This document shows positions 1 through 41,809 of a DNA stretch of 41,809 bases, one piece after another. A program made the translations under genes and the position numbers. The stretch spans positions 1 through 41,809 of the forward strand of contig NZ_JAFEWE010000023.1 in the NCBI RefSeq assembly GCF_017355785.1, read 5' to 3'. Origin of the DNA: Desertivirga arenae (GTDB lineage Bacteria; Bacteroidota; Bacteroidia; Sphingobacteriales; Sphingobacteriaceae). The first letter of the stretch is position 1. Each line of letters opens with the position of its first letter. The notes under the pieces were generated by a model that was not told the DNA's origin, did not search any database, and worked only from the letters and a program-made list of their open reading frames with translations.

Positions 1-591
1 CATGCATTAGTAATGATCGATCATGAAAGTCAGATGGCATTCGCTACAAAAAGCATTGACATAAATGTACTTCGCCAAAATACAGGGATTGTAGCCGGTG
101 CAGGAAAGATCTTTAAGGTTCCAACAATCATTAGTACCGTTTTCGAGAAATCATTTGCAGGACCGGTGTTCCCCGAGATCCAGGAGTTCTTTCCTGCCGG
201 CAATTATATCGACAGAACGACCATGAACACCTGGGAAGACCCCAAAGCACATAAAGCAATCACCGGAACAGGTAAAAAGAAAATCGTATTTGCAGGGTTG
301 TGGACAGAGGTCTGTGTGGTAGGCCCAGTGCTATCTGCCATCGAGGAAGGTTATAAAGTGTACTTCATTTCCGACGCTAGTGGAGGTGTAAGTCAGGAAG
401 CACATGAAATGGCGGTACAACGTATGATCCAGGCAGGAGCGCAACCTATCACTTCTATTCAGTACTTGTTAGAGCTTCAACGCGACTGGGCAAGACAAGA
501 AACTTACAAGCCAGTTACTGACCTGGTTAAGAAATATGGCGGCGCCTACGGCATCGGAATTCAGTACGCTCACGACATGTTAAAACATTAG
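1..591 (+). CDS. Isochorismatase-family hydrolase, copy 1 (5' end outside window)
   Basis: The reading frame is open from the first base, so this is the C-terminal 196 residues of a protein whose signal peptide lies outside the window. The protein is identical over this stretch to the complete copy at 2132-2827. It keeps the active-site Asp in MIDHES and the nucleophile Cys in GLWTEVCVV, the signature of the cysteine-hydrolase (isochorismatase/YcaC) fold. An internal ATG at 13 exists but would remove the first beta strand, so it is not the true start. A strong terminator-like hairpin follows, then the porin gene. The substrate cannot be deduced. Confidence 0.9.
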   Translation, partial: HALVMIDHESQMAFATKSIDINVLRQNTGIVAGAGKIFKVPTIISTVFEKSFAGPVFPEIQEFFPAGNYIDRTTMNTWEDPKAHKAITGTGKKKIVFAGLWTEVCVVGPVLSAIEEGYKVYFISDASGGVSQEAHEMAVQRMIQAGAQPITSIQYLLELQRDWARQETYKPVTDLVKKYGGAYGIGIQYAHDMLKH

Positions 592-612
592 TTTGATTAG
601 TTAGGGTTGACT

Positions 613-638
613 GGCAGGCTGAGAGGCCTGCCTTTTTT
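613..638 (+). terminator. Intrinsic terminator-like hairpin after hydrolase copy 1
   Basis: A 7-bp perfect stem GGCAGGC/GCCTGCC with a 6-nt loop is followed directly by six T. It lies between the hydrolase stop and the porin ATG at 647, so it may attenuate porin expression relative to the hydrolase rather than end the operon, because no separate promoter is obvious in the remaining few bases. Confidence 0.75.
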
Positions 639-646
639 GTACAGTT

Positions 647-1960
647 ATGAAAAATTTAATCTTAGCTTTTTCTACCATCCTTTATTCTTCTTCCTTGTAT
701 TCGCAAAGCGAACATCAGGACAGCTTAGTTGAACACCATTCCACTCCAGTTTCAATTGAAGCAAAAAAGAATAAAGAGATTATCAAACTTTCAGCAGACT
801 TACGCTACCGCGGAGTATACCTCGAAAACGAGGATTTTGGAGAGAGTCCTCATAAATCGGAATCCTATTCCTTATTTCGAGCTCTAACTGGTGTCAGACT
901 GGCTCCAACTAAAAATCTAAGCTTTTTTGGTCAGGTTCAGAGTAGTCTGATCGCTTCAAAGCAGTATCAGGTTAGTCCTGTTGATAGGAATGAGCTTGAT
1001 CTCCATCAGGCTTCTGCCGAATTCAGCCAAGGGAAATTAGCAGTCCGCTTTGGAAGACAAGAATTGTCTTATGGTTCTCAGCGGCTAATTTCTGTGAGAG
1101 AAATACCGAACAACAGACAGGCATTTGATGGAATAAAAACCTCTTATAAAGCCGGGAATACTTCGCTTGATCTTTTATACACCACTTATGTGAAGGCGAA
1201 GGAGGGCATCTTTGATGACGAGGCTTTTAAGGGACCTCATCTTTGGGGAGCGTACCTGACGAATAAGAAACTTGCGGGACCTTTGGGTGCGGAACTTTAT
1301 TACCTGGGATTACATAAACAAAAAGCAGCATTTGCAAATCGAAAGGGAGCAGAAGAGAGACATTCTATAGGAACAAGGCTTTTCGTTAAGAACGCGGGGA
1401 TCAATTATGATCTGGAGGCTGTTTATCAATTTGGAAGCATTGGGAAAACAAGTATTTCTGCCTGGACAATATCCTCTTATCTTCAGAAGAAGTATTCCGC
1501 TGTTCCGTTAAAACCGATGGTAGAGCTTAAAACGGATGTTATCAGTGGTGATAATAACAGGGAGGGAAAATTCGGTACTTTCAATCCTTTATTTCCTAAA
1601 GGTGCATATTTCGGACTTGCTGCCTTAATTGGTCCAGCTAACCTGCTGGATATACACCCTTCTCTGGGATTGGAAATTAACCCAGACAAACTAATGATCA
1701 ACCTGGAGAGCCTGTTCCTGTGGCGTTATTCTGTAAAAGATGGCGTCTACGGAGCCAACGGGGCATTGGCTTTTAACGCGCCTGAATCGAACGAGCGGTA
1801 TATAGGCTCCCAATTTGCCGGAACTCTGAATTACACCCCTATCAAAAATTTCCTGTTAAGGGCAGAGCTTACTTTCTTTAATACAGGTGATTTTTTGAAA
1901 GCTGCTAGTCCGGGTAAGGATATGGTTTTCGCAGCCATTACCACACAGATTAAGTTATAA
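647..1960 (+). CDS. Alginate-export-family outer-membrane beta-barrel protein, copy 1
   Basis: A 437-residue protein with a short hydrophobic signal peptide (about residues 1-19, ending SLYSQ) followed by a region rich in alternating hydrophobic and aromatic residues. The segment from about residue 45 (LSADLRYRGVYLENEDFG) and the FGRQELSYGSQRLIS motif near residue 145 match the alginate-export (AlgE-like) porin family, whose members form monomeric outer-membrane barrels for diffusion of acidic or polar solutes. The family's name comes from Pseudomonas AlgE; alginate itself is not implied here. It is probably cotranscribed with the hydrolase upstream and brings in or releases the hydrolase's substrate or product (inference). 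Identical to the copy at 2883-4196. Confidence 0.85.
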   Translation: MKNLILAFSTILYSSSLYSQSEHQDSLVEHHSTPVSIEAKKNKEIIKLSADLRYRGVYLENEDFGESPHKSESYSLFRALTGVRLAPTKNLSFFGQVQSSLIASKQYQVSPVDRNELDLHQASAEFSQGKLAVRFGRQELSYGSQRLISVREIPNNRQAFDGIKTSYKAGNTSLDLLYTTYVKAKEGIFDDEAFKGPHLWGAYLTNKKLAGPLGAELYYLGLHKQKAAFANRKGAEERHSIGTRLFVKNAGINYDLEAVYQFGSIGKTSISAWTISSYLQKKYSAVPLKPMVELKTDVISGDNNREGKFGTFNPLFPKGAYFGLAALIGPANLLDIHPSLGLEINPDKLMINLESLFLWRYSVKDGVYGANGALAFNAPESNERYIGSQFAGTLNYTPIKNFLLRAELTFFNTGDFLKAASPGKDMVFAAITTQIKL

Positions 1961-1989
1961 GTACCCGTTGATATTCAGTCATTTTACTA

Positions 1990-2086
1990 TCCTTCCTTAA
2001 CCTATGTTAAGCTCCTTCCTTAACCCCGGTCAAGGCTCTTTCTTACCTCAGGTCATTTCCCTCCCCCGCCCTTTGCTACATCTTTG
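1990..2086 (+). promoter_or_regulatory. Three adjacent 23-bp direct repeats and a -7 box (copy 2 promoter)
   Basis: Three head-to-tail 23-bp repeats occupy 1990-2012, 2013-2035 and 2036-2058. Repeats 1 and 2 agree at about 18 of 23 positions and both begin TCCTTCCTTAACC; repeat 3 matches repeat 2 at about 14. About 20 bp downstream is CATCTTTG (2079-2086), close to the Bacteroidota -7 consensus TAnnTTTG, while no good -33 TTTG is seen. The layout suggests an activator binding one helix face in tandem and replacing the -33 contact. The regulator is unknown. Confidence 0.55.
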
Positions 2087-2131
2087 AAATGTCGAAACCA
2101 TCAAACACAAACACGTAAAAAACAAGAAATC

Positions 2132-2827
2132 ATGAAAACGCTAATCAAATCAATCGCAGCAGCATTCATCTCCACAGTAGTATCGGTGGCAGCCTATGCT
2201 CAGAAGCCAGCAGCCAATCTTTTAAGTCCAACAGATCATGCATTAGTAATGATCGATCATGAAAGTCAGATGGCATTCGCTACAAAAAGCATTGACATAA
2301 ATGTACTTCGCCAAAATACAGGGATTGTAGCCGGTGCAGGAAAGATCTTTAAGGTTCCAACAATCATTAGTACCGTTTTCGAGAAATCATTTGCAGGACC
2401 GGTGTTCCCCGAGATCCAGGAGTTCTTTCCTGCCGGCAATTATATCGACAGAACGACCATGAACACCTGGGAAGACCCCAAAGCACATAAAGCAATCACC
2501 GGAACAGGTAAAAAGAAAATCGTATTTGCAGGGTTGTGGACAGAGGTCTGTGTGGTAGGCCCAGTGCTATCTGCCATCGAGGAAGGTTATAAAGTGTACT
2601 TCATTTCCGACGCTAGTGGAGGTGTAAGTCAGGAAGCACATGAAATGGCGGTACAACGTATGATCCAGGCAGGAGCGCAACCTATCACTTCTATTCAGTA
2701 CTTGTTAGAGCTTCAACGCGACTGGGCAAGACAAGAAACTTACAAGCCAGTTACTGACCTGGTTAAGAAATATGGCGGCGCCTACGGCATCGGAATTCAG
2801 TACGCTCACGACATGTTAAAACATTAG
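2132..2827 (+). CDS. Secreted isochorismatase-family cysteine hydrolase, copy 2 (complete)
   Basis: A 231-residue protein. The start at 2132 is preferred over the in-frame ATG at 2084, because it begins directly with a signal peptide (MKTLIKSIAAAF to about AYAQ, residue 24) and leaves the -7 box outside the gene. The mature part is an isochorismatase-like fold of the YcaC type: candidate catalytic residues are Asp42 (MIDHES) and Cys140 (LWTEVC), with Lys117 a possible third member. Family members hydrolyse amides, imides or vinyl ethers; which one is not visible. Secretion to the periplasm is unusual for YcaC-like enzymes. It lies upstream of a porin and, further on, an amidohydrolase, suggesting stepwise breakdown of an imported amide-type compound. 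Confidence 0.9.
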   Translation: MKTLIKSIAAAFISTVVSVAAYAQKPAANLLSPTDHALVMIDHESQMAFATKSIDINVLRQNTGIVAGAGKIFKVPTIISTVFEKSFAGPVFPEIQEFFPAGNYIDRTTMNTWEDPKAHKAITGTGKKKIVFAGLWTEVCVVGPVLSAIEEGYKVYFISDASGGVSQEAHEMAVQRMIQAGAQPITSIQYLLELQRDWARQETYKPVTDLVKKYGGAYGIGIQYAHDMLKH

Positions 2828-2848
2828 TTTGATTAGTTAGGGTTGACT

Positions 2849-2874
2849 GGCAGGCTGAGAGGCCTGCCTTTTTT
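2849..2874 (+). terminator. Intrinsic terminator-like hairpin after hydrolase copy 2
   Basis: Same structure as at 613-638: a 7-bp GC-rich stem, loop TGAGAG, then six T, eight bases before the porin ATG at 2883. Confidence 0.75.
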
Positions 2875-2882
2875 GTACAGTT

Positions 2883-4196
2883 ATGAAAAATTTAATCTTA
2901 GCTTTTTCTACCATCCTTTATTCTTCTTCCTTGTATTCGCAAAGCGAACATCAGGACAGCTTAGTTGAACACCATTCCACTCCAGTTTCAATTGAAGCAA
3001 AAAAGAATAAAGAGATTATCAAACTTTCAGCAGACTTACGCTACCGCGGAGTATACCTCGAAAACGAGGATTTTGGAGAGAGTCCTCATAAATCGGAATC
3101 CTATTCCTTATTTCGAGCTCTAACTGGTGTCAGACTGGCTCCAACTAAAAATCTAAGCTTTTTTGGTCAGGTTCAGAGTAGTCTGATCGCTTCAAAGCAG
3201 TATCAGGTTAGTCCTGTTGATAGGAATGAGCTTGATCTCCATCAGGCTTCTGCCGAATTCAGCCAAGGGAAATTAGCAGTCCGCTTTGGAAGACAAGAAT
3301 TGTCTTATGGTTCTCAGCGGCTAATTTCTGTGAGAGAAATACCGAACAACAGACAGGCATTTGATGGAATAAAAACCTCTTATAAAGCCGGGAATACTTC
3401 GCTTGATCTTTTATACACCACTTATGTGAAGGCGAAGGAGGGCATCTTTGATGACGAGGCTTTTAAGGGACCTCATCTTTGGGGAGCGTACCTGACGAAT
3501 AAGAAACTTGCGGGACCTTTGGGTGCGGAACTTTATTACCTGGGATTACATAAACAAAAAGCAGCATTTGCAAATCGAAAGGGAGCAGAAGAGAGACATT
3601 CTATAGGAACAAGGCTTTTCGTTAAGAACGCGGGGATCAATTATGATCTGGAGGCTGTTTATCAATTTGGAAGCATTGGGAAAACAAGTATTTCTGCCTG
3701 GACAATATCCTCTTATCTTCAGAAGAAGTATTCCGCTGTTCCGTTAAAACCGATGGTAGAGCTTAAAACGGATGTTATCAGTGGTGATAATAACAGGGAG
3801 GGAAAATTCGGTACTTTCAATCCTTTATTTCCTAAAGGTGCATATTTCGGACTTGCTGCCTTAATTGGTCCAGCTAACCTGCTGGATATACACCCTTCTC
3901 TGGGATTGGAAATTAACCCAGACAAACTAATGATCAACCTGGAGAGCCTGTTCCTGTGGCGTTATTCTGTAAAAGATGGCGTCTACGGAGCCAACGGGGC
4001 ATTGGCTTTTAACGCGCCTGAATCGAACGAGCGGTATATAGGCTCCCAATTTGCCGGAACTCTGAATTACACCCCTATCAAAAATTTCCTGTTAAGGGCA
4101 GAGCTTACTTTCTTTAATACAGGTGATTTTTTGAAAGCTGCTAGTCCGGGTAAGGATATGGTTTTCGCAGCCATTACCACACAGATTAAGTTATAA
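2883..4196 (+). CDS. Alginate-export-family outer-membrane beta-barrel protein, copy 2
   Basis: The translated protein (437 residues) is identical to the copy at 647-1960: signal peptide, AlgE-type barrel motifs and the same C-terminal strand ending TTQIKL, a hydrophobic-aromatic end typical of barrel proteins. Having two identical copies of both hydrolase and porin would raise dosage of the whole module together. Downstream there is no porin after the third, broken hydrolase copy, which fixes the polarity of the duplication: the third copy is the old junction and the complete units lie upstream. Confidence 0.87.
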   Translation: MKNLILAFSTILYSSSLYSQSEHQDSLVEHHSTPVSIEAKKNKEIIKLSADLRYRGVYLENEDFGESPHKSESYSLFRALTGVRLAPTKNLSFFGQVQSSLIASKQYQVSPVDRNELDLHQASAEFSQGKLAVRFGRQELSYGSQRLISVREIPNNRQAFDGIKTSYKAGNTSLDLLYTTYVKAKEGIFDDEAFKGPHLWGAYLTNKKLAGPLGAELYYLGLHKQKAAFANRKGAEERHSIGTRLFVKNAGINYDLEAVYQFGSIGKTSISAWTISSYLQKKYSAVPLKPMVELKTDVISGDNNREGKFGTFNPLFPKGAYFGLAALIGPANLLDIHPSLGLEINPDKLMINLESLFLWRYSVKDGVYGANGALAFNAPESNERYIGSQFAGTLNYTPIKNFLLRAELTFFNTGDFLKAASPGKDMVFAAITTQIKL

Positions 4197-4225
4197 GTAC
4201 CCGTTGATATTCAGTCATTTTACTA

Positions 4226-4322
4226 TCCTTCCTTAACCTATGTTAAGCTCCTTCCTTAACCCCGGTCAAGGCTCTTTCTTACCTCAGGTCATTTCCCTCC
4301 CCCGCCCTTTGCTACATCTTTG
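4226..4322 (+). promoter_or_regulatory. Third-copy promoter region with three 23-bp repeats
   Basis: Exact repeat of 1990-2086: direct repeats at 4226-4248, 4249-4271 and 4272-4294 and the -7-like CATCTTTG at 4315-4322. It precedes the truncated hydrolase and is the nearest visible promoter for the amidohydrolase and DoxX genes, so it probably keeps those under the same control as the two complete units. Confidence 0.5.
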
Positions 4323-4367
4323 AAATGTCGAAACCATCAAACACAAACACGTAAAAAACAAGAAATC

Positions 4368-4576
4368 ATGAAAACGCTAATCAAATCAATCGCAGCAGCA
4401 TTCATCTCCACAGTAGTATCGGTGGCAGCCTATGCTCAGAAGCCAGCAGCCAATCTTTTAAGTCCAACAGATCATGCATTAGTAATGATCGATCATGAAA
4501 GTCAGATGGCATTCGCTACAAAAAGCATTGATAAGGCATCGGAATTCTTTACGCTCACGACATGTTAAAACACTAA
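4368..4576 (+). pseudogene. Internally deleted isochorismatase-family hydrolase (third copy)
   Basis: Identical to the intact gene from the signal peptide to base 4531, then fused to a segment resembling the gene's last ~45 bases (GGCATCGGAATTC, then ACGCTCACGACATGTTAAAACA). Nearly 500 bp including the catalytic Cys are missing, and the tail is read in the wrong frame, stopping at 4568 after 66 residues. The tail is not a clean copy: it differs from the intact genes at several positions (TTT for AGT, CACTAA for CATTAG). The product would be an exported non-functional peptide. What remains may serve mainly as leader for the amidohydrolase gene. Confidence 0.85.
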
Positions 4577-4600
4577 TTTCTATTCTTCACTTCAAAACCA

Positions 4601-4616
4601 GGCAGGTCAACCTGCC
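4601..4616 (+). other. Intergenic hairpin before amidohydrolase
   Basis: GGCAGGT and ACCTGCC form a short stem with a tiny loop. It resembles a diverged relative of the terminators at 613 and 2849 but lacks the T run, so read-through into the amidohydrolase at 4631 is likely. Confidence 0.4.
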
Positions 4617-4630
4617 CTCACCTTTACATC

Positions 4631-6409
4631 ATGAAAAAGTTATCCCTGTTCTTCGCTTTGGCACTACTCAATACTACTGCCCTTAAGGCTCAGCATAAAG
4701 CAGACATTCTACTAATAAATGCAAAAGTAAATACCCTTGATGATAAGCAGCCCCTGGCAGAGGCAGTGGCAATATCGGGTAATAGAATCCTGGCAGTTGG
4801 CAAAACAACAGAGTTAAGCAAGTACAGAACCTCTGCTACTCAAGTGATTGATGCAAAAGGTAAAACGGTAATACCCGGACTGTTTGACAGCCACCTGCAT
4901 GTGATCAGGGCAGGCAGATTTTACAATAGTGAGCTTCGCTGGGATGGGGTAAAAACGCTGAATAGGGCACTTGAAATGTTAAGGGAACAGGCCAAAAGAA
5001 CACCAGAAGGGCAATGGGTTCGTGTTGTGGGTGGTTGGAACGAATACCAGTTCGAGGAGAAAAGGCTTCCCACTATTGAAGAGATCAATGCGGCAACAGG
5101 GAATGTTCCAACCTTTATTTTATACCTGTACGGGAAAGCCTGGGTGAACAAGGCTGGTTTGCAGAAGCTGAACATTCAGGCAGAAACCCCTAATCCGGCA
5201 GGAGGCTTAATAGAAAAAGATATTCAGGGAAATCCTACAGGACTTTTAGTGGCAGAACCTAATGCTTTCATCCTATATTCTACCCTGGCTAAACTGCCCG
5301 AGCTGGGTGGTAGCGAAAAAGTTAACTCTACCCTGCAATATATGACAGAGTTAAATCGCCTGGGAGTGACAGCAGTTATGGATGCTGGTGGTGGTTTTCA
5401 AAATTTCCCCGACGATTATGCGATTACCGATTCCTTAAACCGACTTGGGAAAATTACAGTTCGCCTTCCTTATTACCTCTTTGCACAGAAAAAGGGTACA
5501 GAGATGAAAGACTACGGCAAATGGATCAAGGATGTGGATATTCATCATCATGAAAGTAATGGTGTGAATGAGGTGGATTACCATGTGCAGGGTGGAGGTG
5601 AAAACCTGGTGGCTGATGCTGCAGATTTCGAGAATTTCCTTTTCCCTCGTCCTGAGCTTCCAGCAAGTATGGAGAGCAGTTTAAAACCGGTGCTGCAACT
5701 ATTGATAAAGAACAGATGGCCATTCCGCCTGCATGCTACTTATGATGAAAGCATCAGCAGGGATCTGGATGTGATTGAGGCAGTAAATAAAGAAACACCT
5801 TTAAATGGATTAGTCTGGTTTTTTGATCATGCAGAAACGATCAGCGAGAAAAATCTTCAACGGATAAAAGCGCTTGGTGGAGGAATTGCAGTTCAACACC
5901 GGATGGCTTACCAGGGAGAATCCTTTATTCGCCGGTATGGTAAAGCTGCCGCTTTAAATTCTCCTCCGGTAAAGAGGATGTTGGAATTAGGTATTCCGGT
6001 AGGCCTGGGAACAGATGGAACCCGTGTTGCAAGTTATAATCCCTGGGTTGCTTTATACTGGATCACCAGTGGAAAGACTATTGGAGGCAATGAGGTCTTA
6101 GCCATGGAAAATATTTTGGATAGGAGAACGGCTTTGAAATTAATTACCAGCGGGGGCTATGAGCTCATCAAGGAAAATGCAACTAAAGGAAAGATCAGTA
6201 AAGGCTTTTATGCAGATCTGGTCATTCTTGATAAAGACTACTTTACTGTTCCTTCCGAAGAAATTAAATCCATATCATCAGAATTGACCATCGTTGATGG
6301 AAAAGTAGTTTGGGCAGGCAAACCCTATTCTCAACTGTCTGCTCCAGCTTTACCTGTGATTCCAAGTTGGAGCCCTGTAAATCACTATGGTGGTTATCAA
6401 ATCAAGTAG
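4631..6409 (+). CDS. Secreted YtcJ-like metal-dependent amidohydrolase
   Basis: A 592-residue protein with a signal peptide (residues 1 to about 20, ending ALKAQ). It follows the amidohydrolase-3 (YtcJ/exoenzyme-regulatory AepA-like) plan: N-terminal small beta domain with the typical LLINAKVNTLDDKQP opening, the metal-binding HxH at His88 and His90 (DSHLH), further candidate ligands in LHATYDES and FFDHAET, and the late GLGTDG motif with the metal-contacting Asp. The C-terminal KGFYADLVILDKDYF closes the beta domain. The family hydrolyses amide or cyclic amide bonds, but substrates are rarely known. It lies in line with the hydrolase/porin units and only 4 bp from DoxX, so an operon is likely. 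Confidence 0.85.
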   Translation: MKKLSLFFALALLNTTALKAQHKADILLINAKVNTLDDKQPLAEAVAISGNRILAVGKTTELSKYRTSATQVIDAKGKTVIPGLFDSHLHVIRAGRFYNSELRWDGVKTLNRALEMLREQAKRTPEGQWVRVVGGWNEYQFEEKRLPTIEEINAATGNVPTFILYLYGKAWVNKAGLQKLNIQAETPNPAGGLIEKDIQGNPTGLLVAEPNAFILYSTLAKLPELGGSEKVNSTLQYMTELNRLGVTAVMDAGGGFQNFPDDYAITDSLNRLGKITVRLPYYLFAQKKGTEMKDYGKWIKDVDIHHHESNGVNEVDYHVQGGGENLVADAADFENFLFPRPELPASMESSLKPVLQLLIKNRWPFRLHATYDESISRDLDVIEAVNKETPLNGLVWFFDHAETISEKNLQRIKALGGGIAVQHRMAYQGESFIRRYGKAAALNSPPVKRMLELGIPVGLGTDGTRVASYNPWVALYWITSGKTIGGNEVLAMENILDRRTALKLITSGGYELIKENATKGKISKGFYADLVILDKDYFTVPSEEIKSISSELTIVDGKVVWAGKPYSQLSAPALPVIPSWSPVNHYGGYQIK

Positions 6410-6413
6410 AAAA

Positions 6414-6851
6414 ATGAACAACTTATTAATATTTAACAGGGCAGAATCTTCAAGGCTCTCGCTGAACATTAGCCTACTGTTACTTCGGGTAGGTATTGCA
6501 GGAGAATTGTTCTTCGTGCATGGACTTAAGAAACTAGGTGTAGGAACAGGAGTGGCAGAGGCTGTACCCAACCCCTTCCATCTACCAGAGACTCTTAACT
6601 ACTGGACTGCCGTATCTGCGAACCTCTTTTTTCCAATACTGGTAATGGTCGGTCTTTTTACCAGATTGTCGGTAATTCCAACACTGGTGGTCACCTTAAC
6701 CGGCTATTTCATTGTTCATGCGAACGATCCTCTCCTGGAAAAAGATATTCCTTATGTATACAGTCTGGTATTTATTTTCCTATTGATTGCAGGACCTGGT
6801 AAATTCTCAATCGACTACTTGATCTCAACCAAGAAAAAGGTAAGAAGTTAG
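6414..6851 (+). CDS. DoxX-family integral membrane protein
   Basis: A 145-residue protein with four predicted membrane segments. The FVHGLKKLG motif after the first segment and the VGLFTRLSVIPTLV stretch are typical of DoxX-like proteins, four-helix membrane proteins related to subunits of quinone-linked oxidoreductases and often involved in redox or thiol homeostasis. The ATG at 6414 is preferred because it starts just after the amidohydrolase stop (6409); the ATG at 6387 would overlap it by 23 bp and add nine unlikely residues. Role in this cluster is unknown. Confidence 0.8.
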   Translation: MNNLLIFNRAESSRLSLNISLLLLRVGIAGELFFVHGLKKLGVGTGVAEAVPNPFHLPETLNYWTAVSANLFFPILVMVGLFTRLSVIPTLVVTLTGYFIVHANDPLLEKDIPYVYSLVFIFLLIAGPGKFSIDYLISTKKKVRS

Positions 6852-6901
6852 AAAGTGATGGCAGACATGAAGGAGATGGTTCTGATAAGCAACTGACTGG
6901 C

Positions 6902-7963
6902 CTAAGCCGCGCCCATCTTTCGAATATGTAAAAGGTGTGAAAAAAAGGCTGTGGCCATCGTTTTATGCTCCAGGTAGGTGACATCAAACTCTTTGCAGGT
7001 TTCTTTCACCAACTTATTTATTTTGGGATAATGGATGTGACTTACTCCAGGAAACAGATGGTGCTCAACCTGGAAATTCAATCCACCTAAAAACCAGGAT
7101 ATCACTTTACTTTTTGTAGCAAAATTCGCCGTTGTGCTAATCTGGTGAATAGCCCACTCCTTCTGAATCTTATGAGAATCTTTATTAGGTTCCGGAAACT
7201 GCGTACCTTCTACCACATGAGCAAGTTGGAATACCATACTTATTGAAAAACCACATACTATAGCTGCAATAAGGAAACCCGTTATTGCCCATATCCACCC
7301 TACCATGATTATAGGTATAATAAGATAGATGGTTAGATAAGAAACCTTTGTGATCCAAAAAATAATATGCTCTTTTAAAGGAATCGGTTTAGCTTCAGGA
7401 GATTTCGTGATCTTAAAGTATTTTTCAAAGTCCTGATATAAGATCCACACGATATAGGATATTCCGTACAGGCAAACCCAGTAGTAATGCTGGAACTTGT
7501 GGTAAGATTTCTTAGGTTGCTCCTGGTGCATACGCATGAACTTTATATCGATATCATGATCTAATCCTTCGATGTTAGTATAAGTATGATGCTCGATATT
7601 ATGCCTTTGTTTCCAGAAGTAAATAGTGCCTCCCAGGGCATTCAAAGAATATGCGGAAACATCATTTAACCATTTATACTTCGAGAAACTACCATGTCCT
7701 CCTTCATGCATGATATTAAAGCCGATAAAAGCAAGGTTACAGCCAAACAAAACACAAAGCAAAACAGAAACTGCTATACCAGGAGTAAAGAAAACCAGAA
7801 AAATATAAATGCTGATAGCTGAAGAAACGATTAGAAGACTTTTAGATAGAAGGAGTAAATCCCCGGTTTTTGACACCCCGTTTTGAGCACAGTAAGCGTT
7901 AACCTTCTCCTTTAAAGCTTTGAAAAAAACAGGATTTGAATTTTGGAAAGTGATTTTTGTCAT
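6902..7963 (-). CDS. Membrane fatty acid desaturase (acyl-CoA/acyl-lipid type)
   Basis: A 353-residue integral membrane protein with the three histidine boxes of membrane di-iron desaturases: HEGGH (residues 86-90), HNIEHH (121-126) and QVEHH (about 311-315). The glutamine variant of the third box is characteristic of front-end or linoleoyl-CoA-type desaturases, though no cytochrome b5 domain is fused here, so the electron donor must come from elsewhere. Hydrophobic blocks flank the boxes as expected. The start at 7963 is preferred over 7993, which would add ten non-conserved residues. It is convergent with DoxX and likely works in membrane-lipid adaptation. Confidence 0.9.
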   Translation of the reverse strand: MTKITFQNSNPVFFKALKEKVNAYCAQNGVSKTGDLLLLSKSLLIVSSAISIYIFLVFFTPGIAVSVLLCVLFGCNLAFIGFNIMHEGGHGSFSKYKWLNDVSAYSLNALGGTIYFWKQRHNIEHHTYTNIEGLDHDIDIKFMRMHQEQPKKSYHKFQHYYWVCLYGISYIVWILYQDFEKYFKITKSPEAKPIPLKEHIIFWITKVSYLTIYLIIPIIMVGWIWAITGFLIAAIVCGFSISMVFQLAHVVEGTQFPEPNKDSHKIQKEWAIHQISTTANFATKSKVISWFLGGLNFQVEHHLFPGVSHIHYPKINKLVKETCKEFDVTYLEHKTMATAFFSHLLHIRKMGAA

Positions 7964-8112
7964 AAAGTAGTATGCCTGGTCTATAATAGGCAAAGCAGAA
8001 ATCGCTTATTTAACAGGCAGATTATAAATTAACGTAATTAAAACAGTTATATCGAGTAAAATGAATAATACATATTAAATATAATAAGCTTCAGGGTAAC
8101 GAATAGTCATTC

Positions 8113-8271
8113 TTATTTTTCGCCTTCATTTTTAGAACGGGGACTTTTATAAAAATGACCAACAATAAAATCTAGTAAAGGAACACTGATAAACATCATC
8201 CAGGGAACCAATGAAATGGTTAGGACGAAGGTTCGCTGATATAATGGCAGCGCAGCAAGGGTCACGTTCCG
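8113..8271 (-). pseudogene. Possible remnant of an integral membrane protein C-terminus
   Basis: A 52-codon open stretch with no good start reads as two hydrophobic segments (LTISLVPWMMFISV and LLDFIVGHFY) followed by a charged lysine-rich tail and a stop, the look of a membrane protein end. The frame is closed by TAA immediately upstream. It could equally be chance; no family was recognised. It sits with other debris between the desaturase and the DUF1259 gene. Confidence 0.25.
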
Positions 8272-8291
8272 TTAATAGTTCTCGACTCCTA

Positions 8292-8513
8292 CTAAGATCG
8301 TTTACTAAGATAGTAGCTGATCTCCATAAGCCATTTAGGGTTGTGACAACCTTTAATGTTCTTCGCGGTCCACTCCCCCCTTTCGTTTTTAAGAAAATCA
8401 ATACGAACATTATAATCTGGGATAGCGACAGAACATCTTATTTGATCAAATTCAACGATTTGAGCTTTTATTGCCAGTCGACTAAAATCTGATAACACAA
8501 TTTCTTTCTCCAT
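8292..8513 (-). CDS. Small hypothetical protein (73 aa)
   Basis: A compact ORF starting MEKEIVLSDFSRLAI with balanced charge and regular alternation of hydrophobic residues, including VRIDFLKNERGEWTAKNI, which looks like paired beta strands. The upstream sequence (AAAGGAAAAAATGGAG on the minus strand) is A-rich as expected for Bacteroidota starts. No family was recognised and nothing nearby suggests a function. The overlapping plus-strand ORF has poor composition and is not preferred. The 290 bases between this gene and the histidine-kinase remnant (8514-8803) contain nothing I can support. Confidence 0.45.
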   Translation of the reverse strand: MEKEIVLSDFSRLAIKAQIVEFDQIRCSVAIPDYNVRIDFLKNERGEWTAKNIKGCHNPKWLMEISYYLSKRS

Positions 8514-8803
8514 TTTTTCCTTTCCAAAACCGGCGTAAACTCATCTAATTTAAAACCCATTATTGCTAATAATGTTTACTAATCAAGTTTAAACAACCGC
8601 TTTCTGAATCTGAACCGGAAAAAACATTGAATGATACGCTCAACATTCCCATGTGATACTTACCTGGGTTAGACAAAAGAACCACGGCCTTACTCTCCCA
8701 AGATACAGAAAATCCACATTACAACTTTCCTGATCCGGCAAAGGCAACTGGAACAGAAGAAGAGTTTACCCCACTTCTACCAAGTTGCTGTTTATCATGC
8801 TTT

Positions 8804-9431
8804 TTATTCATTACGAAGCTGAGGTAAAGTCAATACAAAAGTAGAGCCTTTTCCCGGCTCGCTTTTCACTTCGAGGTTGCCAGAATGTGCACGCACTATC
8901 TCAGCCGAAATATAAAGACCGATCCCTAAACCCGAAAAGTTAAAATTCTTTCCTTCCGCTCTGAAATACCTATGGAACACCTTCTCTTGATTCTCTGGAG
9001 AAATTCCTATTCCAAAATCGGTTATCGCAATCTTAACCTCTGTTGCCGAAGACTCGGCATTGATGATGATCCTGGATCCGGTAGGAGAATATTTGATTGC
9101 GTTTGAAATAAGGTTTCCCAGCACTTGCTCCAGTCGGTTCCGATCGCCTTGGATAGTAACATCCTGTATATCCTTTAAATCCTCGACCAGGATTTGATGA
9201 GAAGGGCTAAGTTGCTGTGCAAAGACCACAATATCTTCAAGCAGATCAGTTAATCTTACTTCTTCAAAATTGTAAAGCATGCTTGAGGTGTGTATCTTCG
9301 AAATTGTTACCAGATCCCGTAAGTTTTATCAGCATATTCCTCCAGGATCAACAACTGCAGTAAGGTTTTTGTCAATTCGTCCATGCACTTACTACCAACG
9401 CTATTGCTAATTTCAATAAAAGGATTTATTT
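8804..9431 (-). pseudogene. Decayed sensor histidine kinase, ATPase domain intact
   Basis: The part from 9280 to 8804 (158 residues) is a complete HATPase domain: N box NLISNAIKYSP, G1 DFGIGIS, F box FHRYFR and G2 GLGIGLYIS. Upstream of its first ATG the same frame still encodes NLRDLVTISKIHTSSM, the usual linker between HisKA and HATPase, before meeting TAA. A different frame then continues FIEISNS...DELTKTLLQLLILEEYADK, resembling the HisKA helices but without the phospho-accepting HELxxPL motif. So the gene has lost its sensor part and His box and carries a frameshift near 9331. No response regulator is adjacent. A free ATPase fragment could still be made. Bases 9432-9655 hold no clear gene. 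Confidence 0.75.
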
Positions 9432-9655
9432 AAAACTAGCTAATAGCCCCAGGGCTGTTTCAAAACTTATTTGACTAAGAGGAAGAACCAAATCTTCCGG
9501 ATAGGTTATTATTAAAAAAAGCAAAGAAAATGCTTGATAATGCAGAGCTTTTAAAGATTAAGAGGGTTGAACTGTAAAAGTAAAGCTTCTACATGCGGCA
9601 ATGCGGGTGGCAACAATACATCCTCCGTTTCCCCATACGTTACATGATATGCCCC

Positions 9656-10648
9656 TTAATGACTCATTCTCTCTCCCTTTCTGCCCAACTGATCTAATGC
9701 CGCTCTGAAAGCAGTTGCCAGTTGCACCGCTGGTCCTTTTCCCAGGTAATGAAGGAATATCATTCTGGGGCTGTCTCCCAACATGTGGTTATGCAATGCA
9801 ACAACTTCTATGTTATTAGCCCTCAAGGATCGAACAACAGCGTTCACTTCATGCTCCAGCATGGCGATATCACCAGCGATATAGGCATTCTCACTTGTTC
9901 CTGTAAAGGAAGCCCAGGAATTTAAGCCAATTGAAGCAGTTATTTCAGCACCCATAGCAATAACTTTAAGGTCATTCCTTCCAATCGTATACTTAATAGT
10001 AGGCCCATTGATAGCTGCTTCATACTTGACTACTGCGTTCAGTTGAGCGACGTCAAAAATATCTTTTCCGGTTTTTAGAGGAGGAGCTCCGGCCGGGCTC
10101 TGGTTTTTAGGCGAAATCTTTGAGGCACTAATTGCCGCAGCATATTTCTTTGCAAGTTCTTCAGGGCTTCCTACGCCGTGGATGTGCATATAGAAAATGC
10201 GGGGCGACTCGTAGAAGAAATGATTGTGGATGGCACTAATTTCTAAACCATTTGCATGAACTGCTGAAATGAGCGGATTAACTTCTTCTTCCAGTAAAAC
10301 TGCATCGCTCATTAAAACAGCTGACTTTCCATCTAAGGTTCTCTTTATTGAAACCCAGCCACCAAAGCCAAATGCAATAGGAACAGGTTCAGCTTTAACT
10401 GTTACTTTCAGATCATTTCTAGGCAGCGGTACTGTATAAACAGCTTCTGCATCTTTATAGGTCCCCTTCCTGCCTATAACTGCTTCGATCGCTGCAATCT
10501 CTTCAGCTGTAAGGGCGGGAGTCTTTTTATCCTTAGCCAGAAAAGCAGCATCAGCCGATTTAAAGTTCAGCATGGTGGCACCAAACAAGAACGTTCCTGC
10601 TTTTAGCAAGGTTCGTCTCGAAAAAGAGCTTAATGATTTGTTTTCCAT
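9656..10648 (-). CDS. DUF1259 (LppY/LpqO-like) protein with Tat-type signal
   Basis: A 330-residue protein. The N-terminus FSRRTLLKAGTFLFGATML is a twin-arginine type signal (residues about 9-34), so export in folded form is likely. Two similar halves follow, each with the pattern IGRxG/IGRND...LKV...G...SW.S..G....A...GD.A.LE.EVN.....L..N.IE..A.HNH....SPR..F.H..G, for example at residues 65-160 and 225-315. This is the tandem DUF1259 architecture. The conserved paired His in HNH and HxHG look like a metal or ligand site, but no activity is established. It starts 88 bp after the chrA stop and may be in the same operon. Confidence 0.85.
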   Translation of the reverse strand: MENKSLSSFSRRTLLKAGTFLFGATMLNFKSADAAFLAKDKKTPALTAEEIAAIEAVIGRKGTYKDAEAVYTVPLPRNDLKVTVKAEPVPIAFGFGGWVSIKRTLDGKSAVLMSDAVLLEEEVNPLISAVHANGLEISAIHNHFFYESPRIFYMHIHGVGSPEELAKKYAAAISASKISPKNQSPAGAPPLKTGKDIFDVAQLNAVVKYEAAINGPTIKYTIGRNDLKVIAMGAEITASIGLNSWASFTGTSENAYIAGDIAMLEHEVNAVVRSLRANNIEVVALHNHMLGDSPRMIFLHYLGKGPAVQLATAFRAALDQLGRKGERMSH

Positions 10649-10736
10649 TTCAGTATAATGCAGGGTAGTATCTTAATTTATCTAACAATGATTATGTTTT
10701 CCATAAACATATTTTTCCGCTTTCTTGTCGCCTTTG

Positions 10737-11951
10737 TTAAAAACTCTTAATGATCACCCCTATGATAGCTGCAACAAGGATCACGTGGGGCTCTTGAAGC
10801 TTTTTAATATAGATCAGGGCGAAGACAGTGACAATAGCCAGTAAAGCGGTTGGAATATCGAAAATAGAGCGTGTGCCGATAATAATAACAGAGCCAGCTA
10901 AAGCACCAACCACCGACGCAGTAATTCCGTCAACAAATGCCTTTATGCTACGATTCTTGGCAATCTTTTTAAAAGAGGGTGCCAGTATTACGGTGAACAG
11001 GAAACAAGGAAGGAACGTTGCAGCCGCAGCTACTGAAGCGCCAGGGAAGCCTCCTACCAGGTAACCGATAAAACCAACCGTAATTACAACCGGTCCCGGA
11101 GTGATCATCGCTACAGCTACTGAATCCACAAATTCAGCTTCAGTAAGCCATTTATATTCCTGAACCACTCCAGCATGTAGAAAAGGTACAATAGCAAGAC
11201 CACTGCCGAAAACAAATGCACCTGCTTTCGCAAAGAACAAACCTATCTTTATTAAAGTATCGTCGGAGTATTCCCAAAAACCTATACCAGCCAGAAGTAT
11301 AGACTGTGCAGTTGCCGGCTTCTTTATCCATTGAGGAGGCGCCTTAACCAGCATATAGATTAGTCCCGTCCCAATAAATAGTAGCACTTCCTCCCGTTGA
11401 GTAATAACAGTAACAATCACCCCTGCTAGATAAAAGACCCATAATAGCCAGTTGGACTTAACAGCCTCTGCATTCAATTTACTGATGGATTTAATGGTTA
11501 GCTTGTAAACGCTCATACTGATGATGCCTATCACAGCCGCTCCAACACCGTAGAACACGGCTTGCATCCATGGAAGTCCGCTATACAACTTGTAAGCCAT
11601 ACCCAGCAGTAATACCATGATAAAAGACGGCAGAACGAAAGCTAGTCCCACCAGGGTCGCACCGAGCAAACGATAATGAACAAAGCCAATATAGATGCCC
11701 AATTGAGCTGCCAATGGCCCGGGAGCAAGTTGAGCTAAAGCCAGGCCCTCTTTATATTCCTCTTCCGTTAGCCACTTTTTCTGCTCTACCAGATCCCTTT
11801 GCATATAACCAACAAGGGCAACAGGCCCCCCAAATCCCCAGGTTCCTAACTTTAAAAAATAGAGGATAAGATCTTTCAAACTATAGGGAATAGAAGTAGA
11901 GACTGTGTTCTCTGCCTTATTCATTTCAACTGTTTTAGTTTCAGACTCCAT
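10737..11951 (-). CDS. chrA: ChrA-type chromate ion transporter
   Basis: A 404-residue membrane protein of the long-chain CHR family, made of two homologous halves. The first half has the signature FxxLGTWGFGGPVALVGYM and LAQLAPGPLAAQLGIYIG; the second repeats it as FVFGSGLAIVPFLHAGVV and VAMITPGPVVITVGFIGYLVGGFPGA. About ten to twelve membrane segments are visible. Characterised members export chromate driven by the proton gradient and confer resistance. No chrB regulator is present nearby; instead it is followed by a DUF1259 gene and preceded, 87 bp away, by a small outer-membrane-like protein on the same strand. Confidence 0.9.
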   Translation of the reverse strand: MESETKTVEMNKAENTVSTSIPYSLKDLILYFLKLGTWGFGGPVALVGYMQRDLVEQKKWLTEEEYKEGLALAQLAPGPLAAQLGIYIGFVHYRLLGATLVGLAFVLPSFIMVLLLGMAYKLYSGLPWMQAVFYGVGAAVIGIISMSVYKLTIKSISKLNAEAVKSNWLLWVFYLAGVIVTVITQREEVLLFIGTGLIYMLVKAPPQWIKKPATAQSILLAGIGFWEYSDDTLIKIGLFFAKAGAFVFGSGLAIVPFLHAGVVQEYKWLTEAEFVDSVAVAMITPGPVVITVGFIGYLVGGFPGASVAAAATFLPCFLFTVILAPSFKKIAKNRSIKAFVDGITASVVGALAGSVIIIGTRSIFDIPTALLAIVTVFALIYIKKLQEPHVILVAAIIGVIIKSF

Positions 11952-12038
11952 AATAACAAGATTAAAGATTCGTAGCGATGAGGATAGGATGAAGCCGGTA
12001 GGGTTATTACCGGCCAGATTGGAAAATATTAGCTTACT

Positions 12039-12578
12039 CTAAAACCCTAATCCAAATTGGAAAGCGATGGTTGCAGAAGTAGGTTTATCATTTCCGAAAC
12101 GAACCGGTACAGGTACCGCTACAAAAATACTGCTGTTCTTATTCTTCTTAACCACCTTGTTGATGATGGGCGTAAAACCATATCTCCCTGAAGTTTCGAA
12201 AGCTGCGCGACCAACGAAGGTAAAACCATGACCTAATGGAGCCAGCACACCAGGGTGAAATAAGAAATTACTCATTTTATCAACCCCTTTCTCAGATTTC
12301 ACAAAAGGGACCACTTCGAATGAAAAACCAACTTTTGAAGATTTAATAATGTTTATTCCCGTCGGCATTCCTACAGTATAGCTTCCATCAAAGTTGGTGT
12401 GAGTTCCCTCACTGCTAAATGTTACTATAGGGTGAATTATGCCTACATACCCGGCAATTTTCGGAAAAGTTGCAGGTTGTGTTTGCGCAGCTCCTGTTTG
12501 GCTTAAACCAATAAGAGCTCCAAGGACTGATGTGATTGTTAAAGCTTTCTTAGTAATAAATAGTAAAAATTTCATCAT
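12039..12578 (-). CDS. Exported beta-barrel-like hypothetical protein
   Basis: A 179-residue protein with a signal peptide (about residues 1-31, ending GAAQT). The mature part has alternating hydrophobic residues, many Gly/Phe, a repeated VxVPFV/FVAVPVPVRFG pattern and a terminal Phe (ATIAFQFGLGF), the typical last strand of an outer-membrane beta-barrel recognised by the Bam machinery. No specific family was recognised. It precedes chrA in the same direction and may share its promoter, which would lie in the AT-rich stretch 12579-12783, where no box could be fixed. Confidence 0.65.
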   Translation of the reverse strand: MMKFLLFITKKALTITSVLGALIGLSQTGAAQTQPATFPKIAGYVGIIHPIVTFSSEGTHTNFDGSYTVGMPTGINIIKSSKVGFSFEVVPFVKSEKGVDKMSNFLFHPGVLAPLGHGFTFVGRAAFETSGRYGFTPIINKVVKKNKNSSIFVAVPVPVRFGNDKPTSATIAFQFGLGF

Positions 12579-12783
12579 AGTTCATTAAGTCTACAAAGCT
12601 AATAGGACAATCTAAGCTATGATAGAACGGGATTTACTATTTGTATAGTTTTTACCTTTATTACCTTTAAATCTCTCTACATTTATGATTCATATCCTTC
12701 CATATCCTATTTTCTGTCGTTTCCATCACCATAAACAAGCAATAGCCAAAGCATAGAGTACCACCTTTTTTCCCCACCGCCTA

Positions 12784-13359
12784 TCAGCTTACCAAGCATT
12801 CTCTGAAGGGGTCTAAATAATCCAGTTGCTTGTCCTCAAATAACTGCTCCAGAGCTTCACAGCCGTTCTCAATTTTATAGTCCCGTTCTCTCTCTGTAAT
12901 CGGTAGGAGCCAATAGCAATGAATCGTTTGGCCGTTCAGTTCAAATATTTCAAGTTCTTCACCATCCATGTAGGGCAAAGAAATAAAGCCATGGTCGCAT
13001 TTGGAATCTCGAAGCCAGGGTCGACCAATATTAATAGTGTGATGGATGTTTAAGGGCGATCCGTTTCTATGATAGGAGGCACAGACTGTTAAAAGTTCAA
13101 CTTGGGCTTCATCTTGTTGAGGCGAAAAAACAAAAAGCTCTATTAGGTGGTCATCCAGGCGATCCAATGACATACCTACAGTACAGTAGGTCCAGTAAGG
13201 GTGACGAACATTCGGTTTAAACTCTAAAACATAGAAATCTGGATGTAATTTCTCTTTAGGTCCTTTTTCTAAGAGCCTAGGTATTCCTTCGATCCCGAAA
13301 TAATTTTCATAATGTTTTCGGAGGCTCGTTCTGAATGTGCTGGTCGTTTGTTGCTTCAA
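12784..13359 (-). CDS. Suppressor-of-fused (SUFU) domain protein, likely immunity protein
   Basis: A 191-residue cytosolic protein with SUFU-family hallmarks: WTYCTVGMS after the first strand pair, LIELFVFSP, the DGEELEIFELNG segment and the closing LLPITERERDYKIENGCEALEQLFE (about residues 148-173). In bacteria this domain is a frequent immunity protein beside polymorphic toxins. No toxin is recognisable next to it; a SMI1/KNR4 gene lies 102 bp upstream, so this looks like an orphan-immunity cluster. The assignment to the family is firm; the immunity role is inferred. Confidence 0.8.
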   Translation of the reverse strand: MKQQTTSTFRTSLRKHYENYFGIEGIPRLLEKGPKEKLHPDFYVLEFKPNVRHPYWTYCTVGMSLDRLDDHLIELFVFSPQQDEAQVELLTVCASYHRNGSPLNIHHTINIGRPWLRDSKCDHGFISLPYMDGEELEIFELNGQTIHCYWLLPITERERDYKIENGCEALEQLFEDKQLDYLDPFRECLVS

Positions 13360-13461
13360 GTCGGTCTTAATTTCTTTCTCGTGGTTTTACGCTTGTTTTT
13401 ACCAGTAAACTTTGCTCGCAATAGTTTAAGGTGGGGTTACCGGCCAGCATTTTTAGCAACG

Positions 13462-14208
13462 CTATCTCCCAAATAACTTCGATAGAAATCCTTTTTTAAC
13501 TTGCCTTTCAATTCCCCAAAGTAACTCAGAGTCGTGTCGCCTAGCTCTTTCTACGTTAGGTCCGAATTTACCCCAAGCAAAACCGCTTTGATTCGGTTTG
13601 TTTCGTAAGTCTGCAATTACAAAATTTTCCGGAAGTGATAAGGCAAAGTCCTTTACAATCCTATCGCTAGATTGTCTGGCGTTTTCAAGTTCAACAAAAC
13701 CGTCTTCTTTCTTCCATATATCCATTACGATCTTTTCGTGTATTAGATCAAGATTTGAATTCTTGCCATTTTTCCCAAACTCATTTACGTGCTCAATAAA
13801 TTGGGTCAGACTATCCGAATGTTTAACAACAACCGCTGGGTCATGGCATACATAAAATACATTTCTCCAGTTTCCATTATTGTTAACATCTATGATCCAG
13901 AAGTTGCCAAATCCGTCACCAGCCAGTTGAACCGAATTTGGGAAAAGCATTTCCAACCCAAATTGCCCAACACCGTCAAAAGTTATTTCTTCAAATCCGT
14001 AGAATTCAAATCCACTCGAAAATTTGAGAAGTTCTTTGATTTCACCTGGTATTATTCCTGTTGGAAGCCTCCGAGATAGGTCTTCAAGTTGCAGGTCTGA
14101 CAATCCGGGTTTAAGCTCAACTTTGTATTCCTCTCCGTCTTCTGAAATATATTGCTCTCCCAAAAGGCATTGTAGTTGTTCGACTGGCTTCATTTCTTTT
14201 ATTGTCAT
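13462..14208 (-). CDS. SMI1/KNR4 (SUKH) family protein, likely immunity protein
   Basis: A 248-residue protein. Residues about 35-135 follow the SUKH pattern: LPTGIIPGEIKELLKFSSGFEFYG, then GDGFGNFWIIDVNNNGNWRNVFYVCHDPAVVVKHSDSLTQFIEHV. The GDGFGNFWIID core is the family's best-known segment. A C-terminal region of about 90 residues, ending basic (RQVKKGFLSKLFGR), is extra. Bacterial SUKH proteins are mostly immunity proteins against nuclease toxins. It shares direction with the SUFU gene downstream and an unknown gene upstream. Confidence 0.85.
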   Translation of the reverse strand: MTIKEMKPVEQLQCLLGEQYISEDGEEYKVELKPGLSDLQLEDLSRRLPTGIIPGEIKELLKFSSGFEFYGFEEITFDGVGQFGLEMLFPNSVQLAGDGFGNFWIIDVNNNGNWRNVFYVCHDPAVVVKHSDSLTQFIEHVNEFGKNGKNSNLDLIHEKIVMDIWKKEDGFVELENARQSSDRIVKDFALSLPENFVIADLRNKPNQSGFAWGKFGPNVERARRHDSELLWGIERQVKKGFLSKLFGR

Positions 14209-14269
14209 TTAGATGCTGCTTAAGCTCGTTCAAACTCTCTTCGGGCATTTGCCCAAATTCACTTACGTT

Positions 14270-14833
14270 TTACTGGTCGCTTAAGCGATTATAAGAAAGT
14301 TGTAATTCTTTATTGATAATCTGGCCTTCATTTTTCCGATCTATTTTTCTTCTATCAGACTTCAGCTTTCTCATGTTTTTATTTACATGGCCCACGCACA
14401 TCTCAGATTCTGCAAAATACGATCCCTGTTTGACCATCAATCCATTCATTGGGCATGTTTCATATCCGCAATTATGCTTCGAATATTCGCCAAAGTTTTT
14501 ATGTCTTATTTTTTTATCTCGTAGTATCCTTTCTTGATTTAAGACAATATTTCTCCATAATTCTCTTTTGTCGCCAATTGTAAGTTCTGTCCCTAATGTT
14601 TTCACCTTAATATAGGTCCAGGGATCTTTTAATTGCAGGAATTCGAATGTTTTATCAAAAAACCTATTGGCATAATCCCTGATAAAGATCTTCTGATTCA
14701 AGTCGAGATTAATATTCTCTGTTAAAGACCGGTATAAACCGAGGGTATTGAAATCAGAATAATTCTCTTGGTTTTCAATAAAAAATTTATATTCTTCGAA
14801 CGTTAAGGTATTAAAAGGTCTTCCTATTTTCAT
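14270..14833 (-). CDS. Hypothetical protein with a Cys/His cluster
   Basis: A 187-residue soluble protein, not recognised. Near residues 117-150 it has HNCGYETCPMNG followed by SEMCVGHVNKN, three cysteines and two histidines that could bind zinc. The C-terminus is strongly basic (MRKLKSDRRKIDRKNEGQ), compatible with nucleic-acid contact. It lies between the SMI1/KNR4 gene and the end of the bpX operon (66 bp away), all on the minus strand. It might be a toxin, an immunity protein or an unrelated passenger. Confidence 0.6.
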   Translation of the reverse strand: MKIGRPFNTLTFEEYKFFIENQENYSDFNTLGLYRSLTENINLDLNQKIFIRDYANRFFDKTFEFLQLKDPWTYIKVKTLGTELTIGDKRELWRNIVLNQERILRDKKIRHKNFGEYSKHNCGYETCPMNGLMVKQGSYFAESEMCVGHVNKNMRKLKSDRRKIDRKNEGQIINKELQLSYNRLSDQ

Positions 14834-14898
14834 TACTGTGGGTCGTTGGTCTGGTTATGTTACTGATATATTGTAATTGAAAAATGCACAACAGACTT

Positions 14899-16605
14899 TC
14901 AGCTTCCTGCACTAAACCGTATCGTATCCCTAACCAGCTCTCTATCTTTCTTGTTAAAACTTGGTAATTCAGATACTATTTGCGGATTTACAGAAAGCCG
15001 TTCAGAGATGATTTTATAAGCGATGTCCAGAATAAAGTTTGTTAATTCATTTTGTTTGTTGTATTCATGCTTGATCACCTGAAGAAAAAGCTCCTGATCT
15101 TTAACTTGTACTTCCGTAGAATAAATATTAGAAATCTCTGTTTTGAGCGTTTTAATATCCTTTATATTATTGAAATAGTTGTTCAGACAGTTGAACGAAT
15201 CTCTGTCTGACCTCCAACCCTGTAGCAACAAAGTCTGGGCCGCCTCAATATTCTGCATTTTGTTTTTGCTAAGTAAGGCAGCTTTCACGTACTGGTGTTT
15301 CTGACTATACGCATCAACAACTTTTTCGAAGTAATGCATCGCCTCTACCCGGTTTTGCAATTCAAGGTAAAGATCTCCTACTTTTTCATTTTCATTGAGT
15401 TCTTTGTAAATCTCAATTGCTTCCGCATACATCCTCCCTTTTTCATAACAAGCTGCGGCTTTACCTTTATTAAGACAATGTTTAATATAGATCGCTGCAG
15501 CTTCTGCGTACAAGTTGCCCTCCTCCAGTGTTTCAGCAGCCTTGAGGTAATTCTTGAGCAGTTTAAGGTAAATAAACGCAGCTTTTTCGTACTCCTTTTT
15601 CTTAATTAAATCCAGGGCAGTTTGTTGATATTGAGCCTGTAACTGGTAAAATTTATCTCCAATGTAGACATTGCCTGAGCCACCGGAAACCGAAGAGCCC
15701 GCTGTTAAGGAAAAGTCCAGCCAGCGTTTTGCCCAGCCCATACCCGCAGGAGTACTTTCACCACGTGTAACGCCCCTTTCGTCTAGCGGAATTGCATACT
15801 TCAAAGCTTCCTCCGGATTATTTTTTAGAAAGTCCAGCAGGCGGTCCACCTGGTTTTGATTCCTAAATTCAAGTTCTTCAAAATCTTCTTTTAAGTTCTC
15901 TGTCCAGCTTTCATCTTTTCCAAAAATACTTTTCGAAAAAGCAGCAAGCCCCGATAAGATAGGTTTTTGAACAGCTCCTCCTTTCCCTTCAGGCTTTTCT
16001 TTAGAAAAGAGCAATTTATAAGCTTCTAATTTGGCTTTTTCAAAGAGGTTTAAAGGCTTTATTTCTTCATTTTCCTTTTGAGGGAAGCTTTCATTCTCGA
16101 GGCTTTTAATAACTTCTTCTGGTGGCGGACAAGAAACCTGAAAACTCTTAATAGATCCTGGAATTCTAATGCCGGGAACTGGAGAATCAACACGATGAGG
16201 AATTAATAAAGGAGCTTCGATATATACTTCCCATAGAATTTTTTGCCCAAGCTCAACAAGCCCAAAATCAGGATGAAAAACCAGCTTTTTATCAGATGTT
16301 AATTTACGTAACTCTGCTTCCGTGACGGATGGAAAAAGACAAGACCGTTCAGGAATATATACTAACCCGTTAACCGATTGCAAGTATTGATTTCTTCCAA
16401 TATCTAATACTTTTACATTCGAAACCACTACACAACCATAAACAGAATTCGCTGTATTTCCAGGAACAGGGAACACATCTGCCTGATTCAAATGGATGCC
16501 CATCAAATTAAGTTCTGTTAACCATTGTACCAATGATCCTCCCCGGATTAGAATTCCATTTAAAGGCCAGGCGTTTTGGTGATGTGGTTTAATTCTAAGC
16601 TCCAT
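14899..16605 (-). CDS. bpX-type protein with C-terminal TPR-like repeats (ternary system component)
   Basis: A 568-residue protein starting MELRIKPHHQNAWPLNGILI; the start at 16605 gives an 11-bp overlap with the vWA gene, typical of translational coupling, while 16632 would add nine poor residues. Residues 1 to about 150 form a beta-rich domain resembling the N-terminal domain of proteins annotated as bpX6 (number not certain). After a charged linker, residues about 325-475 are helical repeats of the TPR type (AAFIYLKLLKNYLKAAETL, AAAIYIKHCLNKGKAAACYEKG, AIEIYKELNENEKVGDLYLEL). It is the last gene of the MoxR/vWA operon and is likely the scaffold or target-recognition subunit (inference). 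Confidence 0.7.
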   Translation of the reverse strand: MELRIKPHHQNAWPLNGILIRGGSLVQWLTELNLMGIHLNQADVFPVPGNTANSVYGCVVVSNVKVLDIGRNQYLQSVNGLVYIPERSCLFPSVTEAELRKLTSDKKLVFHPDFGLVELGQKILWEVYIEAPLLIPHRVDSPVPGIRIPGSIKSFQVSCPPPEEVIKSLENESFPQKENEEIKPLNLFEKAKLEAYKLLFSKEKPEGKGGAVQKPILSGLAAFSKSIFGKDESWTENLKEDFEELEFRNQNQVDRLLDFLKNNPEEALKYAIPLDERGVTRGESTPAGMGWAKRWLDFSLTAGSSVSGGSGNVYIGDKFYQLQAQYQQTALDLIKKKEYEKAAFIYLKLLKNYLKAAETLEEGNLYAEAAAIYIKHCLNKGKAAACYEKGRMYAEAIEIYKELNENEKVGDLYLELQNRVEAMHYFEKVVDAYSQKHQYVKAALLSKNKMQNIEAAQTLLLQGWRSDRDSFNCLNNYFNNIKDIKTLKTEISNIYSTEVQVKDQELFLQVIKHEYNKQNELTNFILDIAYKIISERLSVNPQIVSELPSFNKKDRELVRDTIRFSAGS

Positions 16606-19108
16606 TTTTAATTGTATCCATAAAGGCATCAATATATCTTGAAAAAAAAGTTTTTGGCGTTAACATTTCCATTTTTGGATATTCGTCGCTTATCTCAATT
16701 GTTGCCATACCTCCTGCTTTTTCCAGCGCCCGTCTTAAATCGTTAGCCTTAGTTAAAGTAAGATCTTCAAATAATAAAACTGGCACAGTGTCTATTATAA
16801 ATATAGATTCTCCTAACCCATTTCTTCCAAATTCATTAATCAAACCGGCTATTTTTGAAGGATCAGGACCAACCTGCCTTAAAGTAATGCTCGCCTTTTG
16901 CTCTTTGTAAAAGTACTCGCTTCCTGAAAAAGCAGCGTGGGTTGCCACTCCCAAGGCAGCATCTAAAACCGCAGGAATGTAAATATCCGGAATTTGAACA
17001 TTGCTACTTTTTAAAATAAACAAACCGGAACGCTTAACCTCAACAGAACTTCCATCCTTAAAGACAAACCTATTCCTGCTATCAAGGCTAGCTTCAGCTT
17101 GCACATCAAGAAAGCCGCTTTGGTCAAGTTTAATTACCCCTCCATTATTAATATGAAGTTCATGAACGTTAAAAACTAAGTTATTTGTTTGATTGATAAA
17201 CACACGGTTGACGTTCTTCAGAATAACTGATTGATACGCCATCTTTTGAGAGATGTCAGACAACTGCTTTTTCCGCTCTTTTTCCTTATCGAGAATGAAT
17301 TTTGGAAATACGCTATTCTTGCTAACCTCACCTTTCAAGTCGATGGTCCAGTTATTATCCGAGGATATATAGTAGAACAAATCATTGTGAAATAAAAAGT
17401 TATTCTGCGAACTTTTAAACTGTTCAAACTTGGATGTAGCAGATGCACCTGTTTTTAGATTGAGAATAAAGATCTTTCTATCCTGAACCCTGAACAATAG
17501 CAGAAAATATTCATTGAATGAGCTAAATCCTATTTCACTAAAGGCAGGGGCGAAAGGTAGGTTTTCTGCAACCAGTTCCCATCCTCGTTCGTGCTTCTTT
17601 GACCATTTATCAAAAAACCTGTAGACCTTCTTATCCGAAGAAATTTGAAAGATCGCTCCATTCCCCGTAATAAATGTCTTAACATTTTGTGGAGTCCGAA
17701 GAAGAAGGGGCAGGTTAGCAAAATACCTATTCTGCTTTTTAGGGCCAGGCATAGATCTCCACAGCTGTTGTAAGGGAAGTTGGAACTCCTGGATATGCTT
17801 CTTATTTTTCTGCTGACGTTTTGAGAGAGAAACTTTCCCCTCCGAATCTATGGCAATCCAATAGTTGAAAAAGTCGTGATATTCACTCATCAACCTTTGC
17901 ATCTCCTCCGATCGCTGGCTATCTACAGAGGAAATAAAAAACACCTCCTTTTTAACGCTTTTATCCGAAAATCTCTCGATAAAGCGTTGAATTCCTTTCA
18001 CGGGATGCAAACAGCCACTCAAAATTTTGCTACTTTCTATCAATTCATGAACGCTGCCGAATGAAAGCTTATAGAAATCTTCACCAACAGCATAAGCAAC
18101 GCAATCCATATCCGTTTTTGGGTGTTTTGCTATCGCCAGCATTATTGCATAAGCTATTGCTTTGGGAGTGCCCCAGTTTTTCAGGGAAACATCAATGAGC
18201 AAAAACCGCTGCAGTTTATTATTTTGAGGAGGAACCTCCCGGTTAAGATACAAGGCTTCATTATTGGCTAATCTTGATAAAAATAAGAGATCATCATTCG
18301 CAAATTCAGATATGAGGAGTTTATCGAAGTCGCCTTTGTTAGTCAGATCAGAAACGCCTCCAATAGGTTGTTCGCTTGGTAATGAATTATGGAAAGGTAT
18401 AGTTAGTGCGCTCCATAAGTGTCGGATGAGCACGGCGATAGAATGAGTTTGTTGATCAGCTATCCATTGATCAATTAAGCTTTCCGGCTTTACAATTGGA
18501 TTTGTGATCTTAAGATCGGTGATTACTTCTTCACCCAACTCAGCTAATGAAGCCATTCTTTCCAGAATCACTTCGGCATTCGGGAACCTTCTTTCAAGTA
18601 AACTGAGGGTCCGGATCTCCTGTATAATTAGCTCTCCTGTTAAAAACCCCTTTTCAACTAGCTTGTCTTTAGCAGAAGGATCCGAAGTATAATCACTAAC
18701 TATTCTTCTTGATTTGCTGATAGAAACTATATTATGGCAGGATTCGAAAATTGCTTGCAGTAAAAGCAACCGCTTTTCGCCTTCTTTATACTGAGAAGGC
18801 AATTCTGATAAAAGTTTACAGAAGGAAACAGCACGAGCAAGGTCACTATCTTCGGTGGTATTAAGAGCTTTTAACAGAATACTATATACAACGTCTATAT
18901 TACTTGATCCTTCGGCGTTGGTAGCGATTACTGCAAGCAATAAAGACCCAAACGGAGGTAATCCCTGCGGACTAAGCTTTCGCAGCATCGCGATGATAAA
19001 ATCACGGTAGGCAATAGTACTCGAATTAGGAATAGCCAAAACTTCTGTACCCTCTTCCCATTGCCAGAAGTAGTCGTGGTAAGATTGAAAGTATCTGTTG
19101 AAATTCAT
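16595..19108 (-). CDS. vWA plus beta-propeller protein of a MoxR ternary system
   Basis: An 837-residue protein. Residues 1 to about 290 are helical and unassigned. Residues about 300-430 are a von Willebrand A domain with RFLLIDVSLKNWG as the MIDAS strand; the motif reads D-x-S-x-K, so the second serine of DxSxS is missing. Residues about 460-690 are short beta-repeats (TFITGNGAIFQISSDKKVYRF, KIFILNLKTGAS, FLFHNDLFYYISSDN), read as a beta-propeller. The C-terminus (about 765-810) has LTKANDLRRALEKAGGMATIEI, resembling a ribosomal L7/L12 C-terminal-like domain. The order vWA-propeller beside a MoxR gene is the diagnostic of this system class. Confidence 0.78.
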   Translation of the reverse strand: MNFNRYFQSYHDYFWQWEEGTEVLAIPNSSTIAYRDFIIAMLRKLSPQGLPPFGSLLLAVIATNAEGSSNIDVVYSILLKALNTTEDSDLARAVSFCKLLSELPSQYKEGEKRLLLLQAIFESCHNIVSISKSRRIVSDYTSDPSAKDKLVEKGFLTGELIIQEIRTLSLLERRFPNAEVILERMASLAELGEEVITDLKITNPIVKPESLIDQWIADQQTHSIAVLIRHLWSALTIPFHNSLPSEQPIGGVSDLTNKGDFDKLLISEFANDDLLFLSRLANNEALYLNREVPPQNNKLQRFLLIDVSLKNWGTPKAIAYAIMLAIAKHPKTDMDCVAYAVGEDFYKLSFGSVHELIESSKILSGCLHPVKGIQRFIERFSDKSVKKEVFFISSVDSQRSEEMQRLMSEYHDFFNYWIAIDSEGKVSLSKRQQKNKKHIQEFQLPLQQLWRSMPGPKKQNRYFANLPLLLRTPQNVKTFITGNGAIFQISSDKKVYRFFDKWSKKHERGWELVAENLPFAPAFSEIGFSSFNEYFLLLFRVQDRKIFILNLKTGASATSKFEQFKSSQNNFLFHNDLFYYISSDNNWTIDLKGEVSKNSVFPKFILDKEKERKKQLSDISQKMAYQSVILKNVNRVFINQTNNLVFNVHELHINNGGVIKLDQSGFLDVQAEASLDSRNRFVFKDGSSVEVKRSGLFILKSSNVQIPDIYIPAVLDAALGVATHAAFSGSEYFYKEQKASITLRQVGPDPSKIAGLINEFGRNGLGESIFIIDTVPVLLFEDLTLTKANDLRRALEKAGGMATIEISDEYPKMEMLTPKTFFSRYIDAFMDTIKNGA

Positions 19109-19855
19109 CTACAAAGCTGTCTCGTTTATATTTTTCATACTTCGTCGAAATGAACCCAAGCTTAGTGCTGAAAGTTGATTTTTTCTGATGACAAAGTAAC
19201 TCGAGTCTTCATTCCAAATGATCCAATTTGTGCCCTTGGCATTCAATATATAAGACAAGTCATCCGATAATAAAGGAGGATAAAGCTCATACCCGGCAGG
19301 GATAATGAAATCCTGATGCTGCCAGTAGACTTTTGCTGCTAGCGGAAGCAGAGGTTTTCCGAGTAAAAAGGCAAAATTAGGCCTGATTATCGCCCAGCTA
19401 ATATTACTTAACCTTATTGCCGGAGCTGTACTCAAGTAGCTTTCAAGAATATTAAGAGGCACAATCATAGCATAAGCTTCTCGTTCAATCAACGTGGGTT
19501 CAAGGCTTATTTTCAGTTTTTCCTCCAAGCCAAAATAATTATGGTTGAGCGAGGGCAGCTTTACTGGTAATCCCCGCTCAATGGGCGACCACAACATTGA
19601 GGGAAGATTCCGTTCCGGGAGCAAGCTGTCTTTAAAAAATAATTTCCCGCCTTTTTCATAATATAACTTCTTGTCAGGAATGCTCTTTACCTCTACAGAA
19701 TTAACCTGATCAGAAGTAAATCCTTTCAGCCATATTAAGCTTTCACAGAAGCCAATCATCAGGTTATTCCAATGCCTGATCGCTCCCAGATCATCCCTTT
19801 GGATATCATCAACAGACAAATAAAAAGTTATAGCGTTTGTAAGATCTTCTGCCAT
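19109..19855 (-). CDS. bpX-type auxiliary protein of the MoxR/vWA system
   Basis: A 248-residue protein whose ATG at 19855 overlaps the end of the MoxR gene by 28 bp and whose stop abuts the vWA start (19108). The C-terminal half has the pattern FAFLLGKPLLPLAAKVYWQHQDFIIPAGYELYPPLL followed by WIIWNEDSSYFVIRKNQLSALSLGSFRRSM, which resembles one of the small bpX families found only between MoxR and vWA genes; I cannot fix the family number. No enzyme motif is visible, so a structural or adaptor role is likely. Confidence 0.65.
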   Translation of the reverse strand: MAEDLTNAITFYLSVDDIQRDDLGAIRHWNNLMIGFCESLIWLKGFTSDQVNSVEVKSIPDKKLYYEKGGKLFFKDSLLPERNLPSMLWSPIERGLPVKLPSLNHNYFGLEEKLKISLEPTLIEREAYAMIVPLNILESYLSTAPAIRLSNISWAIIRPNFAFLLGKPLLPLAAKVYWQHQDFIIPAGYELYPPLLSDDLSYILNAKGTNWIIWNEDSSYFVIRKNQLSALSLGSFRRSMKNINETAL

Positions 19856-20958
19856 AGCCCGTCAATTTCCGTTTGTATATGCTGTTTGTGTTCGCCGTTC
19901 TTTACCCAGGAGCTCCTCGTTTGTACGTATCTTAGTTTATCTTTAATCACGTTCTGCTCTTCGAAAGACAGCTTTCCGCTCTCCCACTTATTCTGTAGCA
20001 GTATTACCTCTTTTATAAGATCTTCTGCATTAGGGGTCTTATTAGCGAAAGCCTGGGGATGTGCACCCTCGGGGCTCTCTTTTTCGATGATCTGATCAAT
20101 AATACCTGACAATATTTCAATCTGCTCTTCTGTATCCCAGATGTACTTCACCACCCATAGATCAGACAAAACAGCAACTTTCCGCCCGCTCATCAAAGCA
20201 CTTGCAGCTAAAAGGTTCTGTATTTTAACAGCCCGTCTGTCGGATACCTTAATGCCCGTATTCCTTAAATTGTGCACGAGGTCTACATATTGTTTTCGAA
20301 TTGGAGAAAGGTCAACCTCCTTTCTCTGTTTCTGCAACTCAAGGATCTCATGAGGCATTATCTCGGACCTGTTAAGTCCCGCATCATTCTGAAGTTTCCA
20401 TCCGGCAAGTAAAACCTGGTCGAGAAGATCGGTATCAACATAATCACATCGCACACGGATTAAAAACCGGTCGAGCAAGGCATTTAAAGCATCATCTTCA
20501 GGCATTACGTTACTTGCTCCGACAAACATCAGCGCAGGTAACTTTCTTGTTTCCTTGCCCCGTCTGAATATCTTTTCGTTAAGGGCAAGTAATAAGCTAT
20601 TGAGAATTGCACTGTTGGCATTGAAAATCTCATCCAGAAAGACCATTGAGGCTTCCGGCATCATTCCTTCAGTATTCGTTATAAGATCTCCGTTCTTAAG
20701 AGCACGAATATCAAAAGGGCCAAAGATCTCGTTAGGCTCGGTGAACCGGGTAAGAAGGTATTCAAAATTTTTTCCTTCAATAATACATTCGGAAAGGCTA
20801 CGAACTATGGCGCTTTTCGCTGTTCCGGGGGGACCTAGTAAAAAAGCATTTTCGTTTGCTATCAAACAGACTCCAAGCAAGTCAACAATTTCATTTTTCC
20901 CTACAAATGAGTTTTTAACGTAAGAAAGAACAGTATTTAATTTATCAATTCCAGTCAT
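19828..20958 (-). CDS. MoxR-family AAA+ ATPase
   Basis: A 376-residue ATPase. Walker A is GPPGTAKS (residues 42-49), Walker B MVFLDE (105-110), sensor 1 GASN (147-150), with LLDRFLIRV (about 161-169) carrying the Arg-finger region. RFTEPNEIFGPFDI is the MoxR-specific segment after Walker A. MoxR ATPases act as chaperones that load or remodel partners carrying vWA domains, often with metal-dependent switching. Here its partner is the vWA protein two genes downstream. The first codons overlap the preceding gene (20945) by 14 bp, so the five genes form one tightly coupled operon. Confidence 0.9.
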   Translation of the reverse strand: MTGIDKLNTVLSYVKNSFVGKNEIVDLLGVCLIANENAFLLGPPGTAKSAIVRSLSECIIEGKNFEYLLTRFTEPNEIFGPFDIRALKNGDLITNTEGMMPEASMVFLDEIFNANSAILNSLLLALNEKIFRRGKETRKLPALMFVGASNVMPEDDALNALLDRFLIRVRCDYVDTDLLDQVLLAGWKLQNDAGLNRSEIMPHEILELQKQRKEVDLSPIRKQYVDLVHNLRNTGIKVSDRRAVKIQNLLAASALMSGRKVAVLSDLWVVKYIWDTEEQIEILSGIIDQIIEKESPEGAHPQAFANKTPNAEDLIKEVILLQNKWESGKLSFEEQNVIKDKLRYVQTRSSWVKNGEHKQHIQTEIDGLWQKILQTL

Positions 20959-21643
20959 AAGGAGGAAGTTCGGGCTTTATAAAATCGGTCCAGAGTTGAG
21001 ATGCATATATTCCCAGGTCTGAACCTATTCGTGGTGCAAAAAAAGGGTGATGAGCTAGCTTTAGATTTCGCTTATCTACGATGCGATTTAAGTACAATTG
21101 CATCAGACATCTACTTTGCTCGAGGTTTTGAAAGCTTAAGCCTTCGTGATTTAAGCTATATGAAATGGCGGAATAATGCCAATCGTGCAAAAGGTTTTCC
21201 AATATTTCGATAAGTGCATCTTCCGGATCTATTACCTTTAATTGGATGAGAATGTCTGGAAGAAAACGAAGGGAAAGGTCTGCAGAAAGGATTGCACCAG
21301 GTGTTATTTGTCCGGGAAATTCCCTGAACAGGTTAGGAAGGTCCTGAGCGCTGTTCTGTCGGTAGAGCAAAAATTGTGCAGCAGTATATAGAATCCTTGC
21401 TCCCCATAGCGCTGCAGCTTCGTCAAATTCCGGAACCTCAAATGGATAATCTAATTGCTCGTCCTCGTACTCACACTGCAAGAAGGTTCCAACTTGCGCT
21501 TGATCCTCTTCGGAAATTGCCGGAAAGTTCCCATACAACATAATCTCCTCATATACGCGTAGATGAGTGATCGTTTTCAAATAAGGTGAAGGTTCTGAAG
21601 ACATTAAAAGATCAAGAAAAAGATTGTGTTTTAAGACAAGCAA
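20945..21643 (-). CDS. First gene of MoxR/vWA operon, bpX-type hypothetical
   Basis: A 232-residue, acidic protein, mostly helical, with FDEAAALWGARILYTAAQFLLYRQ near residues 78-101 and PGAILSADLSLRFLPDILIQLK near 130-152. The position before MoxR and the EAALWGA...YTAAQFLL segment are reminiscent of the bpX4 family, but this is from memory of the motif and is not certain. The start could be 21643 or the ATG at 21604 (MSSEPSPYLK); with 21643 the start lies only 6 bp from the palindrome. Overlap of 14 bp with MoxR. Confidence 0.62.
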   Translation of the reverse strand: MLVLKHNLFLDLLMSSEPSPYLKTITHLRVYEEIMLYGNFPAISEEDQAQVGTFLQCEYEDEQLDYPFEVPEFDEAAALWGARILYTAAQFLLYRQNSAQDLPNLFREFPGQITPGAILSADLSLRFLPDILIQLKVIDPEDALIEILENLLHDWHYSAISYSLNHEGLSFQNLEQSRCLMQLYLNRIVDKRNLKLAHHPFFAPRIGSDLGIYASQLWTDFIKPELPPYDWN

Positions 21644-21649
21644 TTTAGG

Positions 21650-21679
21650 ATTTTCCTGTTAAATATTTAACAGGAAAAT
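21650..21679. promoter_or_regulatory. Perfect 30-bp palindrome at the 5' end of the MoxR/vWA operon
   Basis: Bases 21650-21679 equal their own reverse complement without mismatch; the left half is ATTTTCCTGTTAAAT. It is just upstream of the first bpX-operon gene (6 bp from 21643, or 45 bp from the alternative start at 21604). No T run follows, so an operator for a dimeric repressor, or an mRNA hairpin hiding the start, is more likely than a terminator. Confidence 0.6.
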
Positions 21680-21837
21680 AATTCATTAGCCACTATACTT
21701 TAGCTTTCATTCAACGCGAGCAAAGCTTACGGTACAATTGAGCTGAGACCTGTATATTACTTTTAAAATTCCAGCAGCCAACCTGTTCCAACTATATACG
21801 CTCTTCAGCATTCCAATTCCCTTTAGCTGGTCGCTGG

Positions 21838-21861
21838 GTTATTTATGTATATATAAATAAC
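21838..21861 (-). terminator. Hairpin downstream of the alkaline phosphatase gene
   Basis: A 9-bp perfect stem GTTATTTAT/ATAAATAAC around a 6-nt loop lies 9 bp after the phosphatase stop. AT-only and without a T run, it is a weak terminator at best, but it marks the boundary between the SusCD operon and the bpX operon, which run in the same direction. Confidence 0.4.
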
Positions 21862-21870
21862 TTGGCCGCC

Positions 21871-23739
21871 TTACTTACCAATTTTACCATTCTTCTTCAG
21901 CACCTTTATGATCTTATGAAAGATGTCGGAGTTCGGATAAACTCCCGTAAATTCACGAGCTCCCGGACCGTAGGCAAATACCGGCACCATCACCCCAGTG
22001 TGGTCGTCGGTACTGAAGTTTGCTCGTACCGATCGATTAGCGGCCGATGCATCCAATAAGGACAAGCCGCCAGTCTCATGATCTGCAGTTACAATAACCA
22101 ATGTCTCGCCGTCCTGGTCTGCAAAGCTCAGCGCTTCGCCTACCACCCGGTCGAAATCATGAAGTTCTGTGATTACGTAGGGAAGATCATTCGAATGGCC
22201 ACCATAATCTATCTGCGCACCCTCTGCCATGATAAAAAACCCTTTTTTGCTTTTGGAAAAGAGGCGTACAGTTTCGGTCAGCGCTGTACTTAACATATTT
22301 CCCCTACCGTCTTTTACCGGCCTGCAAACAGAATCATCCAATAATACCAAGTGCCTGCCGTTTTCCACCGCTTTTAATCCATCCAGACTAGTAAGCATGG
22401 AATATCCCTTTTTCTCTAAGGAGGGGATTAAGGTTTTATCAGGATTGTCTGTAAAACTTTTCCTGTTGGAGCCTATCAGGATATCAACATTGCTATTAAG
22501 AAAGTCATGGGCAATGTCAAAGGACATGGAACGGTCCAGACGGTGCGCATAAAAAGCTGCCGGGGTGGCATCGGTTATATCGCCATTGCTGATAATTCCG
22601 CTGCTCATTCCCAAAGCTGCAAGGCGATCAGGTAATGCGGTTAAATTTTTTCCGGCAGCATCTACACCAATATACCGGTTGTTTGTCTTCTGACCAGTGG
22701 CCATAGCAGTGGCGCCTGCAGCTGAGTCGGTGATATCTGAATTGAGGGCCCTAGTACCAGAAAATCCAATATTCCGGAATAATGAAAGATTTAGAGCACC
22801 TCCATTCGCCGCAAGGGCTGCCTGAATCTGATTTAAGCCCATTCCATCCCCAATTAAAAGGATGATGTTTTTGGGTGATTTTTCAATACCGTCGTTTCTA
22901 TAGTGGGGCTGGTATAAGGAGTAAGTCTTAGGACTTTGGTACATTGTCTTATCTCGTTGTGCATAGAATTCGCGCAACTTGTCGGGATGATCCGTCCCTA
23001 TCCAATCCGCTCCGAGGTTCTCCAACTGCATCCAGCTGGTCGGATTATCCTTGGTAGCCCAAAACCTGAAAGGTTTCTCCAGCTGATGTGCTTTGGTCAC
23101 CACCGCCCGTAGCTTCAACAGGTCCCGAGGTGTGGGAGTACCTTTTCCATTCCAGGTGGAATAAGAGCCGAGCGCATCGCTGATCATTCCTATCCGCTTC
23201 AATTGATCCCCACTGTAAGTAATTTCGGGACGTCCATCAAAAAAGATATACTCTGGAAACTCTGAAAACATCGCGGGAGGAGGAATATCCCCACTAAGGA
23301 CAATTCGCACCGAATGCTTTGCTTGTCCAGGGTCAAATACATCACGATAAGCCTGCAAGGATCGTATCAGGACAGGCAGTACCTTCTTGTAATTATCCTT
23401 GAGGTCTATCACCAGTTGCAGGCTACGGCTGGTATCGGCATAGATCCTTCCCCTATTGGCCCGGAAGTACCGGGAAATTGGTGTTAGATACAAGCTGTCG
23501 AGCGTCCTGGATGGATCGATAGACTTTTCCTCATGCGCAACCAGCAGCTTCCCATCCCTCAAAAACACATCGGCTTCTATTGAGCCGAGTCCTGCCTGAT
23601 AGGCCCGTAGAAAGGGAAGATCCTGCTCATAATCGTTGTGACTGTGCCCTCGGTTGATGTTGTATGAGCTTTGGGCATAAGAAGACGCTCCTGCCATTAG
23701 CAAGAAAGAGAGCAGCGGAAAAAAGAATTTTTTGTTCAT
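21871..23739 (-). CDS. Secreted alkaline phosphatase fused to GDPD-like domain
   Basis: A 622-residue protein with signal peptide (residues 1-22, ending SYAQ). Residues about 28-270 resemble a glycerophosphodiester phosphodiesterase/PI-PLC-like TIM barrel: NRGHSHNDYEQDLP, SIEADVFLRDGKLLVAHEE and the late ADWIGTDHP. Residues about 290-620 are an alkaline phosphatase domain with LLIGDGMG (metal site), SDITDSAAGATAMATG carrying the nucleophile region, ADHETGG and DDHTG metal ligands. The fusion would cleave a phosphodiester to a monoester and then release phosphate in one periplasmic or surface protein (inference). It is the third gene after SusC and SusD, 51 bp from SusD. Confidence 0.88.
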   Translation of the reverse strand: MNKKFFFPLLSFLLMAGASSYAQSSYNINRGHSHNDYEQDLPFLRAYQAGLGSIEADVFLRDGKLLVAHEEKSIDPSRTLDSLYLTPISRYFRANRGRIYADTSRSLQLVIDLKDNYKKVLPVLIRSLQAYRDVFDPGQAKHSVRIVLSGDIPPPAMFSEFPEYIFFDGRPEITYSGDQLKRIGMISDALGSYSTWNGKGTPTPRDLLKLRAVVTKAHQLEKPFRFWATKDNPTSWMQLENLGADWIGTDHPDKLREFYAQRDKTMYQSPKTYSLYQPHYRNDGIEKSPKNIILLIGDGMGLNQIQAALAANGGALNLSLFRNIGFSGTRALNSDITDSAAGATAMATGQKTNNRYIGVDAAGKNLTALPDRLAALGMSSGIISNGDITDATPAAFYAHRLDRSMSFDIAHDFLNSNVDILIGSNRKSFTDNPDKTLIPSLEKKGYSMLTSLDGLKAVENGRHLVLLDDSVCRPVKDGRGNMLSTALTETVRLFSKSKKGFFIMAEGAQIDYGGHSNDLPYVITELHDFDRVVGEALSFADQDGETLVIVTADHETGGLSLLDASAANRSVRANFSTDDHTGVMVPVFAYGPGAREFTGVYPNSDIFHKIIKVLKKNGKIGK

Positions 23740-23790
23740 AATAATGAAAGCTGCCGGAATTGACCGGCAGCTATAGATCTAACGGATAGC

Positions 23791-25392
23791 TTACCAACCC
23801 GGGGTCTGCTTGTATTTATTGTTACTTCTGGATATTTCGTCGGGACTAATTGGCCAGGCCATATGTTTGTTCGGATCAAACTTCCTTGCTGGCCATACTT
23901 CCTTAATTGTATAAGAAGAGTTTGGATCTGTTTTCACTGCGTGAATTCGCCCATGCAAAGGAGCATTGATCTTCGCAAAATCGCCCCATCTTTTGAGGTC
24001 ATAAAAGCGGTCGGTCCACTCACAGGCCAGTTCTACCCTGCGCTCGTGCTTCAGATCATCCATCGTCGGACTATTTATGTCAGGTAAGCCAACACGTGCC
24101 CTGACCTCATTCAGCGGCCCCGCTGCATCAGCATTTCGCCCCATTTTAATCAAAGCTTCTGCTTTAAAAAGAAGAATCTCGGCGTAACGCATCAGGGGAA
24201 GATTAAGAGTAGTAGTCGGGTAATCGCCACTAGGATTGATCTGATTATTCGTCCCGGCATTACCATTCGTACCGTAGGAGTATGGCTCCATGTATTTATT
24301 GATTTGGAAACCGGAAAGACTATTGGTCGAGAAATAGGAACGCTCCTCACCAAAGTAGGTAAACTTATCTCCAAACTTCAGGATAGTCACTTCGCGACGC
24401 GGGTCATTCGCTTCGTATTCCTCATAAAGTTCTTCTGTGGGCTGGAAATAGCCCCAACCATTGTAAATACCCCAACCCTTATTTTCAAGAATGACTCCCG
24501 GAAACTCAGAGCCCCCCTGAATTCCCGATGTTACCGACCAGATATATTCTGAGCTCCAGTTATTTGCAGTAGTGAATACGGAGCGATAATTTGCTTTTCC
24601 ACTTCCTTTTCCGGTAATAAGCGCTCTGTTTCCTTCGGATTTGATCTTATCACAAAGGGGAGGAATCAAAGCCCACTTAGAAGGATCGTACTGAGCCAGG
24701 TAAGCATAGGTTTTTACCAGATATCCCCAGGCTGCTACCTTATGCGCACGACCGCGATCGGCAGAGCCGTACGACTCGAAAAAGGGTAACAGTTCTGCTG
24801 CCTTCTCAAAGTCTTTAATAATCTGCTCATAGTTATCTTTCACCGAGGGGAGTTGTGGCGCAATGCGCTTCTCAAACTCGGGGTTTTCAGGACCATCAAA
24901 AGGGACGCCCTGGTCTTTGTGGCCCCAGATATAAGCCAGCCAGAAGTGTGCGAACCCACGAACAAAATAAGCCTCACCAAGAGCCCGGTTTTTCAACGCC
25001 TCAGAAGTATTTGTAGCCGCCGGAACATTCGCAATCACCTGGTTGGCCTTGTTCATCATAAAGTATAGGTCATTCCAGCCTCCGGTGAGATAGCCTTCGC
25101 GGCCAGTTGGTATGAAGTTCTTAATATTTTCCCCATCTGCTTTCACCCTACCAACAATAAGGTCGTCGCTGGCGTTTTGCACCCAGAAAAGGTCTCTTCC
25201 CCAGGTCGACTCGTACCGCATCGGCACATACATGGAAGCTACTGCCTTTTGTACGTCTTCTTCGCTTTGCCAGAAATAGGCAGTGGTGGGAGAACCATTT
25301 GGTTTTGTATCTACCCAGGCATCGTTACAGGCGCTGGTTCCTAAAACAATGGTAAGAACCAGTGCCGGTATATAGTTAATCTTAAATTTCAT
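23791..25392 (-). CDS. SusD/RagB-family nutrient-binding outer-membrane lipoprotein
   Basis: A 533-residue protein. The start at 25392 gives a normal lipoprotein signal (MKFKINYIPALVLTIVLGTSAC), with the lipobox cysteine at residue 22 (LGTSAC). The helical SusD features are present: NDLYFMMNKANQVIANVP, RALGEAYFVRGFAHFWLAYIWG and the C-terminal LLFKAEALIKMGRNADAAGPLNEVRARVGLP and VELACEWTDRFYDLKRWGD. SusD proteins sit as a lid on the SusC channel and bind the ligand. Ligand type cannot be read from it, but the phosphatase downstream points to a phosphorylated compound. Confidence 0.93.
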   Translation of the reverse strand: MKFKINYIPALVLTIVLGTSACNDAWVDTKPNGSPTTAYFWQSEEDVQKAVASMYVPMRYESTWGRDLFWVQNASDDLIVGRVKADGENIKNFIPTGREGYLTGGWNDLYFMMNKANQVIANVPAATNTSEALKNRALGEAYFVRGFAHFWLAYIWGHKDQGVPFDGPENPEFEKRIAPQLPSVKDNYEQIIKDFEKAAELLPFFESYGSADRGRAHKVAAWGYLVKTYAYLAQYDPSKWALIPPLCDKIKSEGNRALITGKGSGKANYRSVFTTANNWSSEYIWSVTSGIQGGSEFPGVILENKGWGIYNGWGYFQPTEELYEEYEANDPRREVTILKFGDKFTYFGEERSYFSTNSLSGFQINKYMEPYSYGTNGNAGTNNQINPSGDYPTTTLNLPLMRYAEILLFKAEALIKMGRNADAAGPLNEVRARVGLPDINSPTMDDLKHERRVELACEWTDRFYDLKRWGDFAKINAPLHGRIHAVKTDPNSSYTIKEVWPARKFDPNKHMAWPISPDEISRSNNKYKQTPGW

Positions 25393-25423
25393 TGCAATGT
25401 CTTTGTTAATCATATAAACAGGA

Positions 25424-28400
25424 TCAGAATTTCGCGTTTAAGCCAAATGAATAGATTCTTGATACAGGGAACTGGCCCCCGTCAAATCCTATTCCACCTA
25501 CTTCAGGGTCCATACCCGAATATTTGGTGAACGTAAGGAGGTTGTCGCCACTGAAATACACTCTTAGAGTTGAGTTGCGAGGCAATTTCCGGAAGGTGTA
25601 GCCAATAAGCACGTTCTTCAAACGCAGGTAATCTCCCTTCTCCAAAAACCAGTCAGAGGGCTGCTGGAAATTTTTATTAGGATCGTTCGCCCGTATCCGC
25701 GGAATAGTTGAACCTGGATTTTCCGGAGACCATGCCTCGAGTATTTTGTCCCAACGATTATAACCCTGTTCCGCTCCGTTTAAGGTAGACTCCTTAAATG
25801 CGTGAAACAGTTTAACACCGCCTACACCCTGCAGGAACACACTTAAGTCAAAGTTCTTCCACTCGAAATTGGTAGTAAATCCGTAACTAAGTTTTGGAAA
25901 AGCACTACCCATAAAGGTTCTGTCGCCGTCATTAATAAGGCCGTCATTATTAAGATCAACGAATTTCAGATCACCCGCTTTCGCTTCAGGCTGAATTCGT
26001 TTACCATCCTTCACGTAAGAGGCTGCTTCCTGGTCCGACTGAAATAAGCCATCGGTTTTTATTAGCCAGTATGAATACAAAGGTTGCCCTACAACAGATT
26101 TAAAAGGACTTAGCACTCCACGCCAGGAATCTCCATCGTTCCAGGAGGAAGTTGGGTTATCGTCAATATATTGGATCCTGTTTTTAAGCGTGGCTATATT
26201 TCCATTCAGGCTGTATTTCAAAGCTCCAGCCTTACCAGTCCAACCCGCACTAAACTCCAGTCCCTTATTGCTAATTTCACCCTGATTGATAAGAGGTCTT
26301 CCTAAACCAAAGGTGTTAGGCCACAAGTTATCCTGCTCCTTGATTAGGTCATAGGTAAGCTTGTCGAAGTAGTCTGCACTGATAGTTAAACGTTGATTAA
26401 ACATGCTTAGGTCAAGCCCAAGGTCCGTTTGCCTGGAGGTTTCCCAGCTCAGGTCCTTGTTCATCCTGCTATTCAGGTAGAGCGCCGGAGTTTGAGGAGC
26501 ACCGGAACCAATCTGATAGGTTTGATTGCTGCTTAAGGTTGAATAACCATAATAGCGATAGATCGAACCCAGATTGCCGATCTTACCCCAGCTTGCGCGA
26601 AGTTTTACCAGATTAAGCGCCGGTACCTGGAAGAAAGGCTCAGAACTTATTTTCCAGGCAGCTGTTAGTCCCGGAAGTCCTTTGGAGCGGTTGCCTTCAG
26701 GCAGGCGACCTGCAATATCTACGCGGTAACTTCCCGTCAGAAAATAACGGTTAGCCCAACTGTAAGATAAGCGGCCCACATAGGAGGCATTACGGTCTTT
26801 CCAGTCGTCATCCCCAGGCCTGTCGGCTCCAAACACTGCGGCATTATCGAAGTACCTTGCCCAGTCGGCTTCATTTTCAAAGCCCTGCGCCCTTACGTTA
26901 AACGAACGGGCAGCCTCTTCCTGGCTGGTTGTCGAAACCATAGCTCCGAGCGTATGCCTGTTCAGCATTTTGCTGTAGTTCAAAGTATTCTCCCATATCC
27001 AATGATACCCACGATTGGTAGAATAAGACAAGTAATTCTGATTTACTGGCTTACCAGGTTCTGTACGTTTTGGTTCAAAGTTCTTAAACAAGTTGTTATT
27101 CTGACGATAGGAGAACCTCGTTACGAAATCAAGGCCTTTTACCAGGTTAGTCAGGTTTAACTCGGTTACAGACTGAAGGTCGCTGGTCTTATTTACCGGC
27201 TTGTTCCGAAGCAAGGTTGCCAGAGGATTAATCGCATCACCGTGAATCCCCAGGTAAGGCGATTCACGTGGCCCTACTCCGCCGAAGCTACCGTCTTCAT
27301 AATACGCTGTTGCAGAACGTGGCATATAGATCGCCGAAAGTATTGAACCACTATAACCACTCGCTGTAGAAGTTCCGCGATTATCGTTATTGTTCCAGAA
27401 CAGGTTTTCACTTAGTTTGAGGAATTTATTAAAGCGGTAACTGGTATTGAACCTCAGAGAGAGGTTCTGATTGTACGTATTTTCCAGGGTACCTTCCTCT
27501 TTCTCATACCTGCCCTGGATGAGTGTTTTGAATTGCTCTGTTCCTGCGTTCAGGCTTAAATTATGTCGCTGGATAAGTCCTGTGCGAAAAATTTCGCCTA
27601 CCCAATCGGTACGGGTTTCCTGTGCGTAAGGGTTTTTCACTGCATCCCAACCATCAAGAGGGGTCATACCGGCATTGGTATAAGCCAGGTTTGACACCCT
27701 CGCCTCATCGGCTGCTGTTAAAGATTGCGGCAGTCGCCAGGCATTCTTCAAGCCACTAAAATGCGCATACTCCAGAGAAGGTTTACCTACCGATGCCTGT
27801 CTGGTCGTTATTAGTACTACCCCGGCCGCGCCTGCAAAAGCTCCGTAAATGGATGCAGAGGCAGCATCTTTCAGAACTGTTACTGATTCGACGTCCGCAG
27901 GATTGAACGGCGCATTTGGAACTCCGTCTACTACAAACAGGGCGCTCTCACCAGATCGCGAACCCATCCCCCGGATGGTGAGGGAGGGAGTACCATTGGG
28001 ATGCCCTCCATTATTCACAATCGTAACACCCGGTACCTTTCCCTGTATCATCGCCTGAACATTAAGCACCGGCCGGCTTTTAGCTTGCTCAATGTCGGGA
28101 ACAGTAGATACAGCAGCAGAAAGGTCCTGTTTCTTCACCGCCCCGTATCCGATCACCACTACCTGGTTAAGGTCCTTATTATCTTCCTTTAACACTATCT
28201 GGATTGTAGAGCCCGTAACCTGCACCTCCTGAGTAGCAAAACCAATATAGGAGATAACCAGTGTACTGTTTGGCGCCAGATCTCCAATCATAAATTCGCC
28301 CCTGGCATCTGTAACTACTGATAATGCAGTACCTTTTACTTTCACAGTTGCCCCCGGAAGCGGCAGTCCTGCGGCATCTGAGACCTTACCCTTTAATTCA

Positions 28401-28795
28401 ATAGCCAAAGACTTAACGGTTATCGTCTCTACCACTTTTTTCCTGATAATTATAGTTTTATTATCAAGGATATACTCAAAGGGCTGCTCTTTAAAACTTT
28501 CGTTTAGCGCCTGCAGCACGCTTACGTTTTTGAGATTAAGCGAAACAGGGTTCCCCAGTTTCAAATCGTCGTACTTGTAAAAAAGCGAATATCCGCTCTG
28601 CTTTTCTATCTGGGAAAGTACGGTACTCAGGCTCATATTCCGGCCCGAAAGCGAAATATTCTGAGAAAAGCCTGCAGCGCTCAGTTGCAGGCAAAAAACT
28701 GTTAATAGAATAGCTGTGAGTTTCATCAGAAGAAACAGTTTCTTTGATAAAAACGGACGCAACGACGCCGTTTTACCAATAGGGATAAAATGCAT
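25424..28795 (-). CDS. SusC/RagA-family TonB-dependent receptor with STN domain
   Basis: A 1123-residue outer-membrane transporter. In order: signal sequence ending about residue 45 (AAGFSQ), an STN (secretin/TonB short N-terminal) domain (about 47-118, SLSTVLSQIEKQSGYSLFY...FEYILDNKTIIIRKK), a carboxypeptidase-D regulatory-like beta domain (about 132-215, KGKVSDAAGLPLPGATVKVKG), the TonB-box-like stretch and plug (VVVIGYGAVKKQDLSAAVS, LFVVDGVP), then the barrel ending GLNAKF. The STN domain is the module that contacts a FecR-type anti-sigma factor, which fits the FecR and sigma genes directly upstream. SusD follows 31 bp downstream. Confidence 0.94.
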   Translation of the reverse strand: MHFIPIGKTASLRPFLSKKLFLLMKLTAILLTVFCLQLSAAGFSQNISLSGRNMSLSTVLSQIEKQSGYSLFYKYDDLKLGNPVSLNLKNVSVLQALNESFKEQPFEYILDNKTIIIRKKVVETITVKSLAIELKGKVSDAAGLPLPGATVKVKGTALSVVTDARGEFMIGDLAPNSTLVISYIGFATQEVQVTGSTIQIVLKEDNKDLNQVVVIGYGAVKKQDLSAAVSTVPDIEQAKSRPVLNVQAMIQGKVPGVTIVNNGGHPNGTPSLTIRGMGSRSGESALFVVDGVPNAPFNPADVESVTVLKDAASASIYGAFAGAAGVVLITTRQASVGKPSLEYAHFSGLKNAWRLPQSLTAADEARVSNLAYTNAGMTPLDGWDAVKNPYAQETRTDWVGEIFRTGLIQRHNLSLNAGTEQFKTLIQGRYEKEEGTLENTYNQNLSLRFNTSYRFNKFLKLSENLFWNNNDNRGTSTASGYSGSILSAIYMPRSATAYYEDGSFGGVGPRESPYLGIHGDAINPLATLLRNKPVNKTSDLQSVTELNLTNLVKGLDFVTRFSYRQNNNLFKNFEPKRTEPGKPVNQNYLSYSTNRGYHWIWENTLNYSKMLNRHTLGAMVSTTSQEEAARSFNVRAQGFENEADWARYFDNAAVFGADRPGDDDWKDRNASYVGRLSYSWANRYFLTGSYRVDIAGRLPEGNRSKGLPGLTAAWKISSEPFFQVPALNLVKLRASWGKIGNLGSIYRYYGYSTLSSNQTYQIGSGAPQTPALYLNSRMNKDLSWETSRQTDLGLDLSMFNQRLTISADYFDKLTYDLIKEQDNLWPNTFGLGRPLINQGEISNKGLEFSAGWTGKAGALKYSLNGNIATLKNRIQYIDDNPTSSWNDGDSWRGVLSPFKSVVGQPLYSYWLIKTDGLFQSDQEAASYVKDGKRIQPEAKAGDLKFVDLNNDGLINDGDRTFMGSAFPKLSYGFTTNFEWKNFDLSVFLQGVGGVKLFHAFKESTLNGAEQGYNRWDKILEAWSPENPGSTIPRIRANDPNKNFQQPSDWFLEKGDYLRLKNVLIGYTFRKLPRNSTLRVYFSGDNLLTFTKYSGMDPEVGGIGFDGGQFPVSRIYSFGLNAKF

Positions 28796-28847
28796 ACTTT
28801 TGTAAAAAAGGGTTTAAAAAAAATTTCGCAAGAGTTTTAAAGATCCT

Positions 28848-28862
28848 GCTCCCAGTGGGAGC
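28848..28862 (-). other. Short GC hairpin between FecR and SusC genes
   Basis: GCTCCCA and TGGGAGC face each other around a single central base. On the minus strand it comes after the FecR stop and before SusC, with a T8 run some 25 bases later. It may partially terminate transcription or protect the mRNA end, allowing SusC to be expressed from its own sigma-dependent promoter. Confidence 0.35.
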
Positions 28863-28938
28863 TAAAGCCGGGAGTGTTCCAGCACTACCGGTTTTTTTTG
28901 ATCAGGATGATACACTATGTTTTCATATCGTCTTTATT

Positions 28939-30129
28939 TTAGTTGTTTTCCACTGTTATTTTCCTGCCATTAATCGTAAAGCGCACATCTCCCAGCTGAA
29001 GCACACGAAGCACTCCTGAAACCTCCTCACTGCGTTTAATTTTTCCTACATATTGTTCAGTTGTAACCGGCGCAGCGTATTCTACTTCCACATCGTACCA
29101 GCGAGAGATCTGCCGCATAATTGCGCGGAGATCCTTTTTATCAAAGCGGAAATAGCCCTCTTTCCATGCTACTGCGGTTTCGGTGTCCGCATAGCTTACC
29201 CCTATCAACTGACCATCACGGGGTAAAACAGACTGCTGACCCGGCCGCAAAACGGTTTCAAGAGCCGGAGATTCTGCTGATCTTACTTTGACTGCCCCTT
29301 CGATCAGGGTCGTAACAATAGCATTTTCATCCGCATAGGAATTCAGGTTAAACTTCGTGCCGAGGACCTCTATAATCTGCGTCCCCGAAACAACCTGGAA
29401 TGGCACTTTACCTTTCCCGCCAGGTAAGTTCAGCTTTTCAATTTCAAAATACGCTTCACCCTCTACAAGCACCTTCCGTTCGGTGGCACTAAACCTTGTC
29501 GGGAAGCGGATAGAAGAAGCCGCATTCAGCCAAACTTTAGAACCGTCAGGCAGGGTTAAGCGGTAGTGTCCGCCCCGGGGAGTACTAATGGTATTTAATC
29601 CGGCAATAGCAGTACCAGCCTCGGCCGTACTTCCGTTGGCATCAAAAACTACCTGTCCCTCTCCAGTTTTTCTGATCGAGGTACCACCTGTCTGGGCCAA
29701 CTCTCCATCCATTTCGTCTTCCAGGATGATGGTAGAGCCATCCGCGAGGGTCAATAGAGCCTTATTCCCACCGGGAACTATTTTAGCTGATCGTGCTACC
29801 CTGGATTTTGTATTTTCAAACTTGGATTGGTAAATAAAGTAGGAAGACAAACTAAGAATGATCACTGCAGCAGTAGCGGCTATCTGTCGCAGGTAGGCAG
29901 GCAGTCTCCTAACACCTGGACTTTTTTCCGAAGACATCCCTGCTTTGATCTTAGCCCGAATAGCATCCTTCAATCGTTGTTTCTCCACAATGGACAAGCT
30001 TTGCAGCAGATCTTTCTCCAGATCGAAAAGTTTATAATAGGCAAGCAGAAAATCCTCCTCTTCCCTGGTGGCCTTGCCCTTCCTGTACTTTTCCAGGATC
30101 AGCATAAACTCTTCTTTCTGAATATTCAT
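28939..30129 (-). CDS. FecR-type anti-sigma factor
   Basis: A 396-residue inner-membrane protein. The start at 30129 (MNIQKEEFMLILEKYRKGKATREEEDFLLAYY) fits the usual N-terminal sigma-binding helices. One membrane helix lies near residues 91-113 (IAATAAVIILSLSSYFIY). The periplasmic part has the FecR domain signature ISTPRGGHYRLTLPDGSKVWLNAASSIRFP and the C-terminal DUF4974-like FRFDKKDLRAIMRQISRWYDVEVEY. It holds the ECF sigma factor inactive until the SusC STN domain signals substrate. The sigma gene lies 81 bp upstream; both run in the same direction as SusC. Confidence 0.93.
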   Translation of the reverse strand: MNIQKEEFMLILEKYRKGKATREEEDFLLAYYKLFDLEKDLLQSLSIVEKQRLKDAIRAKIKAGMSSEKSPGVRRLPAYLRQIAATAAVIILSLSSYFIYQSKFENTKSRVARSAKIVPGGNKALLTLADGSTIILEDEMDGELAQTGGTSIRKTGEGQVVFDANGSTAEAGTAIAGLNTISTPRGGHYRLTLPDGSKVWLNAASSIRFPTRFSATERKVLVEGEAYFEIEKLNLPGGKGKVPFQVVSGTQIIEVLGTKFNLNSYADENAIVTTLIEGAVKVRSAESPALETVLRPGQQSVLPRDGQLIGVSYADTETAVAWKEGYFRFDKKDLRAIMRQISRWYDVEVEYAAPVTTEQYVGKIKRSEEVSGVLRVLQLGDVRFTINGRKITVENN

Positions 30130-30210
30130 TACAGCTTTTATATCCAAGACAGCCAACCTGGAGAAACTCCCACGTTAACTTTACTTTTTTTTATAAAAGC
30201 GTAGGGCCAT

Positions 30211-30789
30211 TTAAAAGATGATGAGAAATACTAGCACAGAAAGGAGCGAGATCTGCTCCTGAAGTTGCGATACACTCTTACCGAGCTGGTTCTGGACTGT
30301 TTTACGGGAGATATTGAGGCGAAGGGCAATTTCGGCAGTCGAATGTCCCTGATCATAGCGCATCTTGAAAATTTCCTGCTGTGAGGGACTAAGTTTTGAA
30401 ACGAGGGCGTTGTAGGCATATAGGAATTCCTTCCGGAGAATTACAGCGTCCGCTTGTTCATCATCCTCCTGCAAATTCAGAAGCAGGTCGTCCACCGGCC
30501 GGTAGCGCCCTTCCTTCTCCATCCAGTTAAGTACTGTATTTCTTGCTGAGGTAAGCAGGTAGGCCTTCAAATTATTTATTTTATAGCTATTCCGGCCTGC
30601 CCAAATTTTTAAGAAAATATCTTGTGTAATATCACTGGCACTTTCAGTATCTCCCGTGCGCCTGGAGACTACCGCGAAAACCATTTCCCAATACCGGTCA
30701 TATAGACAATCAAAGGCAACAGTATTGTCTTTGCGGATCTCCGCCAACAGCAAGGAATCGTCATGATAATCAGGATATTCTTCTAACAT
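30211..30789 (-). CDS. ECF RNA polymerase sigma-70 factor (FecI-like)
   Basis: A 192-residue protein with sigma region 2 (FDCLYDRYWEMVFAVVSRRTGD...DITQDIFLKIWAGR, about residues 27-68) and region 4 (LSPSQQEIFKMRYDQGHSTAEIALRLNISRKTVQNQLGKSVSQLQ, about 134-178), the usual length for Bacteroidota ECF factors. The C-terminus ends in a hydrophobic stretch (LLSVLVFLIIF), common in this group. It should direct transcription of the SusC/SusD/phosphatase genes downstream and probably its own. No consensus could be fixed for its promoter. Confidence 0.93.
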   Translation of the reverse strand: MLEEYPDYHDDSLLLAEIRKDNTVAFDCLYDRYWEMVFAVVSRRTGDTESASDITQDIFLKIWAGRNSYKINNLKAYLLTSARNTVLNWMEKEGRYRPVDDLLLNLQEDDEQADAVILRKEFLYAYNALVSKLSPSQQEIFKMRYDQGHSTAEIALRLNISRKTVQNQLGKSVSQLQEQISLLSVLVFLIIF

Positions 30790-30900
30790 TACATGGATGA
30801 TTACGAAAACAGCGGCGGGAGTACCGGACGATGCTGAATTCGGATCAAATGAACCACATAGCTGTTAAGTGAAGATTAAAGAACCGTTATCCTTTAAAGG

Positions 30901-30950
30901 GGCGCTTCAATTACCACTCCATCAAGGCATATTCTTTCTTTCGAAGCGCC
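30901..30950. other. Inverted repeat in sigma/small-gene intergenic region
   Basis: GGCGCTTC (30901-30908) and GAAGCGCC (30943-30950) are perfect complements 34 bp apart, downstream of the small gene at 31007-31201 and upstream of the sigma gene. It could be a long-loop terminator or an operator pair for the sigma operon. Confidence 0.35.
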
Positions 30951-31006
30951 AATTTCTATAATGGCGCAGAAAGGTTTGTTTTTTTAAATTTCACATTATA
31001 GCAGGC

Positions 31007-31201
31007 TTAGATTCGGTGGCGACTGTAGCTTTGGAGTCTTTCAAGCACTGTCTTTTGCCACCCGTCATCATCTTCTTTGATAATAATAGTAGCAAAGTTA
31101 TATCTGTCTCCTTCAATCTTGAGTCCAAAAGAATCGTCAATATGAACGTCAATATTGAATGCAGGAGGATATTTGGATGTTCTTTTGCTTTGCTCTCTCA
31201 T
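31007..31201 (-). CDS. Small hypothetical protein (64 aa)
   Basis: Starts MREQSKRTSKYPPAFNIDVHIDDSFG and continues IEGDRYNFATIIIKEDDDGWQKTVLERLQ. The amino-acid use and alternation look coding, with two predicted strands and a C-terminal helix. No family was recognised. It stands alone between the sigma gene and the NTF2-like gene, 82 bp from the latter. Confidence 0.45.
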   Translation of the reverse strand: MREQSKRTSKYPPAFNIDVHIDDSFGLKIEGDRYNFATIIIKEDDDGWQKTVLERLQSYSRHRI

Positions 31202-31283
31202 TACTTTATTATGCAGAGTTTGGTTTATTATTTTTCTAACAGGAATTCCGTAGGAATAAAAAGTTAGTTTTAGCCGCTCACAC

Positions 31284-31607
31284 TTATCCTGTAATTTGCA
31301 ATGACTGTATCAATTCATCAACTATATGTAAATGATAACTTAATACAATAGGACTTCCCTCAAAATTCCCTGAAACTTCTGCTTTTAAAATACTTTCCGT
31401 TGCAGTTTCTTCAAAGCTAAGCGGTTTCATGTTTGACTCGTATCGCTTGTTGGCATCTGCAATCCAATGTTCTATTTCTTTTCTTCCATTGTGTGTTTTG
31501 CCTTCATCAAAAACTACTGCTGTTTGGGCGAAACAGTTTGCATAGGCCATACTATCAAAGTTGTTCTGTGTTCTTACTAATTCTGATATTACTTCCGGTA
31601 ACTTCAT
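31284..31607 (-). CDS. SnoaL/NTF2-like small protein
   Basis: A 107-residue protein from MKLPEVISELVRTQNNFD; the upstream in-frame ATG at 31655 would overlap the SDR gene and is not preferred. The plan is that of the NTF2/SnoaL fold: N-terminal helix, FAQTAVVFDEGKTHNGRKEIEHWIADANKRY, then strands ending LSYHLHIVDELIQSLQIT. Many members are small-molecule enzymes or accessory proteins of unknown role. It follows the SDR gene by 19 bp, so the two are probably one transcript. Confidence 0.75.
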   Translation of the reverse strand: MKLPEVISELVRTQNNFDSMAYANCFAQTAVVFDEGKTHNGRKEIEHWIADANKRYESNMKPLSFEETATESILKAEVSGNFEGSPIVLSYHLHIVDELIQSLQITG

Positions 31608-31626
31608 TTTTTTATTGTTAAGGTTA

Positions 31627-32418
31627 TTAAATAGTAGGTACGGTTCCACCGTCAATTACGAATTGTGTTCCTGTAAGATAGTTTGCTCTTGGAGATACGA
31701 GAAAGCCGACTAATTCTGCAACTTCTTCAGGCTCTGCAGGTCTCCCGAATGGTATTCCTCCCAGGGCATCCATAACACTTTTTTCAGCCTCTTCAACAGA
31801 AATATTTGAACCCTGAGCGATTGTTTCCAAAAATCCTTTAACACTTTCTGTTCTGATCCAGCCCGGAGAAACAGTTAACACGCGGACACCTTTCGGCGTA
31901 ACTTCGTTTGATAAACATTTACTATAATTTATCAATCCTGCTTTTGCAGCTGCATAAGGCAAAGTAGATTCATATAAGGGTAGTATGCCTTGAATGGAAG
32001 CGATGTGAATGATGACACCACTCTTTCGTTGGATCATTTGTGGTAAAAATCCTCTATCCAGTCGAACGGGAGCCAGCAGATTTGCTTGCAGTGTTGATTC
32101 CCAATCTTCATCAGTTAATGCTGAAAATCCACCGGCAGGTGTTGATGAGGAGCCCAGGTTGTTAACAAGAATATCCGCTCGTCCATACGTTGATAGCACG
32201 TCGCCGACTACCTTTTTCGCGTCCTCTGCCTTACTTAAATCAGATGGAATAAAATGCAACCTATTGTTTTCGGTTTCCGGTGGGTTCCTTGCAGTAATGA
32301 TCACTGTTGCTCCTGCTTGAGAGAGCCTTTCTGCAATTGCTTTACCGGCACCTTTTGTACCTCCCGTTACCAGGGCAATCTTGCCGGATAACTCATTATT
32401 GAAATTAAACTGTTCCAT
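31627..32418 (-). CDS. Short-chain dehydrogenase/reductase (SDR)
   Basis: A 263-residue classical SDR. The start at 32418 (MEQFNFNNELSGKIALVTGG) gives a normal length. Cofactor motif TGGTKGAGKAIA (about residues 18-29), NNLGSSS in place of NNAG (about 90), the catalytic Ser in HIASIQGILP, and YAAAKAG with the catalytic Tyr and Lys. The C-terminus YLTGTQFVIDGGT is standard. Substrate is unknown. It is divergent from an HxlR-family regulator, whose target it very likely is, as in many redox-responsive HxlR/oxidoreductase pairs. Confidence 0.9.
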   Translation of the reverse strand: MEQFNFNNELSGKIALVTGGTKGAGKAIAERLSQAGATVIITARNPPETENNRLHFIPSDLSKAEDAKKVVGDVLSTYGRADILVNNLGSSSTPAGGFSALTDEDWESTLQANLLAPVRLDRGFLPQMIQRKSGVIIHIASIQGILPLYESTLPYAAAKAGLINYSKCLSNEVTPKGVRVLTVSPGWIRTESVKGFLETIAQGSNISVEEAEKSVMDALGGIPFGRPAEPEEVAELVGFLVSPRANYLTGTQFVIDGGTVPTI

Positions 32419-32489
32419 TTTTAACGTTGTCTTTAGGACAAAATTGGGGTGTAAAAACAGTTGGCACAAGTACGGCATTACGATTCATA

Positions 32490-32510
32490 TAGGGATAAAT
32501 TATTCCCCTA
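32490..32510. promoter_or_regulatory. Imperfect dyad in the SDR/HxlR divergent intergenic region
   Basis: TAGGGATA and TATTCCCCTA are complementary apart from one bulged base, around AAT. It sits in the 127-bp gap between the two divergent starts, about 35 bp from the HxlR ATG, where an HxlR dimer would be expected to bind. Confidence 0.45.
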
Positions 32511-32545
32511 TTGCAGGGATTGAGACATAGGTTTAATTTTACAAT

Positions 32546-32923
32546 ATGTATGAAAGAAAGATAATACCGACCTTGAATTGTGGGCTTGATATAATAGGTG
32601 AAGTTCTTTTTGGTAAATGGAAGATTCGATTGCTTTGGTTTATCAATGAGGGACATAAGCGTCCTAGCGAACTACAACGCAAAATTCCCGATGCTTCACG
32701 AAGGGTTTTGAATATTCAGTTGAATGAACTGGAAAGACACGAACTTGTAACAAGAAAAATTTATCCGGTTGTACCGCCGAAAGTAGAATACAACCTTACG
32801 GAATTAGGTAAAACTTTAATTCCGGTACTTGCGGCATTAGGCCAGTGGGGTGATGCAAACGAAGAACGTTTGCGAGATGTGATTTTGAAACAGTTGGTAA
32901 GCTCTGATTTGTACGACACCTAA
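32546..32923 (+). CDS. HxlR-family winged-helix transcriptional regulator
   Basis: A 125-residue protein with the HxlR signature: GKWKIRLLWFINEGHKRPSELQRKIPDASRRVLNIQLNELERHELVTRKIYPVVPPKVEYNLTELGKTLIPVLAALGQWG. The helix-turn-helix covers roughly residues 37-62 and the wing contains VPPKVEY. The conserved N-terminal cysteine expected in redox-sensing members is at residue 12 (LNCGLDIIG). It is divergent from the SDR and NTF2-like genes and probably represses or activates them. Confidence 0.92.
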   Translation: MYERKIIPTLNCGLDIIGEVLFGKWKIRLLWFINEGHKRPSELQRKIPDASRRVLNIQLNELERHELVTRKIYPVVPPKVEYNLTELGKTLIPVLAALGQWGDANEERLRDVILKQLVSSDLYDT

Positions 32924-33000
32924 CTTAGTAATTTGCCTACTCTAGAAGACTTGTCAGTGAGCAAGTAAAAATTCAAAATAAGGACCTTAGGTAGTTAAAT

Positions 33001-33030
33001 ATTTTATAATAACCAGGATTATTATAAAAT
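33001..33030. terminator. AT-only hairpin between convergent genes
   Basis: A perfect 12-bp stem (ATTTTATAATAA and its complement) with loop CCAGGA lies between the ends of the HxlR gene (+) and the GNAT gene (-). The placement suggests a two-way terminator, although the stem has no G-C pairs. It is followed at 33052-33059 by a run of eight C. Confidence 0.45.
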
Positions 33031-33099
33031 ATGGAGCGGGTGTCTGAACCTCCCCCCCCATCGCTGCGATACCTTGTAAGCAATTCGTTGCTTATGTGG

Positions 33100-33588
33100 T
33101 TAAATCTCTTTTCTCATTATTGTGTCTTCTTCGTCAAATTGATATTTTACAAAACCCATTTTTTCAACCAGCCGTATGGCTTTGGTATTTCTTGTTTTTG
33201 TTGGTCCAAGTAGTGCTTTTACACCTAATTCCTGTTTCGCAATATCTGTCAATAACTCAAATGCAGCTTGCATATAGCCTTTTCCCCAATATTCAGGAAA
33301 CAGGGAACCTCCAATAACAATTTCGTGTTTTTGTTTATCCCAATGGTGTAAGGCACAGTCACCGATAATTAAGTTTGGTCTGTCGGTTGGTCTTATGGTA
33401 AAAATACATTCGCAGAGTGAAATAATGCGTTCAGTAAATTCTGTTGAGGTTTCATTTGGTAAAAAAGGTATTTCGTCAAAGTTTACGGTCAATGCTGGGT
33501 GTGTGTAGATTTCATAAAAGAAGTCAGCATCTTGCACCGTAAGATTATTTAGTATTACTTTATGGTTGGATAACATATCAAAGCGCAT
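33100..33588 (-). CDS. GNAT-family N-acetyltransferase (RimJ/RimL-like)
   Basis: A 162-residue protein. GNAT features include LIIGDCALHHWDKQKHEIVIGGSLFPEYWGKGYMQAAFELLTDIAKQELGVKALLGPTKTRNTKAIRLVEKMGF: strand 4, the acetyl-CoA loop YWGKGY (variant of Q/RxxGxG/A) and the NTKAIRLVEKMGF helix typical of RimJ/RimL enzymes, which acetylate protein N-termini or small amines. The start may be 33588 or the ATG at 33576. The target is unknown. It marks the left edge of the small-gene array. Confidence 0.85.
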   Translation of the reverse strand: MRFDMLSNHKVILNNLTVQDADFFYEIYTHPALTVNFDEIPFLPNETSTEFTERIISLCECIFTIRPTDRPNLIIGDCALHHWDKQKHEIVIGGSLFPEYWGKGYMQAAFELLTDIAKQELGVKALLGPTKTRNTKAIRLVEKMGFVKYQFDEEDTIMRKEI

Positions 33589-33710
33589 TTCTTTTCCATG
33601 ATTTTGTCAGGTTGTGTAGTTTGTTAAATAGACGGCTGACTTGTTTATATTGTGCCCACTTAAAAGCAATTCCGCATTGAGCAGCACGAATGTAATCAGA
33701 AAGCAGAAAA

Positions 33711-33803
33711 CTTCGAGAACCACATCGCCGGGCATAATTTAAACCAGGTGTTACCTGAAGTGCTTCTTCTACCAGCATTAGCAACAAGGTGTTGTTATGC
33801 CCG
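33711..33803. repeat. Dispersed repeat B1 with flanking inverted repeat
   Basis: CTTCGAGAACCACATC, then CGGGCATAATTTA (33711-33741), also occurs at 36940-36971. The CGGGCATAA at 33729-33737 pairs perfectly with TTATGCCCG at 33795-33803, making a long imperfect hairpin just downstream of the 54-residue gene. It resembles a cassette-end recombination site in layout, but no attC consensus could be fitted. Confidence 0.5.
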
Positions 33804-33812
33804 AGTGCTTTT

Positions 33813-33977
33813 TTAGGCTGTAGTCTTAGGTCGTCCTAATTTCTTTGTTTTTGGGTTAGTCTTAGCCGCCAATTTCTTTTGTCTAAAGAAGTCGCTAAGT
33901 GCCTTTTCCTCATCAGTTGTTAATGCTCCTTGTCCACCAATGAAGTCTACATCTAATACAACCTTGCTCGTTTTCAT
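33813..33977 (-). CDS. Small 54-residue protein coupled to GNAT-like gene
   Basis: Starts MKTSKVVLDVDFIGGQGALTTDEEKALSDF and ends in a Lys/Arg-rich tail (KKLGRPKTTA). The ATG lies one base after the readable end of the GNAT-like gene (TAA-T-ATG), so the pair is translationally coupled. The N-terminal VVLDVDFIGGQ..LT..E..ALS.F pattern is one I associate with small Bacteroidota proteins found next to such genes, but no function is established. A toxin-antitoxin or enzyme-regulator pairing is a hypothesis. The hairpin and repeat at 33711-33803 follow. Confidence 0.7.
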   Translation of the reverse strand: MKTSKVVLDVDFIGGQGALTTDEEKALSDFFRQKKLAAKTNPKTKKLGRPKTTA

Positions 33978-33978
33978 A

Positions 33979-34505
33979 TTAGTAACTTTTAAAATATTTA
34001 TTAATAAGTTTTAACGCTGAAGCCGTTTCAATAATCATAATCCTTCCTCCAAAGTGAAATGCACCTAATTTTCATAATGTGTCACCAATTGAGACTTCGA
34101 AAGAAATGATACATTCCCTTCATGGCCACGTTGAAAAGAAAGCTTACAAGCAAATGCTACCAAATTTCCAGCCACTCCAGAATAAACTTTGTTTTGTCCC
34201 TTATTGAACGGTGCATTCTCGACCAAGTGCATATAAAGGTGGTCAGATTTAACCTCTAAGCTTATGAGTCCTTGTATTATGGTCGGGTTGTTTACAATAG
34301 TTAGCTTATAAACATCTCTCATGGGAATTTTGTATTCCTCCCGCCAATTGAAAAGCCAACCTTTAGATTTAGTAATTGATTTTAGGTCGTTGGAAGTTAG
34401 TATAGAAATGTCGGTCGAAAAGCTGTCACCGGTCACTACGTTCTCAATCGAGTTCGTAAGTTTATCTATTATGAAGTCCAGACCTATTTCGGAGCGCTTT
34501 TTCAC
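33979..34505 (-). pseudogene. GNAT-fold-like protein gene with a 1-nt frameshift
   Basis: The first frame (GTG start at 34505) gives 146 residues ending SKSQLVTHYEN at 34065. One frame over, the next bases read GAFHFGGRIMIIETASALKLINKYF to a TAA at 33979, which completes the acetyltransferase-like C-terminus expected after GVAGNLVAFACKLSFQRGHEGNVSFLSKSQLV. Adding one A to the A4 run at 34069-34072 restores HYEKLGAFHFGG. The central VENAPFNKGQNKVYSGVAGNL resembles an acetyl-CoA loop. Either the gene is recently broken, the read is wrong at a homopolymer, or slippage makes both products. No relative with known function was recognised. Confidence 0.75.
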
Positions 34506-34772
34506 TTAGCTAATTTACGAAATATTGCCGTCTTATGCGACTGTCATTTACGGTTGTTAGGTTTTAGCATTGGGCATAACTTGTTTATATACGCAGCTTT
34601 TGTATATATAATTCCTGCATGAGTTTTTCTTAAATTTTATATTTTGTGATGCTGCTGACTTGTTTCAATATAAGTTTTATAAGAAGGAGGTTGGTGTTTA
34701 CCAGGGTACGAGCCTTTTCTTGTCCCTGAAGTTCCCCAAGCTTCACGCTGATCCGAAAATAATGTATTTATT

Positions 34773-35148
34773 TTAAAAGTTGGAATAGTCGATTTTCAGC
34801 TGCCATTCTATGGGATTGGGGAAAATATCAGAGGCCAACCTTTTATACAACATAAATGTGTTGACCCAGTCAGCAAAATGAGCCTCACTTAATTCCCCAT
34901 TCTCTAAATTCCTCATCGCTCATTCTTACCAATTCCAGCGGCTGCTTAGCAAATATGTAATAAGTGTTTTTTAAATATTCTTGTAAGCTGTCAGTAGTCG
35001 CCAATTCTACTAGGTCATATTCATAAGTAAGGTTTGATTGTGGCGTGTTCAAAATTGCATAAGTGTGAATAACGCCAAGAATATACTCAAGCTTATCTAA
35101 TTGATATTCATTGCTTTCACTGCTTTGGATACGTGTTCTTCTTTTCAT
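34773..35148 (-). pseudogene. Frameshifted small array gene (unknown function)
   Basis: The ATG at 35148 is the one embedded in junction repeat R1. The frame runs 87 residues to EEFREWGIK and stops at 34885. In the neighbouring frame the text continues ENGELSEAHFADWVNTFMLY, then KRLASDIFPNPIEWQLKIDY and SNF to a stop at 34773. Removing one T from the run at GAATTTAG would give DEELENGELSEAHFADWV, a sensible continuation. So this is a ~124-residue protein cut by a 1-nt insertion. No family was recognised; the acidic helical make-up resembles immunity-type proteins. The stretch 34506-34772 upstream of the GNAT-like gene holds no gene, only a TGGGCATAAC motif at 34571-34580. Confidence 0.7.
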
Positions 35149-35169
35149 CGTTTTTTGAGACAGTACCTC
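35146..35169 (-). repeat. Junction repeat R1 (supplies gene start)
   Basis: Minus strand GAGGTACTGTCTCAAAAAAC followed by GATG. It fills the gap between the ADP-ribosylglycohydrolase stop (35172) and the next ATG (35148), leaving only two extra bases. Its 24 bases are identical to R2. Confidence 0.85.
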
Positions 35170-35171
35170 AG

Positions 35172-36131
35172 TTATGACCTGTATTTTTTTTCCAGTTTCT
35201 CACCCAGCTCAATTATGTTTTCCATTCTAGCTAAGGAGACAATCCAAACCTCAGGCATTTCTTTCCGTCCATAATACAACCCCGCCAATCCGCCCGTAAT
35301 CGCTCCATTGGTATCTGTGTCGTGCCCAAAGTTTATAGCTGTGAGTACTGCACTTTCAAACGATTCCGTATTGAGGAAGCTCCACAGGCTGGCCTCCAGA
35401 GACTCTATTACATAACCACCGGACAAAATGGTTTCTTTCTTAGCCTCTCGAATGTCGTTCTGTACGATTCGAGCAAAATGGGTCTTTTCCGCGTCCGAGA
35501 AATTCATTTCCTCCCAAAGCTGGTTAATGTCGCATCGGGTTTTCTGGTACGCGGAATTCTTGTCTTGCTCAATGAGAAGGTTCTCAGCCAGATTCAAATA
35601 AATCATACAGCTCATTGCGGCCCTTATGTGCCTGTGGGTTAGAGCGGAATTTTCCCAGATGATCTCAAATTGTTCCTTCAAACCTTTATCCTTTACCTCA
35701 AACAAAAGAGGAAGGATTCTCATAAGAGAGCCGTTGCCGTTGTCAAACTCTTCCGCTTCATATTTCAGCAACCTTAATTCTGCAGGGTCTTCTCCGTTTA
35801 AAATCTTTGCAAGACGTGTGATCGCTCTATTCGTGGTGACGCCAATGTCGAAAATTTCGTTTCGTGCTGTCCAATAGGCATAATTTCTCCATTTGATAAA
35901 ATTGGCGGCTGTTGTATTCAAGCTATATCCTGCATGTAATGATTCAGCCAGGCAAAAAGTCAGTGAACTATCGTCCGACCATGTTCCTGCTGGTTGATGG
36001 TGCGTCCCGTATCCCACCATGCCTTTAGCTGGTCTCGCAACCATTTCTTCCCTTGATAAGAATTCGTACGGAACACCTAGTGCATCTCCAATTGCGACGC
36101 CCAGTAACAAATCAATTGCGTTTCCTTTCAT
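35172..36131 (-). CDS. ADP-ribosylglycohydrolase family protein
   Basis: A 319-residue protein of the DraG/ADP-ribosylglycohydrolase family. N-terminal LLLGVAIGDALGVPYEF, then the first metal site TWSDDSSLTFCLAESL (about residues 50-64) and the second metal site GHDTDTNGAITGGLAG (about 267-282), so both di-magnesium sites are intact. Family members remove ADP-ribose from Arg (or other residues) on proteins or nucleic acids. Inside an immunity-like array it could reverse the action of an ADP-ribosyltransferase toxin; that family is a recognised immunity type, but no toxin is seen here. Repeat R1 follows its stop by two bases. Confidence 0.9.
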   Translation of the reverse strand: MKGNAIDLLLGVAIGDALGVPYEFLSREEMVARPAKGMVGYGTHHQPAGTWSDDSSLTFCLAESLHAGYSLNTTAANFIKWRNYAYWTARNEIFDIGVTTNRAITRLAKILNGEDPAELRLLKYEAEEFDNGNGSLMRILPLLFEVKDKGLKEQFEIIWENSALTHRHIRAAMSCMIYLNLAENLLIEQDKNSAYQKTRCDINQLWEEMNFSDAEKTHFARIVQNDIREAKKETILSGGYVIESLEASLWSFLNTESFESAVLTAINFGHDTDTNGAITGGLAGLYYGRKEMPEVWIVSLARMENIIELGEKLEKKYRS

Positions 36132-36260
36132 TTATATTTTTATTAAGCCTGCCGTTGCGGCTATTTTCCCTATATCTAATTTTTTTCCAACTTCAAATTT
36201 TGCTTATCCCATCGTTTCATGACATCCTTAGGCTTTGTGAACGTCAAAGGATAGAATAAC

Positions 36261-36671
36261 TTACCTATGCTCGAATGTCCTATTTCTTGTAAACCAAGCA
36301 TAGCTTCTAAAGTGTATCAACAAAGCAGCTAAGTACCCTAAAAAGAAATATAGATCGAATACGATATCATTATAGTAGTCAATAAACTTTGTCAAAGGAA
36401 AAAATAGCATTGCAATTATCGGAACTAGTAACCACAGCCCTTTATTTGTACTGAGAAACTCCTTAATCCTCTTTAAAGGATTGATATATTTAACTAGCAA
36501 AACAGTAGTTGCAATTAACGCACACATTAATGGGTAGTAATAAACAAATATTCCGACGATAAAGCTATCCGCATTGGGTCGTTGGATTTTAAAATACAAT
36601 ACGAATAATAATAACCCGATTACTGCGGATATCAGTAGTGCAAAAAGAGCCGATACTACTTTTTGAGGCAT
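36261..36671 (-). CDS. Small integral membrane protein, unknown function
   Basis: A 136-residue protein with four hydrophobic segments: about residues 7-28 (LFALLISAVIGLLLFVLYF), 40-62 (VGIFVYYYPLMCALIATTVLL), 79-98 (LWLLVPIIAMLFFPLTKFI) and 104-122 (IVFDLYFFLGYLAALLI). The C-terminus is short and basic. No family was recognised. Some immunity proteins against pore-forming toxins are small membrane proteins of this kind, which fits the location, but nothing proves it. Confidence 0.65.
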   Translation of the reverse strand: MPQKVVSALFALLISAVIGLLLFVLYFKIQRPNADSFIVGIFVYYYPLMCALIATTVLLVKYINPLKRIKEFLSTNKGLWLLVPIIAMLFFPLTKFIDYYNDIVFDLYFFLGYLAALLIHFRSYAWFTRNRTFEHR

Positions 36672-36917
36672 AGATTCGCTTTTAGTCCGGCTATACTGTT
36701 AATGGCTCCTTGAGAAATCACATCCCAAAAAATTGAAGTTGCAATCATAGCTGAAATGGAGGGAGTCCTAAAGTTCATTGAAATAAGATTTAGAGCTAAA
36801 TGTAAGTGTTTAGTTATTGAATAAAAAGGTCAATTTACTTTAATGCAACGAATTATGTGGATCACACCTTTGATCCTATATAAGTTAAGGAGTTGAATCT
36901 AAAAAGCTCCGGTATAT

Positions 36918-36934
36918 TATCGTTTTCTGAGATC
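36918..36934 (-). repeat. Junction repeat R0 (ATA variant)
   Basis: Minus strand GATCTCAGAAAACGATA. The start-codon position reads ATA, and no ORF follows; it lies next to B2 in a gene-less stretch. Confidence 0.6.
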
Positions 36935-36939
36935 AGATT

Positions 36940-36990
36940 CTTCGAGAACCACATCATCCGGGCATAATTTAATCATTGTGTTATGACGGG
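36940..36990. repeat. Dispersed repeat B2
   Basis: CTTCGAGAACCACATC and CCGGGCATAATTTAA match B1 almost exactly. CGGGCATAA (36959-36967) faces an imperfect TTATGACGGG (36981-36990), so the hairpin is shorter than at B1. Confidence 0.5.
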
Positions 36991-37007
36991 CAATTTTAGT
37001 TCGCTGT

Positions 37008-37367
37008 TTAAGATTGTCGCCAATCAAGAATATTAGTTAGCATTCCCTTATTCCAACAGTCTAACGTTGTGCTTGCTGTTATTGAAAAGATATCTTTATT
37101 GTTTTGAGCGATGGTTTCTAAAGTCAAAACTGCTTCTTGTTCTAAGGTCGCTAATAAGGCTGTCGAAGTCCAAATTTTAACGGAGTCGTTGTTATAATTA
37201 AGTAATTGATAAAATGCTTCGCGGGTTTCACTGTTACCTTTTTTAATCTGGTCAATTGACTTCATCAAACTTTTGTGAATCTTGTTCCCTTTTTTTGAAT
37301 CACCATTCAAAATGCATTCGCCATATTCACCAGCTAGTCTTATGTATTCTTGGATTAGATCGGTCAT
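37008..37367 (-). CDS. DUF2019-like protein, possible immunity protein
   Basis: A 119-residue all-helical protein: LIQEYIRLAGEYGECILNGDSKKGNKIHKSLMKSIDQI, then FYQLLNYNNDSVKIWTSTALLATLEQEAVLTLETIAQ. The pattern of a short N-terminal helix pair followed by HEAT-like repeats (NNDSVKIWTSTALL) matches DUF2019 proteins, which are common in immunity-gene arrays. The upstream sequence before its ATG (GTAAAATAAAAAACAATG) is A-rich and faintly resembles the junction repeat. Confidence 0.7.
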   Translation of the reverse strand: MTDLIQEYIRLAGEYGECILNGDSKKGNKIHKSLMKSIDQIKKGNSETREAFYQLLNYNNDSVKIWTSTALLATLEQEAVLTLETIAQNNKDIFSITASTTLDCWNKGMLTNILDWRQS

Positions 37368-37467
37368 TGTTTTTTATTTTACTTGCCATAACGTTTAGGC
37401 ATTGTAAAGATGGCGGTTAAAAAGTAGGTCATTGTCATACTGTACAAAGCTTTATTAAATGTCGGAA

Positions 37468-37484
37468 ATTTCGAGAACCACGTT
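37468..37484. repeat. Partial dispersed repeat B3
   Basis: TTTCGAGAACCACGTT matches the first half of B1 and B2 with two changes. The GGGCATAA half is missing. It lies between the DUF2019 gene and the next array gene. Confidence 0.35.
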
Positions 37485-37578
37485 ACTCACAATTTTTCCA
37501 GAGGTAATGTTAACTGCTGCCAATTTATCCGTCTTTAGATTTTCTTGGATTCTAGGCCTTTTGAATGATTAAAAAACT

Positions 37579-38175
37579 TTATGAGGTTTGATAAATTTGA
37601 ACAGCGAGCTTATGCTTGTCAGAATAGAACAAGTAGATCTCTTTCTCGCAATTATCGCTGCAAATTTTTCCAGAGCTATATTGAGCTATAAAAGTCATTC
37701 TATTGCCTTCTGGGTCAAGTGGCGTTTCATCTTCTTGCTCCCAACGAGGTTCACCACCCGGTACAATAAAATTCATCCAATACTTTTTTTTCTTCGTTTT
37801 GTAATTATTCTTGGAGATGGTGTATGTTTCTTTCGTAAGAACAAACCACTCTTCCCATTCAGGGCTTAAGTCGAAGTAACGAAAGTCGGTAAGAAATTTA
37901 TATTTTCCATTAACAACCTGAAAACCAATCGTATTATCTTTACAATACGAATTGAAAAATTTTGCTGTCTCGGTATTATATGGATCTTCATTAAATTGAA
38001 GCAAATGAATATGCCCTTTCCATCTTCTATTAACAGAAGAGAGGTCAACAGAACAAACTGGAAAAAGCAAATTGCTATGTTCCTCAATATTTTCCAAAAA
38101 CACTTCTGAAGCTTCTGGAAAAGGCTTTATAGCCCCAAATGGGAGTCCGAGGAACCGGGAAATTTTTTTTAGCAT
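37579..38175 (-). CDS. Hypothetical protein with YwqG/DUF1963-like end
   Basis: A 198-residue protein. The C-terminal part reads GGEPRWEQEDETPLDPEGNRMTFIAQYSSG followed by IYLFYSDKHKLAVQIYQ, resembling the end of DUF1963/YwqG-like proteins, where W-x-Q-x-D...P-x-D-P-x-G-N-x-M-x-F-I-A-Q recurs. The N-terminal part is not recognised. It starts 71 bp after the small ORF opened by repeat R2. Confidence 0.6.
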   Translation of the reverse strand: MLKKISRFLGLPFGAIKPFPEASEVFLENIEEHSNLLFPVCSVDLSSVNRRWKGHIHLLQFNEDPYNTETAKFFNSYCKDNTIGFQVVNGKYKFLTDFRYFDLSPEWEEWFVLTKETYTISKNNYKTKKKKYWMNFIVPGGEPRWEQEDETPLDPEGNRMTFIAQYSSGKICSDNCEKEIYLFYSDKHKLAVQIYQTS

Positions 38176-38246
38176 TATACTCTATTATCAATAAGTCAGT
38201 CTCCAAATGTCACTTTCGGTTGTCTTCTTTTGGTTGAGGTTAACGA

Positions 38247-38315
38247 TTAGCTAAACGCACTGCGTTTATTTCTTAAATAAGAACTGTAAATTAGGTTCAA
38301 GATATAAAATTTCAT
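38247..38315 (-). other. 22-codon mini-ORF opened by repeat R2
   Basis: The ATG of repeat R2 starts MKFYILNLIYSSYLRNKRSA and stops two residues later. It could be a leader peptide or the severed start of a lost cassette gene. Its length and hydrophobic-then-basic make-up do not match any known protein. Confidence 0.35.
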
Positions 38316-38336
38316 CGTTTTTTGAGACAGTACCTC
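38313..38336 (-). repeat. Junction repeat R2
   Basis: Identical over 24 bases to R1, including the start codon. It lies two bases after the stop of the membrane protein gene at 38339-38737, but its ATG opens only a 22-codon ORF. Confidence 0.85.
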
Positions 38337-38338
38337 GA

Positions 38339-38737
38339 TTAGCTCTTTCTGCTATTTATCGGTCTAAATTTTCTCAATGCAAAGAAAGTGGCCATGACTA
38401 ACAAGAAAGATATGAGATAATAAGCTTCGCCAAGAAAAGAATCGGGTATAGTTTTCATGATGATGAAATAAGATAGTATTCCTATAATAAATCCAATAAT
38501 TAACCCTCTTAAACCATGTATAAATGAATTCTTGTTGGTCATTAAAGCGAAGAAAAAAGAGCTAAGAAGGCAAATAGATTCAAATCTTGCAAAATATCCA
38601 TTGTCTTTCCCGCTATAGAATCTCATGTCGTAGGCGGAAATACCTTGATTTATGTATCGAGCTACGATAACGGCAAGTATAAGAAAGGCTATAATCTTTA
38701 CTCCACTTTTCATAAAACGTCTGTCAGGATTTTGCAA
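38339..38737 (-). CDS. Small integral membrane protein, unknown function
   Basis: A 132-residue protein with four membrane segments: about residues 12-29 (VKIIAFLILAVIVARYI), 50-66 (ICLLSSFFFALMTNK), 73-92 (LRGLIIGFIIGILSYFIIM) and 101-122 (GEAYYLISFLLVMATFFAL). The start may be 38737 or the ATG eight codons later (MKSGVKIIAF, 38713), which gives a tighter membrane-protein N-terminus. No family was recognised. Repeat R3 lies about 80 bp upstream. Confidence 0.6.
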   Translation of the reverse strand: MQNPDRRFMKSGVKIIAFLILAVIVARYINQGISAYDMRFYSGKDNGYFARFESICLLSSFFFALMTNKNSFIHGLRGLIIGFIIGILSYFIIMKTIPDSFLGEAYYLISFLLVMATFFALRKFRPINSRKS

Positions 38738-38817
38738 TTACAGCTAACATCTGGCTAATCTAACCTTTGTTTATTTCCAAAATTACGAAGTTTCTCAACC
38801 TGAAGTCTAAAAGATCC

Positions 38818-38836
38818 TATCGTTTTGTGAGACTAA
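38818..38836 (-). repeat. Junction repeat R3 (ATA variant)
   Basis: Minus strand AGTCTCACAAAACGATA, directly after the lipoprotein gene stop (38839). One A is C and the start codon is ATA; the next gene starts about 80 bp further on. Confidence 0.7.
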
Positions 38837-38838
38837 CT

Positions 38839-39567
38839 TTAGTTCCATAAACCGCTAATTTTCAAGAATGGCCGGAACTCCTCCTTAGTAAAAAAAAGCT
38901 CGATTATAGAGGTTTGGTAGTTAGGACCTTTAAACAAAACCTTAATCCCCTTACTATCAAGCAAAAAATTCGGATCGGGCATCTGAGATTCCCAATCTGA
39001 TCGATGAAATTCCGATTCCTTTAATCGATCTTCTAATTTACTCATAACAATACTATCTACAGGGGATCTCTGATTTTCGATAAACAGATCATGGAAATTT
39101 ATAAGCATTCCTGTCTGAGTGTTAAAATTTAGAGTCTTAAAGTCGCGAAAGCCATGCAATGCATTTTCTCCATATTCATAAGAAGTAATGAAGCAGCTAA
39201 CCAGGGAATCTTTAGCAAAGGGAATAGTTGACTCAATTTCGTATTCCGTTGACCCTTCTGCCTCTAATAAAGCCGTCTTATAGTTTCGAAGGTTGCCCCT
39301 AATCGTTTCGTTAATTCTATTCTCAATATGTTTGCTTGAAAGTGCGATCTCCTGCCATTTTAGTACATAAGATCGGTTACCCGATAACTTCAATCTCTCG
39401 GAAATATCAAGAACACGGATTGAATCTCGAACAGGACCTTCTTTGGCTTCAGGTAAGGATAGCGTATCCATGTTCGACGGAATTGTACTCTTGGATGATT
39501 GGCTCTTCTTCTCGCCACAAGAAATTACCAATATAATGACAAGGGCTGATAGAATAAATTTGATCAT
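38839..39567 (-). CDS. Lipoprotein, DUF3298/RsiV-like
   Basis: A 242-residue protein with a lipoprotein signal (MIKFILSALVIILVISC; lipobox cysteine at residue 17) followed by a polar linker (GEKKSQSSKSTIPSNMDT). The C-terminal half resembles DUF3298: SCFITSYEYGENALHGFRDFKTLNFNTQTGMLINFHDLF, like the ...G.AHG......FD..TG..L.L.DLF signature of RsiV-type proteins, known in Bacillus as anti-sigma factors that bind lysozyme. Function here is unknown. It is one nucleotide after the mini-ORF at 39569-39643. Confidence 0.7.
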   Translation of the reverse strand: MIKFILSALVIILVISCGEKKSQSSKSTIPSNMDTLSLPEAKEGPVRDSIRVLDISERLKLSGNRSYVLKWQEIALSSKHIENRINETIRGNLRNYKTALLEAEGSTEYEIESTIPFAKDSLVSCFITSYEYGENALHGFRDFKTLNFNTQTGMLINFHDLFIENQRSPVDSIVMSKLEDRLKESEFHRSDWESQMPDPNFLLDSKGIKVLFKGPNYQTSIIELFFTKEEFRPFLKISGLWN

Positions 39568-39568
39568 C

Positions 39569-39643
39569 TTACTGGAATGCTACTCCTCTTTTACGTATAA
39601 AGTACTGGTTGGTTTTAGTTATCTGAGGGCTAATCCTTTCCAT
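39569..39643 (-). other. 24-codon mini-ORF opened by repeat R4
   Basis: Begins at the ATG inside repeat R4 (MERISPQITKTNQYF) and stops TAA-G-ATG, one base before the lipoprotein start. The tight spacing fits translational coupling, so the mini-ORF could work as a translated leader. Chance is not excluded. Confidence 0.4.
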
Positions 39644-39658
39644 CGTTTTTTGAGATTA
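39641..39658 (-). repeat. Junction repeat R4
   Basis: Minus strand AATCTCAAAAAACGATG. Its ATG opens the mini-ORF before the lipoprotein gene. Confidence 0.8.
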
Positions 39659-39678
39659 GTTCTCTCTCTACAACTTCT

Positions 39679-40323
39679 TTATACTCGACCAATTGGTAGA
39701 TAAGGCGTAAGATGATGAAAATAGATATGCTGGTCCCAGGGGAATAACTCTTGGGAAAGTCTTTCGTCTTCCAAAAGTTCTTCCAGGGATATGGAATCGT
39801 TATAACCATAATTTCCATTCATATCAATTACATGGTCTATATCACCTTCTTCATTATAAAAGAAAACTAAACGATCATCAGGTTCATCATCATTAGAATC
39901 ACCATAAAACTGTTTCTTGCCGCCTGCTTTAAGCTTTCCGGTTAAAAGATCAAATTGGCAGTCACAGATTAGTTGATGATTTTCATCATAGACATCAATC
40001 CCTTTGTATTTTAATCCTATCTTCGATTTGTAATCTTCTCTATCCCATTGATTAAAGGATCCAGAGGATATTTTATTAAAGAAAAGCGAGCAGAATGTTT
40101 TTTCAGGATATCTATCAAAGTGGGAATTTAGTATCACCTGCTTATCGTCTTCTAGAGAAAGAAAGTAATGTACGCTTCCTATGCGGTGCTGAGACAGAAC
40201 AAGCTCGACTTTCATTACCGCCGTATTTTCAACTGTTATCTTTCTGTAGAAGTCAGAGGCCAAAGCTTGATCTGGAGAAATTTCCTTCCCAAAACTATTT
40301 ATAAACTTGATGTGTGTTGTCAT
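39679..40323 (-). CDS. Hypothetical protein (214 aa)
   Basis: A soluble acidic protein, not recognised. Strand-rich N-terminal half (MTTHIKFINSFGKEISPDQ, then AVMKVELVLSQHRIGSVHYF), then GIDVYDENHQLICDCQFDLL and a segment GDIDHVIDMNGNYGYNDSISLEELL. The ending FPWDQHIYFHHLTPYLP is distinctive and may help family searches. Size and location fit an immunity protein. The start codon is 31 bp downstream of repeat R5. Confidence 0.6.
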   Translation of the reverse strand: MTTHIKFINSFGKEISPDQALASDFYRKITVENTAVMKVELVLSQHRIGSVHYFLSLEDDKQVILNSHFDRYPEKTFCSLFFNKISSGSFNQWDREDYKSKIGLKYKGIDVYDENHQLICDCQFDLLTGKLKAGGKKQFYGDSNDDEPDDRLVFFYNEEGDIDHVIDMNGNYGYNDSISLEELLEDERLSQELFPWDQHIYFHHLTPYLPIGRV

Positions 40324-40352
40324 AGGTTCTGATTTCTAGCAGCATATGAAGA

Positions 40353-40369
40353 TATCGTTTTTTGAGACT
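40353..40369 (-). repeat. Junction repeat R5 (ATA variant)
   Basis: Minus strand AGTCTCAAAAAACGATA, 11 bp after the stop of the gene at 40380. The next gene starts 31 bp downstream. Confidence 0.8.
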
Positions 40370-40379
40370 GCTCTCTAGC

Positions 40380-40748
40380 CTAGCAGCCGTAGGCAATAAA
40401 GAGCCTGCTGTTGTTCCTCATTGTCGAAAGCAAAATTTGCTTTAGCGCATCATAAGCTTCTGCCTCCATTGCTGGGACCTTATCTTGAACTGAAAGGACT
40501 TGCTCATAAAGCTCTCTTATTCTCTTACACTCCCATTTGGTGTGATTAAAAAATCCTGAGCGATTATACCAATGGAACAATAGGCTATCAGGGTGAGGAT
40601 TTTCAACCATCGGAATTAGCTCAACAATAGTATAAAAATAACCGTACCACAGCTCTAGCTCCTCTATTATCTCATTCGATATTTTTCTCTGGCGGAAAAC
40701 AATGTTAGGATCGCTTTCAAACCCAGAATACAAATCTATCTTCTTCAT
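40380..40748 (-). CDS. Hypothetical protein (122 aa), start supplied by repeat R6
   Basis: A helical protein, not recognised: SNEIIEELELWYGYFYTIVE, then KWECKRIRELYEQVLSVQDK and EAEAYDALKQILLSTMRNNS. Its ATG is the last codon of junction repeat R6, so initiation depends on the repeat. No motif points to an enzyme. Confidence 0.65.
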   Translation of the reverse strand: MKKIDLYSGFESDPNIVFRQRKISNEIIEELELWYGYFYTIVELIPMVENPHPDSLLFHWYNRSGFFNHTKWECKRIRELYEQVLSVQDKVPAMEAEAYDALKQILLSTMRNNSRLFIAYGC

Positions 40749-40763
40749 CGTTTTCTGAGACTA
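40746..40763 (-). repeat. Junction repeat R6 (supplies gene start)
   Basis: Minus strand TAGTCTCAGAAAACGATG, with one A changed to G like R0. The previous gene's stop (40825) is about 60 bp away, the widest gap in the array. Confidence 0.8.
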
Positions 40764-40824
40764 ATCCTTAATTAAGGGAAATGCTACTTAGTTAGTTTTT
40801 ATAATAATATTTCCCTAATAAGGA

Positions 40825-41166
40825 CTATAACCATCTCCTTAAAAATTGGCTCCATGAAATTATAATTCCCTCAAAATCTTTAGTTGGAATCACGATTGCA
40901 TTATCATTATTCCAAGCGTTCCTTAGAATCGTGCGAGTTTTATTAAATTCTGCCCATACCGGTGCTGTGTCTACTTCTCCTTCCTCTTTCAAATTATTCA
41001 AGACACTTGCAATCTCGGGAAGTAACCAACCCTCTATCTCTGACTTAGATAAGGCTAAGAGATAACTAACGATAAGATCAGGTCCAGTGGGAATATCCTC
41101 TATTTTCCACATAGATACCTTTTTAGTGAATCTCAATCCGTACTTGTCTAAAATTTGCTTATTCAC
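40825..41166 (-). CDS. Hypothetical protein (113 aa)
   Basis: Begins MNKQILDKYGLRFTKKVSMW and continues with a helical centre (IVSYLLALSKSEIEGWLLPEIASVLNN) and a basic end (SWSQFLRRWL). Not recognised. Its first 14 residues resemble those of the divergent ORF at 41735, suggesting related genes. It starts 7 bp after repeat R7. Confidence 0.55.
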   Translation of the reverse strand: MNKQILDKYGLRFTKKVSMWKIEDIPTGPDLIVSYLLALSKSEIEGWLLPEIASVLNNLKEEGEVDTAPVWAEFNKTRTILRNAWNNDNAIVIPTKDFEGIIISWSQFLRRWL

Positions 41167-41173
41167 TGTTACT

Positions 41174-41190
41174 TATCCTTTTTTGAGATA
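41174..41190 (-). repeat. Junction repeat R7 (ATA variant)
   Basis: Minus strand ATCTCAAAAAAGGATA; CG is changed to GG and the start codon to ATA. The real ATG follows 7 bp later. Confidence 0.7.
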
Positions 41191-41207
41191 CTAATGCCGT
41201 TAATTAT

Positions 41208-41684
41208 TTAAAAAGGATTTCTACCCTGCTTTACTCTTTCTACGTTGTTTTCAACAAACTTTGACAGCGACTTTATTACTAAAGATATCCAATGCTCGCG
41301 ACTTGGGTGATCAGAGTAGTGTGCCTCGTAAACTGGTGGGTCTTCACCTTCATCGAGATATACAAATAAGAACTGGTCAAATGTATTGTAAACATCAATT
41401 GCGAAAAATGGTCTGTCGATTTTCCTGACATCATCTCGTAAATTTTCTCTAACAAATTTCTGCAACTCTTCTTGGGATTCATTTAATCCTTTATCCAAAA
41501 AATAACAGTCCTTGCCCGCTAGATGAAGTAATTCCCTCAGGGCGATTGGAAAAGGCTTGCTGCTATTGTACTTTATCTCAAGTTCCTCTATTTCAAGTAT
41601 TGACATTGGAATATTAGGGGAAGACCAGTGTGTTCCTTTCCTAACCGAGTTTTCTTCTAGCGACTTCAGATAAATAATTTGCAT
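41208..41684 (-). CDS. SMI1/KNR4 (SUKH) family protein, start supplied by repeat R8
   Basis: A 158-residue protein with SUKH features: ILEIEELEIKYNSSKPFPIALRELLHLAGKDCYFLD at the N-terminal half, then DRPFFAIDVYNTFDQFLFVYLDEGEDPPVYEAHYSDHPS and a C-terminal helix SLSKFVENNVERVKQG. These proteins usually protect against nuclease-type toxins. As the outermost minus-strand gene here, it may be the first of the array's transcription unit. Confidence 0.78.
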   Translation of the reverse strand: MQIIYLKSLEENSVRKGTHWSSPNIPMSILEIEELEIKYNSSKPFPIALRELLHLAGKDCYFLDKGLNESQEELQKFVRENLRDDVRKIDRPFFAIDVYNTFDQFLFVYLDEGEDPPVYEAHYSDHPSREHWISLVIKSLSKFVENNVERVKQGRNPF

Positions 41685-41698
41685 CGTTTTTTGAGATG
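41682..41698 (-). repeat. Junction repeat R8 (supplies gene start)
   Basis: Minus strand ACATCTCAAAAAACGATG, the outermost copy seen. It lies in the short gap between this array gene and the divergent ORF at 41735. Confidence 0.8.
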
Positions 41699-41734
41699 TT
41701 GATAAGGCTTATCCAAAATCAGTATTATTACGTT

Positions 41735-41809
41735 ATGAATCAACAAGTTTTGAAAAAGTATCAGTTAACTTTTGCCACAAGAGAGAATGGAGATAAGATT
41801 ATTAAAGAA
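41735..41809 (+). CDS. Partial ORF at window end, N-terminus only
   Basis: An ATG at 41735 opens a frame that stays open to the last base: MNQQVLKKYQLTFATRENGD and onward. Its start resembles MNKQILDKYGLRFTKK of the gene at 40825, with about eight identical residues in the first fourteen. It runs opposite to the array, and only 25 codons are visible, so it could be chance. Confidence 0.4.
   Translation, partial: MNQQVLKKYQLTFATRENGDKIIKE

Follow-up and report, generated by a model that had tools for sequence, protein, structure and literature searches.

The short repeat that separates the small genes of this Desertivirga arenae array probably serves as the site where a small serine recombinase, of the Gin/resolvase class, makes its crossovers, with the genes between successive copies acting as exchangeable cassettes, a reading drawn from sequence comparisons. 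The window, meaning the whole stretch of DNA analyzed (41,809 bp), is an entire contig of the draft assembly (C15), and the array is therefore cut off at the right-hand contig end. The array comprises eleven minus-strand ORFs of 87-319 aa at 34885-41684, with a GC content of 36.9%, and nine copies of the core repeat. All nine lie on the minus strand in gene-to-gene gaps, where an earlier note on this DNA had placed them, and where the window includes the gene before the core (eight copies), the core starts 5 to 74 nt past the stop codon of that gene. The pattern GTCTCAAAAAACGATG, with up to three mismatches, has nine matches in the window, whereas 100 shuffles average 0.57 and never reach nine. 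In order along the minus strand, the features are:

41682..41697, minus strand: core; its ATG starts ORF 41208-41684 (pattern search)
41208..41684, minus strand: cassette gene, 158 aa, with a 46% relative between cores of the G297 array (sequence comparison)
41174..41189, minus strand: core, AAAAAAGGAT variant (pattern search)
40825..41166, minus strand: cassette gene, 113 aa, no family (family searches)
40746..40761, minus strand: core; its ATG starts ORF 40380-40748 (pattern search)
40380..40748, minus strand: cassette gene, 122 aa, with a 32% relative between cores of the G179 array (sequence comparison)
40353..40368, minus strand: core (pattern search)
39679..40323, minus strand: cassette gene, 214 aa, no family (family searches)
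39641..39656, minus strand: core; ATG without a long ORF (pattern search)
38839..39567, minus strand: cassette gene, 242 aa, no family (family searches)
38818..38833, minus strand: core, TCTCACAAAACGAT variant (pattern search)
38339..38737, minus strand: cassette gene, 132 aa, no Pfam family (Pfam)
38313..38328, minus strand: core; ATG without a long ORF (pattern search)
37579..38175, minus strand: cassette gene, 198 aa, no family (family searches)
37008..37367, minus strand: cassette gene, DUF2019, with a 90% identical copy in the C34 array (Pfam, sequence comparison)
36919..37394, minus strand: block with 88.7% identity to C34:1214-1689; in both arrays it stops, on the downstream side, at the core centre (BLAST)
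36918..36933, minus strand: core with centre AT (36919-36920); 36919 is also where the BLAST match to the C34 array stops (pattern search, BLAST)
36261..36671, minus strand: gene in the cassette 35146-36918, 136 aa, no Pfam family (Pfam)
35172..36131, minus strand: gene in the cassette 35146-36918, ADP-ribosylglycohydrolase (Pfam)
35146..35161, minus strand: core; its ATG starts ORF 34885-35148; half-site 35149-35161, centre AT 35147-35148 (pattern search)
34885..35148, minus strand: gene past the last recognised core, 87 aa; starts at the core ATG (ORF list)

The conserved part of the core is RTCTCA(A/C)AAAACG-A(T/A), 15 nt, which leaves the G of the ATG outside, a point missed by the earlier note. 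It reads as a 13-bp half-site, RTCTCAAAAAACG, followed by a 2-bp centre, either AT or AA, and the consensus of array cores has just one strong arm. In the right flank of 67 cores, A/T occupies offset 4 in 64 and offset 5 in 65, and G/C occupies offset 1 in 39. Five window cores carry ATG and four carry ATA, and the ATG starts the next ORF at three of them (35146, 40746, and 41682), which bears out the counts first reported; at 38313 and 39641 it opens merely a 22- or 24-codon frame, read by eye. The mobile translation-initiation unit that had also been suggested was rejected, as ATG is formed by just 15 of the 67 cores and is impossible where a core ends in AA.

The other proposal made for the repeat, a recombination seam for cassettes, has held up. 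Judging by the alignments, the repeat marks such a seam, with homology between arrays beginning or ending on the core. The window and a second array of the same genome, on contig C34, share a block (477 columns, 88.7% identity) whose end coincides, in each array, with the second centre base, and C34 and C11 are identical over 127 bp and diverge past that base. Among 21 homology blocks, 8 of 42 ends coincide with a core in each of the two sequences, versus a random average of 0.011 (0 of 2000 as high), an end being counted from 3 nt before the core start to 17 after it and cores being allowed up to two mismatches; as the core is common to all sites, a block end can be placed no finer than the core border. 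For each of two window cassettes, a relative lies between cores of another genus, and a site-specific recombinase has cores clustered downstream of it, as described below. The second centre base is concordant in 208 of 218 within-array pairs, versus 110 when shuffled (0 of 10000 shuffles as high), with the four contigs of the window genome pooled as one array set, and ten pairs are discordant. Without the window genome and the related genome G179, the concordance is weaker, at 19 of 29 (294 of 10000 shuffles as high).

The associated enzyme is likely a Gin/resolvase-class small serine recombinase, as indicated by domain and structure matches. PF00239 is present in six of six recombinases scanned, with HTH_7 over the cut-off in two and just under it in one, and the best solved match is the DNA invertase 4m6f (E 8e-47), with 3uj3 also matched, both of which we take to be phage Mu Gin. 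In 39 loci fetched by recombinase similarity alone, cores of up to one mismatch number 33 downstream on the recombinase strand (346 kb) and 0 upstream on the same strand (324 kb), with six on the other strand (3+3); permuted cores give a mean of 0.38 and a maximum of 3 of 60. The 13-mer used was chosen after a first scan revealed CGAA variants, and the original 14-mer gives 15 downstream, 0 upstream, and two on the other strand in the same loci. A downstream core at up to one mismatch is lacking in 23 of the 39 loci, and five of the 39 hold less than 5 kb downstream. Among 11 loci in other families, one (L236) has a downstream core and one (L233) has an upstream core instead. Some recombinase genes, including that of the array-bearing L197 (GTCTCATTATACG-GT-AGTATATTGAGAC), have a two-armed site of the form 13+2+13 upstream. 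Such sites do better than shuffled sequence, with at most 5 of 100 shuffles scoring as well, in just 9 of 45 loci, and their centres are often GT, unlike the AT or AA of the cores.

Across the window genome, RTCTCANAAAACGATR with up to one mismatch has 20 matches, versus 11 for the reversed pattern. The clustering of genome matches in arrays envisaged by the earlier note is evident, with 16 of the 20 in or beside arrays (nine on C15, five on C34, one on C5, and one on C11) and four scattered. The C15 and C34 arrays both run off contig ends, and the window array is joined to no recombinase in the draft assembly. The recombinase gene at C5:2576-3199(-) has one exact core (676) and one degenerate core (122, three mismatches) downstream, and beside it a two-armed site, GTCCACTTTAACG-AA-CGATAAAATGGAC, in which 6 of 13 bases differ from the core half-site. 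Two near-identical recombinases, at the end of C11 and the start of C12, stop 23 bp short of the contig ends. On C38, this genome has a further serine recombinase, which adjoins an arm with one mismatch to the core half-site and has no core at up to one mismatch within 9.5 kb.

Among relatives, the pattern-alone search is noisy, with matches in 131 of 399 genomes and a clear array only in G179, which has nine cores on one strand and, at the 5′ end, a recombinase 85% identical to that of the window genome. In G297, a recombinase adjoins a core pair. The two exact cores of G174 are separated by 2.4 kb, in a genome with no PF00239 match. Exact-pattern matches in relatives were rejected as array evidence, being single, chance-like, and found in 2 of 60, and so was an array in G256, where eight of nine matches are dispersed identical copies, perhaps of an IS. 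Two plasmid relatives, from Aureispira and B. fragilis, have no core at up to one mismatch in the 20.6 kb covered of each.

Genes fit from core to core in the arrays, and most window cassettes match no family. Sequence searches with the 158-aa protein (41208..41684) returned nothing, and its predicted structure is poor (mean pLDDT 47.6). Cassettes in the arrays of relatives include Lamassu, restriction-modification, TIR-LRR, Abi, and Fic genes. The idea that the cassettes carry immunity genes is therefore unproven for the window, and it agrees with the defence genes of some relatives.

In the proposed mechanism, the strong 13-bp half-site would close the preceding cassette at its 3′ end. Next would come the 2-bp crossover centre (AT in the window genome and AA in other lineages), and the other half of the dimer site would be whatever DNA starts the next cassette, keeping just a faint mirror of the strong half. 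As cores are co-oriented within an array (all nine in the window), exchange between two of them would delete or insert DNA and never invert it. The recombinase gene would stand first in the array, at the 5′ end and on the array's strand, and its product would perform the exchange, with new cassettes entering at an existing core and moving as circles or through fusion of two replicons.

The available portion of PMC12247911 describes rAID (recombinase-associated acquired interbacterial defence) of Bacteroidales as short orphan-immunity genes in one orientation, with conserved motifs between the genes and a tyrosine recombinase. The window array fits this description (PMC12247911, same portion) in its short co-oriented genes and its 36.9% GC, below the 41% used for rAID, and a tyrosine recombinase might have built the arrays, with the serine recombinase as a bystander. 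In L201, L210, and L214, a 400-aa tyrosine recombinase frame starts upstream of the serine gene, at a distance of 1.4-1.6 kb, the far end of the array in G179 also has such a frame, and a tyrosine recombinase lies near four arrays in a check limited to relatives of six query enzymes. Yet that enzyme is absent from the window genome at E≤1e-100 and present in 232 of 399 family genomes, and among the ten genomes with the best-scoring copies besides G179 (82-96% identity) the core pattern, which misses AA-ending cores, has one match each in G395 and G355 and none in G319, G217, G401, G177, G295, G133, G173, and G277. The window genome has five PF00589 matches, all of them away from the array-bearing contigs, where the upstream ends of the arrays are unassembled. 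A tyrosine recombinase is thus unlikely as the array enzyme, and the bystander explanation is considered improbable.

The core might also be carried along with cassettes as a fixed element for regulation or processing, the seams arising from ordinary homologous recombination at short repeats. Cores are indeed intergenic, close behind stops, and sometimes supply a start codon, but such an element fails to predict clustering downstream of one recombinase type (33 versus 0 upstream on the same strand) or a largely uniform centre; sixteen bases are very short for RecA, and we regard this explanation as quite unlikely. We give very little credence to the arrays being relics, in which resolvase-type deletions between dispersed sites left direct-repeat junctions without cassette capture. 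Stops in several recombinase genes, loci holding merely one or two cores, and a search for a cassette-specific insertion point that found none would suit relics, but related cassettes between cores in different genera and the fit of genes from core to core are easier to explain with gain plus loss.

The crossover-site reading extends, in a proposal that we hold to be evenly balanced, to a separate gene-capture platform, a "serine integron", in which a Gin-class recombinase would need one strong half-site and a 2-bp centre, so that cassettes with almost any 5′ sequence could be joined, and would stock anti-phage and small unknown genes in Sphingobacteriales and some other Bacteroidota. To our knowledge, known gene-cassette arrays use tyrosine recombinases. 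A literature search by title and abstract start, with few subscription journals covered, gave no serine-recombinase cassette array among the matches listed. If the proposal is true, the integron plan evolved more than once, independently on a small serine recombinase; the core and recombinase together offer a searchable signature for unannotated cassette and defence genes in Bacteroidota; and the mechanistic question becomes how one strong arm can suffice for a class of enzymes presumed to require two-armed sites. This reading is directly testable through the centre-base rule and the seam positions.

Integrons consist of the integrase IntI and arrays of attC cassettes. As commonly understood, they share with the present arrays tandem co-oriented small-gene cassettes, one site per junction, a recombinase at one end, and many unknown genes; the present arrays differ in having a serine and not a tyrosine recombinase, and one co-oriented with the array. 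Identity with attC was ruled out, as no integron integrase (IntI, TIGR02249) exceeds the 265-bit cut-off in the window genome assembly (best 75.9 bits) and nine 96-nt window sites have no attC-like single-strand fold (z -1.0 to +1.0 versus shuffles). Integron R boxes are GTTRRRY / RYYYAAC, and the core, AAAAAAC/GTTTTTT, fits neither by eye. The dif/pdif modules of Acinetobacter, according to partial accounts of them, likewise place gene modules between short recombination sites. They use XerC/XerD and two-armed sites, which differ from the serine recombinase and one-armed cores here. SCC elements, like these arrays, combine a serine recombinase with tandem insertion at direct repeats, and unlike them have large element-borne serine recombinases and no single-gene cassette arrays. 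Compared by description, the arrays also resemble rAID in occurring in Bacteroidota and in their short co-oriented low-GC genes, conserved intergenic motifs, and adjacent recombinase, although rAID is defined by a tyrosine recombinase (PMC12247911, in the portion available) and the enzyme associated with the present arrays is of the serine type. Among solved structures, the closest in sequence to that enzyme are DNA invertases (4m6f and 3uj3), which places it near Gin/Hin. Min and Mpi are multi-site DNA invertases, and the Hin half-site, in what we take to be its sequence, agrees with the core in 9 of 12 bases. The substrate of Hin is a pair of palindromic 26-bp hix sites around an invertible segment (PMC2427008, in the part available); the cores, unlike these, are one-armed, directly oriented, and placed around whole genes.

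Nine cores, all on the minus strand and each a short repeat between small genes, were recovered in the window where the earlier note had placed them (35146, 36918, 38313, 38818, 39641, 40353, 40746, 41174, and 41682); allowing up to 3 mismatches gave 9 matches, against a shuffle mean of 0.57. The intergenic position of every window core was likewise confirmed, with the repeat lying 5-74 nt past the preceding stop in the eight measurable cases. The same note's proposal of a translation-initiation unit was ruled out, as an ATG is formed by 15 of 67 cores. The window is the complete contig C15 of a 43-contig, 6.19-Mb draft, and cores recur on other contigs of this genome:

C34, array at contig start: cores at 114, 647, 1676, 2353, 2813, 3739, and 4685 (up to 2 mismatches)
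C5, near contig start: cores at 676 and, with 3 mismatches, 122
C11, near contig start: cores at 114 and 2761

At up to 1 mismatch, 16 of the 20 genome matches fall on the array stretches of C15, C34, C5, and C11, and a reversed control pattern gave 11 genome matches versus 20 for the core.

The suggestion that cores are recombination seams was supported, in that homology blocks between arrays stop or start on a core. Window positions 36919-37394 match C34:1214-1689 at 88.7%, with the end falling on the second base of the core centre in both. C34 and C11 have their first 127 bases in common, apparently the assembly overlap length, and part from the base after the core centre; other homology blocks start on the core at C34:2812 and C11:2760. 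Among 21 blocks found across all array loci, a core lies at 8 of 42 block ends in both partners (random mean 0.011, 0 of 2000 draws as high), a count for which one row was hand-trimmed and one overlapping row omitted. At 33696-33753, 58 bp look like the 3′ terminus of a cassette (80% to that of the 36918 cassette) and lack a recognisable core; this may be a former junction that has eroded. Elsewhere in the window, an exact repeat of 1,831 bp (465-2295 and 2701-4531; period 2,236 bp) carries an alginate-export-like gene; because bases 1-59 match the end of the repeat unit, this tandem array may continue off the left contig end. A bpX0/bpX1 protein of a MoxR-vWA-beta-propeller ternary system lies at 16595-19108.

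The C15 and C34 arrays run off their contig ends, leaving the window array without a physically joined recombinase in the draft assembly. Two copies of the recombinase, one at the end of C11 and one at the start of C12, break off 23 bp short of those contig ends. A pattern scan of 399 family genomes found one other clear array, in genome G179, with nine cores on a single strand and a 203-aa serine recombinase at its head. An 85% identical enzyme heads the cores on C5 (C5:2576-3199, minus strand); this array-associated recombinase has a resolvase domain, and its nearest solved structures are DNA invertases. The C5 protein alone, used as bait, had a match at E ≤ 1e-45 in 41 of the 399 genomes, the window genome counted. 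Forty recombinase loci were fetched, and the 39 without a prior pointer from the pattern search formed the test set. With a 13-base core, 33 copies lay downstream and 0 upstream on the recombinase strand, and the opposite strand had 3 downstream and 3 upstream; permuted cores averaged 0.38, and at least one downstream core was present in 16 of 39 loci and at least two in 12. This core was fixed once an initial 14-base version had been scanned, for which the same loci give 15 copies downstream on the recombinase strand, 0 upstream on it, and 2 on the opposite strand. When 42 recombinases were placed on a tree, those with arrays were clustered (8 changes versus 13.9 shuffled) without forming a single clade.

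Outside the family, a Cesiribacteraceae locus (L156) has a recombinase followed by cores 4.3 and 6.2 kb downstream; among 11 other-family loci, L236 was the only one with a downstream core, and L233 had a core upstream. Genome G174 has two exact cores, yet no PF00239 match. At locus L155, no core was found in the 1.3 kb downstream of a recombinase 90% identical to the C5 enzyme; MobC/relaxase-like mobilisation genes, recognised by eye, lie directly before it (183-2842), and elements of this type may be mobilisable. A further serine recombinase of the window genome (C38:171838-172395), with no core of up to 1 mismatch within 9.5 kb, might work on the arrays in trans.

The consensus of 67 cores is (T/A)RTCTCA(A/C)AAAACG-A(T/A). 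In their right flank, offset 1 is G/C in 39 and offsets 4 and 5 are A/T in 64 and 65, with other bases free; the right side thus weakly mirrors the left arm across the A(T/A) centre. Two-armed sites (13+2+13) with a core-like arm lie ∼115-150 bp upstream of some recombinase genes:

L197, array-bearing: GTCTCATTATACG-GT-AGTATATTGAGAC, arm 3 mismatches from the core
L223, no array seen nearby: GTCTCACAAAACG-TC-AGTTTTGTAAGAC, arm 1 mismatch
C38 recombinase (L244), no array seen nearby: GTCTCACGTAACG-TA-GGTTTTTTGAGAC, arm 1 mismatch from the core half-site
L198, L200, L201, and L220, array-bearing: arm GTCGCA(T/G)AAAACG, 2 mismatches

Because of the flank pattern and these upstream sites, the core is read as one strong arm plus centre, with uneven support: two-armed sites were clearly better than shuffles in only 9 of 45 loci, and that of the C5 enzyme has only 7 of 13 bases in common with the core. 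For the motif AAC[CG]NN[CG]GTT, 13 occurrences were counted in the 3,825 bp of the upstream two-armed-site zone versus 42 in 758,417 bp elsewhere, with related loci entered separately. The second centre base agrees in 208 of 218 within-array pairs (110 expected; 0 of 10000 shuffles as high), in 55 of 65 without the window genome (29 expected; 0 of 10000), and in 19 of 29 without the window genome and G179 (13.3 expected; 294 of 10000). On an Aureispira plasmid (L230), the starts of two serine recombinase genes are 0.7 kb apart, next to cas1/cas2/cas6 and TIR genes, and upstream of the first is a two-armed site, AGTTCAAAAAAACG-AC-CGTTTATGTGAACT.

Core-to-core distances have a median of 1,449 bp (range 320-4,379; 43 intervals). 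The Pfam cut-off was reached by 3 of 20 proteins from the window-genome arrays and their edges (DUF2019, ADP-ribosylglycohydrolase, and DUF3575), with a Lipocalin_4 match below it in one; NCBIfam matched none of ten proteins, seven of them from the window. The DUF2019 cassette of the window has a 90% identical copy in C34, and relatives of two window cassettes sit between cores in genomes G297 (46%) and G179 (32%). Pfam named 5 of the ten G179 array proteins (acyltransferase, ABC transporter, glyoxalase, beta-lactamase fold, and, below cut-off, RelE), with no clear defence gene among the ten. For picked proteins of other arrays, PADLOC named 5 of ten (LmuC, LmuB, REase_II, MTase_II, and PDC-S15) and 3 of a second ten (capP-like, PDC-S04/Fic, and PDC-S01), while Pfam named 8 of ten, including Abi_C, TIR-LRR, and PIN_8 and also beta-lactamase-fold, esterase, and thioredoxin proteins; since these were hand-selected, no defence enrichment is claimed.

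An integron was ruled out because no IntI in the assembled sequence exceeded the cut-off and the nine window sites showed no ssDNA fold. A 400-aa tyrosine integrase lies near four arrays elsewhere, either beside the serine recombinase or at the opposite end of the array (L201, L210, L214, and G179, L126:8677-9900), and some genomes may therefore carry the array within an integrative island. At E ≤ 1e-100 this enzyme is found in 232 of the 399 genomes of the family, and the window genome has no copy. No tyrosine recombinase, the enzyme type that defines rAIDs, lies near the window-genome arrays as assembled, with their upstream ends off the contigs (the five PF00589 matches in the assembly are all on contigs without an array). 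The 36.9% GC of the window array and its short co-oriented genes do fit rAIDs.
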